64,000 nucleotides of DNA, taken from NCBI GenBank assembly GCA_036377595.1, contig DASUYB010000001.1, positions 1-64,000 of the forward strand, in the 5' to 3' direction. This document shows, in pieces, positions 1-64,000 of the stretch. The stretch is from Longimicrobium sp. GTDB taxonomy: Bacteria > Gemmatimonadota > Gemmatimonadetes > Longimicrobiales > Longimicrobiaceae. The number at the start of each line of letters is the position of its first letter. Within the stretch, counting starts at the first letter, position 1. The translations under genes and the position numbers were made by a program. The notes under the pieces are model-generated. The model was not told the origin of the DNA. It saw only the letters and a list, made by a program, of their open reading frames with translations, and ran no database searches.

Positions 1-144
1 GCATCCCTGCGCCTGCTGCTTGTCGAGGTGCCCGCGAAAAGCCACCATCGCGGCCAGCGCGGCCAGCGCGGCCAGCGCGGCCAGCGCGGCGGCCCACGTG
101 GCCCACTCCACGGCGCCGCGCCCGCCGCCGTCGGCCCCGGCCAT
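1..144 (-). CDS. N-terminal fragment of an unidentified membrane protein
   Basis: Only the first 48 codons are visible; the gene runs off the left edge. The ATG lies 3 bp after the stop of the response regulator (TGA GCC ATG), so the two are almost certainly one transcript and translationally linked. The visible part has a Gly-rich start, then a hydrophobic stretch built of repeated Ala-Leu-Ala units at about residues 14-35 that would form one membrane segment, then a charged RGHLDKQQ tail. The hydrophobic segment is encoded by a 9-bp tandem repeat. I do not recognise the family. The position after a response regulator would suit a sensor kinase or a small membrane partner, but nothing visible proves either. 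Confidence 0.6.
   Translation of the reverse strand, partial: MAGADGGGRGAVEWATWAAALAALAALAALAAMVAFRGHLDKQQAQGC
52..87. repeat. Four perfect copies of a 9-bp tandem repeat
   Basis: The unit ggccagcgc occurs four times head to tail. It encodes Ala-Leu-Ala on the minus strand, inside the membrane segment of the partial gene at 1-144. Copy-number slippage would lengthen or shorten the membrane segment by three residues without a frameshift. Confidence 0.9.
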
Positions 145-147
145 GGC

Positions 148-846
148 TCAGTCCAGCGCGCGGAACCGGTAGCCGAGCCCCGGCTCGGTGACGATCAGCG
201 CCGGCCGCACGGAGTCGCGCTCGACCTTGCGGCGCAGGTTGGCCACGTGCACGCGCAGGTACGCCTGCGGGTCGCCGCCGCCGGCGCGGCCCCACACCGC
301 GCGGAAGATCTGGTCGTGCGTGAGGGTGCGGCCGGCGTTCGACACGAAGGCGCGGAGCAGGTCCCACTCGGTCGGGGTCAGGTGGATCTCTTCACCGCCG
401 CGCGACAGGATGCGCCGCGCGAGGTCGATGCGGAGCCCCTCGACCTCGACCGGGCCGGCGTCGCCCGCGCGCGGGCCGGTGCGAGCGCGGCGCAGCTGGG
501 CGCGCACGCGGGCCTGCAGCTCGGCCGTGCTGAAGGGCTTGGTCACGTAGTCGTCCGCGCCCGCGTCGAGCAGCGCCACCTTCTCGTGCTCGGAGTGTCG
601 GGCCGACAGCACCACGATGGGCGCCGTGGACCACCGGCGCACCTCGGTGCAGACGCTGGCCCCGGCCAGGTCGGGGAGGCCCAGGTCCAGCACGATGAGG
701 TCCGGCCGCTCCGCCGCCGCGCGGTCGATCCCGTCGCGCCCCGTGGCCGCCTCGAGCACGCGCACGGCGTCGCCCTCCAGCGCGTTGCGCACCACGCGCC
801 GGATCTGCGGCTCGTCGTCGATCACCAGGATGGTGGCCTCGTGCAT
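148..846 (-). CDS. OmpR/KdpE-type two-component response regulator
   Basis: This 232-residue protein has a receiver domain (about 1-120) and a winged-helix DNA-binding domain (about 130-230). The acidic pair D10-D11, the phosphoacceptor D54 in LDLGLPD, and K103 in the VTKPF loop are all present. The C-terminal half has the OmpR-family LTPTEWDLL helix and the wing ending EPGLGYRF. The receiver resembles KdpE most, but no kdp gene is in view, so the target is unknown. The frame is open back to 1059, but the family pattern begins at MHEATILVIDDE, so I chose the ATG at 846. An ATG four codons earlier (858) is also possible, and neither has a strong ribosome site. It is cotranscribed with the partial membrane gene 3 bp downstream. 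Confidence 0.9.
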   Translation of the reverse strand: MHEATILVIDDEPQIRRVVRNALEGDAVRVLEAATGRDGIDRAAAERPDLIVLDLGLPDLAGASVCTEVRRWSTAPIVVLSARHSEHEKVALLDAGADDYVTKPFSTAELQARVRAQLRRARTGPRAGDAGPVEVEGLRIDLARRILSRGGEEIHLTPTEWDLLRAFVSNAGRTLTHDQIFRAVWGRAGGGDPQAYLRVHVANLRRKVERDSVRPALIVTEPGLGYRFRALD

Positions 847-858
847 GGGCACGATCAT

Positions 859-1191
859 ACGCACCGCTGCGAGCATGCACCAGCGAAACGGCGAGGGTGG
901 CTTCCGCCGCGATCCACGCCACCCCTGATGAGAACGCGCCTCCAGGAATCGCTGCGGACCATCCTTGCCGGCGCGCTGGAGATGGCGAGCCTCGGTTGGT
1001 GTGAGCTGCCCCGATCGGGGGCCGTTGAGAGATCCGCTTCCCGGCACACGATCACGCAAGAACGCGGACCGAGGAAAATGCGATCCATCCGGCGTGCGTC
1101 GTGAAGTACATCGGAGAGAACGCTGGTGCGGCTAGTCCACCGCAGGTCAGCCGCTTGCTCTTCGCGTATTAACTAGCGCTCAACGTGAGCT
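859..1191. other. Intergenic gap with no gene recognised
   Basis: This 333-bp stretch separates the response regulator from the terminator behind the tRNA. The regulator frame stays open to 1059 but shows no family similarity upstream of its receiver domain. I see no RNA gene and no convincing promoter, although the regulator's promoter must lie here. A short inverted repeat (gctca-acg-tgagc) is present near 1178-1190. Confidence 0.6.
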
Positions 1192-1234
1192 AAAACAAAA
1201 ACCCGCAGACGGCTTGAGTTGCCGCCCTACGGGT
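1192..1234 (-). terminator. Intrinsic terminator of the tRNA-Arg transcript
   Basis: On the minus strand, directly after the tRNA, a stem of about 14 pairs with a few mismatches (ACCCGTAGGGCGGC against GCCGTCTGCGGGT) closes an AACTCAA loop and runs into TTTTTGTTTT. This is a textbook Rho-independent terminator. Confidence 0.88.
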
Positions 1235-1245
1235 CATTGTGTCTA

Positions 1246-1320
1246 TGCCCCCGACAGGACTTGAACCTGTGACCTTCGGTTTAGGAAACCGCTGCTCTAT
1301 CCTGGCTGAGCTACGGGGGC
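1246..1320 (-). tRNA. tRNA-Arg (anticodon CCU)
   Basis: The 75-nt minus-strand sequence folds as a full cloverleaf. The acceptor strands GCCCCCG and CGGGGGC pair perfectly, with discriminator A. The D arm is GCTC/GAGC. The anticodon arm GCGGT-TTCCTAA-ACCGA has one G-A mismatch at its base and anticodon CCU. The T arm is ACAGG-TTCAAGT-CCTGT. CCA is not encoded. It reads the rare AGG Arg codon. A promoter lies upstream and a terminator follows. Its first 34 nt are duplicated at 4920-4953. Confidence 0.93.
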
Positions 1321-1465
1321 GATCGTCGCGGGAACGCGTGCGATGAGTGTTGAAATTTAACCGAAAGGACGAGGCGCGGTCAACCTGACCCGCGCCCCTT
1401 CCAGCTCGCCAGGCGTCGACGCGGGGCGGCGGAGGTGCTGCCTCCTCCGCCCCGCGCCGCCCGTG
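1287..1465. repeat. Direct repeat, left copy: tRNA 5' half plus promoter region
   Basis: This stretch (5' half of tRNA-Arg and about 145 bp upstream) recurs in imperfect form at 4920-5090. The 34 tRNA positions and the next 10 bp are identical; the rest has scattered substitutions and small indels. The two copies bracket the SLOG/TIR gene group, as expected for the ends of an inserted element or a duplicated locus. Confidence 0.85.
1355..1383 (-). promoter_or_regulatory. Sigma70-type promoter of tRNA-Arg
   Basis: On the minus strand, TTGACC (1378-1383) and TTAAAT (1355-1360) are separated by exactly 17 bp. They lie 35 bp upstream of the mature tRNA 5' end at 1320. The same arrangement, degraded, is in the second copy at 4987-5015. 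Confidence 0.75.
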
Positions 1466-1492
1466 GGATCGGTGCCGCATGGCCGTTCTGGA

Positions 1493-1539
1493 TAGGCCCG
1501 GCCGGACTCGAACCAGCGGCCTCCTGCTGAGGAGGCAGT
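1493..1539 (-). pseudogene. 3' half of a tRNA-Arg(CCU)-like gene (tRNA remnant)
   Basis: The minus strand reads as the 3' half of a tRNA: anticodon arm ACTGC-CTCCTCA-GCAGG (anticodon CCU), variable loop AGGCC, T arm GCTGG-TTCGAGT-CCGGC, acceptor strand CGGGCCT and discriminator A. The matching 5' acceptor strand (AGGCCCG) and a normal D arm are not found upstream. Position 37 is C, where functional tRNAs carry a purine. The sequence differs from the intact tRNA at 1246, so it comes from another tRNA. I read it as a remnant left by an earlier insertion. The rest of 1540-1706 shows nothing recognisable. Confidence 0.5.
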
Positions 1540-1706
1540 CGCTTCAGCGTGTGTGCCGAGCCGACCGGGATGCCACAGGTGAGGTATGCGTTACCCGCTG
1601 CTTCGTAGCGCCCGGCGCGAAATGTGGGTCGTCCGCCATGCCCCGCCGGCTGTGGGTGCGGGCCGGACGGTCTCTGGTCGCGCCGTGAACCCACAAACCT
1701 ACCGCA

Positions 1707-2282
1707 TCAGACCGTACGCACGACTGTCAGCGTGAACCCACCCGCTTCGGCGCGCCGGCGGAAGTCCTCGGTCGCGTCGTTGTCGCCTCGCGGCGCTCCC
1801 TCCCACACCACGACCGCCGCACGCGGCCGCCGCGCGCCGTCCTCACCCGCCAGCTCCACCGCCAGTTGCACGATGCGCTCGTTGGCGCGGAGGTAGACCT
1901 CCGGGTCACCCGGATCGCCCGTGCCGACCTCCAGCCGGCCGGAGCGCCCGGCCTCGGCGATCAGCCGGTCGTACAGCGGCCCCCAATCGCCCGGCCGGTC
2001 CACCACCGAGGTAGCACGGAACGTCCGCGCGTCGAAGGGGAGCACCACGTGACCTTCGATCCCTGCCGCGCCCGCCGCCTCCAGTGCGAGCAGGTCGGCG
2101 CCGCACGCGGCCGAGCAGACCAGCGCCTGCACACCCGGCTGGAGCAGCGCCGCGAGCTCGCGGCGGACACGGGGGAACTCGCTCGCCGGGAAGCGGGGCC
2201 GCTCGGCATCGGGCGCATCCGGGCGGCGGCCTGCCAGCGCGACCACGGAGCCTGCCGGGAGCGTTGAAAGCAGAGGAGACAC
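1707..2282 (-). CDS. SLOG-domain (DprA/LOG-like) nucleotide-sensing protein
   Basis: This 191-residue protein has a Rossmann-like layout typical of the SLOG superfamily. A first strand and loop VALAGRRPD lie at about residue 14. CSAACGADLLALEAA follows at about 57, the position of the phosphate/nucleotide-binding turn. A core around GHVVLPFDARTFRATSV comes next, and a last strand VVVWEG lies at about 161. SLOG domains bind nucleotide-derived ligands, and in Thoeris the ThsA SLOG domain senses the signal made by the TIR protein ThsB. Here the SLOG stands alone with no SIR2 or other effector fused. The start is GTG, preceded by GGGAG at 5 bp. It is the last gene of a minus-strand operon with two TIR-like genes. 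The ligand is unknown. Confidence 0.72.
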   Translation of the reverse strand: MSPLLSTLPAGSVVALAGRRPDAPDAERPRFPASEFPRVRRELAALLQPGVQALVCSAACGADLLALEAAGAAGIEGHVVLPFDARTFRATSVVDRPGDWGPLYDRLIAEAGRSGRLEVGTGDPGDPEVYLRANERIVQLAVELAGEDGARRPRAAVVVWEGAPRGDNDATEDFRRRAEAGGFTLTVVRTV

Positions 2283-2360
2283 GGCGGCTCCCGCGTGGTG
2301 GAAAGCGAAGCGCGCCGCGCGACGGAGATCTGGTGACCGCCGCCGGCCGCGTCGGGATTG

Positions 2361-2780
2361 TCAGCCAGTCCGTGCGGCGACGGCCTGCGCGATGACGCGG
2401 TTCAGCGCGGCGCAGAAGGCATCCGAGTCCCACGGAACCAGCGGTGGGTTCACGGCCTCCAGTTCGGCCGGGATGCCGCCCAGGGCGCCCGGCGCCCGGA
2501 GAGCCACGATCCCCAGGCCGAGGCTGATCGCCAGCTGTGCCTCGCGGTTGATCCAGGGACTGTTGTGGGAGTTTTGCCCGCAGACGAACACGGCGGCGAC
2601 GCAGCCGTCCATCGCCCGGCGGATCTCATCGTCGATCGCGCGGTCGCCGCCGGCGGACACATCTTTTACGAAGCGCGGCGTGCCCTGGCATGGACCACGC
2701 GGCTGGAAGAACACACCGATGTTGTGGGCGTATTCCCGATCACTCACGAAGTTGTAGGAGATGAAGACCGGCGTGCTCAT
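2361..2780 (-). CDS. TIR-like (ThsB/DUF1863-type) protein 1
   Basis: This compact 139-residue protein begins with the TIR first strand and loop VFISYNFVSDREYA. A region with conserved charged residues follows (RFVKDVSAGGDRAIDDEI), then a strand AAVFVCGQNS, then SPWINREAQLAISLGLG. The last segment corresponds to the SKWVNWEI helix of the ThsB/DUF1863 family, whose Glu is the NADase catalytic residue in TIR enzymes. The predicted role is cleavage of NAD to make a signal, or a related TIR function. It lies 51 bp after the second TIR gene and 78 bp before the SLOG gene, all in one direction. It is divergent from its neighbour, so the two are not a recent duplication. The ribosome site is weak. 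Catalytic activity is inferred only from motif position. Confidence 0.75.
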   Translation of the reverse strand: MSTPVFISYNFVSDREYAHNIGVFFQPRGPCQGTPRFVKDVSAGGDRAIDDEIRRAMDGCVAAVFVCGQNSHNSPWINREAQLAISLGLGIVALRAPGALGGIPAELEAVNPPLVPWDSDAFCAALNRVIAQAVAARTG

Positions 2781-2831
2781 CGGTTCTATTCAGCGGCGGG
2801 TTGTGCGGGCCTGGAAGGTGCCGGGCGTCGC

Positions 2832-3248
2832 TCAGTAGTTGTTCGATGCAATCCTCAGCGCGTCCACGAGGCGGTCGCGCTCGAAGCTCGTGGCCCAGGC
2901 GGTGCCCGTTCCGAGGAGGCCGGGCGGAGTCGCGTTCGCCTTCGCGAGCTTCACCGCCGCGAGCTTCAGCTTCACATCCGGCTGCTTCGCGCGCTCGATC
3001 TCCCACGTCACCCACTTGCTGCAAGCAGTCTTCTCGCCGACGAGCACCAGGAGGTGAGTGGCGTCCTTCATCATGCGCGTCAGCACCTGCTTTACGGTCG
3101 CCGCGCGGACGCTGTCGATCGGGACGTCCGGCCCGCGGCTGTCGAACTCGAAGGCGAACTCCGGGTTCGCGTCCCATGCCTGGAGGAGCCGCTTGTACCG
3201 GGCATCCTCGCTGTGATCGTAGCTCACGAAGACTTTTTTCTTCGGCAT
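2832..3248 (-). CDS. TIR-like (ThsB/DUF1863-type) protein 2
   Basis: This 138-residue protein is a closer match to the ThsB/DUF1863 pattern than its neighbour. It has KKVFVSYDHSEDARYK at the N-terminus, VPIDSVRAATVKQVLTRMM in the middle, THLLVLVGEKTACSKWVTWE at about residue 75, then a strand KLAAVKL. The SKWVTWEIE helix carries the Glu expected to be catalytic in TIR NAD hydrolases. The open frame extends further upstream, but the family pattern begins at MPKKKVFVSY, so I chose the ATG at 3248. It is the first gene of the minus-strand TIR-TIR-SLOG operon and is divergent from the TRAFs-binding-like gene at 3388. Family knowledge suggests a signal-producing sensor in antiphage defence; that role is inferred here. 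Confidence 0.8.
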   Translation of the reverse strand: MPKKKVFVSYDHSEDARYKRLLQAWDANPEFAFEFDSRGPDVPIDSVRAATVKQVLTRMMKDATHLLVLVGEKTACSKWVTWEIERAKQPDVKLKLAAVKLAKANATPPGLLGTGTAWATSFERDRLVDALRIASNNY

Positions 3249-3387
3249 GATTCCCGGGTGCGACAGGGAAACGCTTGCTTGCGCTCGGACGCATAGATAT
3301 GCGATTCTTGATCCTGGGGCAATATTGACGCAAGCAGCGCGCTCCAACACCCGCTTTCAGTCTACCGCCAGACCCGGAGACGTCCGC
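3249..3387. promoter_or_regulatory. Divergent intergenic region between the two conflict-system transcripts
   Basis: These 139 bp separate the leftward TIR-TIR-SLOG operon from the rightward gene at 3388 and must hold both promoters. The stretch around 3295-3335 is more AT-rich than its surroundings and includes a near-palindrome (gcatagatatgc) and ttgatc/caatattg elements. I could not fix a clean -35/-10 pair for either direction. Confidence 0.4.
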
Positions 3388-4788
3388 ATGCCAGCTGACA
3401 GCGCGCACGCTGAGACGGGCGGAACCTGCTTCGTCATCATGGGCTTCGGCAAGAAGACCGACTTCGAGACGGGGCGCACCCTGGACCTGGACAAGTCTTA
3501 CCGGAACATCATCAAGCCGGCCGCCGAGGCGGCCGGGCTGACCTGCATCCGCGCCGACGAGATCGTGCACTCGGGTGTAATCGACGTTCCCATGTACGAG
3601 CAACTGCTCAACGCCGACGTGGTCGTGGCGGACCTGTCGACCTCGAACCGGAACGCGCTGTACGAGCTGGGGATCCGCCACGCGCTGCGGCCGTACACCA
3701 CCGTCGTGGTGGCCGAGGACGGAAACAAGACCTTTCCCTTCGACCTCAGCCACCTCGTGTTCCGCCAGTACCGGCACCTGGGCGAGGACATCGGCTACGA
3801 GGAGGTGATGCGCTTCCGCGAGGAACTGACGATCGCGATCCGGAAGATCATGGCGGAGAACCCGCGCGCCCCGGACAGCCCGGTGTACACCTTCCTGCGG
3901 GGGCTGCAGCCTCCGGCGGTCGCCACGGCCGGGGGTGTCGCACCCGAGACCGACGTCCGGGCCGATGCGACGCATAGCAGCCTGATGCAGCAGGTGGACG
4001 AAGCCCAGGCACAGGGAGACTTCGAGACGGCGAAGACCCTGCTATCCACCGTCAGGCGGATGCGCCGCGAGGCTCTGCGGGCCGCGCTCGCGCCCGAAGG
4101 CGCGGCGGTTGCCGGGGCCGAGCCGCCCGAAGATGCCTATATCCTCCAACGTCTGGCGCTCGTCACCTACAAGAGCAAGAGCAAGAAGCCGGACGAAAAG
4201 ACGGCGCTCCTCGAAGCGCAGGGCCTGCTGAGGCTGCTGGACCCGGAGACGTCGAACGACCCGGAGACGCTGGGGCTGTGGCAGGCGGTGCATAAGCGCC
4301 TGTGGACGCTCACCGGCGAGCGCCGGCACCTCGATGAGGCGATCCGAGCGGTAGAGCGCGGGTTCTACCTGCGCAACGACTACTACAACGGCATCAACCT
4401 GGCCTTCCTGCTGAACCAGCGCGCCGTCGCGCAACCGGACCCGGCGGAGGCGATCGCCGACTTCGTGCAGGCGCGAAGGGTCCGCCGCGAGGTGCTCGCG
4501 ATCTGCGACAGGTGGATCGAGACGAACCCGGGACCGACAGGGAAGGACGCAACGCCCAAGGCGGTGAAGCAATACGAGGCGGGCCGGTACTGGGTCCTCG
4601 CGACGCGCGCGGAGGCAGTCCTCGGCCTGGACGGCGAGGAACAGGCGCAGCCGTTGCTGGAGGAGGCCTTCGCGAGGGCGCCCGAAGACTGGATGCGGAA
4701 GTCGACGGAGGAACAGGTCGGTGCGCTCCGGAAGGTGCTCGCCGACTCGCCGCTACGCTACTTGCGCTCCGGGCCGGCAGGGACCTGA
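3388..4788 (+). CDS. Deoxyribosyltransferase-like plus TRAFs-binding (DUF4071-like) protein
   Basis: This 466-residue protein has two parts. The first (about 1-165) is a nucleoside-deoxyribosyltransferase/SLOG-like Rossmann domain, with CFVIMGFG, the acidic pair in CIRADEI, and the typical DVVVADLSTSNRNALYELG segment. The second (about 200-465) is an all-helical repeat region with LLEAQGLLRLLDPETSNDPE, ALGLWQAVHKRLW-like helices and long Ala/Arg-rich repeats. It resembles the TRAFs-binding/DUF4071 domain and is of TPR type. Such proteins recur in bacterial conflict islands beside TIR and SLOG genes. The ATG at 3388 has GGAG 9 bp upstream; the frame is open to 3247, but that part is not family-like. 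It is the only gene on the plus strand in this island. The likely role is a nucleotide-binding sensor or scaffold. Confidence 0.75.
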   Translation: MPADSAHAETGGTCFVIMGFGKKTDFETGRTLDLDKSYRNIIKPAAEAAGLTCIRADEIVHSGVIDVPMYEQLLNADVVVADLSTSNRNALYELGIRHALRPYTTVVVAEDGNKTFPFDLSHLVFRQYRHLGEDIGYEEVMRFREELTIAIRKIMAENPRAPDSPVYTFLRGLQPPAVATAGGVAPETDVRADATHSSLMQQVDEAQAQGDFETAKTLLSTVRRMRREALRAALAPEGAAVAGAEPPEDAYILQRLALVTYKSKSKKPDEKTALLEAQGLLRLLDPETSNDPETLGLWQAVHKRLWTLTGERRHLDEAIRAVERGFYLRNDYYNGINLAFLLNQRAVAQPDPAEAIADFVQARRVRREVLAICDRWIETNPGPTGKDATPKAVKQYEAGRYWVLATRAEAVLGLDGEEQAQPLLEEAFARAPEDWMRKSTEEQVGALRKVLADSPLRYLRSGPAGT

Positions 4789-4919
4789 CCGGCCCACGCC
4801 CCGCAGACCGGTGCGCGCGAGATCACCGACTCCACCCGTCATCCGGCCGGGCGCCCTGCCCACGCGTTTACGGCCCTCCTGACGAAAGTTCAGGAAATTG
4901 GGCCCAGCATGCTCAAGGG
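4789..4919. other. Gap downstream of the conflict gene, no feature seen
   Basis: No gene, RNA or clear terminator is visible. Only a weak 5-bp hairpin (cctga...tcagg near 4878-4894) occurs. The segment ends where the duplicated tRNA fragment begins. Confidence 0.5.
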
Positions 4920-4953
4920 AACCGCTGCTCTATCCTGGCTGAGCTACGGGGGC
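4920..4953 (-). pseudogene. 5' half of tRNA-Arg(CCU), truncated in the anticodon loop
   Basis: The 34 nt are identical to the first 34 nt of the tRNA at 1246-1320 (acceptor 5' strand, D arm, anticodon 5' stem and first loop base). After GCGGTT the sequence becomes unrelated (CCCTTGAGC on the minus strand). No 3' half follows, so this copy cannot make a tRNA. A break in the anticodon loop is a position commonly used by tyrosine-type integrases. Confidence 0.85.
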
Positions 4954-4986
4954 GATCGTCGCGGAACGCGTGCGACAGGCCCTAAA

Positions 4987-5015
4987 ATTCAACCAAAAAC
5001 CCGAGGCGCGGTCTA
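4987..5015 (-). promoter_or_regulatory. Decayed second copy of the tRNA-Arg promoter
   Basis: TAGACC (5010-5015) and TTGAAT (4987-4992) on the minus strand keep the exact 17-bp spacing of the functional copy at 1355-1383, but each hexamer is further from consensus. It now sits in front of a truncated tRNA, so any transcript would run into the conflict gene in the antisense direction. Confidence 0.55.
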
Positions 5016-5050
5016 CCTGACCGCGCCCTTCCAGCTCGCCAGGCGCCGGC

Positions 5051-5082
5051 GCGGGCGGCGGAGGCAGTGCCTCCCCCGCGCC
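5051..5082 (-). terminator. Possible terminator behind the ABC ATPase gene
   Basis: A compact GC-rich hairpin (GGAGGC-ACT-GCCTCC core with flanking GC pairs) lies 23-54 bp after the stop of the ATPase. No T run follows, so it may only attenuate transcription or be a remnant of the duplicated block. The matching block at about 1425-1450 can also form a hairpin. Confidence 0.35.
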
Positions 5083-5104
5083 CCGCCGGCCCGCCGGACC
5101 ATGC

Positions 5105-5860
5105 CTACGCGTGGACCTCGAAGCCGTGGCGCTCCAGCTCGGCGGCCACGCCGCTGCTCTCGTCGGCCACCACCTGGCCGTCGAAGAGGTGCACGCTGCG
5201 CCGGGCGTGCTCGGCGTAGCGCGGATCGTGGGTGACCATGCAGATGGGGGCGCCCTCGGCGTGCAGCTCGCGCAGCAGCGCCATCACCTGCTCACTGTTG
5301 GCCGAGTCCAGGTTCCCCGTGGGCTCGTCGGCCAGCAGCACCGAGGGCGAGCCAGCGATGGCGCGGGCCACCGCAACGCGCTGCTGCTGCCCGCCGGAGA
5401 GCTGGCTGGGATAGTGCCCCATGCGGTGGCTCATCCCCACCTTCTCCAGCGCCTCCTTCACCCGCTTCGTCCGCTCGGCCGCCGACATGCCACGGTAGGT
5501 CAGCGGCAGCTCCACGTTCTCCTTCACGGTCAGGTCGCCGATCAGGTTGAACGCCTGGAAGACGAAGCCGATCTCGCGGTTGCGGATGAGCGCGCGCTCG
5601 GCCGCGCTCAGTCCCGAAACCGGCTGGCCGTTCAGCAGGTAGGTGCCGCCGCTGGGCGAGTCCAGCAGCCCCAGGATGGACAGCAGCGTGGTCTTGCCGC
5701 AGCCCGACGGGCCCGCGATGGCCACGTAGTCGCCCTTCGCGATCTCCAGGTGCACGCCCGACAGCGCGTGCGTCTCCACGTCTTCGGTGAGGAACACCTT
5801 GCTGACGCCCTCGAGCCGGATGAGCGCGTCGCCTTTACCGTTTCCGTTGCCGTTGCTCAT
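5105..5860 (-). CDS. MacB/LolD-type ABC transporter ATPase
   Basis: This 251-residue ATP-binding subunit has Walker A GPSGCGKTT (50-58), the Q-loop in VFQAFNLIGDLT, the signature LSGGQQQRVAVARA, Walker B VLLADEPTGNLDS and the switch His in VTHDPRYA. The NLDS element and the length are typical of ATPases serving MacB/FtsX-type permeases, which move substrates or transmit force across the envelope rather than import nutrients. The N-terminus is an Asn-Gly run (NGNGNGKG) before the domain. The permease gene ends 162 bp upstream on the same strand, so the two form an operon and probably one complex. The substrate cannot be read from the sequence. The ribosome site is poor. Confidence 0.9.
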   Translation of the reverse strand: MSNGNGNGKGDALIRLEGVSKVFLTEDVETHALSGVHLEIAKGDYVAIAGPSGCGKTTLLSILGLLDSPSGGTYLLNGQPVSGLSAAERALIRNREIGFVFQAFNLIGDLTVKENVELPLTYRGMSAAERTKRVKEALEKVGMSHRMGHYPSQLSGGQQQRVAVARAIAGSPSVLLADEPTGNLDSANSEQVMALLRELHAEGAPICMVTHDPRYAEHARRSVHLFDGQVVADESSGVAAELERHGFEVHA

Positions 5861-6022
5861 GAGAAAAACACAGGGTTCAGGGGGATCGGGGTCCGGTTCC
5901 CGGCCAGCTTCAGCCGCGCCCGGTCCGCGCGTCGTACTGCGACGTATTCGCCGAGATGATCACGTCGCCCATTGCGGGAGGGGGCGCGGCGGCGCGGACG
6001 CGCGCCGCCGCGCCGGCCACCC
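5861..6022. other. Spacer between permease and ATPase genes
   Basis: The 162 bp contain no gene or clear hairpin. This is a long gap for an ABC operon, and a separate promoter for the ATPase is possible, but none is evident. Confidence 0.5.
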
Positions 6023-8755
6023 CTATTCCATCCGCAGCACCTGGTTCGGCTCGATCGACGTCGCCCGGCGGGCGGGGAGCCAGCTGGCCACCGCCGCCGC
6101 CCCCAGCGCGCCGAGCGCCACGGCCACGTAGGTGAGCGCGTCCGTCCCCGAGACCCCGTAGAGGAGGCTCGACAGCAGGCGCGAGCCGAACAGCGCCGCC
6201 GCCGCTCCGATCGCCACGCCCAGCGCGGCCAGGCGGACCCCCTCTCCCACCACCATCCGCAGCACGTCGCCGCTGGTGGCGCCCAGCGCCATGCGGATCC
6301 CCAGCTCGGGCGCGCGCTGGACCACGGCGTACCCCAGCACCCCGTTGAGCCCCACCAGCGCCAGCAGGATCGCCAGCCCGCCGAACACCATCAGCAGCAC
6401 GGTGACGAAGCGGGACTGCGCGGTCTTCCGCAGCAGCGTCTCGTGCAGCGGCTCCACGCCGTACAGCGCGATCTGCGGGTCGAGCGCGCGCAGCACGCCG
6501 CGGACCGCCGGCACGACGGACTCGGGCTCGCCGCGGGTGCGCACCAGGAGGGTGGCGTGCGCCATCGGGGCCTGCGCCAGCGGCACGTACACGGCGGGCT
6601 CACTCTCGCGGTCGAGGCCGCGGAAGCGCTCGTCGCCCATCACCCCCACGATCTGCCAGCTGACCCGCCAGAAGCTGATCTGCTGCCCGATCGGGTCCGC
6701 TCCCTTGAAGTAGCGCTCGGCCGCCGCGCGGTTGATGACGGCCACGCGGGCCGACTTCACGTCGTCGCCGTCGCGGAAGGCGCGGCCGGAGATGATCGGC
6801 ACCCCCAGCGTCCGCTGGTAGGTGGGGGTGATGAAGCGGGTACGGATCTCGGGGTGCGCGCCCGACTCCTCGGCACGCCCCTCGATCGCGAAGGAGTTGG
6901 TGATCCCCGCGTCGAGCGGATCGACGCCCGCCAGCGCGGCCGACTCGACGCCGGGGATGGCCGCCACCTGCCGCAGCAGCTCCGCGTGGAAGTTGTTGAT
7001 CTTGGGGAGGTCGGGCCACGTGGAGAAGTCGACCGGGTAGCGCGTCTCCGGCAGCTGGTACTCGGCCTTCAGCACGCCGGTGGTGCGGAACCCCGGATCG
7101 ACCCGCCGCAGCTCGCGGAAGCTGCGCAGGAGCAGCCCCGCGCCGATCACCAGCGCCACCGCCAGCGCCACCTCGGAGACCACCAGCCCCGCCCGGAAGC
7201 GCCGCGCGCCGCGCCCTTCCGAGGTGCGCGTGCCGCCGTCCTGGAGCATGGTGCGAATGTCGGCACGGCGGGCGTGGATCACGGGCACCATCCCGAACGC
7301 GATTGCCGCCACGGCGGCGATGGCCGCGGTGAACGCGAGCACCGTCCCGTTGATGGACACCGACTGGAGACGCGGGATCGAGGCGGGCGCCATCGCCACC
7401 AGCACCTTGAGCGCCGCCAGCGCCAGCAGCACGCCCGCGACCGCGCCGAAGAAGGTGACCACCAGGCTCTCGGTGAGCAGCTGCAGGGAGATGCGCGCGC
7501 CCTGGGCGCCGAGCGCGGTGCGCACCGCCAGCTCGCGGCGGCGCGCGGTCATGCGCGCCAGCAGGAGATTGGCCACGTTGGCGCACACCACCAGCAGGAC
7601 CAGCGCGGCCGCGCCGAGCAGGATCATCAGCGGCGTGCGGCTGTCGCCGAACACCACGTCGGTGTACGAGGCCACGTTCACGCCGCGCGCCTTGTTCTCC
7701 GGATAGCTCTTCTCGAGATCCGCCGAGATCCCCGCGAGCTCGCGCTGCGCGGCGGCGGCGGTGGTTCCCGGCGCGAGGCGGCCGACGGTGAGGAAGGGAT
7801 GCGTCTCGCGGGGGAAGGCGTCGGCCGAGGGCTCGAGCGCCAGCCACACCTGCACCTCGCCCCCCGCGTAGGTGGCGGAGTAGTCGGCCTTGGCGTGGAT
7901 CTGCTCGACCCCCAGGCTGGCTTCCGCCGGGAGCACGCCCACGACGGTGGTGGGTTTCTCGTTGAGCACCACCGTGCGGCCGACGATCCCCCGGTCGCCG
8001 TTGAAGCGGCTGCGCCAGAACCGCTCGCTGAGGATGGCCACCGGCGCGCCGCCGGCCGCCCCCTCGCCCGCGTTGAAGAGTCGACCCGCGATGGGCTGCA
8101 CGCCCAGCACCGAAGGGAGGTTGGGCGTCACGCCCACCGCCGACAGGCGCTCGGGATCGCGTCCGGGCGTGGCCAGCGTCGCCTCCATCCCCGTGAGCGC
8201 GCCGATCGCCGTCACCGTGCGGCTCCGCTGGCGGAAGTCCTGGATGTCGGGCCAGGAGGCGGGCTCGTGCCGGGTGTCGCTGTTCCGGTCCGTCTCCCAG
8301 ATCATCACCAGGCCATCCGGGTCCTTGAACGGCGGCGGCTGCAGCAGCACCGCGTCGACCACGCTGAACACCGCCGTGTTGGCGCCGATCCCCAGCGCGA
8401 GCGAGAGGACGATCACCGCCGTGTAGAGCGGGTTGCGGCGCAGCAGCCGCAGCGCGTAGCGGATGTCGCTCCACCGCGACTCCAGGAACCCGCCGCCGCG
8501 CGCCCTGCCCGGCGCGGCCGGCTCCGGCGCGGAGGTGCGGGCGGCGCCGCCCATCACCCGCCCCAGCATCTCCTCCCTTTCCAGCCCGGCGATCGTGTCG
8601 CGGACCGCCTGCTCCTCGGGGACGCCGCGGGCGAGCAGCTCCTGGTACCGGCCTTCCGCCCGCCGCGCCAGCTCCTCGCCGATCCGCGCCTCTTCGGCGG
8701 GATCGAGGCGCAACCCGGCAAGGCGCTTGCGAACCTCGTTGCTCCAGTCGTTCAT
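6023..8755 (-). CDS. ADOP-family (MacB/FtsX-like) ABC permease
   Basis: This 910-residue permease is of the ADOP type (acidobacterial duplicated orphan permease). A cytoplasmic N-terminal helical part (about 1-95) with RIGEELARRAEGRYQELLARG is followed by YALRLLRRNPLYTAVIVLSL and the LGIGANTAVFSVVDAVLL segment that marks the first MacB-like unit. A periplasmic core, an FtsX block, a second periplasmic core and a final FtsX block ending LPARRATSIEPNQVLRME follow. Eight membrane segments in two sets of four are expected. GAGGG sits 8 bp before the ATG. This family is greatly expanded in Acidobacteriota and Gemmatimonadota and is often encoded without an ATPase; here an ATPase gene follows. The transported substrate is unknown. 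Confidence 0.9.
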   Translation of the reverse strand: MNDWSNEVRKRLAGLRLDPAEEARIGEELARRAEGRYQELLARGVPEEQAVRDTIAGLEREEMLGRVMGGAARTSAPEPAAPGRARGGGFLESRWSDIRYALRLLRRNPLYTAVIVLSLALGIGANTAVFSVVDAVLLQPPPFKDPDGLVMIWETDRNSDTRHEPASWPDIQDFRQRSRTVTAIGALTGMEATLATPGRDPERLSAVGVTPNLPSVLGVQPIAGRLFNAGEGAAGGAPVAILSERFWRSRFNGDRGIVGRTVVLNEKPTTVVGVLPAEASLGVEQIHAKADYSATYAGGEVQVWLALEPSADAFPRETHPFLTVGRLAPGTTAAAAQRELAGISADLEKSYPENKARGVNVASYTDVVFGDSRTPLMILLGAAALVLLVVCANVANLLLARMTARRRELAVRTALGAQGARISLQLLTESLVVTFFGAVAGVLLALAALKVLVAMAPASIPRLQSVSINGTVLAFTAAIAAVAAIAFGMVPVIHARRADIRTMLQDGGTRTSEGRGARRFRAGLVVSEVALAVALVIGAGLLLRSFRELRRVDPGFRTTGVLKAEYQLPETRYPVDFSTWPDLPKINNFHAELLRQVAAIPGVESAALAGVDPLDAGITNSFAIEGRAEESGAHPEIRTRFITPTYQRTLGVPIISGRAFRDGDDVKSARVAVINRAAAERYFKGADPIGQQISFWRVSWQIVGVMGDERFRGLDRESEPAVYVPLAQAPMAHATLLVRTRGEPESVVPAVRGVLRALDPQIALYGVEPLHETLLRKTAQSRFVTVLLMVFGGLAILLALVGLNGVLGYAVVQRAPELGIRMALGATSGDVLRMVVGEGVRLAALGVAIGAAAALFGSRLLSSLLYGVSGTDALTYVAVALGALGAAAVASWLPARRATSIEPNQVLRME

Positions 8756-8931
8756 CGTTGATCCCTCGTGATGTGGCCCGACGGCGGGCGCGGTCTGCGC
8801 CTCGCGTGTCTACCTGCGTCCCGCCCTCGTGGGTGACCTCATGCAACCCGCGCCGCCGCCGGCCGGAGTGCTCCCTCGCGCGATCCGGCGGTCGCGGCGA
8901 TCCTGATCATAAGTTTCTCCCCGAACGTCCG
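8756..8931. promoter_or_regulatory. Upstream region of the ADOP/ABC operon
   Basis: This is the gap between the terminator of the biosynthetic operon and the permease ATG. A TATGAT hexamer on the minus strand (8906-8911) is a possible -10 element, with only a poor -35 (TTTCGG) at 17 bp. No gene is seen. Confidence 0.35.
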
Positions 8932-8974
8932 AAAACGCGAGGCCCCGGGTCCGCCCGCGCGGCCGACCCGGGCT
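8932..8974 (-). terminator. Intrinsic terminator ending the biosynthetic operon
   Basis: On the minus strand, 12 bp after the M28 peptidase stop, GCCCGGGTC and GACCCGGGGC form a 9-10 bp stem over a GC-rich loop, followed by CTCGCGTTTT. It marks the left boundary of the NRPS-PKS operon. Confidence 0.75.
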
Positions 8975-8986
8975 CGTCCGCGTCCC

Positions 8987-11368
8987 TCAGGCGGCGGGGA
9001 CCACCAGCGTCGCCGCCATGAAGGTGGCGTCCTGCAGGGTGTTGAGGATCGGCGTCGACATGGTCTCGGCCGGGCGCGGGTTCCGCGCGACCTCCGGGAG
9101 CGCCGGGAGGCCGCTGGTGCGGTCGATCGCCTGGATGCTCACCGCGCCCGTCCCCTTCACCCGCAGCGTCAGCTCGATCCCTTCCGCGGGAAGGCCCACG
9201 TAGCGCAGGCTCCACGGCTCGCCGCCACGGTCGCCGCCGCCCAGCGCGCGGCCGTTCACCGAGGCCGCGATCTCCGTCCCCGGCGCCACGTTCACCCACA
9301 CCTGCTCGGCGCCGCGCTGCGACGTCACGCGGACGCGCAGGACCCGTCCGTCCGCCCGCCGCTCGTCGGAGAGCAGCTGCAGCCGCGGCGGCAGCGGCGA
9401 GGCCACGGCGGGGGCGGCGTTCCGCAGGAAGCGGTAGTCCACGGCCGGGAAGTAGTCGGAGAGCGGCCCGGGCCGGGGATTGGCCCCCAGGAAGCGCGAC
9501 GTCCACGCGTCCGGAACCGCGTCGCTGCTCGCCCACGCCGCCTGGTTGCGCGCCGCGTCCATCACGTAGAAGAGGCTGTTCGGCCGGGGATGCCGGGCGT
9601 CGAACGACGACCGCGTCTCCGCCACGCCCAGCAGGACCACGGCGGCCAGCGCGGGCGCGAGGAGCCAGGCCCGTCCGCCCGCGCGCTGCGCCAGCTCCAG
9701 GTGCGGGAGCATCAGGCCCAGCACCAGCGCCACCAGCACCATCAGCAGCCCCACGGCCTGCACCGTCATCCCCAGGTACAGCAGCCAGACGACGGGTCCC
9801 ATCAGCAGCAGCGCGGGAAGGGCGCCCAGCCCCGCCGCCAGCAGCCGCCGCTCGTCGGGCTCGGCGCCGCCGCGGAGCAGCGCCCACAGCCCGGCCGCGC
9901 CGGAGAGGGTGGGCCAGAGCCAGAGATAGCCGCCGCCGGGGAAGACGAGGCCGAACGCCAGCGCCATCACCCCCCACGCGAGAAGGGCCGAGGCCAGCAG
10001 CTCGGCGGCGGTGAGTCGCTTGCGGGCCCAGCGGTGCGCCGCGCCGGTGAAGGCGACGGCGAGGAGGACGAACGCGGCGAAGTAGAGCGCGCCGTTGTAC
10101 GTCTCGCCCATCGGCATCCAGGCGTACGCGGCGTGGGTGGCGCGGACCAGCTGCCACACGCCGGTGAGCACCACGCCGAGCAGGACCAGCATCCCCAGGA
10201 ACCCGAAGAAGCCGAGCACGGTGCGCCCCGGCCGCAGCGCGCGGGCGCGCACCCCCCGGCCGATCACCACCAGGAGGAGCAGGAACGCGGCGGCGGCGAG
10301 AGGCACGGCCCACCCCACGCCGTAGGTGACCAGGCCGAGCAGGGGAACGTTGAAGAAGACGGCGTCGCCCCCCGCCCGCGCGGGGAGGTCGGCGGCGCCG
10401 AAGCGGCGCGCGAGCCCCAGCGCGTACGCGCCCTGGTGCTGCACGTTGCGCGCGTCCACCGAGGCCAGGTCGTCGAGCCGGGTGTGGTACCCGGTGAGCC
10501 CGCCGACGTAGGCGAAGTTCATCCCCGCCACGCCGCCGCGCCTGAACACGCTGAAGTCGGTGTCGTTGGGAAGGAGCCGGTAGATCTCGTAGAAGAGCGA
10601 GCTCCCCACCGGCGCGTCGGCGCCCCGGGCGAACCCGCGCGCCAGCCAGCCGTTGCCGCGGCTCGTCTCGAACATCATGGCCGGGCCGCGGGTGCCGCGC
10701 GCGTCGAAGTTCAGCACCAGCCGCACGTCCTTCGCCCAGGGGTGCGCCTCGCTGAACGCGCGCGCCCCCAGCAGGCCGGACTCCTCGCCGTCGGTGAAGA
10801 GCACGATGACGTCGTCGCGCAGCGGCGGTCCGGCGCGGAGCGCGCGCAGCGTCTCGAGGAGCGCGGCCACGGGGACGCCCGCGTCGTTGGCGCCGGGGCC
10901 GCCCACCACGCCGTCGTAGTGGGTGACGAGGAGGATCGCCTGGTGGCTGCCGCCGCGCCCGGGGAGCCGGGCCGCGATGTTGGTGACGGTGGCGGCCACG
11001 TTCTGCCGGCCGCGCGCCTCGCCGGCCACCGTCGTGGTCTGCACCGACGGCTCCAGGCCGAGCGCGCGCAGCTGCGCCTGGAGATAGAGCTGCACGTCGC
11101 GGTGCGCGGCGGTGCCGGGCGGGCGCGGCCGCTGCGCGATGCGCTGCAGGTGCGGGAGCGCGCGCGCCGCCGAGAACTCGCCCGCCGGCGCCGTCGCGGG
11201 CCTGGCCGCGGGGGGAACGTAGGGGAGCCAGCCCAGCCCCAGCGCCGCCACGGTGGCGGCGAGCGCGGCCAGCGCCAGCCCGCGCGCGCCCACGGCGCGC
11301 GGCGCGCCGCTCCGTGCCTCCGCCCGCGCGGGACGGACCGCCGGGGGGGTGTCTGCCAGTTTCGTCAT
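8987..11368 (-). CDS. Membrane-bound M28-family metallopeptidase
   Basis: This 793-residue protein has a signal-anchor helix at about 30-48 and an M28 aminopeptidase domain at about 65-360. The zinc ligands are in family order: H150 and D152 in THYD, D162 in GANDAG, the catalytic Glu pair E195-E196 in DGEESG, an Asp in LNFDARG, and a late His in GYHTRLDD. Eight or nine hydrophobic segments follow (about 375-610), then a soluble C-terminal domain. This layout resembles the ERMP1/Pff1-like branch of M28. Its ATG overlaps the SbnA stop (ATGA), so it is translationally coupled and the last gene of the operon. It could trim a product or scaffold at the membrane, or be a passenger. Confidence 0.85.
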   Translation of the reverse strand: MTKLADTPPAVRPARAEARSGAPRAVGARGLALAALAATVAALGLGWLPYVPPAARPATAPAGEFSAARALPHLQRIAQRPRPPGTAAHRDVQLYLQAQLRALGLEPSVQTTTVAGEARGRQNVAATVTNIAARLPGRGGSHQAILLVTHYDGVVGGPGANDAGVPVAALLETLRALRAGPPLRDDVIVLFTDGEESGLLGARAFSEAHPWAKDVRLVLNFDARGTRGPAMMFETSRGNGWLARGFARGADAPVGSSLFYEIYRLLPNDTDFSVFRRGGVAGMNFAYVGGLTGYHTRLDDLASVDARNVQHQGAYALGLARRFGAADLPARAGGDAVFFNVPLLGLVTYGVGWAVPLAAAAFLLLLVVIGRGVRARALRPGRTVLGFFGFLGMLVLLGVVLTGVWQLVRATHAAYAWMPMGETYNGALYFAAFVLLAVAFTGAAHRWARKRLTAAELLASALLAWGVMALAFGLVFPGGGYLWLWPTLSGAAGLWALLRGGAEPDERRLLAAGLGALPALLLMGPVVWLLYLGMTVQAVGLLMVLVALVLGLMLPHLELAQRAGGRAWLLAPALAAVVLLGVAETRSSFDARHPRPNSLFYVMDAARNQAAWASSDAVPDAWTSRFLGANPRPGPLSDYFPAVDYRFLRNAAPAVASPLPPRLQLLSDERRADGRVLRVRVTSQRGAEQVWVNVAPGTEIAASVNGRALGGGDRGGEPWSLRYVGLPAEGIELTLRVKGTGAVSIQAIDRTSGLPALPEVARNPRPAETMSTPILNTLQDATFMAATLVVPAA

Positions 11369-12504
11369 CGTGTCGGCCGTGTCGGCTGGGGGGAGAGGAA
11401 GGGCGCGAGCTGCGCCGCACCGAAGTGCTCGCGCACCCAGGCGTCGGAGAAGATGGTGTCGAGGTAGCGCTCGCCGCGGTCGGGGAAGACCAGCACGCAG
11501 GTGGCGTGGGGCTCGATCTCGTCGCGCAGCGCGTGCAGCGCCATCAGGATCCCCCCCGACGAGCCGCCTGCCAGGATCGCCTCCTCGCGCAGCAGGCGGC
11601 GGCACCCGACCACGCAGTCGAGGTCGGTCACCTGGACGAACTGGTCGCCGAGCGAGGGATCGTGCAGCTCGGGCATGCGCGCGGTGCCGTGGCCGGGGAT
11701 CAGGCGCTTGCACGAGCGGCCGCCGAAGATCACGCTCCCCACCGCGTCGACCGCCACGATGCGGGTGCGGAGCCCCGTCTGCCGCACGTATTCCGCGCAC
11801 CCGCGCAGCGTGCCGCAGGTGGCGGTGGCGCAGAAGAGGTAGTCCACGTGCCCGCCGGCCTGGTGGACGATCTCGGCCATCGTCCGGTGGTGCGAGCGCG
11901 AGTTGTTGTGGTTGGCGTACTGGTTGGGCCAGAAGCAGTTCGGCTCCGTCTCCAGCCACTGGCGCACCCGGTCGAGCTTGGCCTGGAGGAGGTCGCCCGT
12001 CACGGGATGCGGCTCGGTGACGACGTCGACAATCGCGCCGTAGGCCCGCAGGATGTCGATGTTCTGCGTGGTCGTCCGTGCGTCCACCACGCAGACGAAG
12101 CGCAGCCCCTGGTAGGCGCACACCTGCGCCAGCCCGATCCCCATGTTCCCCGAGCTGGCTTCCACGACGGTGGTGCCGGCGTCGATCTCGCCCCGGGCCA
12201 GCGCGTCGGAGATGATGCGGAGCGCGGGGCGGTCCTTGATGCTCCCGCCGGGGTTGAAGGCCTCGAGCTTGGCGAACAGGCGGAAGGGGACCCCGCCCAG
12301 CGCCCGGCGGAGGCGGACCAGCGGCGTGTTGCCGATGGTGGCCAGGATCCCGTCGCGCGCCGGGCCCGACTCGGGGAGGACCACGCCCGACACGCTGAAG
12401 CCGGCCGGCAGGCCGTCGCCGTTCGTCGCGTGGACGCCGGGCTCCAGCGCCCACGCGGACCGCGCGGGGGGATCGAGCACGCTTTCGTGACTATCGGTTT
12501 TCAT
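11365..12504 (-). CDS. sbnA: SbnA-like PLP synthase (2,3-diaminopropionate pathway)
   Basis: This 379-residue fold-type II PLP enzyme has the Schiff-base Lys at K90 in GGSIKDRPA, the substrate loop SSGNMGIGLA, and a late GGSSGG phosphate-binding turn. SSGNMG and the VDARTTTQNI region follow SbnA/cysteine synthase-like N-(2-amino-2-carboxyethyl)-glutamate synthases, which join O-phosphoserine and glutamate. The partner SbnB would oxidise that product to L-2,3-diaminopropionate. An extra segment of about 50 residues precedes the usual start (ILATIGNTPLV). GGAG sits 6 bp before the ATG. No SbnB homologue is in the window, so the final product is uncertain. A cysteine or cystathionine synthase role is the alternative. 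It is cotranscribed with the NRPS genes. Confidence 0.8.
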   Translation of the reverse strand: MKTDSHESVLDPPARSAWALEPGVHATNGDGLPAGFSVSGVVLPESGPARDGILATIGNTPLVRLRRALGGVPFRLFAKLEAFNPGGSIKDRPALRIISDALARGEIDAGTTVVEASSGNMGIGLAQVCAYQGLRFVCVVDARTTTQNIDILRAYGAIVDVVTEPHPVTGDLLQAKLDRVRQWLETEPNCFWPNQYANHNNSRSHHRTMAEIVHQAGGHVDYLFCATATCGTLRGCAEYVRQTGLRTRIVAVDAVGSVIFGGRSCKRLIPGHGTARMPELHDPSLGDQFVQVTDLDCVVGCRRLLREEAILAGGSSGGILMALHALRDEIEPHATCVLVFPDRGERYLDTIFSDAWVREHFGAAQLAPFLSPQPTRPTR

Positions 12505-12642
12505 CCCCCGCTCCAGCGAATGGGTGGCCGGCGCGGCGCGCCCCGCCTGGTGATCGGTTCACGGTTCCGGGTGTGTGCGGGTTCGGGAGGCAGGGATCCG
12601 GTCGTCGGAGAAGACGGACCCCGCGGGGCGTGTGGGAAGAGG

Positions 12643-15270
12643 TCATGCGGCGGCCTCGCCCGTCGAGGTGCCGCCGTGGTCGACGACGACGATGCGCAGC
12701 TCGCTGACGTGGGGGCGTCCCTCGGCATCCTGCAGCCAGAGGTCGCCGGGAGCGGGGAGCATCTCGGTGACGCCCACCAGGTCGTCCGGCGCCCCCTGCT
12801 CGGCCTGGCGGCGCACCAGGCGGGCGAACTGCTCGGCGTAGACCGCGCTGTCGAGGTCCACGAAGCAGGGCTTGCGCTCCACGGGGACCTTGGTGAAGAC
12901 GAAGCGGGGGAGCCCCTGCGCGCGCGCCCACCGCCGCACCCCCAGGAAGCGGCCGGCCTCCGTCTTCTCGAAGGCGAAGCCCAGCTCGGCGGGGGCAAAG
13001 CGCCAGGTCTCGCGCGAGATCACCAGGCGGTCGATGGTGCGCCGCGGCACATACCGCCCCTCGGTCAGCACGCCGAAGGAGTGGGTGACGATCCCCCCCA
13101 GCGGCTCGCCCACCAGGTCGAGGATCCCGAAGCGGTGCGCGCCGTCGCGCGAGCGCACGCGCAGCTCGCCGCCGACGTCCTCCACCACCAGCGCGGAGAG
13201 GGGAAGGCGGGGCGAGCCGCGGGGCGCCAGCGAATCGCGGCTCCACTCCAGCCGGAACGCCTCGGGCGCCAGCAGCGCGCGCACCGTGCGCGCGGAGAAG
13301 TCGCCGAACTCGCGGGGCTCCACGGGCACCACGTGCGCGCCGCCCAGGTCCACCCCGATGGCCGCCGCCAGCGTGTCGGGCGCGGGGTGCTGGTGGGCGA
13401 AGAGCGAGGCGGCCAGCGTGTTGGCGGCCAGGTGGCACTCGCCCATCACCAGGTGGAAGTCGCCGCGGGCGATGGCCTCCGGGCCGGCGGCCGCGATCAT
13501 CAGGTCGGGCGAGTGGTAGCGGGCCATGCGCCACCCCGGCGCCGCCGCGGGGAACGCCGCCTCCACTCGCGGCCGCAGCTCGGCCGCGCGGGCATGGACG
13601 CGGCGCGCCGATGGCTCGGCGGCCAGCAGCCCGTCCCAGCGCCGCTTCAGCTCGTCGAAGGCGGGGTGGAAGAGAGCCTCCCGCCGGGTGGTGAAGGTGC
13701 CGGTGAGGCGCAGCCAGAGGCGGGTGGCGTCGACCACGGGCGAGCCGTCGCTCCGCGCCAGGTCGTCGTAGATCTCCCGCGCCACGCGCGTGCAGATCTC
13801 CGCGCACTCCACCGTCACCCAGCGCGCGCTCTGCAGCAGCAGCGACAGCGGCTCGTCCAGCGCGCGCAGCAGCTCCGGCCCCAGCCGCACCTGGGCGTCG
13901 CGGCGGCAGTCCTCGTAGACCAGCGTGCGCGCGGCGTACATCGCCCCCGCCGAGCGCGTGGGCGCAACGCCCGTCATCTCCGTGAAGGTCTCGTCCAGCC
14001 GGCCCAGCGCCGGGCCCAGCGCGCGCCAGTCGCCCGCCGCGGCGCTCACCTCGCCGCGCGCCGACTCCAGCGCGTCGAGCTTCTCCATCGCCTCGCGCCG
14101 CAGCGCCTCGTCGCCCACGCCCTCGATCCAGCGCCGCAGCACCCGCTCGGGGTGCACGTCCCAGGGGATGTAGAGGCCGAACCAGATCAGGCCGCGGCTC
14201 TCCATCTCCCGCAGGTGCCGGAAGACGTCGGCCTCGCCGCGCAGGGGGCTGCCGGGGAGGCGCACCAGCACCCGGGCGATGTCGCGCGCCGCGCGGGTGC
14301 CGTCGCACATCGACAGCGCGGCGGCGTCGGCCAGCGGGAGGGAGACGGCGCCGTAGACGGGGTGGTGGAGGACCGTGCCGTCCACGCGGATCGTGGGGAT
14401 GCGGACCGGCCGGAGCCAGGGGTGATAGTCCTCCCGCGCGGAGAGCGACGCCGCCAGCGCCTCGATCCCCCACATCTCGAAGTAGGTCCGGCGGGCGGCC
14501 ACCAGCCCGGGCCCCGGGCGCGACACGATCGGCGCGCCCTCGTCCACCAGCTCGGCCCAGCCGACGGGGCCGAAGAAGCCGATGGTGTCGTTCTTCACGC
14601 AGTAGCGCTGCACGTAGCTGGCGAGCAGGCTCTCGTGCTGCCGCTGCTTCGAGGCGCGCGGCCCGTCCTCGTGCGCGGCCAGGAGCGGGTCGAGCGCGGT
14701 GAGCAGCGCCTGGCGGTTCTGCCAGGTCACGGCCTCGCGCAGGCGGTCGGAGGCGGCGAGCTCGCGCAGCACCTTCGACGTCTGGCGCAGCCCGGCGGCG
14801 TGGCCGCGCTCGAACGCCGCGGCCGCGGGGGCCAGCGCCTCGCGGGCCTGTCGAGCCTCCTCCACCCGCTCCGCTATCGCCGGGGGGAGATCGCCCGCCG
14901 GCAGCTTCCCGGCCTTCACCCGCGAGCGCGCGTCGAGGAGCGGGTGGCGCGCCGCGGCATCGTCCCAGCGCCCCTCCGCGCGCAGCGTATCCAGCGCGGC
15001 GTTGATGCTCTCCAGCAGCGCCCGCTCCGCCTCCCCCGCGCGGCGCTCCGCCTCGAGCAGGGCGTCCGCCGCGTGAGCGGCCTCGGGCGCGGCCAGCCGC
15101 AGCGCGTCGGCGACGGGGAAGCCGGCGCCGCGCAGCCCGGCGCAGCGCCAGAACGCCAGCCCGCCGGGACGGACGCGGACCAGGTGGCCGGGGAGGGGCG
15201 GCGGGGTCTCCTCCGCGGCGCGGTCGGCGAGCGCGAGCCCGGCCGCCTCCGCGTATTGCAGGTCACTCAT
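12643..15270 (-). CDS. Short LanB-like (lantibiotic dehydratase N-domain) protein
   Basis: This 875-residue protein looks like the tRNA-dependent glutamylation part of class I lanthipeptide dehydratases. Recognisable parts are RYCVKNDTIGFFGPVGWAEL at about 205, the RRTYFEMW segment, HPVYGAVSLPLADAAAL, LIWFGLYIPWDVHPERVLRR and the late FTKVPVERKPCFVDLDSAVY. I see no C-terminal SpaB_C-type elimination domain, and 875 residues leave little room for one. Such short LanB proteins include the PEARL enzymes, which add an amino acid from aminoacyl-tRNA to a peptide. No precursor-peptide gene is obvious, so the acceptor may be an NRPS product. GGAG lies 6 bp upstream, and the exporter gene ends 26 bp away. 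Function is inferred. Confidence 0.7.
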   Translation of the reverse strand: MSDLQYAEAAGLALADRAAEETPPPLPGHLVRVRPGGLAFWRCAGLRGAGFPVADALRLAAPEAAHAADALLEAERRAGEAERALLESINAALDTLRAEGRWDDAAARHPLLDARSRVKAGKLPAGDLPPAIAERVEEARQAREALAPAAAAFERGHAAGLRQTSKVLRELAASDRLREAVTWQNRQALLTALDPLLAAHEDGPRASKQRQHESLLASYVQRYCVKNDTIGFFGPVGWAELVDEGAPIVSRPGPGLVAARRTYFEMWGIEALAASLSAREDYHPWLRPVRIPTIRVDGTVLHHPVYGAVSLPLADAAALSMCDGTRAARDIARVLVRLPGSPLRGEADVFRHLREMESRGLIWFGLYIPWDVHPERVLRRWIEGVGDEALRREAMEKLDALESARGEVSAAAGDWRALGPALGRLDETFTEMTGVAPTRSAGAMYAARTLVYEDCRRDAQVRLGPELLRALDEPLSLLLQSARWVTVECAEICTRVAREIYDDLARSDGSPVVDATRLWLRLTGTFTTRREALFHPAFDELKRRWDGLLAAEPSARRVHARAAELRPRVEAAFPAAAPGWRMARYHSPDLMIAAAGPEAIARGDFHLVMGECHLAANTLAASLFAHQHPAPDTLAAAIGVDLGGAHVVPVEPREFGDFSARTVRALLAPEAFRLEWSRDSLAPRGSPRLPLSALVVEDVGGELRVRSRDGAHRFGILDLVGEPLGGIVTHSFGVLTEGRYVPRRTIDRLVISRETWRFAPAELGFAFEKTEAGRFLGVRRWARAQGLPRFVFTKVPVERKPCFVDLDSAVYAEQFARLVRRQAEQGAPDDLVGVTEMLPAPGDLWLQDAEGRPHVSELRIVVVDHGGTSTGEAAA

Positions 15271-15296
15271 CGGTGCTCCAGTCGGGGGCGCGCACG

Positions 15297-16985
15297 TCAG
15301 GCGGGCGCGAGCTGCGCGGCGGCGAGCGGAAGCTCCTCCACGCCGCCGTCGTACACGATCTTCCCGTAGTCCAGCCGCACGATCCGGTCGGCCACGCCGT
15401 AGTAGCGGTCGTCGTGGGTGATCACCACCACCGCCTTGCCGCGCGCCTTCAGCCCGGGAAGGATCTGCGCGTAGAACACCTCCTTGAACAGCGGGTCCTG
15501 GTCGGCCGCCCACTCGTCGAACAGGTAGATGGGGCGGTCTTCCAGGTAGGCCGTGAGCAGGGCCAGCCGCTTGCGCTGCCCCTGCGACAGCTCGGTGGTC
15601 GAGAGCGCGCCCTCCTCCACGCGGACCTTGCGGTCCAGGTGCAGGCGCGCCAGGTAGGCGCGCGCGTCTTCGTCGAGCCGCTCGCCCTCCAGGCCGAGGA
15701 GCACGTCGAAAAGGAAGAAGTCGGAGAAGACGGCGGAGAAGAGCTGCCGGTACGCGTCGGCATCCGCCGGGCCCACGCGCCGGCCGTCCAGGCGGATCTC
15801 GCCGCTCTCGGGGGCGTAGAGCGCGGTCAGCAGCTTGGCGAAGGTGGTCTTGCCGCTGCCGTTGCCGCCCACCACGAAGAGGAGCTCGCCCGGCCGCAAC
15901 GCCAGGTCGATGGGGCCCAGGGTGAAGACCTCGTCCTCGTTCTCGCGGTGGAAGCGGTGGGTCACGCCCACCATCTCCAGCGAGCGGAACGACGGCGCCG
16001 CAGCCGGCGCGGCATCTCCCTCGCGCCCGTCCTCGCCCAGCGACAGCCCCAGCTCTTCCACCGCCCGCACGGCGATGGCCCCGCGGCCCAGCGAGGCCAA
16101 CTGGTTCATCAGCACGTCGAGCGGGGTGAGCATGTAGAGGATGGCCAGGGTGTAGCCGGTGAGCACCGGCTGCGGCACCCCGCCCATCCGCGGCGCCAGG
16201 AAGAGGACGGCGCCGATCAGCACGAAGAACAGCACCTGCCCCCAGCAGTTGGCCAGCGCGTAGATCGTCCCGCCGGCCACGTTGTGGTCGCGCAGCTTCG
16301 CCACCGTGGGGCCCAGCTGCCGGGCGACGAAGGCCTGGCGGCGGGGATGGTGCAGCTTCAGCTCCTTGGTGCCGTCGACCAGTCCGCGGAAGTGCCCGAA
16401 CAGCGCGTCCCAGGTCTGCCGGCTCTGGCGGAAGTGGCGCAGCGCCCACACCAGCGGGAGCTGGTAGGAGACGATCCCCACCACCACCGCGGCCAGCACC
16501 AGCCCGAACACCCGCAGCGACAGCCAGGCCATGTACGCCAGGCAGCTGACCACCACCGTGCCGTGAAGGAAGACCATCGGCACGTTGGTGAGCGCCAGCG
16601 TGAGCGTCTGCACGTCCTCGGTGAGCGACGCCAGCATGCGCGGCGCGCCCAGCGTCTCGAGCCGGCGCAGCGGCGCGGAGATGATCTTCCGCGTCAGCCG
16701 CAGGCGCAGCTCCGACGCCGTGGCCTGGGTGAGCCGGATGAGCAGCACCTGCGACACGAAGCGCGACACCGGCAGCAGCACGCACAGCGCGCCGAACGCC
16801 GCCCACGCCCGGGCGTCGTTGCGGGCCGGGTGGGCCAGCATGTTGTTGATCAGCGTGAGCAGCACCGTGCTGGCCGCGCCGCCCACCACGCCCAGCGCGA
16901 CCACGGCCGCCAGCCGTCGCGCCGCGCGCCCGGGATGGTCGGACTGGCGGAGAAGGAACGACAGCAGCGTTACGAAGTGGGGCAC
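15297..16985 (-). CDS. PvdE/SyrD-type cyclic-peptide ABC exporter
   Basis: This 562-residue half-transporter has six membrane segments fused to an ATPase. The membrane part (about 20-315) is followed by Walker A GGNGSGKTT near 375, the signature ELSQGQRKRLALL near 465, and Walker B IYLFDEWAADQDP near 492. LSQGQRKR and the DEWAADQDP box are hallmarks of the cyclic-peptide export family (PvdE, SyrD), which moves nonribosomal peptides or their precursors across the inner membrane. The start is GTG with GAGGTG 6 bp upstream. It lies 40 bp after the thioesterase-terminated NRPS, so the peptide made by this operon is the expected substrate. An ABC toxin exporter is less likely given the signature box. 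Confidence 0.92.
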   Translation of the reverse strand: MPHFVTLLSFLLRQSDHPGRAARRLAAVVALGVVGGAASTVLLTLINNMLAHPARNDARAWAAFGALCVLLPVSRFVSQVLLIRLTQATASELRLRLTRKIISAPLRRLETLGAPRMLASLTEDVQTLTLALTNVPMVFLHGTVVVSCLAYMAWLSLRVFGLVLAAVVVGIVSYQLPLVWALRHFRQSRQTWDALFGHFRGLVDGTKELKLHHPRRQAFVARQLGPTVAKLRDHNVAGGTIYALANCWGQVLFFVLIGAVLFLAPRMGGVPQPVLTGYTLAILYMLTPLDVLMNQLASLGRGAIAVRAVEELGLSLGEDGREGDAAPAAAPSFRSLEMVGVTHRFHRENEDEVFTLGPIDLALRPGELLFVVGGNGSGKTTFAKLLTALYAPESGEIRLDGRRVGPADADAYRQLFSAVFSDFFLFDVLLGLEGERLDEDARAYLARLHLDRKVRVEEGALSTTELSQGQRKRLALLTAYLEDRPIYLFDEWAADQDPLFKEVFYAQILPGLKARGKAVVVITHDDRYYGVADRIVRLDYGKIVYDGGVEELPLAAAQLAPA

Positions 16986-17025
16986 GTAGACACCTCGGGG
17001 ACGGGTGGGCGCGCGCGGCGCGGGC

Positions 17026-20000
17026 TCAGACGCATGCGGCCTCGCCGAGCGCCGGCGCGGGCTGCTGCGCGCCGTCCAGGCTGGCGCGCAGCAGCCCCGC
17101 CAGCACCTGCACGTGCGGCCGCTGCAGGATCAGGTCGTGGTTCCCGGGCACGTCGACGATCTCCAGTCCCCCCTCCGCCAGCGGCCCCCAGCCGAGCGTG
17201 GGGTCCGCGTCGCCGTCGCCGTGGCCGTCGAGCGAGCGGAAGAGGGTGATGGGGCCCGGGTACGGCCGCAGCTCGTAGCGCTGCTTGGCCTCGCTGTGGC
17301 GGATCCCCGCGCGCAGGTAGCGCAGCGCCACGTCCGCGGTGACGCCGGGGGGGAAGACACCGTGATCGACGGCGTAGGCCACCTGCGCCTCCACCCCGCC
17401 GGCGCGCCGCAGCTCGTCGGCGGTCACGGGGCAGCCGGGGCGCGCGAAGCGCAGGATCACCTCGGCCCAGTCGGCCGCGGTGGACCGCGCGTTCAGGCTG
17501 GTGTCGAGGATCGCCAGCAGGGCGACGGACTCGCCCGCGGCGGCGAGCTGCTGCGCCATCTCCAGCGCCACGAAGCCGCCGAACGAGTACCCGGCCAGGT
17601 GGTACGGCCCCTCGGGCTGCACCTCGCGGACGGCGGCCAGGTAGCTCGCCGCGATCTCCTCCAGGGAGAGCTCCGCGTCGTCGCCGCCCTGCCAGGGGAG
17701 CGACTGCAGCCCGTAGAACGGCTGGTCGGCGCCCAGGCACTGGGCCAGCTCCACGTAGCCTAGCACCTCGCCGCCCATCCCGTGGACGCAGAAGAGCGGC
17801 GGCCGCGAGCCGCTGGCGCGGATGGGGACGAGGGGTGACGAGGACGCCGGCGCGGACCGGTCGCGGAGGACGGCGGCGAGCCGCTGGATGGTGCCCGCGC
17901 CCAGCAGCACGGCGAGCGGAAGCTGGCAGCCGAACTCGCGCTCCACGGCCGCCAGCATCCGCACCGCGGCCGTCGAGTGGCCGCCCAGGTCGAAGAAGTT
18001 CTCCGTCACGCCGATGGGGCTGACGCCGAAGAGCTCCTCCCAGATCCGCCGCAGCCGCAGCTCCCACCCGTCGCACGGCGTCTCGTACGGCGTCTCCAGG
18101 GCGTTCCCCGCCTCGTCGGGCGCGGGGAGGGTGCCGGCAGGGATCGCCGGCAGCCGCACGAAGTACCGCGGCGCCAGGTGCCGCGGCACCCCGGCCCGCA
18201 GGAAGGCGCGCACCTCCTCGACGGCCAGGTCCGTCCCGGGCGCCGCGGCGAAGCAGGCCACCAGGTGGGCATCGCCCGCGGGATCGGTCCACGCGCGCAC
18301 CCGGGCGTCGGCGACGGCGGGGTGCGCCAGCAACCGCGCCCACACCGCCGGCGCCGCGTACGCCTCCTCGTCGCCCGTGCCGCGGAACTCCAGTCCCCCG
18401 CCCTCCCGCCGGCGGCCCAGGTCGCCGGTGCGGTACAGCCACGCGCCGGGACGCGCTGCGAAGGGGTTGGGGATGAACCGATCCGATTCGCTCTCCGGCC
18501 ACGGCTCGACGGCGCTCTCGACGCACACCTCTCCATCCACGCCCACCGGCGCGAGATCCATCTCGGCCGAGACGACGTGGAGCGCCCATCCCCCGACCGC
18601 CGAGCCGACGTCCAGCGGCGACGCGGCGGCGGAATCGGCCCCGTCCACCACCGACGCGGCGGCCCACGAGGGGATCCCGCCCGGCTCGTAGACCTTGAGC
18701 ACGCGCGCGCTCCGGCGGGCCAGCTGGCCCGCCAGGTACGCGCCCAGGGCGGGGCCCATGCTGATCGCCTTGAACTCACCGCCTCCGGACCAGCCGGCCT
18801 GCAGCAGCTCCAGCCACGCGGCCGGCTCCGCCTCGAGCACGGTCGCGTCCGACGCGTCCAGCGCCTGCAGCACCGCGGAGGCGTCCACAGCCGCTTCGGC
18901 CAGCGCGACGCTGCTCCCGGCCGCGAGCGCGGCCAGCGCCCGCAGCGCGGCGCGCACGTCGAGCGGTCCCGCGACCAGCACGCGGTCGCGCCGGCCGACG
19001 CCGAGGTGCCCTGACAGCGCGGCGACGCGCCCCAGCACGGGCTGCTCCGAGAGGCCGACGTGGAACCCGACCGCCGTTTCGACCCGGCAGAGCACGCCGC
19101 CGGGAGCCCCCGCGACGCCGTTCGGCCGCGGCACGGCCACGCATCCCGACGGGCTCAGCAACAGGTCGGCGCCATCTCCCGTCTTCCCTTCCCCGGCGAC
19201 GGTGAAGGCGGCGCCGCACCTGCGCGCGCCCAGCATGGCCGCGATCGCTTCGGCGGCGCGGGGGAACGAGAGCGCCACCAGCGTCCCCGGGCCGGCGCCG
19301 TGCTCGCGCAGCCGCGCCGCCACCTCCGACGCGCGCCGGTCGAGATCGGCCCAGGTGAGCCCGCCGTGCGCGTCCGTCACTGCGGGCTCGGCGGCGCGGC
19401 GGGCGGCCCACCACCCGATCAGCCCGTGCACGCTCTCCCCGGCGGGGCGAACGGGGGCCGGGCCGAGCAGGCGGCCGCGCTCGGCCTCGCTCAGCACCGG
19501 CACCTCACCCACGCTCCGCGCCGTCCCCCGCGCGAAGGCGCGCAGCACCGCGCCGATGCTGTCGGCGACGCGGGCCATCGCCCCCTCGTCGAAGCGCCGG
19601 GCGTCGTAGACCAGGCGGACGAGGAGCGGGTTGAGCGGCCCGGCGACCACCGTCACCGGATAGGCCGTCTCCAGCCGGCTGCGCACGCCCACCACGTCGA
19701 ACGGCGTCGCGGCGCCCGCTGCCTCGTCCGGAGACGGGCCGCCGGGCGTGTTCTGGAAGACGAGGAGGCTCTCGAAGAGCTGCTCGTGCGCGGGGCGTCC
19801 GGCCCACTGCGCCACGCTGGCCGGCGCGACCCACTCGTACTCGCGCACGCCCACCAGCGCCTGCTGCAGCTCGCCCAGCCACTGCGCCAGCGGCGTCTCC
19901 GGCCGCACCTGCGTGCGCACGGGGAGGTTGTTGATGAACATCCCCACCATCGTCCCCGAGCCCGGCAGGTCGGCGGGGCGCCCCGAGACGGTGGTGCCGA

Positions 20001-23000
20001 AGACGACGTCGCCGGTGCGGGCGTAGCGCGCCAGGACCAGGGCCCACGCGCCGGAGACCAGCGTCCCCAGCGTCAGCCGGTGGCGGCGGGCGAAAGCCTG
20101 CAGCGCCTCGCTTTCCGCGGCGGAGAGCTGCAGCGAAGCCTCCGCCACCCGCGCGCCCCCCGCGGGGCGCGCCGGCGCGTCGCCGAACAGGCGCGTGGGC
20201 TCGCGGAAGCCGGCGAGCGTGCGGCGCCACCAGGCCTCGGCGGCCGCGCGGTCCTGCCCCGCGAGCCAGTCGAGATAGTTGCGAAAAGGGTCCGCGGCGG
20301 TGGACCGGGGGGCGCGGCCGTGCGCGAGCGCCTCATACGCCTCCAGCACCTCGCCCAGCACCAGGTCGCGGCACCACGCGTCGAGGACCAGGTGGTGATA
20401 GCTCCAGACCACCTCGGTCTCGTCGTCGCGCACGCGGATCACGGCCAGGCGCATGAGCGGCGCGCGCGCCGGATCGAAGCCGCGCTCGCGGTCGGCCCGC
20501 AGGAACGCGTCGAGCCGCGCCCGGAGCGAATCGTCATCCCCCGCGCCGCGCCAGTCGTGATGGTCGATGGGGATTTGGACGTGGCGGAGGACCACCTGCC
20601 TGCGGTGGCTGCCGGAGGAGACGAACGCCGTGCGCAGCGCGGTGTGGCGGTCGATCACCTGCTGCCACGCGCGCTCGAACGCGGCCGGATCGGGCGCGCC
20701 GCGCATGGTGATGCTCTTCTGCTCGAAGCCCACGGTGCTTCCCGGGGCCAGGGCGTAGAAGAGCAGCCCTTCCTGCAGCGGTGTGAGGGGATACACGTCT
20801 TCCACCTCCGCCGCGCCATTCGACGCCGCGGCCTCGCCCAGGATGGCGTCGAGCTGCGGCCCGTCCAGCCCGGCGAGCGCGAAGTCCGTCCCCGGTCCCG
20901 CGGGCGCCTCGCCGCGCGCGGACGGCGGCGGGTCGGCCGCGCCGCCGCCCGGGGGCGGCGGCGCGAGGAGGGCGCGCAGCTCGTGCAGCACCGCCGACGC
21001 CAGCGCGGCGATGGTGGACGCACGGTGGATGTTCTCGCTGTACGCCCAGTGGAAGTGGAGCTGGCCGCCGACCACGCTGGCGTTGAGGTCGAGCAGGTAG
21101 CGGCGGTGTCCGCGCGGGCTGCGGTCGGCGCCCGGCGGCTCGCTGGCGATGGTGAGCGGACCGGAGGCCATCCCGCCCTCACCCAGCCGGCTCAGGTAGT
21201 TGAACTTGATCTCGGGCGACGGATCGCCCTGCAGCGCCGCCGCCGTGTCGGCGTTCAGGTAGCGCAGCAGCCCGTACCCGATCCCCCGGCCTGGAATCGC
21301 CCGCAGCGCGTCCTTCGCCGCCGCGATCGAATCACCCGGCGCGGCTTCGCCGGAGGTGCGCACGTGCACGGGGTAGTGCGTGGTGAACCAGCCCACGGTG
21401 CGCAGGAGGTCCACGTCGTCGAAGAGCCCCTCGCGTCCGTGCCCCTCCATCTCCACCCGCACCCCGGCGCCGCCCGACCACGAGGTGACGGCCCGCGCCA
21501 GGGCGGCCAGGATCAGCTCGTGCGGCTGCGCGCCGTGCTCCGCCGCGCCCTGCAGCAGCGCCTCGGTGGCCTCCGCCTCCAGCGAGGCGAGCAGCGTCCG
21601 CGACGAGGCCACCGTGTTCTCCCCCTCCGCATGGTCGCGGGGGAGGCCGGACGCCGCACCCTCTCCGGCACCCTGCCAGAAGGGGAGCTGCGCCACGATC
21701 TCGGGGGATTGCGCCGCCTCGGCCAGCCGGGTGGCCCAGCGCGCCACGGAGGTGGTGCGGGGCGGCAGCGCCACCGCCTCGCCGGCCGAAAGTTGACGGA
21801 TCGCGGCCGCCAGGTCCTCAAGCAGGATGCGCCACGACACCGCGTCCACCACCAGGTGGTGGACGGCCGCCAGCAGCTTCCGCGGCGCGCCGGCGCCGAG
21901 CTCGAAGAGGGTGAAGCGCGCGACGGGCCCGTTCGCCAGGTCCAGGCTCGCCTGGCGCTCGTCGACGGCCGCCGCCAGCGCGGCGGCGCGCGCGAACGCC
22001 GTAGTCGCGGAAAGCTCGACGCGCTCGAAGGAGCCGGCCGCCTCCGCCGCGTCGGCGACGTGCTGGCGCCAGCCGTCCGCCGTCTTCTCGAACCGCGCGC
22101 GCAGGGCGTCGTGGTGGGTGACGACGGCGCGCACCGCGGCCTCCAGCGTCTCCGCCGTCACGTCGGCGGCGACGTCGAGGAGCAGGCTCTGGTTCCAGTG
22201 ATGCGGGTCCTCGAACTCCTCCTCGAAGAACCAGCGCTGGATGGGCGTGAGCGGCACCTCGCCCACGACCGGCCCTTCCTCTTCGCCCTCCGCGACCGGA
22301 TCGGCGATCGCGGCCAGCTCGGCGATGGTGTGGTGATCGAAGATGCGGTTCGGGTTCAGGCGGAGCCCCGCCGCGTTCGCGCGCGCGGCGACCTGGATGG
22401 CCAGGATCGAGTCGCCGCCCCGGTCGAAGAAGTCGTCGTGGATGCCGACCTCGTCGACCTGGAGGACCTCGGCCCAGATCGCCGCCAGCGTACGCTCGGC
22501 GTGCGTGCGCGGCGCCGCGAAGGCGCCGGCCGCCGCGGCCTCGGGCGCGGGGAGCGCGGCGCGGTCGACCTTGCCGTTGGGGGTGAGCGGAAGCGCGTCC
22601 AGCGCCACCACGTGGGTGGGCACCATGTAGTCCGGAAGGCGCGCGGCGAGGAAGCGCCGGAGCTCCTCCGGCGCCCCCTCGCCCTGCCCCGGCACCACGT
22701 ACGCGGCCAGGCGCGGCTCCTCGCCGGCAAGCGTGACCACCGCCGCCTGCACCGCGGGGTGCGACAGCAGCGCCGCCTCGATCTCGCCCGGCTCCACGCG
22801 GAAGCCGCGGACCTTCACCTGCCGGTCGGCGCGGCCCAGGAACTCGAGCGCGCCGTCGGCCAGCTGGCGGACCCGGTCGCCCGTGCGGTACATGCGCCCG
22901 CCCGCCGCGGCGAACGGGTTCGGCGCGAAGCGCTCGGCGGTGAGGCCGGGCCGCGCCAGGTAGCCGCGAGCGACGCCCGCGCCGCCCACCCAGAGCTCGC

Positions 23001-25371
23001 CGGCCACGCCGGGAAGCACCGGGTGCAGCGCCGCGTCCAGCACGTACAGCTGGCAGTTCGGCAGCGGCCGGCCGATCGGCACCGTCGCCGCGGGAGATTC
23101 CTCCCGGCGGCCCACGGGCAGCGTCGACACGCCGACCGTCGTCTCCGTGGGCCCGTAGTGGTTGACCACCCGGCAGTGCGGCGCGAGGTCGGCCACGCGC
23201 TCGACCAGCGGCCACGGCGCCGCCTCGCCGCCCAGCACCAGCAGGCGCCGGGGGATGAGGCGCTCGGGGCGGGCGCCCTGCAGCAGCGCGCCCAGGTGCG
23301 ACGGCACGATCTTCAGGCAGTCGATCCGGTGCCGCTGCAGGTAGTCGCCCAGCGCCTCCGCGTCCGACGCCGTCTCCGATGCGATGACGTGCAGCGTGCC
23401 GCCGCCGCAGAGCGCGCCGAAGACCATGGTGTTGCCCAGGTCGGCGGCGAAGGTGGAGACGGTGGCGAACGACGCGCCCGCCTCGATCCCCAGCCGCTCG
23501 CGGGCGGCGGCCACGTAGTGGGCGATCTGCCGGTGCTCCACCGCCACGCCCTTGGGCTTCCCGGTGGAGCCGGAGGTGAAGAGCACGTACGCCAGCTGCT
23601 CCGGGTCGACCTCCGCGTCCGCCGGAGCGTCCGCGGAGAGATCGGCCACCGCGGCGGCCACCAGCAGCGCCTCGCATCCACCGGGAACGGCCTCGAGCAG
23701 CGACGCCTGGGTGAGGACGATGCGCGCGCCGGCCTCGGCCAGCAGCCCGGCGATCCGCTCGCGCGGGAGGGAGGGCTCCAGCGGCATGTACGCGCCGCCC
23801 GCCTTCAGCACCCCGACCAGGGCGACCAGGACGTCGGGCGAGCGGTCGAGCAGCAGCGCCACCCGCTCCTCCGGCGCCAGCCCGCGGCTCCGCAGCGTCC
23901 GCGCGACGGCGTTCGCCCGCCGGTCCAATTCGCCGTACGACAGCGTCGTGCCCTCGTGCACGACCGCCGGCGCGTCCGGGGCGCGCCGCGCGTGTGCCTC
24001 GATCTGCCGGTGAAGCGGCTCGATCGCGAAGTCCATCCGCGTGTCGTTGAACTCCACGACCGCGCGGTGCCGCTCGGCGGCGCCCAGGTACGCGAGCCCG
24101 CCGGCCGCCGCGTCCGGCTTGGCCAGGGCGTTCGCCAGCAGCGTCCGCCACCGCTCCGCCAGGCGAACGATCTCCAGCGCGCCGGGTCCCCCCGCCGCGC
24201 TACGCACGGCGCCGTGCAGCGCGCCGCCGTCCCGCACCAGCTGGAGCTGGAGCGGGAACGGCTCGGCGGCCGCGTCCAGCGCCAGCAGGCGGACCCCGGC
24301 CCCATCGATCGGCGGAGACGGCGGCCACGCGCAGTGCTCGAACCCCAGCGCCAGCCCGCGGTCGTCGGCGAGGGCCGGATGGTCCTGCCAGCGCGCGGCC
24401 TCGCCCCGGACGGCGGCCACGTTGCGCGCGAGCTCCGCGAACGGCCGGCCGTGCGCCACGTCCACCCGCAGCGGGAGGATGCGGGCGTACGGGCCCAGCG
24501 CGTCCTGCAGCGCGGGGTCGTCGCGGTACTCCACGACCTCGCCCAGGGCGAGCGCCTCGCGCCCCTCCGGCCGCGCGGCGAGGAGCGCCCACGAGGCCGC
24601 CAGCAGCGCGTCGGACGAGATCCCCAGCGCACCCGCCGCCGCATCCAACCGCTCGACGAGGGACGCATCGAGCGTGAACGCATGCAGCGCGTCGGCATCG
24701 ATGCCGTCCGCGGAGATGGACGCGGCTCCCTGCGCCCTATCCACCTCCAGCGCGCGCGACCAGAAGGCGCGGGCCTCGTCGCCCTCCGCCTCCACCTCCG
24801 CCTGGCGCTCGTCCTGCCAGGCGGAGAACTCGGCGTACGCCAGCCGCTCGTCGTCGCCCGCGACCGGGGCGTACGCGCGGGCCACCTCCGCGGCCAGGTT
24901 CCCCAGCGTGCGCGCGTCGCCCCAGAGCGCGGGGACGGCGATCACCACCACGTGGCGCGCCTCCGACCGCCGCAGCAGCGTGACGCGGAGAAGGGGCCCG
25001 TTCTCCAGGTCCGGCGCCTCGCACCGCGCGCGGCGGAGGAAGGCGCGGACCTCGCGGAGCTCCGCGTCCGCCTCCCACCCGCTGGCGTCGGCTTCCTCGA
25101 ACGCCGGCTCCAGCTCGTCGAGCAGCGCCTGGAAGGGAACCTTCAGGCCGCGCCGCGCACGGAAGACGGTGCGCAGCATCTCGTCGGCCGCCGCGACCCG
25201 GCGCACGGACTCCTCGAGCCGCTGCGGGTCGACGGGGCCCTCGACGAGGAGCGCGCACTGCAGCCAGCGCTGCGCGCCGCCCCGCAGCCAGGCGCGCCGC
25301 TGCTGGGCCGACAGCGGGAACATCTCGACCACGCGTCCCACGCCCGCCCGTTCGGAGGCAAGCACGCTCAC
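17026..25371 (-). CDS. Terminal NRPS: I-A(Asp)-T-E-C-A(dead)-T-TE
   Basis: This 2781-residue synthetase ends the line. Residues 1-430 form a condensation-like domain without HHxxxDG (PALWGD near 145), matching reported interface domains. The first A domain (TSGSTGKPKG near 598) has by-eye specificity residues DLTKVGHVG, an Asp code. T follows (GGDSILA near 984), then an epimerase with HHLVVDAVSW near 1174 and FNYLSRLG near 1392. A C domain has HHLVLDAW near 1664. The second A domain (about 1985-2440) lacks the ATP-loop motif and the NGKxDR Lys motif, so it should be inactive. T (GGHSTAA near 2463) and a thioesterase (GYSFGG near 2594, His in GNHDLI near 2743) end the protein. The GTG start overlaps the hydroxylase stop by 4 bp. 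The predicted unit is D-beta-hydroxy-Asp plus an unassigned last residue. Confidence 0.9.
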   Translation of the reverse strand: MSVLASERAGVGRVVEMFPLSAQQRRAWLRGGAQRWLQCALLVEGPVDPQRLEESVRRVAAADEMLRTVFRARRGLKVPFQALLDELEPAFEEADASGWEADAELREVRAFLRRARCEAPDLENGPLLRVTLLRRSEARHVVVIAVPALWGDARTLGNLAAEVARAYAPVAGDDERLAYAEFSAWQDERQAEVEAEGDEARAFWSRALEVDRAQGAASISADGIDADALHAFTLDASLVERLDAAAGALGISSDALLAASWALLAARPEGREALALGEVVEYRDDPALQDALGPYARILPLRVDVAHGRPFAELARNVAAVRGEAARWQDHPALADDRGLALGFEHCAWPPSPPIDGAGVRLLALDAAAEPFPLQLQLVRDGGALHGAVRSAAGGPGALEIVRLAERWRTLLANALAKPDAAAGGLAYLGAAERHRAVVEFNDTRMDFAIEPLHRQIEAHARRAPDAPAVVHEGTTLSYGELDRRANAVARTLRSRGLAPEERVALLLDRSPDVLVALVGVLKAGGAYMPLEPSLPRERIAGLLAEAGARIVLTQASLLEAVPGGCEALLVAAAVADLSADAPADAEVDPEQLAYVLFTSGSTGKPKGVAVEHRQIAHYVAAARERLGIEAGASFATVSTFAADLGNTMVFGALCGGGTLHVIASETASDAEALGDYLQRHRIDCLKIVPSHLGALLQGARPERLIPRRLLVLGGEAAPWPLVERVADLAPHCRVVNHYGPTETTVGVSTLPVGRREESPAATVPIGRPLPNCQLYVLDAALHPVLPGVAGELWVGGAGVARGYLARPGLTAERFAPNPFAAAGGRMYRTGDRVRQLADGALEFLGRADRQVKVRGFRVEPGEIEAALLSHPAVQAAVVTLAGEEPRLAAYVVPGQGEGAPEELRRFLAARLPDYMVPTHVVALDALPLTPNGKVDRAALPAPEAAAAGAFAAPRTHAERTLAAIWAEVLQVDEVGIHDDFFDRGGDSILAIQVAARANAAGLRLNPNRIFDHHTIAELAAIADPVAEGEEEGPVVGEVPLTPIQRWFFEEEFEDPHHWNQSLLLDVAADVTAETLEAAVRAVVTHHDALRARFEKTADGWRQHVADAAEAAGSFERVELSATTAFARAAALAAAVDERQASLDLANGPVARFTLFELGAGAPRKLLAAVHHLVVDAVSWRILLEDLAAAIRQLSAGEAVALPPRTTSVARWATRLAEAAQSPEIVAQLPFWQGAGEGAASGLPRDHAEGENTVASSRTLLASLEAEATEALLQGAAEHGAQPHELILAALARAVTSWSGGAGVRVEMEGHGREGLFDDVDLLRTVGWFTTHYPVHVRTSGEAAPGDSIAAAKDALRAIPGRGIGYGLLRYLNADTAAALQGDPSPEIKFNYLSRLGEGGMASGPLTIASEPPGADRSPRGHRRYLLDLNASVVGGQLHFHWAYSENIHRASTIAALASAVLHELRALLAPPPPGGGAADPPPSARGEAPAGPGTDFALAGLDGPQLDAILGEAAASNGAAEVEDVYPLTPLQEGLLFYALAPGSTVGFEQKSITMRGAPDPAAFERAWQQVIDRHTALRTAFVSSGSHRRQVVLRHVQIPIDHHDWRGAGDDDSLRARLDAFLRADRERGFDPARAPLMRLAVIRVRDDETEVVWSYHHLVLDAWCRDLVLGEVLEAYEALAHGRAPRSTAADPFRNYLDWLAGQDRAAAEAWWRRTLAGFREPTRLFGDAPARPAGGARVAEASLQLSAAESEALQAFARRHRLTLGTLVSGAWALVLARYARTGDVVFGTTVSGRPADLPGSGTMVGMFINNLPVRTQVRPETPLAQWLGELQQALVGVREYEWVAPASVAQWAGRPAHEQLFESLLVFQNTPGGPSPDEAAGAATPFDVVGVRSRLETAYPVTVVAGPLNPLLVRLVYDARRFDEGAMARVADSIGAVLRAFARGTARSVGEVPVLSEAERGRLLGPAPVRPAGESVHGLIGWWAARRAAEPAVTDAHGGLTWADLDRRASEVAARLREHGAGPGTLVALSFPRAAEAIAAMLGARRCGAAFTVAGEGKTGDGADLLLSPSGCVAVPRPNGVAGAPGGVLCRVETAVGFHVGLSEQPVLGRVAALSGHLGVGRRDRVLVAGPLDVRAALRALAALAAGSSVALAEAAVDASAVLQALDASDATVLEAEPAAWLELLQAGWSGGGEFKAISMGPALGAYLAGQLARRSARVLKVYEPGGIPSWAAASVVDGADSAAASPLDVGSAVGGWALHVVSAEMDLAPVGVDGEVCVESAVEPWPESESDRFIPNPFAARPGAWLYRTGDLGRRREGGGLEFRGTGDEEAYAAPAVWARLLAHPAVADARVRAWTDPAGDAHLVACFAAAPGTDLAVEEVRAFLRAGVPRHLAPRYFVRLPAIPAGTLPAPDEAGNALETPYETPCDGWELRLRRIWEELFGVSPIGVTENFFDLGGHSTAAVRMLAAVEREFGCQLPLAVLLGAGTIQRLAAVLRDRSAPASSSPLVPIRASGSRPPLFCVHGMGGEVLGYVELAQCLGADQPFYGLQSLPWQGGDDAELSLEEIAASYLAAVREVQPEGPYHLAGYSFGGFVALEMAQQLAAAGESVALLAILDTSLNARSTAADWAEVILRFARPGCPVTADELRRAGGVEAQVAYAVDHGVFPPGVTADVALRYLRAGIRHSEAKQRYELRPYPGPITLFRSLDGHGDGDADPTLGWGPLAEGGLEIVDVPGNHDLILQRPHVQVLAGLLRASLDGAQQPAPALGEAACV

Positions 25372-26396
25372 AGGTCCGCCATGGTGCGCATGTCACCCAT
25401 CGCCACCACGATCTTGCGCTTCCCCTTGAAGGGGTTGCGCGCGTGGGCCACGATCAGGTTGTCGACCATCAGGATGTCGCCCGCCTGCCACGTGTACGCC
25501 ACCGACTCGCGCCAGTAGGTGTCGGTGATCTCGTCGACCACCTCGTCGGGGATGGGCGTGCCGTCGCCGTAGTAGACGTTGCGCGGCATGTCGTCGGGGC
25601 TGAACAGCGACGACAGCGCCTCGCGCACCTCGGGGTCCAGGCGCGACACGTGGTGCAGCTGGATCTGGTTGAAGAACACCTTCTCGCCGGTGGCGGGATA
25701 GGTGATCACCGCCGGCCGCACCTGCGAGGTGCGCAGCCCGTTCTCGGTCCACTGGAAGTCGGTCTCGGTCAGCCGGCAGTACTTCTCCACATCCTCGCGG
25801 CTGTCGGTGCGGAAGAACTCCCGCCAGCTCACGTCGAGGCCGTCGGTGAAGTTGCGCACGTACATCAGCCCCTTCTCCTCCATCGGCTCCACGATCTCGC
25901 GCGGCAGCACGTTGTAGATGTGCCGGCAGTCGGCGATCGGCGTCTCGCCGCCCTCCTCCGAGGGGATCACGCAGTGGAAGAACTGCCGGGCCGGGAACTT
26001 GGGCAGGTGCGAGCTCTCGTTGTGGAAGAGGATCGCCTTGTCGGCCGGATAGGGCGTGGAGTGGTAGACCTTGGTGCCGGTGGCCTCGGGCGGCAGGTCG
26101 CCGTAGTCGCCGAACAGCTCGGGGACCACCGCCTGCGCCACGCGCTCGAACGACGCGGTGGAGGGCACGCTGAAGCCGCGGAAGAGGATGGCGCCGTGCT
26201 TCGCGAACAGCGCGTCCACCTCGTCGCGGTGGTCGGCCACCCAGTCGGCCAGCTCGATGTCGCGCACCAGCGGCTGCACGATCAGCGGCATCGCGCGCCC
26301 CTCGATCATCGGCTCCTTCGACACCAGCTCGAGGTCGGCCAGGTCCACCGCAACGCGCTGGCGGCCGCTCTTCAGCTTGGAGAATCCGGTGCTCAT
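25368..26396 (-). CDS. TauD/SyrP-type Fe(II)/2-oxoglutarate amino-acid hydroxylase
   Basis: This 342-residue protein is a TauD/TfdA-family dioxygenase. The metal-binding triad appears as H125 and E127 in FHNESSH and H318 in LIVAHARNP, with R327 (GKRKIVV) as the 2-oxoglutarate anchor. HxE rather than HxD is the form seen in SyrP-like enzymes that hydroxylate NRPS-bound Asp at the beta carbon. It lies between two NRPS genes whose A domains both read as Asp and are both preceded by a histidine-less condensation-like domain. The best prediction is beta-hydroxylation of carrier-bound Asp. AAGGAG sits 7 bp before the ATG. Its stop overlaps the GTG of the next gene (GTGA). Stereochemistry and the exact target module cannot be read. 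Confidence 0.88.
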   Translation of the reverse strand: MSTGFSKLKSGRQRVAVDLADLELVSKEPMIEGRAMPLIVQPLVRDIELADWVADHRDEVDALFAKHGAILFRGFSVPSTASFERVAQAVVPELFGDYGDLPPEATGTKVYHSTPYPADKAILFHNESSHLPKFPARQFFHCVIPSEEGGETPIADCRHIYNVLPREIVEPMEEKGLMYVRNFTDGLDVSWREFFRTDSREDVEKYCRLTETDFQWTENGLRTSQVRPAVITYPATGEKVFFNQIQLHHVSRLDPEVREALSSLFSPDDMPRNVYYGDGTPIPDEVVDEITDTYWRESVAYTWQAGDILMVDNLIVAHARNPFKGKRKIVVAMGDMRTMADL

Positions 26397-26411
26397 GTGT
26401 GGCTCCTTGGG

Positions 26412-29400
26412 TCAGTCCTGGGTGAGGCTGGAAAGCGGCGCCGAGGCGTCGCGGAGGATGTGCTGCAGCACGGCGCCGAACGCACGCGCGAACTCCTCGA
26501 CCGTGGCGCGGTCGAACAGGTCGGTGCGCCAGGTCCACTGCTCGGTGAGACCGCCGTCGGTCTCGGTGATGAAGAGCGCCAGGTCGAACTTGGCCCCGGT
26601 CGCGTCGAACTCGATCAGGCTCACGTCCACCCCCTCGGGGCGCGCCTCCAGCGGGGGCGTGTTCTGCAGGACGAAGAGCACCTGGAAGACGGGGGTGAGC
26701 GCCGAGCTGCGCTTCACCTTCAGCGCCTTCACCAGGGAGGCGAAGGGAAGGTCCTGGTGCGCGTACGCCCCCAGCGCCGTGGCGCGCACCCGCGCCAGCA
26801 GCTCGCGGAAGGCGGGGTCGCCCGACAGGTCGGCGCGCAGCGCCAGGTTGTTGACGAAGAAGCCGATCAGCCCCTCGGTCTCGAGCCGGTTGCGGTTGGC
26901 CACGTCAGTGCCCACCACCAGGTCGTCCTGCCCGGTGACGCGGTGCAGGAGCGCGTAGAACGCGGCCAGCGCGGTCATGAAGAGGGTGGCGCCCTCCGCC
27001 CGGCTCAGCTCCCGCAGCGCGTCCCGCACCTCCGCGCTCCGCTCGACCACGAGGGTGGCGCCGCGGTGGCTCGCGCGCGGCGGGCGGGGACGGTCGAGCG
27101 GGAGCCGCATCTCCTCGGGCGCGCCCTGCAGCTGGTCGACCCAGTAGCGCGTGAGCCCGTCGAGCACCGGGCCGCTCAGCCACCGCCGCTGCCACGCCGC
27201 GAAGTCGCCATACTGCAGCGGCAGCTCGGGAAGGGGCGACGCCTGGTCGCGCGCGAAGGCGTCGTACAGCGCCACTACCTCGCGCACCAGCACGCCCAGC
27301 GACCAGCCGTCGGAGGCCACGTGGTGCAGGGTGAGGAGGAGCGCGTGGTGCTCGGCGTGCAGCCGCACCAGCGTGGCCCGCAGCATCGGCGCGCGGGCAA
27401 GGTCGAACGGGCGCTCGGCCTCCGCCGCGGCCAGGCGGACGGCCTCGGCCTCGCGGCGCTCGGCGGGGAGCGATTCCAGGTCGATGCGCTCCATGCGGAA
27501 ACACTCGGGCCCCTCCAGCCGCGGCGCGGCGCGTCCCTGGTCGGCGGGAAGCGCCGTGCGCAGCACCTGGTGCCGCCGGACGATCTCCGTCAGCGCGCGC
27601 TCCAGTGCGTCGGCGTGCAGCGGCCCGCGCAGCGCCAGCGGCACGGTGGAGTTGTAGGCCGCGCTCTCGGGGTCAAGCTGGTGCCGCACCCACAGCGGCT
27701 CCTGGCTCAGCGACAGCGGCGCGGCCTCGCCCGCCGGCAGCGGCTCCATCGGCGGCGCGCCCGCGGCGCCGGCCTGGAAGCGCTCCAGCACGGCGGCCAA
27801 CTGCCCCACGGTGGGCGCGTCGAACAGGGCGCGCACCGGGAGCTCGACGTCGAAGGTCTTGCGGATGCGCGACACCAGCTGGGTGCCCAGCAGCGAGTCG
27901 CCGCCCAGCGCGAAGAAGTTGTCGTGCACGCCCACGCGGGCCGCGCCCAGCACGTCGGCCCACAGGCTGGCCAGCAGCTCCTCGCCCAGCGACCGCGGGG
28001 GAACGAAGGGCGCGCGGCCCGGCGCGCTGCGCTCGTCGGGCTCGGGGAGCGCGGCGCGGTCGACCTTGCCGTTGGGGGTGAGCGGAAGGGCCGGAAGCCA
28101 GACCAGGTGCGCCGGCACCATGTGCTCGGGAAGCTGCTCCTGCGCGTGGCGCCGCACCTCGTCGGCCGGGGGCGCGTCGGCGCGCGCGGCCACCAGGTAC
28201 GCCGCCAGCCGCGGCTCGCCCGACGGGGCCTCGCCCAGCGTCACGGCCGCCTCGCGCACGGCGGGGTGGGCGCGCAGCACCGCCTCGATCTCGCCCAGCT
28301 CCACGCGGAAGCCGCGGATCTTCACCTGGTGGTCGGCGCGGCCCAGGAACTCCAGCGTCCCGTCGGCGTGGAAGCGTCCCAGGTCGCCGGTGCGATACAG
28401 CCGGCCGCCGGGCCCCTGGGTTCCGGTGGGATCGGGGACGAAGCGCTCCGCCGTCAGCGCCGGCCGCCCCAGGTAGCCGCGCGACACACCCCGTCCGCCG
28501 ACGTAGATCTCGCCGATCTCGCCGGCGGAGACGGGGCGCAGGTCCGCATCCAGCAGGTGCACGCGGGCGTTGGCGAGCGGGCGGCCCAGCGGCACGCGGT
28601 GCGTCGGGCGGTCGCCCTCCACCGGCACCTCGTGGGTGAGGACGCCGACCGTGGTCTCCGTCGGCCCGTAGTGGTTCAGGACGCGCAGCCCCGGCGCCAG
28701 CTCCCGCACGCGGTCCACCAGCGCCCACGACGAAGCCTCGCCGCCCAGCACCAGCGCGCGCCGCGGGAGGACGCCCGCCGCGCCGTCGCCGGCCAGCAGG
28801 GCGGAGAGGTGGGAGGGGACGATCTTCAGGTAGTCGATGGCGTGCCGCGCGCCGTACTCGCGGAACGCGTCGGGATCCAGCACGCGCTCGGGGGAGATCA
28901 CGTGCAGGCACCCGCCGGAGCAGAGCGAGGCGAAGAGGGTCGTGTGCCCCAGGTCGGCCGAGAAGGTCGACACCGTGGCGAAGCTCTCGCCCTCGCCCAC
29001 CCCCAGCGCGCGGGTGATGCCGCGCACGTAGTTGGCGAGCTGCCGGTGCTCCACGGCCACGCCCTTGGGCTCGCCGGTGGAGCCGGAGGTGAAGAGGACG
29101 TAGGCGAGATTGCCGGCGGACGCCGCGCGGCCGGACGGCGCCTCCGCGTCCGACGGCGCGTCCGCGTCGACCAGGACGGTCTCAACGCCGGAGATCCGTC
29201 CGCCCAGCGCCTCGCTCGTCACCACGACGCCGCATCCGGCCTGCTCCAGCAGGCGCTGCAGCCGCGCCGGGGGCTGATTCGCCTCGAGCGGCAGGTAGGC
29301 GCCGCCCGCCTTCATCACCCCCAGGATGGCGACGATCCAGTCCGCCGAGCGCTCCAGCAGCACGCCGACAGGGACGTCGGGGCCCACGCCCAGCGCGCGG

Positions 29401-30908
29401 AGCCGGCGGGCCAGGCCGGCGGCGCGCGCGTCCAGCTCGCCGAAAGTGAGGACCTCGTCCTCGTACCGCACGGCGGGCGCGCCGGGATTGCGCGCGGCGG
29501 CGGCCTCGATCCACTCGTGGACGCAGCCGTCCGCCGGCCCGTCGGCGTCGGTGTCGTTGAAGATGGCGATGCGCGCGCGGTCGCCGTCCGTCAGGAGGTC
29601 GAGCGCCTCCACCGTCGCGGCGGGATCGGCCAGGGCGCCGGCCAGCGCGGCCCGGTACTGCTCCGCCAACTGCCGCGCCGCGGACTCGCTCACGCGGTTG
29701 GCGTCGTAGCGCACCTCGGCATGCAGGCGCGTGCCCTGGCGCACGGCGAACAGGGTGACGGCGGCGCGGTCCTCCGCGGGGACGAGCGCGTGGAGCGCCA
29801 GGCCATCGTCCGCGGACCACTCGACGTACTGGAACGCCGCGTCGGGGAGCAGCCGGTCCTCGCTCTCCAGCACGGCCGCGAAGGCGTCCTGCCACTGGCG
29901 CGACTCTTCGACCGCCTTGCGCGTGCGCCGCAGCACGTCGGTGAAGCGGAAGGCGGGCTCGATGCGCGCGTGGGTAGGAAGCGCGCCGGCGTACAGTCCC
30001 ACCGCCGTGCGCATCTCCTCGAACGGCCGGCCGTCGGACACGGTGCCGATCACCACGTCGGGCTGGCGCGCGAGCCGCCAGAGGAGCGTCTTCCAAGCCG
30101 CCAGCAGCACCGCCTCGGTCGTGGCCCCCTGCTCCGCCGCCAGCGCGTCGGCGCGGGCGGCGAGCGCGTCGTCGATGGCGACGGGAGCGGACGCGGGCGC
30201 GGTGTCGCCCCCCGCCTCGCCCGAGACGAAGGGGAGCTGCAGCGGCGGCTGGGTGGCCCAGGGATGCTTGGCCCAGTGCCGCCGCGCCTCCTCGGCCTCC
30301 TCTCCCTCGGCCAGCTCGTGCTGCCAGTCGGAGAACTGGAGATACTGCACGAGGTCGTCCTCGCCCGGGAGCGAGGCGCCGTCGCCGCGCAGCAGCGCCG
30401 CCAGCTCGCCCGCCACGTTCGCCAGGCTGGCCGGGTCGGCGCAGAGCGCGGAGACGCGCAGGAGAAGGAGGTGCGGCACCCCGCCGCGCGTGAGCAGCAC
30501 CGCGTGGACGGCCGGGCCCGACGCGGGGTCAAGCTCGCGGCCGCGCTGCTCGGCCAGCGCCTCGTCCACCGCGCGCCGCTCCGCCTCCGCGTCGGCGGAG
30601 GCGGGGACGTCCCACTCGCTCCATCCCGCGGCGCCGGCGTCGTGGATCGCCTGCAGCGGCACCTTCAGGCCGGCGCGCCCCAGGAAGGTGGTGCGCAGCG
30701 CCTCGTGGCGCGCGACGACGGCGTCCAGCGCGGCGCGCACCCCGGCGGCGTCCACGCCGGGGTCCAGGCGCAGCGCGCACTGCACGGCGGCCGTGCGGGG
30801 CGCGTGCGTCCAGCGGCACTTCTGCTGGGGCGACAGCCGGTAGGCCAGGGTCGCGGCCGGCGCCATCGCGGGCACGGCCAGGGGTTCGGTCGTGGTCTGG
30901 GGCGTCAT
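26412..30908 (-). CDS. NRPS module: I-A(Asp)-T-C
   Basis: This 1498-residue protein begins with a condensation-like domain lacking HHxxxDG (RVSALCADPAS near 153). It is related to the one at the start of the terminal NRPS; both share a GLKVPxQ segment near residue 70. The A domain has TSGSTGEPKG near 609 and NGKVDR near 960, with by-eye code DLTKVGHVG, an Asp code. T (GGDSLLG near 1003) and a normal C domain (HHVASDGW near 1198) follow. The missing active C partner for this Asp module is the C domain that ends the preceding protein. The ATG at 30908 overlaps the preceding stop; the upstream open frame is out of pattern. Neighbour logic makes it the first of two Asp-adding, hydroxylase-served modules. 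Confidence 0.9.
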   Translation of the reverse strand: MTPQTTTEPLAVPAMAPAATLAYRLSPQQKCRWTHAPRTAAVQCALRLDPGVDAAGVRAALDAVVARHEALRTTFLGRAGLKVPLQAIHDAGAAGWSEWDVPASADAEAERRAVDEALAEQRGRELDPASGPAVHAVLLTRGGVPHLLLLRVSALCADPASLANVAGELAALLRGDGASLPGEDDLVQYLQFSDWQHELAEGEEAEEARRHWAKHPWATQPPLQLPFVSGEAGGDTAPASAPVAIDDALAARADALAAEQGATTEAVLLAAWKTLLWRLARQPDVVIGTVSDGRPFEEMRTAVGLYAGALPTHARIEPAFRFTDVLRRTRKAVEESRQWQDAFAAVLESEDRLLPDAAFQYVEWSADDGLALHALVPAEDRAAVTLFAVRQGTRLHAEVRYDANRVSESAARQLAEQYRAALAGALADPAATVEALDLLTDGDRARIAIFNDTDADGPADGCVHEWIEAAAARNPGAPAVRYEDEVLTFGELDARAAGLARRLRALGVGPDVPVGVLLERSADWIVAILGVMKAGGAYLPLEANQPPARLQRLLEQAGCGVVVTSEALGGRISGVETVLVDADAPSDAEAPSGRAASAGNLAYVLFTSGSTGEPKGVAVEHRQLANYVRGITRALGVGEGESFATVSTFSADLGHTTLFASLCSGGCLHVISPERVLDPDAFREYGARHAIDYLKIVPSHLSALLAGDGAAGVLPRRALVLGGEASSWALVDRVRELAPGLRVLNHYGPTETTVGVLTHEVPVEGDRPTHRVPLGRPLANARVHLLDADLRPVSAGEIGEIYVGGRGVSRGYLGRPALTAERFVPDPTGTQGPGGRLYRTGDLGRFHADGTLEFLGRADHQVKIRGFRVELGEIEAVLRAHPAVREAAVTLGEAPSGEPRLAAYLVAARADAPPADEVRRHAQEQLPEHMVPAHLVWLPALPLTPNGKVDRAALPEPDERSAPGRAPFVPPRSLGEELLASLWADVLGAARVGVHDNFFALGGDSLLGTQLVSRIRKTFDVELPVRALFDAPTVGQLAAVLERFQAGAAGAPPMEPLPAGEAAPLSLSQEPLWVRHQLDPESAAYNSTVPLALRGPLHADALERALTEIVRRHQVLRTALPADQGRAAPRLEGPECFRMERIDLESLPAERREAEAVRLAAAEAERPFDLARAPMLRATLVRLHAEHHALLLTLHHVASDGWSLGVLVREVVALYDAFARDQASPLPELPLQYGDFAAWQRRWLSGPVLDGLTRYWVDQLQGAPEEMRLPLDRPRPPRASHRGATLVVERSAEVRDALRELSRAEGATLFMTALAAFYALLHRVTGQDDLVVGTDVANRNRLETEGLIGFFVNNLALRADLSGDPAFRELLARVRATALGAYAHQDLPFASLVKALKVKRSSALTPVFQVLFVLQNTPPLEARPEGVDVSLIEFDATGAKFDLALFITETDGGLTEQWTWRTDLFDRATVEEFARAFGAVLQHILRDASAPLSSLTQD

Positions 30909-33900
30909 GCGATCGTTACGGCGGTGGAGGAGGAATCCTTGCGCGAGAGGAGCGCGCGCCGCTGGCGCTCGCGCGAAGAGGCGGCCGCCTGGCGCTCGTG
31001 CTCCAGGCGCAGGTCGATCTCGTCGAGCGCGCCGTCGGGGTCGGCCACCCCGGCCTGCAGCAGGCGGACGAAGCGGGCCGACAGGGCGTCGATGGTGTCG
31101 GGGTCGAAGAGCCCGGCGGGGTAGTTCCAGGTGCAGTGCACGCCGTCGGGCCGCTCCACGGCGTACAGCGCCAGGTCGCGGATGGCCACGCCGTTCTCCA
31201 CCGCCAGGGGGCGCGCCGTGGCGCCCGGCAGCTCGATCTCGGCGTCGGCGGCCGTCTCGGTGACGAAGAAGACGTTGAAGAGGGAGGATCCGCCCAGGCC
31301 CTGCTCCTTCAGCACGATCTCGTACGGCAGCTCCTGGTTGGCGTACGCGTCCAGCGCCGTCTCGCGCACTGCGCGCAGCAGCCCGCGGAAGGTGATCCCC
31401 TCGGGGATGCGGGTGCGCAGCGCCAGCACGTTGACGAAGAAGCCGATCAGCGCCTCGGTCCGGGCATCGGTGCGGCTGGCCACGTCGGTGCCGACGGTGA
31501 TGTCGCGCGCGTCGGTCACCCGGTGCAGGAGCCCGGTGAGCGTGGCCAGGAGGGCGATGAACACCGTGGCGCGCTCCTCGTCCGCCAGCGCCCGCAGCGC
31601 CCCGTACGCCGTCCCGTCCACCTGGAAGGCGCGGAACACGCCGGGCGCCGGGCCGTCGCCCACGCGCGGGCGGGTGACCGGGAGCCCCGCCAGCGGCCCC
31701 GCGCCGGCCAGGGCGCGGCGCCAGTGCTCGCGCTGCCCCTCCAGCGCCCCGCCCGCCAGCCAGCGCTGCTGCGACGCGGCGAAGTCGCGGTACTGGATCT
31801 CCAGCTCCGGCAGCGGCGAGGGCCGTCCCGCGACGAAGGCGGGATACAGCGCCTTCAGCTCGTCGAGCAGCACCGCGGCCGACCATCCGTCGGCGGCGAT
31901 GTGGTGCATGGTCACCAGCAGCGCGTGCTCCTCTTCGCCCAGGAACACCCAGGTGGCGCGCAGGAGCGTGTCGGCGGCCAGGTCGAAGGGCCGCGCGGCC
32001 TCGGCGCGCGCCAGCCGCAGCAGCTCGCCGTCGGGCTCGTGCAGGTGCGAAAGGTCGATCAGCGGCAGCGGTACCGGCGCGGGCGGCGACACCCGCTGCA
32101 CCGGCGTCTCCCCCGCCAGGTGGAAGGTGGTGCGCAGCGCCTCGTGGCGGCGCACGACCTCGGTGAGGGTGCGGGCCAGCGCGTCGCCGTCAAGCGTCCC
32201 CCGCACGCGCAGCATGGTGGGGATGTTCCACGCCGGGCTGGCCGGGTCCAGCTGCACCGCCAGCCACATCCGCTGCTGCGCGTACGACAGCGGGGCGTCG
32301 CCGTCGCCGGGCGCGCGCTCCAGCACCAGGCGCGACGGAGCGTCGCCGCGGCGGCGCGCCTCGTCGATGCGGGCGGCGAGCAGCGCCACCGTGGGCGCCT
32401 CGAAGGTGCTGCGCAGGGGGATCTCCACCCCGAACGCGGCGCGGATGCGCGACACCATCTGCGTGGCCAGCAGCGAGTGCCCGCCCAGCGCGAAGAAGCT
32501 GTCGTGCACGCCCACCTGCGGCGCGGCCAGGACCTGCGACCAGATCGCCGCCAGCTCTTCCTCCACCGCCGTCCGGGGGGCGACGTAGGGCACGCCGCCG
32601 TCCCCGTCCGCTCCATCCCCACCGACCAGCTCCAGCCGGCCGTCGCGCCGCCAACGCCCGGCGACGCCCGGCGCGCCGTCGGACCCGTGCACCTCGCCGA
32701 CGGCGAGAGGCGGAACCGCGCGACCGCGCCCGTCCAGCACCACGCGTCCCTCCGCGTCCGCGGCAGGCGCTCCATCCGCATCCTCGGCGAGGGCCAGCTC
32801 GGAGAGGCGGCGGCCGGGGTGCGCGGCGACGTCGCGCAGGAGCGTCTCGAGGTAGCGCACCAGGAGATCGACCGTCGCGGCGTCCCACAGGCCGGACTTG
32901 TACTCCATCGCCAGCAGCAGCTCGTCGCCCTCGGGGACCACGTTCAGCCCGAGGTCGAAGTTGCAGTGCGTGCGCGGCATGGGGTGGAAGCCGATGTCCA
33001 GCCCGGGCACCCGCGGGAGCGGGAGATGCTGGTCGACGTTGAAGATCGGCCAGCGGCTGGCGTCGGGCACCGGCGTGAGCCCCTCGAGCACCGCGGCGAA
33101 GGAGACGCGCTCGTGGTCGAAGGCCTCGAGCAGCGCGTCCCTGACCGTGGCGAGGTATTCCTCGAACGCGGGGTCGTCGCCGCCGGCGGCGCGGATCGGC
33201 AGGAGGGTCAGGCAGTTGCCCACCATCCGCTCCGTGCCACCGAACGCCTGCCCGCCGGCGGGAACGGCCACGATCGTCTCCCGCTCGCCCGTCACGCGGC
33301 GGAGCAGCGTCTGGAAGGCCGCCAGCAGCACCATGTACAGGGTGCAGCCGCGGCTGGCCGCCAGCCGCTGCAGCGCCTTGGTGGCGATCGCGTCCAGGCG
33401 GCCGAGGGCCTCGGCGCCGGCGTACTCCTGCACCGCCCCGCGCGGCCGGTCGAACGGCATCGGCAGGCGCGGCAGCGGCCCGTCCAGCCGCGCGGCCCAG
33501 TACGCCCGGTCGCGCTCCGCCTCCGGACCGTCCAGCCGCTCCGCATCACGTTCCGCGTACGCGGAGAAGGGGACGGCGGCAGGGAGATCCACGGCGCCGG
33601 CATAGCATTCCCCCAGCTCCTGGAGGATCACGCCGAAGGACCACCCGTCGGCCACGATCTGGTGCGCGCCGATGGCCAGCAGGTGCGCCCCGTCTCCCTC
33701 CTTCAGCAGCAGCGCGCGCAGCAGCGGGCCCGACGCCAGGTCGAACGGCGCCGCGCGCTCCTCGCGCAGCAGGCGCTCCACCTCGGCGGCGCGCTCCGGC
33801 TCCGGCAGCGCGGAGAGGTCGTGGAACGCGGGCTCGACGGGGAGGCGCGGAAGAACGCGCTGCGTCGCCTCCGTCTCGTCGACCGTCGTCCTGAGCGCCT

Positions 33901-36900
33901 CGTGCCGGTCGACCACCGCCTGGAGCGCGGCGAAAAGGCGCGCGCGGTCGAGATCTCCGTCGATCCGCAGGCAGACGTGGTTGTTGAAGGTGGCCGACGC
34001 GTCGGGACCCAGCTGCGCCAGCGACCACACCTCGCGCTGCGCGGCCGTCAGCGCGTGCTCGCGCGGCTCCCGCGCGGGCGACGGCGGCGGCGTGGGAGAC
34101 TTGCGCGCGGGGAGGAAGCCGCCCTCGCGCAGCGCCAGCGCGCTGGCCTGGATGGCCTCGGCCACGCGGGCCAGGTCGTCGTCGGTGTGCTCGGTGGAGA
34201 GGAAGAGGGTGCGCCCCTCCCACACGAACACGCCGCGCTCGGCCAGGTGGTAGTAGAGGAGGTCGATGTCGTGCTTCGACAGGATCCGCCACATCGAGCC
34301 GAAGTGGCCGATCTCCAGCGGAAGCTCCTCGTCGGCGAACCAGGCGTTGAGCCGCTCGGCCAGCTTTGCAGTCCGGCGATTGAGATTCTCCTGCAGCGCC
34401 GGCCCCTCGCGCTCCAGGTGCCGGAGCACCGCGCGCGCCGAGACCATCGCCAGCGGGTGCTTGCAGAAGGTGCCGGCGAAGAAGGTGGTCTTGGCGGCCG
34501 GATACGAGTCGTCGCCGTAGGCCCACATCCCGCCGTCGATGCCGTCCAGGAACGCGGCGTTCCCCGCGACGACGCCGATCGGCAGCCCGCCGCCGACCAC
34601 CTTGCCGTAGGTCACCAGGTCGGCGCGCACGCCGAACCAGGCCTGGGCGCCGCCGGGGTGGGTGCGGAAGCCGGTGATGACCTCGTCGAAGACGAGCGCG
34701 ATCCCGTGCTCGCGGGTGAACGCGCGCAGCTCGTGCAGGAAGTCGCGGAAGTGCTGGTCGGGCCGGCGGCTCTGCACCGGCTCCACGATCACCGCGGCCA
34801 GCTCGCCCGCGTGGGCGCGCAGGATCTCCAGCGAGCGGGGCGAGCCGTACTCCAGCGGGATCATCTCCTGCGCGGCGCCCGCCGACACGCCGGGGGCCAT
34901 GGGCTGCGTCGGCCCGCCGTCCATCCCCGGCACCACCAGCACGGCGTCGGAGTGGCCGTGGTACGCGCCGCGGAAGATCCCCACCCTGCGGCGGCCGGTG
35001 GCGGTGCGGGCCAGGCGCAGCGCGGTCATCACCGCCTCGGTGCCCGTGTTGGTGAAGGCGACGCGCTCCACCCCCGTCATCCGCGCGATCATCGCCGCCA
35101 CCTCGCCGGCGATGGGCGACTGCGGGCCCAGGGCGATGCCGCGCTCCAGCTGCTCGCGCACGGCCTCGGTCACGAACGGGGGATTGTGCCCGAGCAGGCT
35201 CACGCCGAAGCCCATGCTGATGTCGATGTACTCGTTGCCGTCGACGTCCCAGATGCGCGCGCCCCGCGAGCGGTCGCCGACGATCGGGTACAGCATCTCC
35301 TTGATGGCCGGGCGGAACCCCGCCGACGAGCGGTTGTCGACGAACACGGCGCGGCTGGCCTGCGTCATCTCCTTCGACCGCGGCGTGCGGGCCGTGTAGC
35401 GCTCGATCAGCGCGCGGAGATGGCGCCCCTGCCGCGCGTCGAGCTCGGCGCGCTCGTGCACCTTCAGCGGCTGGTGCGGAACGTACACGGCCGGCCGGTT
35501 CGCCCCGTCCGCCGCCGCGCCCGTCGATGCCGCCGGAGCCGGGGCGGGCGCGGACGCCGTCGTCACCGCGGGACGCGGAGTGGCGGCGGGGACGGCCTCG
35601 GCCGGCGCGGTGAGGCCGAGCGCCTGGATCTGCTGCGCCGCGAGGTCGCGGAACCCGCGCGAGAACGCCTCCAGCTGCTGCGCCAGGAGCGACTCCACCC
35701 CTGCCGCGGGCGCGGCCGGCGCCCCGTGCGACGCCGCCCCGTTCGCGTGGGGCGCCAGCGCCAGCACCTGCACCCTGCGCTCGGCCGGGGCGGCGTCCGC
35801 GGGCGGCGCCGCGGCCGGCGGCGGCGCCACGCGGTCCGAGGCGCGCGCCACGTGGGCGGCCAGGCTGCCGAGGGTGGACAGGTCGCCGAAGAGCTGCCGC
35901 ATCGACAGCTCCACGCCGTACTCGTCCTGGATGGTGCGCACCACCTGGAGGAGGACGATCGATTCGGCGCCGAGCTCCAGGAACGGGACGCCCGGGTCGA
36001 TGTCGCCGGCGGGGATGCCGGTCAGGGACGCGAAGACCGAGCTGAGCCGCGCGGCGACGGTGCTCTCGGCATCGGCCGCGACGGTCGCTTTCTCACTCAC
36101 GGGCACCTCTCCTTCGGCGGACGGCGGGACGACTGCGGCGGGGCGCCGCACGTGGGGCTGGAACCAGAAACGCTGGCGCTGGAACGGGTATGGCGGCAGC
36201 GCGGCGGGCGGGTGGGCCACCGGGTACAGGGTGCCCCATTCGACGGGATAGCCGGCGGCGTAGAGGGCGCCCAACGACTCGAGCGTGGTGCGGCGCCCGT
36301 CGCGGTCGCGCCGCAGCGAGGCCAGCACCGGGTCGGTGCGCCCGGCCTCTTCGAGCGAGCGGACCAGGGGGACGGAAAGGACGGGGTGCGGGCCCAGCTC
36401 CAGGAACACCGCGCTCCCCGACGGCGTGGCCGCGGCCGCCGCGTCGGCGAACAGGACCGGATCGCGGAGATTGCGCGCCCAGTAGCCGGTGTCCAGCTCC
36501 GGCCCGGCCAGCGCCCCGCCGGTGACGGTGGAGACGAAGCGGAGCTCCGCGGTCCGCGGCTCCAGGCCGGTCAGGCGGGCCGCGAACGCCTCCCGCACCG
36601 CCTCGGTCTGCGCGCTGTGGAAGGCGTAGGTGCCCGGCATCTCCCGGCACCGCATCCCCCGCTCTCCCAGCAGCGCCACGGCTTGGGCGACCGCCTCCGG
36701 CGCGCCGGAGAGGACCACGGAGGCCGGGGCGTTTACGGCTGCGATCTCCACCCCGAGCGGGGCGACGAGCGCGCGCACCTCGTCGGGCGCGCCGGTGACG
36801 GCCACCATCCGCCCCTGCCCGCGCAGCGGCGCCATGGCCTGGCCGCGGTGCGCCACCAGGGTGGCGGCGTCGCGCAGGGAGAGGATCCCCGCGGCCCACG

Positions 36901-39900
36901 CGGCGGCCACCTCGCCCATGCTGTGGCCGACCACCGCGTCCGGCGCCACGCCCCACGAGCGCCAGAGCGCCGTGAGCCCCACCTGCAGCGCGAAGATGGC
37001 CGGCTGGGCGATCTCCGTGCGGTCCAGCAGGTCGCCGGCTCCCTCGTCCTCGAGCCGCTCGAGGAGCGAGAATCCCAGGACGCGGGCCAGCTCGTCGTCG
37101 CTCTCCTCGCACGCGCGGCGGAAGGCGTCGTACCGCAGCAGCTCGCGTCCCATCCCCCGCCACTGCGACCCCTGGCCGCTGTAGACGAAGACGGTCTCCG
37201 GCCGCTCGCCGCGCCGGGTGCGGCCCCGCACAAGCCCCGCGGCCGCCTCCCCCGCCGCGGCCGCGTCGAGCGTCGCGACGGCCTCACCGACGGACGCGGC
37301 TACGACGGCCAGGCGGTGCTCGTGGTGGCTGCGGCGGAGCGCGGCGGTGTGCGCCGCCGCCTCCAGGCGAGCCGCGTCGCCCGACCGCAGCGCCGCGGCC
37401 GCATCCCGCGCCGCGTCGCGCAGCGCCTCGGGGGTGCGCGCGGAAAGCGGAATCAGTTGTGGTGAATCCTCGCCCTCGTCCGGGCTCCCGCCGCGGACGA
37501 AGGCGGCCCCGTCCACGGGGAATCCGCCGCTCCACAGTGCGGCCAGCGTGTCGCCCAGCACCCGGCGCGCTTCCTCGCCGCGCCGGGCGGTCGGCAGCAC
37601 CAGGGCGTCGGGGTTGGCGAGGCACTCGCGCAGGGTGGAGCCCATCACCGCATGCGGGCCGATCTCCACCAGCGCGGCGACGCCGTCCGCCTCCAGCTGC
37701 GCGATCACGTCGGCGAAGACGATCCGCTCGCGGAGCTCGCGCGCCCAGTACTCGCCGTCCATGTCGCGCCCGTCGATGGGGCGGCCGGTGATGGTGGAGA
37801 CGAGGGGGATGGACGCCGGCCGGGGACGGACGCTCCGCAGCGCCCGGCTCACCCCGGGAAGAATCGGGTCCACCAGGCTGCAGTGCGCGGGGATGTCCAT
37901 GCGCACCCGCGCCGCGAACACGCCCTCGCCCTGCAGGCGCGCGACGAACTCGTCCAGCGCGTCCCACTCGCCGGCGATCAGCGTGGACTTCGGGCTGTTC
38001 GTCCCCGCCACTTCCACCCGGCCGCCCCAACCGCGCAGCGCCTCCTCCACCTCGTCCGCCGGGCGCTGCACGATCCCCACGCCGCCCTTGCCGACGGTGG
38101 GCGCCTGCCCGGCGATGTACGCGGCCACCACGCGGGCCGCGTCCTCCAGCTCCAGCACCCCCGCCACGTACGCCGCGGCGATCTCGCCCAAGCTGTGCCC
38201 CACCACCACGTCGGGGACGACACCCCACGACCGCAGCAGCGCGGCGAGCGCCACCTGCCAGGTGAAGAGCACGGGCTGGATGACGGCCACATGGTCGCCC
38301 CGCTCGCCCCAGCGCCCGGTGGCGCCGGGGGCGGCCAGCTCCTCGAGCACCGACCATCCCAGCCGGGGGCGCATCGCCCGGTCGCAGCGGTCCACGGTGG
38401 CGCGGAAGACCGGCTCGGTGGCCAGCAGCTCGGCGCCCATCCCCGGCCACTGGCAACCCAGCCCGGAGAAGACGAACGCCAGCTTCCCCGGCGCGGCGCC
38501 GCGCGTCTCCGTCGACCGCTCGCGGGAAAGCTCCGCGGCCAGCGCGTCGAGGCCGGCGGCCAGCTCGTCGCGCGTGCGGGCGGCCACCGCCCGCCGCACC
38601 GCCGCGGCGGGACGGCGCGCCGCCTCCTCGCACGCCGCGCGGAGGGGGAGCGACGCCGCGCGCTCCCGTTCCGCCGCGGCGAGGGCGGCGAGTTCCGCCG
38701 GCGTATCCGCGGAGAGGAACATCACCTGGCTGGCGCGGGCGGGCGCGCCCTCCAGCACCAAGTGGCAGTTGGTGCCGCCCCACCCGAAGGCGCTGACGCC
38801 CGCCAGCGGCGCCTCGTCCGCGTCCGGCCAGGGGCCCGCCTCCACCTGCAGCCGCAGCCGCAGCTCGTCGAAGGGGATCCCGGGGTGAGGGCGAGCAGCG
38901 AACAGGCTCGCGGGGAGCGCGCGGTGGTGGATGGCGAGCGCCGCCTTGATCAGCCCCGCGACGCCCGCGGCGCCTTCCAGGTGGCCGATGTTGGTCTTCA
39001 CCGAGCCCAGCCGCAGCGGCCGCGAGTCGTCGCGCCCGGCGCCGAACACCGCGCCCAGCGCCTGCGCCTCGATGGGGTCGCCCAGCGGCGTGCCCGTGCC
39101 GTGCGCCTCCACGTAGTGCACCCGCGCCGGGTCCACCCCCGCGCGGCGATAGGCGTCGCGCAGCACCGCCTCCTGCGCCAGCGGGTTGGGCGCGGTGAGG
39201 CCGTTGCTGGGCCCGTCGTTGTTCATGGCGCTCCCCCGGATCACGCAGTAGATCCGGTCGCCGTCGGCGATGGCGCGAGACAGGCGCTTGAGCACCACCA
39301 CCCCGGCCCCCTCGCCGCGCACGAAGCCGTCGGCCCCGTCGGCGAAGGCGCGGCACCGCCCGGTGGGCGACAGCCCGCCGAACTCCGTCAGCACCCGCAC
39401 CACCTCGGGCGAGAGCGTCAGGTTCACGCCACCCGCCAGCGCGATCTCCGACTCGCCGTCGCGCAGGCTGCGGCACGCCAGGTGGACGGCGACGAGCGAC
39501 GACGAGCAGGCGGTGTCGACCGCCAGCGAGGGGCCCTGCAGCCCCAGCGCGTACGAGACGCGGTTGGGGACGATGGCCGGGGCCTGCCCCACGCCGGTGT
39601 GGCTGGTGATGCGTGCGCCGGTGGCGTGGTGCAGGTCGGCGTAGTCGCGCCAGACGACGCCGAAGAAGACGCCGGTGCGGCTCCCCGCCAGCGCGCGCGG
39701 CGGCACGCCGGCATCCTCCAGCGCTTCCCAGCTCGCCTCCAGCATCAGCCGCTGCTGCGGGTCCATCTCCCCCGCCTCCACGGGCGAGATGCCGAAGAAG
39801 AGCGGATCGAAGCCGTCGATCTCCTCCAGGAAGCCGCCGAGGGTGGGCGCGCCCGCCTCGGGGCTCCACCGGCCGGCCGGCGTCACGCCGACGGCGTCGG

Positions 39901-40296
39901 TGCCGTCGCACAGCAGCCGCCAGAACGCCGGCACGCTGGGCGCGCCGGGGAAGCGTCCCGCCATCCCCACGACGGCGACCGGCTCGTCGGCGGCGGCGGC
40001 GGACGGCGCCGCGGCGGCGCGATCGGCCCGGGGCGTGAGGCCGGCGCCGCCGGCCAGGTGCCGCGCCAGGTCGTCCACCGTGGGGCAGGTCCACATCAGC
40101 GTGGCGGGGAGCCTGCGACCCAGCCGCTTCCCCACCTCAGCCACGAATGCCACCGCCCCGGCCGAATCCAGCCCGTAGCGCGCGAACGGCTCCGCCGGGT
40201 CGATCGCCCCCGCAGCCACGCCCAGCCGCTCCGCCAGCGCCGTGGTGAGGAGAGAGGCCAGTTCCGCGCGGGGATCGACCCCGCCGTTCGCGGCGC

Positions 40297-40300
<4 letters not shown>
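30905..40300 (-). CDS. Hybrid PKS-NRPS: ACP-KS-AT-AT-ACP-AMT-C-(A scar)-T-C
   Basis: This 3131-residue protein has a rare domain order. It comprises ACP1 (GLDSAG near 44), KS (DTACSSS near 265, EAHGTGT near 400, NIGHLEG near 440), AT1 (GHSLGE near 702), AT2 (GHSMGE near 1127, YAFHS motif) and ACP2 (LGAESI near 1442). A class III aminotransferase follows (YGKVVGGG near 1895), then C with HQIVADGW near 2215, where the second His is Gln. T (GGHSLLA near 2606) and a final C (HHIAADGW near 2803) end it. Between the first C and T only about 50 residues resembling A-domain motifs A6-A8 remain. The order recalls the beta-amino-fatty-acid loader of iturin-type lipopeptides. The GTG start has GGAGG 7 bp upstream and overlaps the previous stop. 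Confidence 0.9.
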
Positions 40301-57158
<16,858 letters not shown>

Positions 57159-57169
57159 TTCACGCACTT

Positions 57170-60100
57170 TCACTCTGCGGTGGCGATAGGCGAGACGCGC
57201 TCGAGGAGAGCCGCGACCTGTTCGTCGGAAAGGTTGGTGACCTCGGCGAGCTCGTCCTCGATGGACCGCGCGCCGCCGGCCGCCAGCTCGGGCTCGTCGG
57301 GCGCCGGCTCGGCGCGCAGGGCCTCGAGCAGCTCGGCCTGGCCGGCCACGGTGGGCATCTCCAGGAACGCGCGCAGCGGGATGTCGACCTGCACGGTCTG
57401 CCGCAGCCGCGAGGTGACCTGCGTGGCCAGCAGCGAGTGGCCGCCCAGCTCGAAGAAGCTGTCGTAGACGCCGATGGGCTCGATGGCGAGGAACTGCGAC
57501 CACACGTGGGCGATCGCCTCCTCGTCGGGCGTGCGGGGAGGCACGAACTGGGTGAAGAGGGTGGGCCGCGGGTGGACGGCCCGCGCCGCCGCGGCGACGG
57601 GCGCCGGGGCGGGCGCCGTCACCCACTGCGTGCGGCGCGCGTCGAGGTCGGCGGTGGAGATGACGAGATAGGGAAGCCCGACCAGCCCCAGCGCCCGGGG
57701 GAGCGCCTCCACGGCGTCGGCCGGGGTGACGCCGATGGCGTCGGCGTGAGCCGCGAGAGCTTCTGGCGTGCCGAAGCGCCAGGCGTCCCACGCCACGCTC
57801 GTCCACGGGAAGCCGCCGTCGCGCGAGCGTGCCCGGGCGAACGCGTCGACGAAGTGGTTGGCCGCCGAGTAGGCGGTGTATCCCAATCCCCCCAGGATCG
57901 GGGAGAGGGAGGAGAAGAGGAGGCAGAAGTCCAGCGGCAGCCCGCCGATCACCCGCTCCAGCACCCGCAGGCCGTCGACCTTGGCGGCGAACTGCTCGGA
58001 GACCGCTTCGCTCCCGGTCTCTTCCAGCGCACGCTGCGCGCGCTGGCCGACGACGCCCGCGGTGTGGATCACACCGTGCAGCGCCCCGAAGCGCTCCATC
58101 GTGCGCTCCACCACCTGCCGCAGCTGCCCTTCGTCGCTCACGTCGCAGGGGAGGACGAGCACCTCGGCGCCCGCGGCCTCCAGCGCGCGGACCGCCTCGG
58201 GGTCGGCCGCGCCGGAGCGGCTGGTGAGGACCAGGCGCGCCCCCACCTCGCGGGCCAGCCACCCGGCCGTCACCAGGCCGATGCGTCCCGCGCCGCCCAG
58301 CAGCAGGTACACCCCGTTCCGCCGCAGCCTCGAATCCGCGGCCTGGGGCGGCGCCTGGACGCGGGCGAACGACTCGGCCCACCGCACCCCGCGCCGGTAC
58401 GCCACCACGCGTTCGGGCGAGTCGGCGCGCAGCTCGCGCAGCAGCTCCGCCACCACCGCCTCGTCGCGGCGCGGGTCGGGTGAAGACAGGACCAGGTCGA
58501 TGCTGCGGCACGACAGGTTGCGCCGTTCCTGCGGCGCCACCCGGCAGATCCCCAGCACCGTGGCCTTGTCGGCGCCCAGCGGCTCGCTCCCGTCCACCGA
58601 CTGCACCCCGGTGGTGACCACGTCGATGCGCAGCGGGTCGTCGGCGCCGGCGGCCACCAGCGCCCGGGTCAGGTGGAGAAGCGAGTCGAACCCGCGCTCG
58701 CGGGCCGCGGCGGCGCCCTCCGCCTGCGGGACCACGTTCCACAGGTGGACGATGCGCTGCGGCAGCCGCCCGCGCGCCGCCAGGTCGTCCACCAGGCTGC
58801 GGTAGTCCTCCGCGCGGCGCGGGTCCACCGTGTAGCCGCCGTCGCCGGCCGCGAAGCGCTCGCCGATGGCGACCGTCGTCACCTCCGCGCCGCTCCGGGC
58901 CAGTGCCTCGGCCAGGGGCGCGCCCACGCGGGCCTCGTCGACGAACAGCAGCCAGCGCTCCCCCGCCCTGCCGGCGGCGGAATCGGCGGGCAGCGGCGCG
59001 GGCTTCCACTGCGACACGTAGAACCACTCGCCCACGTCGCCGACCTTGCGCGGCGCCGCCGGCGACGCTTGCGCCGTCTCGGCGGGACGCGGCGCGGGGC
59101 GCCCGAACTCCGTCGGCGCGGCCAGCCAGTAGCGCTCGCGCTGGAAGGGATAGGTGGGGAGCGAGACGCGCGAGCGCGGCGCATGGCGATGGTACGCGGC
59201 CCAGTCCGGCGTCACGCCTTCCACCCACAGCGTGCCCAGCGCCTCGAGGATCGCGCGTCCCTCCTGCGCGCCGCCGGCGCCGGCCAGCGAGGCGACGGCG
59301 CGCGCGCTCTCCGTCGCGGCGGCCCGCTCGGTCAGCGTGCGCCCCGGCCCGACCTCCACCAGCAGGCGCGGCTCCTCCAGCAGCGTCCGCATCCCCTGAT
59401 CGAACGCGGTCGACTCCCGGAGCTGGCGCACCCAGTACGCCGGGTCCATGGCCTCGCGCTCGCGGATCCAGGTGCCGGTCACCGTCGAGACGAAGGGGAT
59501 GCGCGGCCGCCGCGGCGCCATGCGCCCCAGCTCGCCAGCGAGCCCCATCAGCGCCTCGTCGGGAAGGTCCGCGAGCGCCGCCCCGGCGGGGAGCCGCTCC
59601 ACGAACCGTCCCCGCTCGGCGACCAGCCGCACCGCCTCTTCCGCCGCGAACACGCCGGCGACGAACGCGGCCGCGACCTCGCCGGCGCCGTGGCCGATCA
59701 TGGCCTCGGGACGGACGCCCCACTCCATCCACAGCTCCGCGAGGGCGGCTTCGACGGTGAACAGCGCCGCCCCGGCCACGGACGGCCGGCGGAGAAGCGC
59801 TTCCGCCTCCGCGCGGTGCTCCGCGGACGGATACAGCACCTCGCGCAGATCCATCTCCAGCGCGCCCCGGAAGAGCTCCGCGAAGCGGTCGACGGCCGCG
59901 CGGAAGGTGGGCTCGGAGGCGTACAGCTCCTCTCCCATCCCCACCTGCGCCGTTTCCTCGCCGGCGAACTGGAAGGCGACGGACGCGCTCTCGGCCGCCC
60001 GCCCGTCCAGCGCGCCGCGGCCCGACTCCAGGGCCAGCGCCCCGTCCTCGCGCCCCTGGCAGACCACGGCGCGGCGGTACGCGAACTCGCCGCGACCCAC

Positions 60101-63100
60101 CTGCAGCGTGTAGGCGACGTCGGCCAGGTCGTCGCCGCCCTCGCGCAGGCGGCGGCCCAGGCGGGCGGCGGCCGCGTCCAGCGCCGCCTGCGTCCGCGCC
60201 GACACCACCAGCAGGTGCGCGCCCCGCGTCCACGGCGCCGGCGGCTCCACCGGCGCGGGCTGCTCCACCACCACGTGCGCGTTGGTCCCGCCCAGGCCGA
60301 ACGAGCTCACGCCGGCGCGGCGCGGGTGCGGCGCGTCGGTCCACTCCCGCAGCCGCGCGTTCACCTCCAGCGCGCCGCTGGCGGCGATGCGCGGGTTGAG
60401 CGCCTCGAAGTGCAGCGACGGCGGCAGCACCCCGTCGCGCACCACCAGCGCGGCCTTGATCAGCCCGGTGACCCCCGCGGCGACGTCGAGGTGGCCGATG
60501 TTGGTCTTGATCGACCCCAGCGCGCAGGGCGTCGCGCCCCCCTCGCCGAAGACCTGGGCCAGGGCCGCGAACTCGATCGGGTCGCCGATCGGCGTTCCCG
60601 TCCCGTGGGCCTCCACGTAGCCGATCTCGTCGGGCGAGACGCCGGCCGCCCGCTGCGCCGCCGCGATCGCCTGCGCCTGACCGTCCACGGCCGGCGCGGT
60701 GAAGCCGACCTTGACCGAGCCGTCGTTGTTGATGGCCGAGCCCCGGATCACGGCGTACACGTGGTCGCGGTCGGCCAGCGCGCGGTCCAGCGGCTTCAGC
60801 ACCACGATCCCCACGCCGTTGCCGCCCACCGTCCCCTGCGCCCGGGCGTCGAACGCGCGGCAGCGCCCGTCGGGCGAGTGCACGCCGCCCTCGGCGTACA
60901 CGTATCCCGTCTTCTGCTGGCTGGCGACCTGCGCCGCGCCCGCCAGCGCCATGTCGCACTCGCCGCGGAGCAGGCTCTGGCAGGCCAGGTGCACCGCCAC
61001 CAGCGAGGTGGAGCACGCGGTCTGCACGTTCACGCTGGGCCCACGCAGCCCCAGCTTGTAGGAGACGCGGGTGGGAAGGAAGTCCTTCTCGTTCCCCAGC
61101 CGGATGGCGGTGTGGCCGGTGTTCCGGACCACCTCGGGGTCCGCGTAGGCGTTCATCCAGTAGCCGTTCTGCCCCGCGCCGGCGAATACGCCGATCGATC
61201 CCCCATACCGCCGCGGGTCGTAGGCGGCGTCCTCGAGCGCCTCCCAGGCGCACTCCAGGAAGATGCGGTGCTGGGGATCGGTGATCTCGGCCTCGCGCGG
61301 GCCCACGTCGAAGAAGGCGGCGTCGAAGCGCTCGATGCCGTCGAGGACGCCCTTGGCCCGGACGTAGGCGGGATCGCGGAGCAGCTCGGCGGGCACCCCC
61401 GCCGCGAGGAGCTCGTCGTCGGAGAAGAAGGAGACGGACTCGATCCCCGCGCGGACGTTCCGCCAGAGCGCGTCGACGCTGTCGGCGCCGGGGAAGCGGC
61501 CGGCCCAGCCGATGATGGCGACGTCGCGGCCCCGCTCCCCCGCCGGCTCCGCGGGGGAGCCCGGCGCCGGATCGGTCGCGGCGGCGCCGCCCAGCACCTC
61601 GGCCAGCGACTGCACGGTGGGGTGCCGGAAGATCTGCATCAGCGGCACGTGGCGCCCCAGCACCTCCGACAGGCGGTGCTGCGCGCGCAGCGCCAGCAGC
61701 GAGTGGCCGCCCAGGTCGAAGAAGTTGCTGCGCAGCCCCACCTTCTCCACCCCCAGCACCTCGGCCCACACGCCGGCCACGGCGCGGGTGAGCTCCGACT
61801 GCGGCGCGGCATAATCGGCGTCGGCGTCGGCCCGCGGCGCCTCGGGCGCGGGAAGGGCGGCCCGGTCGATCTTGCCGGTGGGGCTCAGCGGCAGGCGCTC
61901 CAGCCACACCCACGCGGCCGGCACCATGTAGGCGGGCAGCCGCTCCTCCAGGTGGGCGCGCAACGCGGCCGCGTCGGCGGAGGCGCCGGGCTTCGCCGCC
62001 ACGTAGGCGACCAGCCGCCGGTCGCCGGGCGCGTCCTCGCGCACCACGGTCACGCTCTCCAGCACCGCCGGGTGCGCCCGCAGCACGGCGTCGATCTCGC
62101 CCAGCTCGATGCGGAAGCCGCGCACCTTCACCTGGTGGTCGCGGCGGCCCAGGAACTCCAGCGCGCCGGTCCGGCCGCGCCGCACCTGGTCGCCCGTGCG
62201 GTACAGCCGCGCCCCGGGAACGCCGCCGTGCGGGTCGGGGACGAAGCGCTCGGCCGTCAGCGCCGGGCGGTTCCAGTATCCCCGCGCCAGCCCCGCCCCG
62301 CCCAGGTACAGCTCGCCGGGGACGCCCACCGGCGTCAGCCGTCCGCGGGCGTCCACCACGTGCGCCTGCGTGTTGGCGATCGGCCCGCCGATCGACGGCA
62401 TCCGCTCGCCGCGCGGGATCTCCGCGCCCGTCGAGTAGGTGGTGTCTTCCGAGGGGCCGTACAGGTTCAGCACCCGCCGCACGCCGGTGCGCGCGTACAC
62501 CTCTTCCACCAGCGTTCCCGGGAGCGGCTCGCCCGCCAGGTTCACCGTGCGCACCGACGCCGGCACGCCGCCCGTCCGCACCAGCTCCGCCAGCCCCGAG
62601 GGAACGGTGTTCACCAGCCGCACCCGCTCCGCCGCGGCCAGCCGCGGCAGCTCCAGGACGTTCTCGGCCAGCACCACGCACCCGCCCCACGCCAGCGTCA
62701 CGAACAGCTCGAAGACGGAGAGGTCGAAGCACACCGAGGTCGACGCGAGGACCGCCTCGAACTCCTCGGGCTCGAACACCTCGCGCGCCCAGCAGGCGAA
62801 CGCCACCGCGCTGCGGTGCTCGATCGCCACCCCCTTCGGTCGGCCGGTGGAGCCGGAGGTGTAGATCACGTAGGCCAGGTTCCCCGGCATCGCCAGCCGC
62901 GGCGGCGCCTCGTGGCGCTCGCCCAGCTCCAGCGAGACGACGGGGACGTCGCCCGCGCACTCCGCGACCGCCTCGTCGCCCAGCACCACGGCCACGCCGG
63001 CGTCCTGCAGCATGTACGTCTGCCGGTCGCGCGGATACGCGGGGTCCACGGGGACGTAGGCGCCGCCCGCCTTCATCACCCCCAGCAGTCCCGCCACCAG

Positions 63101-64000
63101 CGCCGGCGTCCGCCGCGCGCACACCCCCACGCGCACCTCGGGGCCCACGCCGCGCGCCCGCAGCTCGGCGGCGACCGCGTTGGCCCGCGCGTCCAGCCGC
63201 GCGTAGCTCCACGTCTCCTCGCCCCACACCACCGCGTCCGCGTCGGGCGTGCGCGCGGCCTGCGCCTCGAACAGCTCGTGCAGGCATTCCGCCTGGGCGT
63301 ACGGCGACGACGTGGCGTTCCACCCCGCCAGCTCGGCCCGCTCGTCCCCGTCCATCAGCGGCAGCTCGGACAGGCGCAGGTCCAGGCTGTGGGGGAGGGT
63401 GACGAGCAGGTTCTCCAGGTGGCGGGTGAAGCGCTGGATGGTGGCCGCGTCGAAGAGGTCGCTGTTGTACTCGATGGCCGCCGTCATCCCCTCGCCGTCG
63501 GCGTTGGCCTGGGCGATGACCAGCATGTCGAACTTCGACGAGCGGTTGTGCGCGTCGAGCGGCGTGAAGGTGAAGCCGGGGGCCCGCAGCGTGGGCATGC
63601 GCGCGTCGTGGAACGCGAACATGACCTGGAAGACGGGGGGATAGCTCAGGTTGCGCGGCGGCCGCACCGCGTCGACGATCATCTCGAACGGCGTGTCCTG
63701 GTGGCCGTACGCCCCCAGGCAGGTCTGCCGCACCTCGGCCAGCAGCTCGCGCACGGTGGGGTCGCCATGCATCCGCGTGCGCAGCGGCAGGGTGTTGAGG
63801 ATCATCCCCAGCAGCCCCTCGGCCTCGCGCCAGCGCCGGTTGGCCAGCACGGTGCCCACCACCACGTCGTCCTGCCCGGTGTAGCGGTGCAGCAGCGCGT
63901 TGAAGCCGGCCAGCGCCGCCATGAACAGCGTCACCCCCTCGTGCCGCCCCATCTCCTGGAGCGCCGCCACGGTGGGGCCGGAGAGGCGCAGGAACTCCTC
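57170..64000 (-). CDS. Hybrid NRPS-PKS, right-truncated: [C]-A(Ala)-T-KS-AT(dead)-KR-T
   Basis: The frame is open to the right edge, leaving 2276 residues. A partial C domain (its C-terminal half) leads to A (TSGSTGRPKG near 385, by-eye code DLFNNALTY, an Ala code) and T (GGHSLLA near 765). The PKS module has KS (QTACSTS near 1000, EAHGTGT near 1133, NIGHLDV), AT (near 1370-1600), KR (GGAGRIGL near 1904, YSAAN near 2043) and a carrier domain (GGHSLLA near 2187). The AT lacks its active-site Ser (GHGAGE for GHSxGE) and the ferredoxin-like part with the catalytic His, so malonyl must come from another AT. The KR would reduce the beta-keto group to hydroxyl. The Glu/Asp-rich tail may be a docking element. 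The gene starts beyond the window. Confidence 0.9.
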   Translation of the reverse strand, partial: EEFLRLSGPTVAALQEMGRHEGVTLFMAALAGFNALLHRYTGQDDVVVGTVLANRRWREAEGLLGMILNTLPLRTRMHGDPTVRELLAEVRQTCLGAYGHQDTPFEMIVDAVRPPRNLSYPPVFQVMFAFHDARMPTLRAPGFTFTPLDAHNRSSKFDMLVIAQANADGEGMTAAIEYNSDLFDAATIQRFTRHLENLLVTLPHSLDLRLSELPLMDGDERAELAGWNATSSPYAQAECLHELFEAQAARTPDADAVVWGEETWSYARLDARANAVAAELRARGVGPEVRVGVCARRTPALVAGLLGVMKAGGAYVPVDPAYPRDRQTYMLQDAGVAVVLGDEAVAECAGDVPVVSLELGERHEAPPRLAMPGNLAYVIYTSGSTGRPKGVAIEHRSAVAFACWAREVFEPEEFEAVLASTSVCFDLSVFELFVTLAWGGCVVLAENVLELPRLAAAERVRLVNTVPSGLAELVRTGGVPASVRTVNLAGEPLPGTLVEEVYARTGVRRVLNLYGPSEDTTYSTGAEIPRGERMPSIGGPIANTQAHVVDARGRLTPVGVPGELYLGGAGLARGYWNRPALTAERFVPDPHGGVPGARLYRTGDQVRRGRTGALEFLGRRDHQVKVRGFRIELGEIDAVLRAHPAVLESVTVVREDAPGDRRLVAYVAAKPGASADAAALRAHLEERLPAYMVPAAWVWLERLPLSPTGKIDRAALPAPEAPRADADADYAAPQSELTRAVAGVWAEVLGVEKVGLRSNFFDLGGHSLLALRAQHRLSEVLGRHVPLMQIFRHPTVQSLAEVLGGAAATDPAPGSPAEPAGERGRDVAIIGWAGRFPGADSVDALWRNVRAGIESVSFFSDDELLAAGVPAELLRDPAYVRAKGVLDGIERFDAAFFDVGPREAEITDPQHRIFLECAWEALEDAAYDPRRYGGSIGVFAGAGQNGYWMNAYADPEVVRNTGHTAIRLGNEKDFLPTRVSYKLGLRGPSVNVQTACSTSLVAVHLACQSLLRGECDMALAGAAQVASQQKTGYVYAEGGVHSPDGRCRAFDARAQGTVGGNGVGIVVLKPLDRALADRDHVYAVIRGSAINNDGSVKVGFTAPAVDGQAQAIAAAQRAAGVSPDEIGYVEAHGTGTPIGDPIEFAALAQVFGEGGATPCALGSIKTNIGHLDVAAGVTGLIKAALVVRDGVLPPSLHFEALNPRIAASGALEVNARLREWTDAPHPRRAGVSSFGLGGTNAHVVVEQPAPVEPPAPWTRGAHLLVVSARTQAALDAAAARLGRRLREGGDDLADVAYTLQVGRGEFAYRRAVVCQGREDGALALESGRGALDGRAAESASVAFQFAGEETAQVGMGEELYASEPTFRAAVDRFAELFRGALEMDLREVLYPSAEHRAEAEALLRRPSVAGAALFTVEAALAELWMEWGVRPEAMIGHGAGEVAAAFVAGVFAAEEAVRLVAERGRFVERLPAGAALADLPDEALMGLAGELGRMAPRRPRIPFVSTVTGTWIREREAMDPAYWVRQLRESTAFDQGMRTLLEEPRLLVEVGPGRTLTERAAATESARAVASLAGAGGAQEGRAILEALGTLWVEGVTPDWAAYHRHAPRSRVSLPTYPFQRERYWLAAPTEFGRPAPRPAETAQASPAAPRKVGDVGEWFYVSQWKPAPLPADSAAGRAGERWLLFVDEARVGAPLAEALARSGAEVTTVAIGERFAAGDGGYTVDPRRAEDYRSLVDDLAARGRLPQRIVHLWNVVPQAEGAAAARERGFDSLLHLTRALVAAGADDPLRIDVVTTGVQSVDGSEPLGADKATVLGICRVAPQERRNLSCRSIDLVLSSPDPRRDEAVVAELLRELRADSPERVVAYRRGVRWAESFARVQAPPQAADSRLRRNGVYLLLGGAGRIGLVTAGWLAREVGARLVLTSRSGAADPEAVRALEAAGAEVLVLPCDVSDEGQLRQVVERTMERFGALHGVIHTAGVVGQRAQRALEETGSEAVSEQFAAKVDGLRVLERVIGGLPLDFCLLFSSLSPILGGLGYTAYSAANHFVDAFARARSRDGGFPWTSVAWDAWRFGTPEALAAHADAIGVTPADAVEALPRALGLVGLPYLVISTADLDARRTQWVTAPAPAPVAAAARAVHPRPTLFTQFVPPRTPDEEAIAHVWSQFLAIEPIGVYDSFFELGGHSLLATQVTSRLRQTVQVDIPLRAFLEMPTVAGQAELLEALRAEPAPDEPELAAGGARSIEDELAEVTNLSDEQVAALLERVSPIATAE

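Follow-up and report, generated by a model that had tools for sequence, protein, structure and literature searches.

Introduction

Proteins that carry TPR-S and DRHyd domains were reportedly treated as conflict proteins, with a link to the ASK signalosome, by Burroughs & Aravind in 2020 (J Bacteriol), and nucleotide-centred SLOG/SLATT systems are said to have been described by Burroughs et al. in 2015 (NAR). The four-gene cassette analysed here lies in a 64,000-nucleotide stretch of Longimicrobium sp. DNA (the window), and we call its genes A, B, C and D. It resembles the first group in that D has both domains, and Pfam names TPR-S a sensor. It resembles the second in having a SLOG protein in a nucleotide-signalling setting, and SLATT/DUF4231 genes are present in some relatives (locus G014 and several plasmids), but by Pfam there is no SLATT two-TM protein among the four proteins of the cassette.

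In characterised Thoeris systems, as parts of PMC11204291 describe them, the TIR protein ThsB makes a nucleotide, and a SLOG domain in one chain with SIR2 reads it. Like Thoeris, the cassette has ThsB-family TIR proteins, of which there may be one or several, and a SLOG domain that presumably reads an NAD-derived signal (parts of PMC11204291), but it has no ThsA of either the SIR2-SLOG or the TM-macro kind, its SLOG is a separate YpsA-like protein, and its candidate effector, a DRHyd domain, belongs to a TPR-S protein. The cassette would be Thoeris-like in its working but, as ThsA is absent, is not Thoeris. Swarozyc, which parts of the preprint PMC13174449 describe as a DUF4062 TIR-like NADase defence, is comparable as a TIR-like NADase defence, and a DUF4062 gene comes after the related cassette at locus G081; the window cassette, however, has no DUF4062. 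Parts of PMC8195603 give components of the ASK signalosome a bacterial origin. Since TPR-S and ThsB_TIR are named in Pfam and a TIR-DrHyd-SLOG class is already described in parts of PMC9503650, the word "undescribed", which a preliminary description of this DNA had used, has to be given up in its strong sense. Among the publication matches listed, none describes the cassette's gene set (the J Bacteriol 2020 and NAR 2015 papers lie outside this comparison). The families in the cassette are thus known ones, and as a set they resemble a novel form of anti-virus alarm that relies on a nucleotide signal.

The four genes and their island

The four open reading frames are present as the preliminary description gave them, A, B and C on the minus strand and D divergent from C on the plus strand (Table 1), and its picture of a TIR/SLOG conflict-type cassette that lacks SIR2 is borne out: neither SIR2 nor macro was found in A to D with Pfam, NCBIfam and PADLOC, and a scan of two genes that flank the cassette (a response regulator and an ABC ATPase) gave neither. 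Canonical Thoeris was rejected on these grounds. The minus-strand genes follow the order C, B, A with gaps of 51 bp (C-B) and 78 bp (B-A). We take all four frames to be real: for A, C and D, relatives up to 48%, 75% and 62% identical, respectively, exclude chance frames, and B is backed by its Pfam and PADLOC matches. Upstream of the ATG of the 138-aa form, at which the alignments of its relatives begin, the frame of C stays open as far as a start at 3350; the frame of D is open from 3247. A consensus scan of 1500-5100, the C-D intergenic region included, gave no sigma-70-like promoter.

The cassette sits within a small low-GC island flanked by a 180-bp direct repeat that holds half of a tRNA-Arg, the left and right copies being identical at 153 of 180 columns, and the island was probably acquired horizontally. 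By eye, it contains no mobility gene. An empty integration site was not found: in genome G003 the tRNA and the two flanks each have their best DNA match on a separate contig, three in all, and none of the five tRNA-match loci compared with long flanks has both flanking genes together.

Table 1. Coordinates of the cassette and of the surrounding island in the window
Feature	Position	Strand	Description
Gene A	1707..2282	-	Stand-alone SLOG protein, nearest fold YpsA (predicted structure), 191 aa, GTG start
Gene B	2361..2780	-	TIR protein, ThsB_TIR/TIR_2, 139 aa; putative catalytic Glu80 codon 2541-2543
Gene C	2832..3248	-	ThsB-type TIR protein, 138 aa; putative catalytic Glu83 codon 3000-3002
C-D divergent intergenic region	3249..3387		139 bp; presumed promoter region
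Gene D	3388..4788	+	DRHyd (NDT/DNPH1-like)-TPR-S protein, 466 aa, ASK1 N-terminal region-like
DRHyd domain of D	3421..3882 (approximate ends)	+	E93 codon 3664-3666
TPR-S (Tetratricopeptide Repeats-Sensor, PF20308) stretch of D	4108..4413	+	Pfam
tRNA-Arg (CCT)	1246..1320	-	Left edge of island
Direct repeat, left copy, 180 bp	1283..1462		tRNA 5' half and upstream DNA
Direct repeat, right copy	4916..5091		Truncated tRNA-Arg 5' half and upstream DNA

The TIR proteins

Both proteins that had been called TIR-like exceed the PF08937 (ThsB_TIR) cut-off of 21.2 bits, B with 31.9 bits and C with 63.2 bits, and both match the PADLOC ThsB models (E 9.4e-7 for B and 1e-15 for C). The closest relative of C is a TIR of G081; the relatives of B are distant only (21-29% identical), so that the support for B is that from Pfam and PADLOC. 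All 34 distinct sequences of the TIR alignment, those of B and C among them, keep the putative catalytic Glu, and on this sequence evidence B and C are ThsB-family TIR proteins with a putative catalytic Glu. Thoeris type III was rejected as an assignment, as C reaches 16.3 bits against a cut-off of 220 for NCBIfam ThcB4 and A, B and D do not match that model.

The matches to ThsB models would also suit a split Thoeris, with B and C as signal makers for a ThsA-like SIR2 protein encoded at another locus; the genome has seven SIR2_2 matches. We regard this as extremely improbable: three of the four SIR2 proteins examined (of the seven) carry other fusions (receiver, pYEATS and TIR), and the cassette already holds the SLOG protein A and a TPR-S domain. 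None of these four has a Pfam SLOG domain either, a weak argument since A itself has no Pfam SLOG match.

The SLOG protein

Up to E 1, protein A matches nothing in Pfam, NCBIfam or PADLOC (these libraries may not model its clade), but its predicted structure (pLDDT 91.8) has the SLOG Rossmannoid fold, in agreement with the preliminary description's lone SLOG. The model aligns with YpsA (2nx2) at Z 16.0 (rmsd 2.7, 151 aligned), with the other SLOG structures DprA and LOG at Z 12.6 and 9.7, and with the BcThsA SLOG domain with 3'cADPR (7uxs) at Z 7.2. Judged by this predicted fold, A belongs to the SLOG superfamily.

The motif PGGxGTxxE, which we take to be the LOG motif, is not obvious in A by eye. 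This, the nearer fold match to YpsA than to LOG, and the presence of related SLOGs on one chain with TPR-S and presumed effectors (below) all speak against A being an off-switch, in which the SLOG protein would act as an enzyme and break down the messenger, or a by-product nucleotide, instead of reading the signal. Such a role would agree with parts of PMC9503650, in which the best-characterised SLOG proteins cut the nucleotide N-glycosidic bond and signal-degrading SLOGs are proposed in viruses, but we consider it unlikely and prefer A as a reader.

In a tree of SLOG proteins the A-type sequences form a clade of eight with support 100/100; the tree has three starred branches among 17 inner ones, a long branch (L138) and unusual composition in L092 and L050, and its A-clade split alone was used. 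Seven of the eight clade members either neighbour TPR-S or DRHyd/TPR proteins or share a chain with them, and five additionally have an adjoining ThsB-type TIR. At two of the eight loci (L084 and L086) D and patatin are present and no TIR is labelled within 6 kb, and at G181, where the flank is partly masked, no partner is labelled.

The DRHyd-TPR-S protein

Protein D matches TPR-S (PF20308) with 71.6 bits (cut-off 27.6) and MAP3K_TRAF_bd (PF13281) with 25.6 bits, just over the cut-off of 24.1. The D sequence alone has no Pfam NDT match. Against the PDB, the profile of its N-terminal domain gave 14 matches at E up to 5, 12 of which are DNPH1/Rcl/5-hydroxymethyl-dUMP hydrolases (E 0.0025-0.07). 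The DRHyd active site (D82, N87, N89 and E93) is invariant across 39 aligned sequences. By these matches D is a deoxyribohydrolase (NDT/DNPH1-like) domain joined to a TPR-S and MAP3K TRAFs-binding region, and the two-part protein with a deoxyribosyltransferase-like domain that had been proposed is upheld.

Foldseek with the D model returned the human stress kinase ASK1 (8qgy) as the first PDB match (E 2.3e-4, prob 1.00). The structure-match lists for D are full of TPR proteins, and some rows besides ASK1 also reach the N-terminal part; realigned to D, ASK1 covers 333 residues over 16-460, the longest of 50 rows, with an rmsd of 14.1 and a Z of 12.5, a value that plain TPR proteins reach as well. 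When the 39 aligned D proteins were scanned with NCBIfam and PADLOC, no named system came up, and the sole PADLOC family that matches all 39 is "Effector", described as TIR.

The preliminary description saw in D a second sensor or a scaffold. The TPR-S "sensor" domain agrees with a sensing role, but because the DRHyd active-site residues are kept, we infer that D is more probably a sensor plus effector than a sensor alone. The kept residues and the match to "Effector", together with parts of PMC13174449 and PMC9503650, by which many systems use TIR and TIR-like domains as effectors too, would in addition fit a reversal of roles, in which D senses infection or makes a nucleotide product, B and C are effectors that deplete NAD+, and the SLOG protein is a relay. 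This is a real possibility but a doubtful one, as the domains joined to TPR-S in relatives are typical effectors (patatin, caspase and TIR), and small stand-alone ThsB-type TIRs recur next to TPR-S, like Thoeris signal makers.

Recurrence in other genomes

Co-occurrence of the families in other genomes, which had been set beforehand as a test, was seen in the same phylum (G063 and G081), in Acidobacteriota (L092), in Bacteroidota (L049) and in Pseudomonadota (L046). G081 has a one-strand operon, TIR-SLOG-DRHyd/TPR-TIR-TIR, whose first TIR is the 75% identical relative of C and whose DRHyd/TPR protein scores 20.3 bits for TPR-S, under the cut-off; at L092 the order is SLOG, ThsB-type TIR, D; and on a Lichenicola plasmid a TIR-TPR-S protein adjoins an A-type SLOG and a C-like TIR. 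The fusions SLOG-TPR-S-Patatin (G063), DRHyd-TPR-S-SLOG (G014) and TPR-S-SLOG-Caspase (G377) tie SLOG to TPR-S, and at both L090 and L104 a single ORF joins DRHyd to SLOG through a middle part that by eye is TPR-like. The presumed effectors joined to TPR-S, with a related SLOG adjoining or in the same chain, are patatin lipase, caspase and another TIR. As far as sequence can tell, the relatives reveal a recurrent module of these families. The exact gene order in the window was not met again among the loci examined; what recurs is the family set.

Neighbourhoods were surveyed for the best 80 of at least 344 D relatives. As the families were picked from neighbourhoods and then counted, the contrast between near and far is the sole control: at the 52 loci that extend at least 8 kb to either side, genes within 2 kb of D were compared with those in equally long intervals at 6-8 kb, by gene midpoint and with one rule for near and far. 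The near and far counts were 12 vs 3 for TIR, 9 vs 0 for SLOG, 9 vs 2 for patatin and 4 vs 1 for SLATT (by any overlap, 15 vs 4, 9 vs 1, 10 vs 3 and 4 vs 1, respectively). SLOG labels for these D-relative loci come from a model built from 14 SLOG rows, and those at the G loci rest on BLAST matches to A; the label was rejected for L080, L072 and one protein each of L037 and L040, which are DRHyd proteins. TIR and SLOG are both within 2 kb of D at two (L049 and L092) of the best 80 of at least 344 relatives. TPR-S was found in 10 of 298 genomes of the phylum survey, with partner families labelled at two (G063 and G014) of the eight phylum TPR-S loci compared, a count outside which the window and G189 stand. 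D relatives occur on 63 plasmid records, 31 of them predicted conjugative, and a TIR gene lies within 2 kb of D in all 11 plasmid records viewed.

No TIR, SLOG, patatin or SLATT lies within 2 kb of 42 of the 80 D relatives (again the best of at least 344; 15 of the 80 lack 2 kb of sequence on one side), which means that D can also stand outside such a system. Fourteen of these 42 are from Cyclobacteriaceae (13 from Algoriphagus), and their neighbour genes are largely common among those genomes. That about half of the D relatives are partnerless, that D in Algoriphagus has a largely shared chromosomal setting and that the island by eye lacks mobility genes would suit a locus with no working immunity, either a passenger or decaying island, or a D that serves general stress or nucleotide salvage next to TIR and SLOG genes by coincidence. 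We judge this quite improbable in view of the open frames, the conserved active-site residues, the recurrence of the families in the phyla given above, the gene fusions and the plasmid carriage.

Proposed mechanism

On balance we favour, by a modest degree, reading the four genes as a mobile system against phage (or triggered by some other invader) with an NAD-derived messenger. B and/or C would sense infection and convert NAD+ to a small nucleotide signal, as their family and conserved Glu suggest. A, as the SLOG protein, and D, through its TPR-S region, would read the signal jointly or in series, to which the SLOG-TPR-S fusions point, and reading would activate whichever effector is joined to TPR-S. 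In this cassette that would be D's DRHyd domain, which may then cleave N-glycosidic bonds in NAD+ or deoxynucleotides, by which growth would stop and the cell be killed or stalled. More tentatively, and with less than even confidence, we suggest that A-type SLOG and TPR-S are a two-part reader of a TIR-made nucleotide that drives exchangeable executioners (DRHyd, patatin, caspase and TIR).

In this locus the SLOG reader is a separate protein, and relatives join related SLOGs to the ASK1-like TPR sensor and to different presumed killing domains. The gene sets are compact and so can be tested in laboratory strains, and they offer an experimental handle on what TPR-S senses, and hence on a possible ancestral ligand of the ASK1 sensor region. 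If the two-part reader is true, the cassette would represent a Thoeris-like signalling family with modular effectors and a bacterial forerunner of the ASK1 sensor region.

Identities of the four genes

Four open reading frames lie within 1707-4788 of the window, and their arrangement is given in the table. The two small frames B and C, described preliminarily as TIR proteins, are indeed assigned to the ThsB-type TIR family by the Pfam scan (PF08937; 31.9 bits for B and 63.2 bits for C, both above cut-off), and a genome search shows them to be the only ThsB_TIR matches in the host. The Glu of the S-x-W-x-x-x-E motif is kept in 34 of 34 distinct ThsB-type TIRs aligned, B and C among them. Their best PDB matches are 8v6t, chain 'Molecular chaperone Tir', for C (E 2.8e-5) and 8fz9, chain 'TIR', for B (E 0.0044).

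Gene D had been described as joining a deoxyribosyltransferase-like domain to a TRAFs-binding-like region, and both halves of that description are borne out. Its Pfam matches to TPR-S ('Tetratricopeptide Repeats-Sensor', 71.6 bits) and MAP3K_TRAF_bd (25.6 bits) are over their cut-offs, and a 12-row profile of its N-terminal (DRHyd) domain, run against the PDB, matches 14 sequences with E no higher than 5; all but two are DNPH1/Rcl/5-hydroxymethyl-dUMP N-hydrolases (12 of 14, with a best E of 0.0025). The ELG glutamate of D pairs with the ELG of the PDB matches in the two alignments displayed, and D82, N87, N89 and E93 are invariant across 39 aligned D sequences. The predicted structure of D has a mean pLDDT of 83.0, lower in the N-terminal domain, and its top Foldseek match is the human stress kinase ASK1 (8qgy, E 2.3e-4, prob 1.00). 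A second structural comparison aligns 333 residues with ASK1, the longest of the 50 rows displayed, at an rmsd of 14.1, so the domain placement differs or is unsure.

Searches of Pfam, NCBIfam and PADLOC up to E 1 return nothing for gene A. Its predicted structure (mean pLDDT 91.8, input alignment of 11 rows) ranks DprA and ShosA highest in Foldseek, and in a second structural comparison B. subtilis YpsA is at the top (Z 16.0, rmsd 2.7, 151 residues), followed by DprA, the molybdenum-cofactor carrier, LOG and TRPM channels; the ThsA SLOG domain with 3'cADPR (7uxs) ranks lower (Z 7.2, rmsd 3.2, 118 residues). From this ranking of the model A is a SLOG protein whose nearest fold is YpsA, in agreement with its earlier reading as a lone SLOG. 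Members that sense cADPr are described in the YpsA-like clade (PMC9503650).

Features of the window and of related loci
Locus	Feature	Coordinates	Strand or order	Details
Window	Gene C		minus, first in transcription order	138 aa
Window	Gene B		minus, second	139 aa; 51 bp gap from C
Window	Gene A		minus, third	191 aa; 78 bp gap from B
Window	Gene D		divergent from C	466 aa; 139 bp from C
Window	Direct repeat	1283-1462 and 4916-5091		180 columns, 153 identical (85%); brackets cassette
Window	tRNA-Arg-bearing left edge	1246-1462		
Window	tRNA-like 3' fragment (by eye)	~1490-1545		uncalled by ARAGORN
Window	Very long nonribosomal peptide synthetase-like frames (by eye)	~17000-64000	minus	
Window	TauD-family dioxygenase	25371-26411		amid the preceding frames
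G063	Fusion			SLOG-TPR-S-Patatin, then two TIR genes
G014	Fusion			DRHyd-TPR-S-SLOG, adjoining SLATT-type frames
L090, L104	Fusion			DRHyd and SLOG in single chain, TPR-like middle
G377 (L138)	Fusion	6465-8705		TPR-S-SLOG-Caspase in single frame
Lichenicola plasmid (L046)	Gene cluster			C-like TIR, A-type SLOG, TIR-TPR-S
G081 (L136)	Operon		one strand	TIR, SLOG, DRHyd-TPR, TIR, TIR, then DUF4062 gene
G081 (L136)	DUF4062 gene	2942-5077	3' of related cassette	TPR match
L050	1772-aa protein	12203-17518	downstream of D relative and SLOG	lipase-like, CHAT and TPR-S matches
L037	PLSDB-predicted 'GIM-2 beta-lactamase'	7375-7476		102 bp

The surrounding island

Between the two repeat copies the GC content is 68.6%, whereas the remainder of the window has 75.1% (17 non-overlapping stretches of equal length: mean 0.751, sd 0.010, minimum 0.728). 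The repeat is made up of the tRNA-Arg(CCT) 5' half together with the DNA upstream of it, and its right copy holds a truncated tRNA. This is unusual, because it is mostly the 3' half of a tRNA that integrating elements duplicate. No integrase is visible by eye in the island. Relatives yielded no locus with an intact empty site: in G003 the best DNA matches to the left flank, the tRNA and the right flank fall on three separate contigs, and none of five tRNA-matching loci retrieved with long flanks carries both flanking genes. The low GC and the bracketing tRNA-containing repeat make horizontal acquisition at a tRNA gene likely. The tRNA-like 3' fragment at ~1490-1545 is possibly a further integration scar. 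Elsewhere in the host genome, SIR2_2 is fused to a response-regulator receiver (L176), pYEATS (L177) and TIR_2 (L178), and these are further conflict-type proteins.

Recurrence of the gene set

The preliminary description implied that the four families should occur together in other genomes, and they do recur elsewhere. A tree built from 20 SLOG domains groups A with seven others (support 100/100), the eight members coming from the window, L092 (Pyrinomonadaceae), L086 (Microvirga), L084 (Chitinophagaceae), L046, G063, G081 and G181. Seven of these eight SLOGs either adjoin a TPR-S or DRHyd/TPR protein or share a chain with one, and five (window, L092, L046, G063 and G081) also adjoin a ThsB-type TIR; L084 and L086 have D and patatin, with no TIR labelled within 6 kb. 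Within the phylum the A profile matches 7 of the 395 genomes scanned, and a TPR-S or DRHyd/TPR protein is fused or adjacent in five (window, G063, G081, G377, G014). G309 has a weak SLOG match with a weak SLATT match in the same frame, and G181 has no partner labelled beside its SLOG.

C matches 6 of 298 phylum genomes. A DRHyd/TPR or TPR-S partner adjoins the TIR in the window, G081, G192 and G063; in G080 the neighbor is SLATT, and in G197 no partner is labelled. Eight plasmid records match C at 1e-8 (four Acinetobacter, Lichenicola, two Planococcus, one Staphylococcus). Match coordinates place a TIR immediately before D in the four Acinetobacter records; in the one Planococcus and the Staphylococcus plasmid viewed, the incomplete PLSDB gene tables annotate no TPR protein within 3.5 kb of the C-like TIR. 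The beta-lactamase call in L037 is likely false because of its length.

Searches were also started from D. Among plasmids, tblastn found 63 records, of which 41 cover at least 80% of D and 31 are predicted conjugative; in the 11 of 63 viewed, a TIR gene lies within 2 kb of D in all 11 and within 500 bp in nine. The species-genome scan found at least 344 relatives, and in the best 80 of these TIR (24), SLOG (11), patatin (13) or SLATT (6) lies within 2 kb, with at least one of them at 38 loci. Since these partner families were chosen from the same neighborhoods, only a near/far contrast is informative, and it was made at the 52 loci that have 8 kb of sequence to either side (within 2 kb against equal-length windows at 6-8 kb). 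By gene midpoint the near and far counts are 12 and 3 for TIR, 9 and 0 for SLOG, 9 and 2 for patatin, 4 and 1 for SLATT, and 23 and 6 for any of the four; by overlap they are 15 and 4, 9 and 1, 10 and 3, 4 and 1, and 26 and 8, respectively. Against co-occurrence, however, 42 of the best 80 have none of the four families within 2 kb (at 15 of the 80 the sequence on one side is shorter than 2 kb), and TIR and SLOG occur together within 2 kb only at L049 and L092. The partnerless loci include 14 Cyclobacteriaceae (13 Algoriphagus and L119, among L101-L125) whose neighbors are largely common to them; these chromosomal D relatives (~40% identity) have no TIR or SLOG within 2 kb, so D is able to live outside the system.

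Two or more TIR genes lie within 3 kb of D at 13 of the best 80 genome loci and 7 of the 11 plasmid loci viewed. TPR-S itself is present in 10 of 298 phylum genomes; for the nine other than the window eight loci were fetched, and partner families are labelled in two, G063 and G014. Phage records that encode something like D number 24 (14 Staphylococcus and 8 Streptococcus by name), and the 15 matches listed are confined to the DRHyd part (33-35% identity).

Fusions

In the fusions and gene clusters of the table SLOG and TPR-S form the core, the presumed killing domain varies, and TIRs often adjoin. The first TIR of G081 is 75% identical to C, and the DRHyd-TPR protein of that locus scores 20.3 bits with TPR-S, below the cut-off of 27.6. 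The SLOG of G377 sits on a long branch apart from the A clade; a second large frame with a caspase/CHAT-type model match adjoins its fusion gene. The DUF4062 family is equated with Swarozyc in PMC13174449.

Relation to Thoeris and proposed mechanism

The cassette can be likened to Thoeris in mode of action, but it lacks ThsA and so is not a Thoeris member. No Pfam, NCBIfam or PADLOC profile scanned names the four-gene set, nor does any paper found by a literature search whose reach excluded the likeliest sources; the families and their logic are already known. The analysis establishes which genes and domains are present, which active-site residues are conserved, and how the genes are fused or lie close together; the following steps are inferred. 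On the precedent of Thoeris (PMC11204291), the TIRs would sense infection and produce an NAD-derived nucleotide. A and the TPR-S of D would read it, and the DRHyd domain of D would then cleave NAD+ or deoxynucleotides. In PMC9503650 DrHyd conflict proteins act either as effectors with NADase activity or as ADP-ribosyl cyclases, while a sensor role is given to the inactive members of that class. Thoeris is described as carrying one or several ThsB genes (PMC11204291), and by analogy the two TIRs of this cassette could each respond to different phages.

What the first reader, a model, noticed from the sequence alone, without database searches (positions are those of the whole stretch)
18060..19420. 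Catalytically dead adenylation domain in the terminal, thioesterase-bearing module
The segment keeps A-domain landmarks (LTWADLDRRA at its start, LYRTGDLGRR late). It lacks the Ser/Thr/Gly-rich ATP loop, the YGPTE motif and the A10 Lys motif, and its middle is eroded. The C, T and TE domains around it are intact. Such a module needs loading from outside, passes the chain without extension, or uses a free acceptor.
Basis: seen in the sequence. Interest (0 to 1): 0.7.

Follow-up and report, generated by a model that had tools for sequence, protein, structure and literature searches.

The report
Dead adenylation domain in terminal NRPS module
The last module of a giant peptide-making enzyme has a broken amino-acid-activating domain that is nevertheless kept intact as protein in a second genus, so the final building block is probably loaded by another adenylation domain, as already known from several antibiotic and siderophore pathways.

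Summary
One uninterrupted ORF (17026-25371, minus strand, 2781 aa) encodes Interface-A1-T1-E-C2-A2*-T2-TE. A2* (18097-19419) keeps a few A-domain landmarks, but A3 (P-loop), A5, most of A8 and A10 with its lysine are gone. A1 and every other A domain of the line keep A3. It is the only genuinely eroded A domain seen among about 115 in this genome. It is not a frameshift or assembly error: the single ortholog found, in another genus (78% identity), has the same losses. Between the two, A2* shows dN/dS 0.43 (95% CI 0.33-0.57), like the TE, E and Interface domains of the same protein, so it is maintained, not decaying freely. C2 and T2 are among the most constrained domains. This fits a module that still extends the chain with T2 loaded by another A domain. 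No stand-alone loader lies in the joined ~90 kb cluster, so intermodular loading by an A domain of the line, possibly A1 (predicted Asp), is favoured but unproven. Precedents exist: fusarinine SidD, cystobactamid CysK, albicidin, capreomycin CmnI and syringomycin SyrE. New member of a known kind; moderate-low interest.

The parts
17026..25371 (-). NRPS gene, Interface-A1-T1-E-C2-A2*-T2-TE, 2781 aa, GTG start
   Evidence: single ORF; Pfam; local domain HMMs
24061..25317 (-). Interface-type C-like domain without an HHxxxDG motif
   Evidence: paired with an upstream TauD gene
22567..24003 (-). A1, intact adenylation domain, code DLTKLGHVGK (Asp-like); candidate loader of T2
   Evidence: assignment of the code to Asp from general knowledge
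22303..22521 (-). T1 carrier domain (GGDS)
20977..22266 (-). Epimerization domain (HHLVVDAV)
19477..20790 (-). C2 condensation domain, HHLVLDAW intact, dN/dS 0.23
18097..19419 (-). A2*, dead adenylation domain (A3, A5, A8, A10 lost)
   Evidence: conserved dead in ortholog G015:C13:19322-20674
17866..18087 (-). T2 carrier domain, GGHS intact, dN/dS 0.12
17050..17814 (-). Type I thioesterase, GYSFGG / ILD / GNHD
25368..26396 (-). TauD-family dioxygenase, likely Asp beta-hydroxylase
   Evidence: PF02668; neighbouring Interface domains
15297..16985 (-). cyclic-peptide exporter ABC transporter
   Evidence: TIGR01194, 476 bits
12643..15270 (-). LanB N-terminal/PEARL-like protein without elimination domain
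   Evidence: PF04738 only
11365..12504 (-). SbnA-like 2,3-diaminopropionate biosynthesis enzyme
   Evidence: TIGR03945, 411 bits

Best explanation
A2* is an adenylation domain that lost catalysis before its two known carriers diverged and is kept as a non-catalytic scaffold between C2 and T2. The module still adds a residue: T2 is loaded in trans or across modules by a functional A domain, most simply another A domain of the same assembly line (A1, predicted Asp, on the same polypeptide, is one candidate). C2 then joins the D-configured upstream chain to that residue, and the TE releases the product. Shown: loss of the motifs, shared loss in the ortholog, continuing purifying selection on C2, A2*, T2 and TE, and absence of a stand-alone A-T gene in the joined cluster. 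Inferred: that T2 is loaded at all, by which A domain, and with what.
For: Motif table. The ortholog in another genus is dead in the same way, with the A8 deletion shared. dN/dS: C2 0.23, T2 0.12, A2* 0.43 (CI 0.33-0.57), TE 0.45; for A2*, codon positions 1+2 differ at 126/882 sites against 123/441 at position 3, P = 7e-9. GC3 of A2* is 0.94, as in neighbouring coding sequence. Every A domain in C31-C116-C1 is in a multimodular NRPS and the other 12 keep A3 (or a near variant in the first, fatty-acyl-ligase-like one); no stand-alone A-T was seen. Precedents: SidD module 2 has an inactive A and A1 loads T1 and T2 (PMC10192304); CysK module 3 is inactive and loaded via CysH/CysB (PMC7966384); CmnI is loaded by CmnA-A1 (PMC12400406); albicidin, syringomycin and ramoplanin (PMC8949500).
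Against: No loader was identified; no product or assay exists. The dN/dS test rests on one ortholog pair. Selection on C2 and T2 could also reflect a role without extension. T2 shows no special resemblance to T1, A1's usual partner, so nothing in the sequence points to A1 in particular. The cluster path C31-C116-C1 is inferred from exact 121-bp contig overlaps; C116 could be repeated or other contigs could belong.
Confidence: 0.6

Rival explanations
1. Pass-through or skipped module: no residue is added at the last module; the chain is released from T1, or after transfer to T2, by the TE, and C2-A2* only holds T2-TE in place.
For: A2* is dead; the literature describes domain skipping in NRPSs (PMC8949500). 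The same line holds another damaged unit, C0-T with HQIVADGW and no A domain.
Against: C2 has an intact HH motif and is one of the most conserved domains (dN/dS 0.23), which is unexpected if it no longer condenses anything.
Confidence: 0.15
2. A2* has been repurposed as a docking platform for a trans-acting partner (loader or tailoring enzyme), the A-domain counterpart of the X and Interface C-like domains.
For: A2* evolves at the same rate as the Interface domain of the same protein, a C-like domain without the catalytic motif, of a type associated with beta-hydroxylases (identity 0.75 and 0.73; dN/dS 0.43 and 0.45). The conserved stretches (aa 2135-2209, 2360-2409) lie outside the lost active-site loops.
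Against: Simple scaffolding explains the same pattern; no partner was identified; A2* has more indels than its neighbours (6 events).
Confidence: 0.13
3. Free acceptor or post-release completion: C2 uses a soluble amine, or the TE hydrolyses the chain and the PEARL-like protein (12643-15270) adds the last amino acid from aminoacyl-tRNA.
For: A LanB N-terminal protein without elimination domain lies two genes downstream. A related enzyme, SnaE, adds Thr to an NRPS product (PMC11212132); PEARLs extend C-terminal carboxylates (PMC12945691).
Against: A free acceptor makes T2 and TE redundant, yet both are intact and constrained. A PEARL-like role need not involve the last module: the sna cluster has such an enzyme with intact modules.
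Confidence: 0.09

Closest known systems
SidD / Nps6 (fusarinine C NRPS), module 2 with an inactive A domain (PMC10192304)
   Same: Defective A remnant retained in a downstream module; C and T domains present; the upstream A domain on the same protein loads both T domains.
   Different: Fungal; SidD's remnant is truncated by about 290 residues at the N-terminus, whereas A2* is near full length with motifs lost throughout; loading here not shown.
CysK module 3 (cystobactamid) and the matching albicidin module (PMC7966384, PMC8949500)
   Same: A domain present but inactivated by motif loss (A10 lysine in CysK) within a bacterial assembly line; T intact.
   Different: Complemented by a stand-alone A-T (CysH, AlbIV), with the shuttle CysB in cystobactamid; no such genes were found in this cluster. 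The CysK case is an internal module; this one carries the TE. A2* has lost far more than the A10 lysine.
SyrE terminal C-T-TE (syringomycin, PMC8949500)
   Same: The TE-bearing last module lacks A function.
   Different: A domain entirely absent; SyrB1 and SyrC supply the residue.
CmnI / VioI (capreomycin, viomycin; PMC12400406)
   Same: Module without A function; T loaded by another module's A domain.
   Different: No A remnant; a separate protein; loading of Dap demonstrated there.

Membership tests
NRPS adenylation domain (AMP-binding, PF00501), catalytically active | A3 P-loop TSGSTGxPKG | tested here: not met
   VETAVGFHVG in its place
NRPS adenylation domain (AMP-binding, PF00501), catalytically active | A5 YGPTE, A8 and A10 catalytic lysine | tested here: not met
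   YEPGG, A8 deletion, no lysine
NRPS adenylation domain (AMP-binding, PF00501), homology and fold | Sequence homology to A domains | tested here: met
   PDB A domains at E down to 7e-35, profile 1e-67 (that profile includes T2)
NRPS adenylation domain (AMP-binding, PF00501), homology and fold | A-domain fold | tested here: inconclusive
   The model matches A domains (Z 33, rmsd 3.2-3.6 over about 350 residues), but its alignment held intact A domains; the two-sequence control failed (pLDDT 33)
Inactive A module complemented by another A domain (SidD/CysK/albicidin type) | Defective A between C and T domains with intact catalytic motifs | tested here: met
   (motifs and selection only)
Inactive A module complemented by another A domain (SidD/CysK/albicidin type) | T domain shown to be loaded by another A domain | not testable with these tools
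   needs intact-protein mass spectrometry
Complemented by stand-alone A-T (CysH/AlbIV/SyrB1 type) | Stand-alone A-T gene in the cluster | tested here: not met
   none in C31-C116-C1; contigs beyond these were not excluded
PEARL-like NRPS-associated LanB (SnaE type) | PF04738 present, PF14028 elimination domain absent, NRPS neighbourhood | tested here: met
   activity not testable

The most novel reading that the evidence does not exclude
A2* is a repurposed, catalytically dead A domain that recruits a specific trans-acting partner to the terminal module, an A-domain counterpart of the X and Interface domains.
Probability: 0.12. Interest if true: 0.55.

Novelty: new member of a known kind. Interest (0 to 1): 0.28.

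Why it matters
It warns that counting A domains will mispredict this lipopeptide, and gives a bacterial case where a heavily eroded A domain is maintained across genera in a release module. If A1 loads T2, it would be a bacterial parallel to the fungal SidD logic within one polypeptide and a natural template for engineering modules without their own A domain.

Tried and rejected
Frameshift or assembly error: rejected (open frame, independent ortholog). Free pseudogene-like decay: rejected for the domain as a whole (dN/dS CI excludes 1); its middle (aa 2060-2300) is looser, 0.56 (0.41-0.77). The PEARL-like protein as loader of T2: considered, but PEARL chemistry extends carboxylates rather than charging carriers; its homolog in G007 is fused to a TE and lies next to an A-T-C-T gene whose last T has no A domain, suggestive but a single case. 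Chain reversal by a ureido-forming C domain: an EHHLVHDG motif is present upstream (64.27 kb) but lies mid-line behind a fatty-acyl-AMP-ligase start, so it does not explain the terminal module. Search for more orthologs: only two of 395 sampled genomes of the phylum at E <= 1e-70. A broad literature query on degenerate A domains returned nothing; other queries found the precedents.

Full report
OBSERVATION. The segment lies in a single open frame of 2781 codons, 17026-25371 on the minus strand. Pfam and local domain models give the order Interface-like C, A1, T1, E, C2, A2*, T2, TE. An alignment of A2* with eight other A domains of the line, its ortholog and further domains from the ortholog cluster and two outside loci shows that the N-terminal LTWADLDRRA and the A7 YRTGD are kept, while A2, A3, A4, A5, A8 and A10 are lost, several with deletions. 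In a genome-wide scan for AMP-binding domains A2* scores 50.6 + 30.1 bits in two fragments, against roughly 190-347 bits for intact NRPS A domains.

NOT AN ARTEFACT. A protein 78% identical over its whole length occurs in a different genus of the same family (G015:C13, which corresponds to JAQBQD010000194.1, a Gemmatimonadetes MAG). The cluster is collinear at about 84% nucleotide identity from 6 to 38.6 kb of the window. Its A2* is dead in the same way, with the A8 deletion shared. Among 395 sampled genomes of the phylum only these two carry it at E <= 1e-70. Of 28 other TE-bearing loci fetched from family genomes, none is eroded like A2*; most carry A3, one in the same genome has no A domain at all (C-T-TE), and a few could not be judged.

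MAINTAINED, NOT DECAYING. Nei-Gojobori estimates between the two orthologs with codon bootstrap: A2* dN/dS 0.43 (0.33-0.57), TE 0.45, Interface 0.45, E 0.41, A1 0.31, C2 0.23, T2 0.12. Third positions of A2* differ about twice as often as first and second positions (123/441 against 126/882, P = 7e-9). A2* has more indels (6 events) and its lost active-site region is the least conserved, while stretches outside it are 84-88% identical. A2* therefore evolves like the other domains of this protein that must fold. It also evolves like the Interface domain, itself a C-like domain without the catalytic motif. This rests on one pair of sequences.

FOLD. AlphaFold with an alignment that included intact A domains gives a recognisable A domain (pLDDT 74.5; Z about 33, rmsd 3.2-3.6 over about 350 residues), with a disordered stretch (model residues 87-133) leading into the lost P-loop region. 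A control with only the two dead sequences failed altogether (pLDDT 33), so retention of the fold is likely but not independently shown.

CONTEXT. C1 is joined to C116 and C31 by exact 121-bp end overlaps. In the joined 89.7-kb path the A domains that the contig ends had cut are complete. The line starts with a fatty-acyl-AMP-ligase-like domain (PF23024) and includes predicted Gly, two Cys with cyclization-type domains and a nitroreductase-like oxidase, PKS modules, and two Interface-A modules with the code DLTKLGHVGK (Asp-like) beside a TauD dioxygenase. SbnA-like and SbnB/OCD-like genes at the two ends suggest diaminopropionate supply. All 12 other A domains keep A3 or, in the first fatty-acyl-ligase-like one, a near variant (TSGSTATPKG), and none is stand-alone. 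Specificity assignments rest on general knowledge of the codes.

MECHANISM. C2 keeps its HHxxxD motif and is strongly constrained; T2 keeps its serine and is strongly constrained; the TE triad motifs are present. The simplest reading is that the module still extends the chain with T2 loaded by another A domain. Since no stand-alone A-T exists in the joined cluster, intermodular loading by an A domain of the line is favoured; A1 on the same polypeptide is one candidate by analogy with SidD (PMC10192304). Nothing here proves which A domain or amino acid. Pass-through, a docking role for A2*, and a free acceptor or PEARL-completed product remain possible at lower probability.

KNOWN OR NEW. Modules with absent or inactive A domains that are loaded from elsewhere are established: SidD, cystobactamid CysK, albicidin, ramoplanin, enduracidin, syringomycin SyrE and capreomycin CmnI. 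This is a new member of that kind on sequence grounds, with the loading step untested. The unusual points are the extent of erosion, its maintenance across genera, and the lack of an obvious loader.

Noticed in passing
window 34054-32366 (minus strand); ortholog G015:C13:4577-6334: A second damaged unit in the same line: after an aminotransferase domain comes a C domain with HQIVADGW (second catalytic His replaced by Gln, also in the ortholog), followed by a T domain with no A domain.
   Followed up: partly
L028, about C1:64276 (just beyond the window): A C domain with EHHLVHDG, the signature reported for ureido-forming C domains (PMC11212132), but in a mid-line module of a line that starts with a fatty-acyl ligase.
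   Followed up: partly
window 12643-15270; G007:C1:99990-102143: PEARL-like LanB N-terminal protein in an NRPS/PKS cluster; besides the ortholog in G015, the only other homolog among 395 sampled genomes of the phylum is fused to a thioesterase next to an A-T-C-T NRPS gene whose last T has no A domain.
   Followed up: partly
window 11365-12504 and L069 (C31) 8508-10097: SbnA-like and ornithine-cyclodeaminase/SbnB-like genes at opposite ends of the cluster suggest diaminopropionate as a building block; the A domain that uses it was not identified.
   Followed up: partly
G000:C108:35448-36260 (L063, L072): Another terminal module in the same genome with no A domain at all (C-T-TE).
   Followed up: no
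C1 end, C116, C31 (L028, L070, L069): Contig breaks fall in a 121-bp exact repeat inside near-identical A domains (code DVASLGVTYK), so the number of these repeated modules is uncertain.
   Followed up: partly
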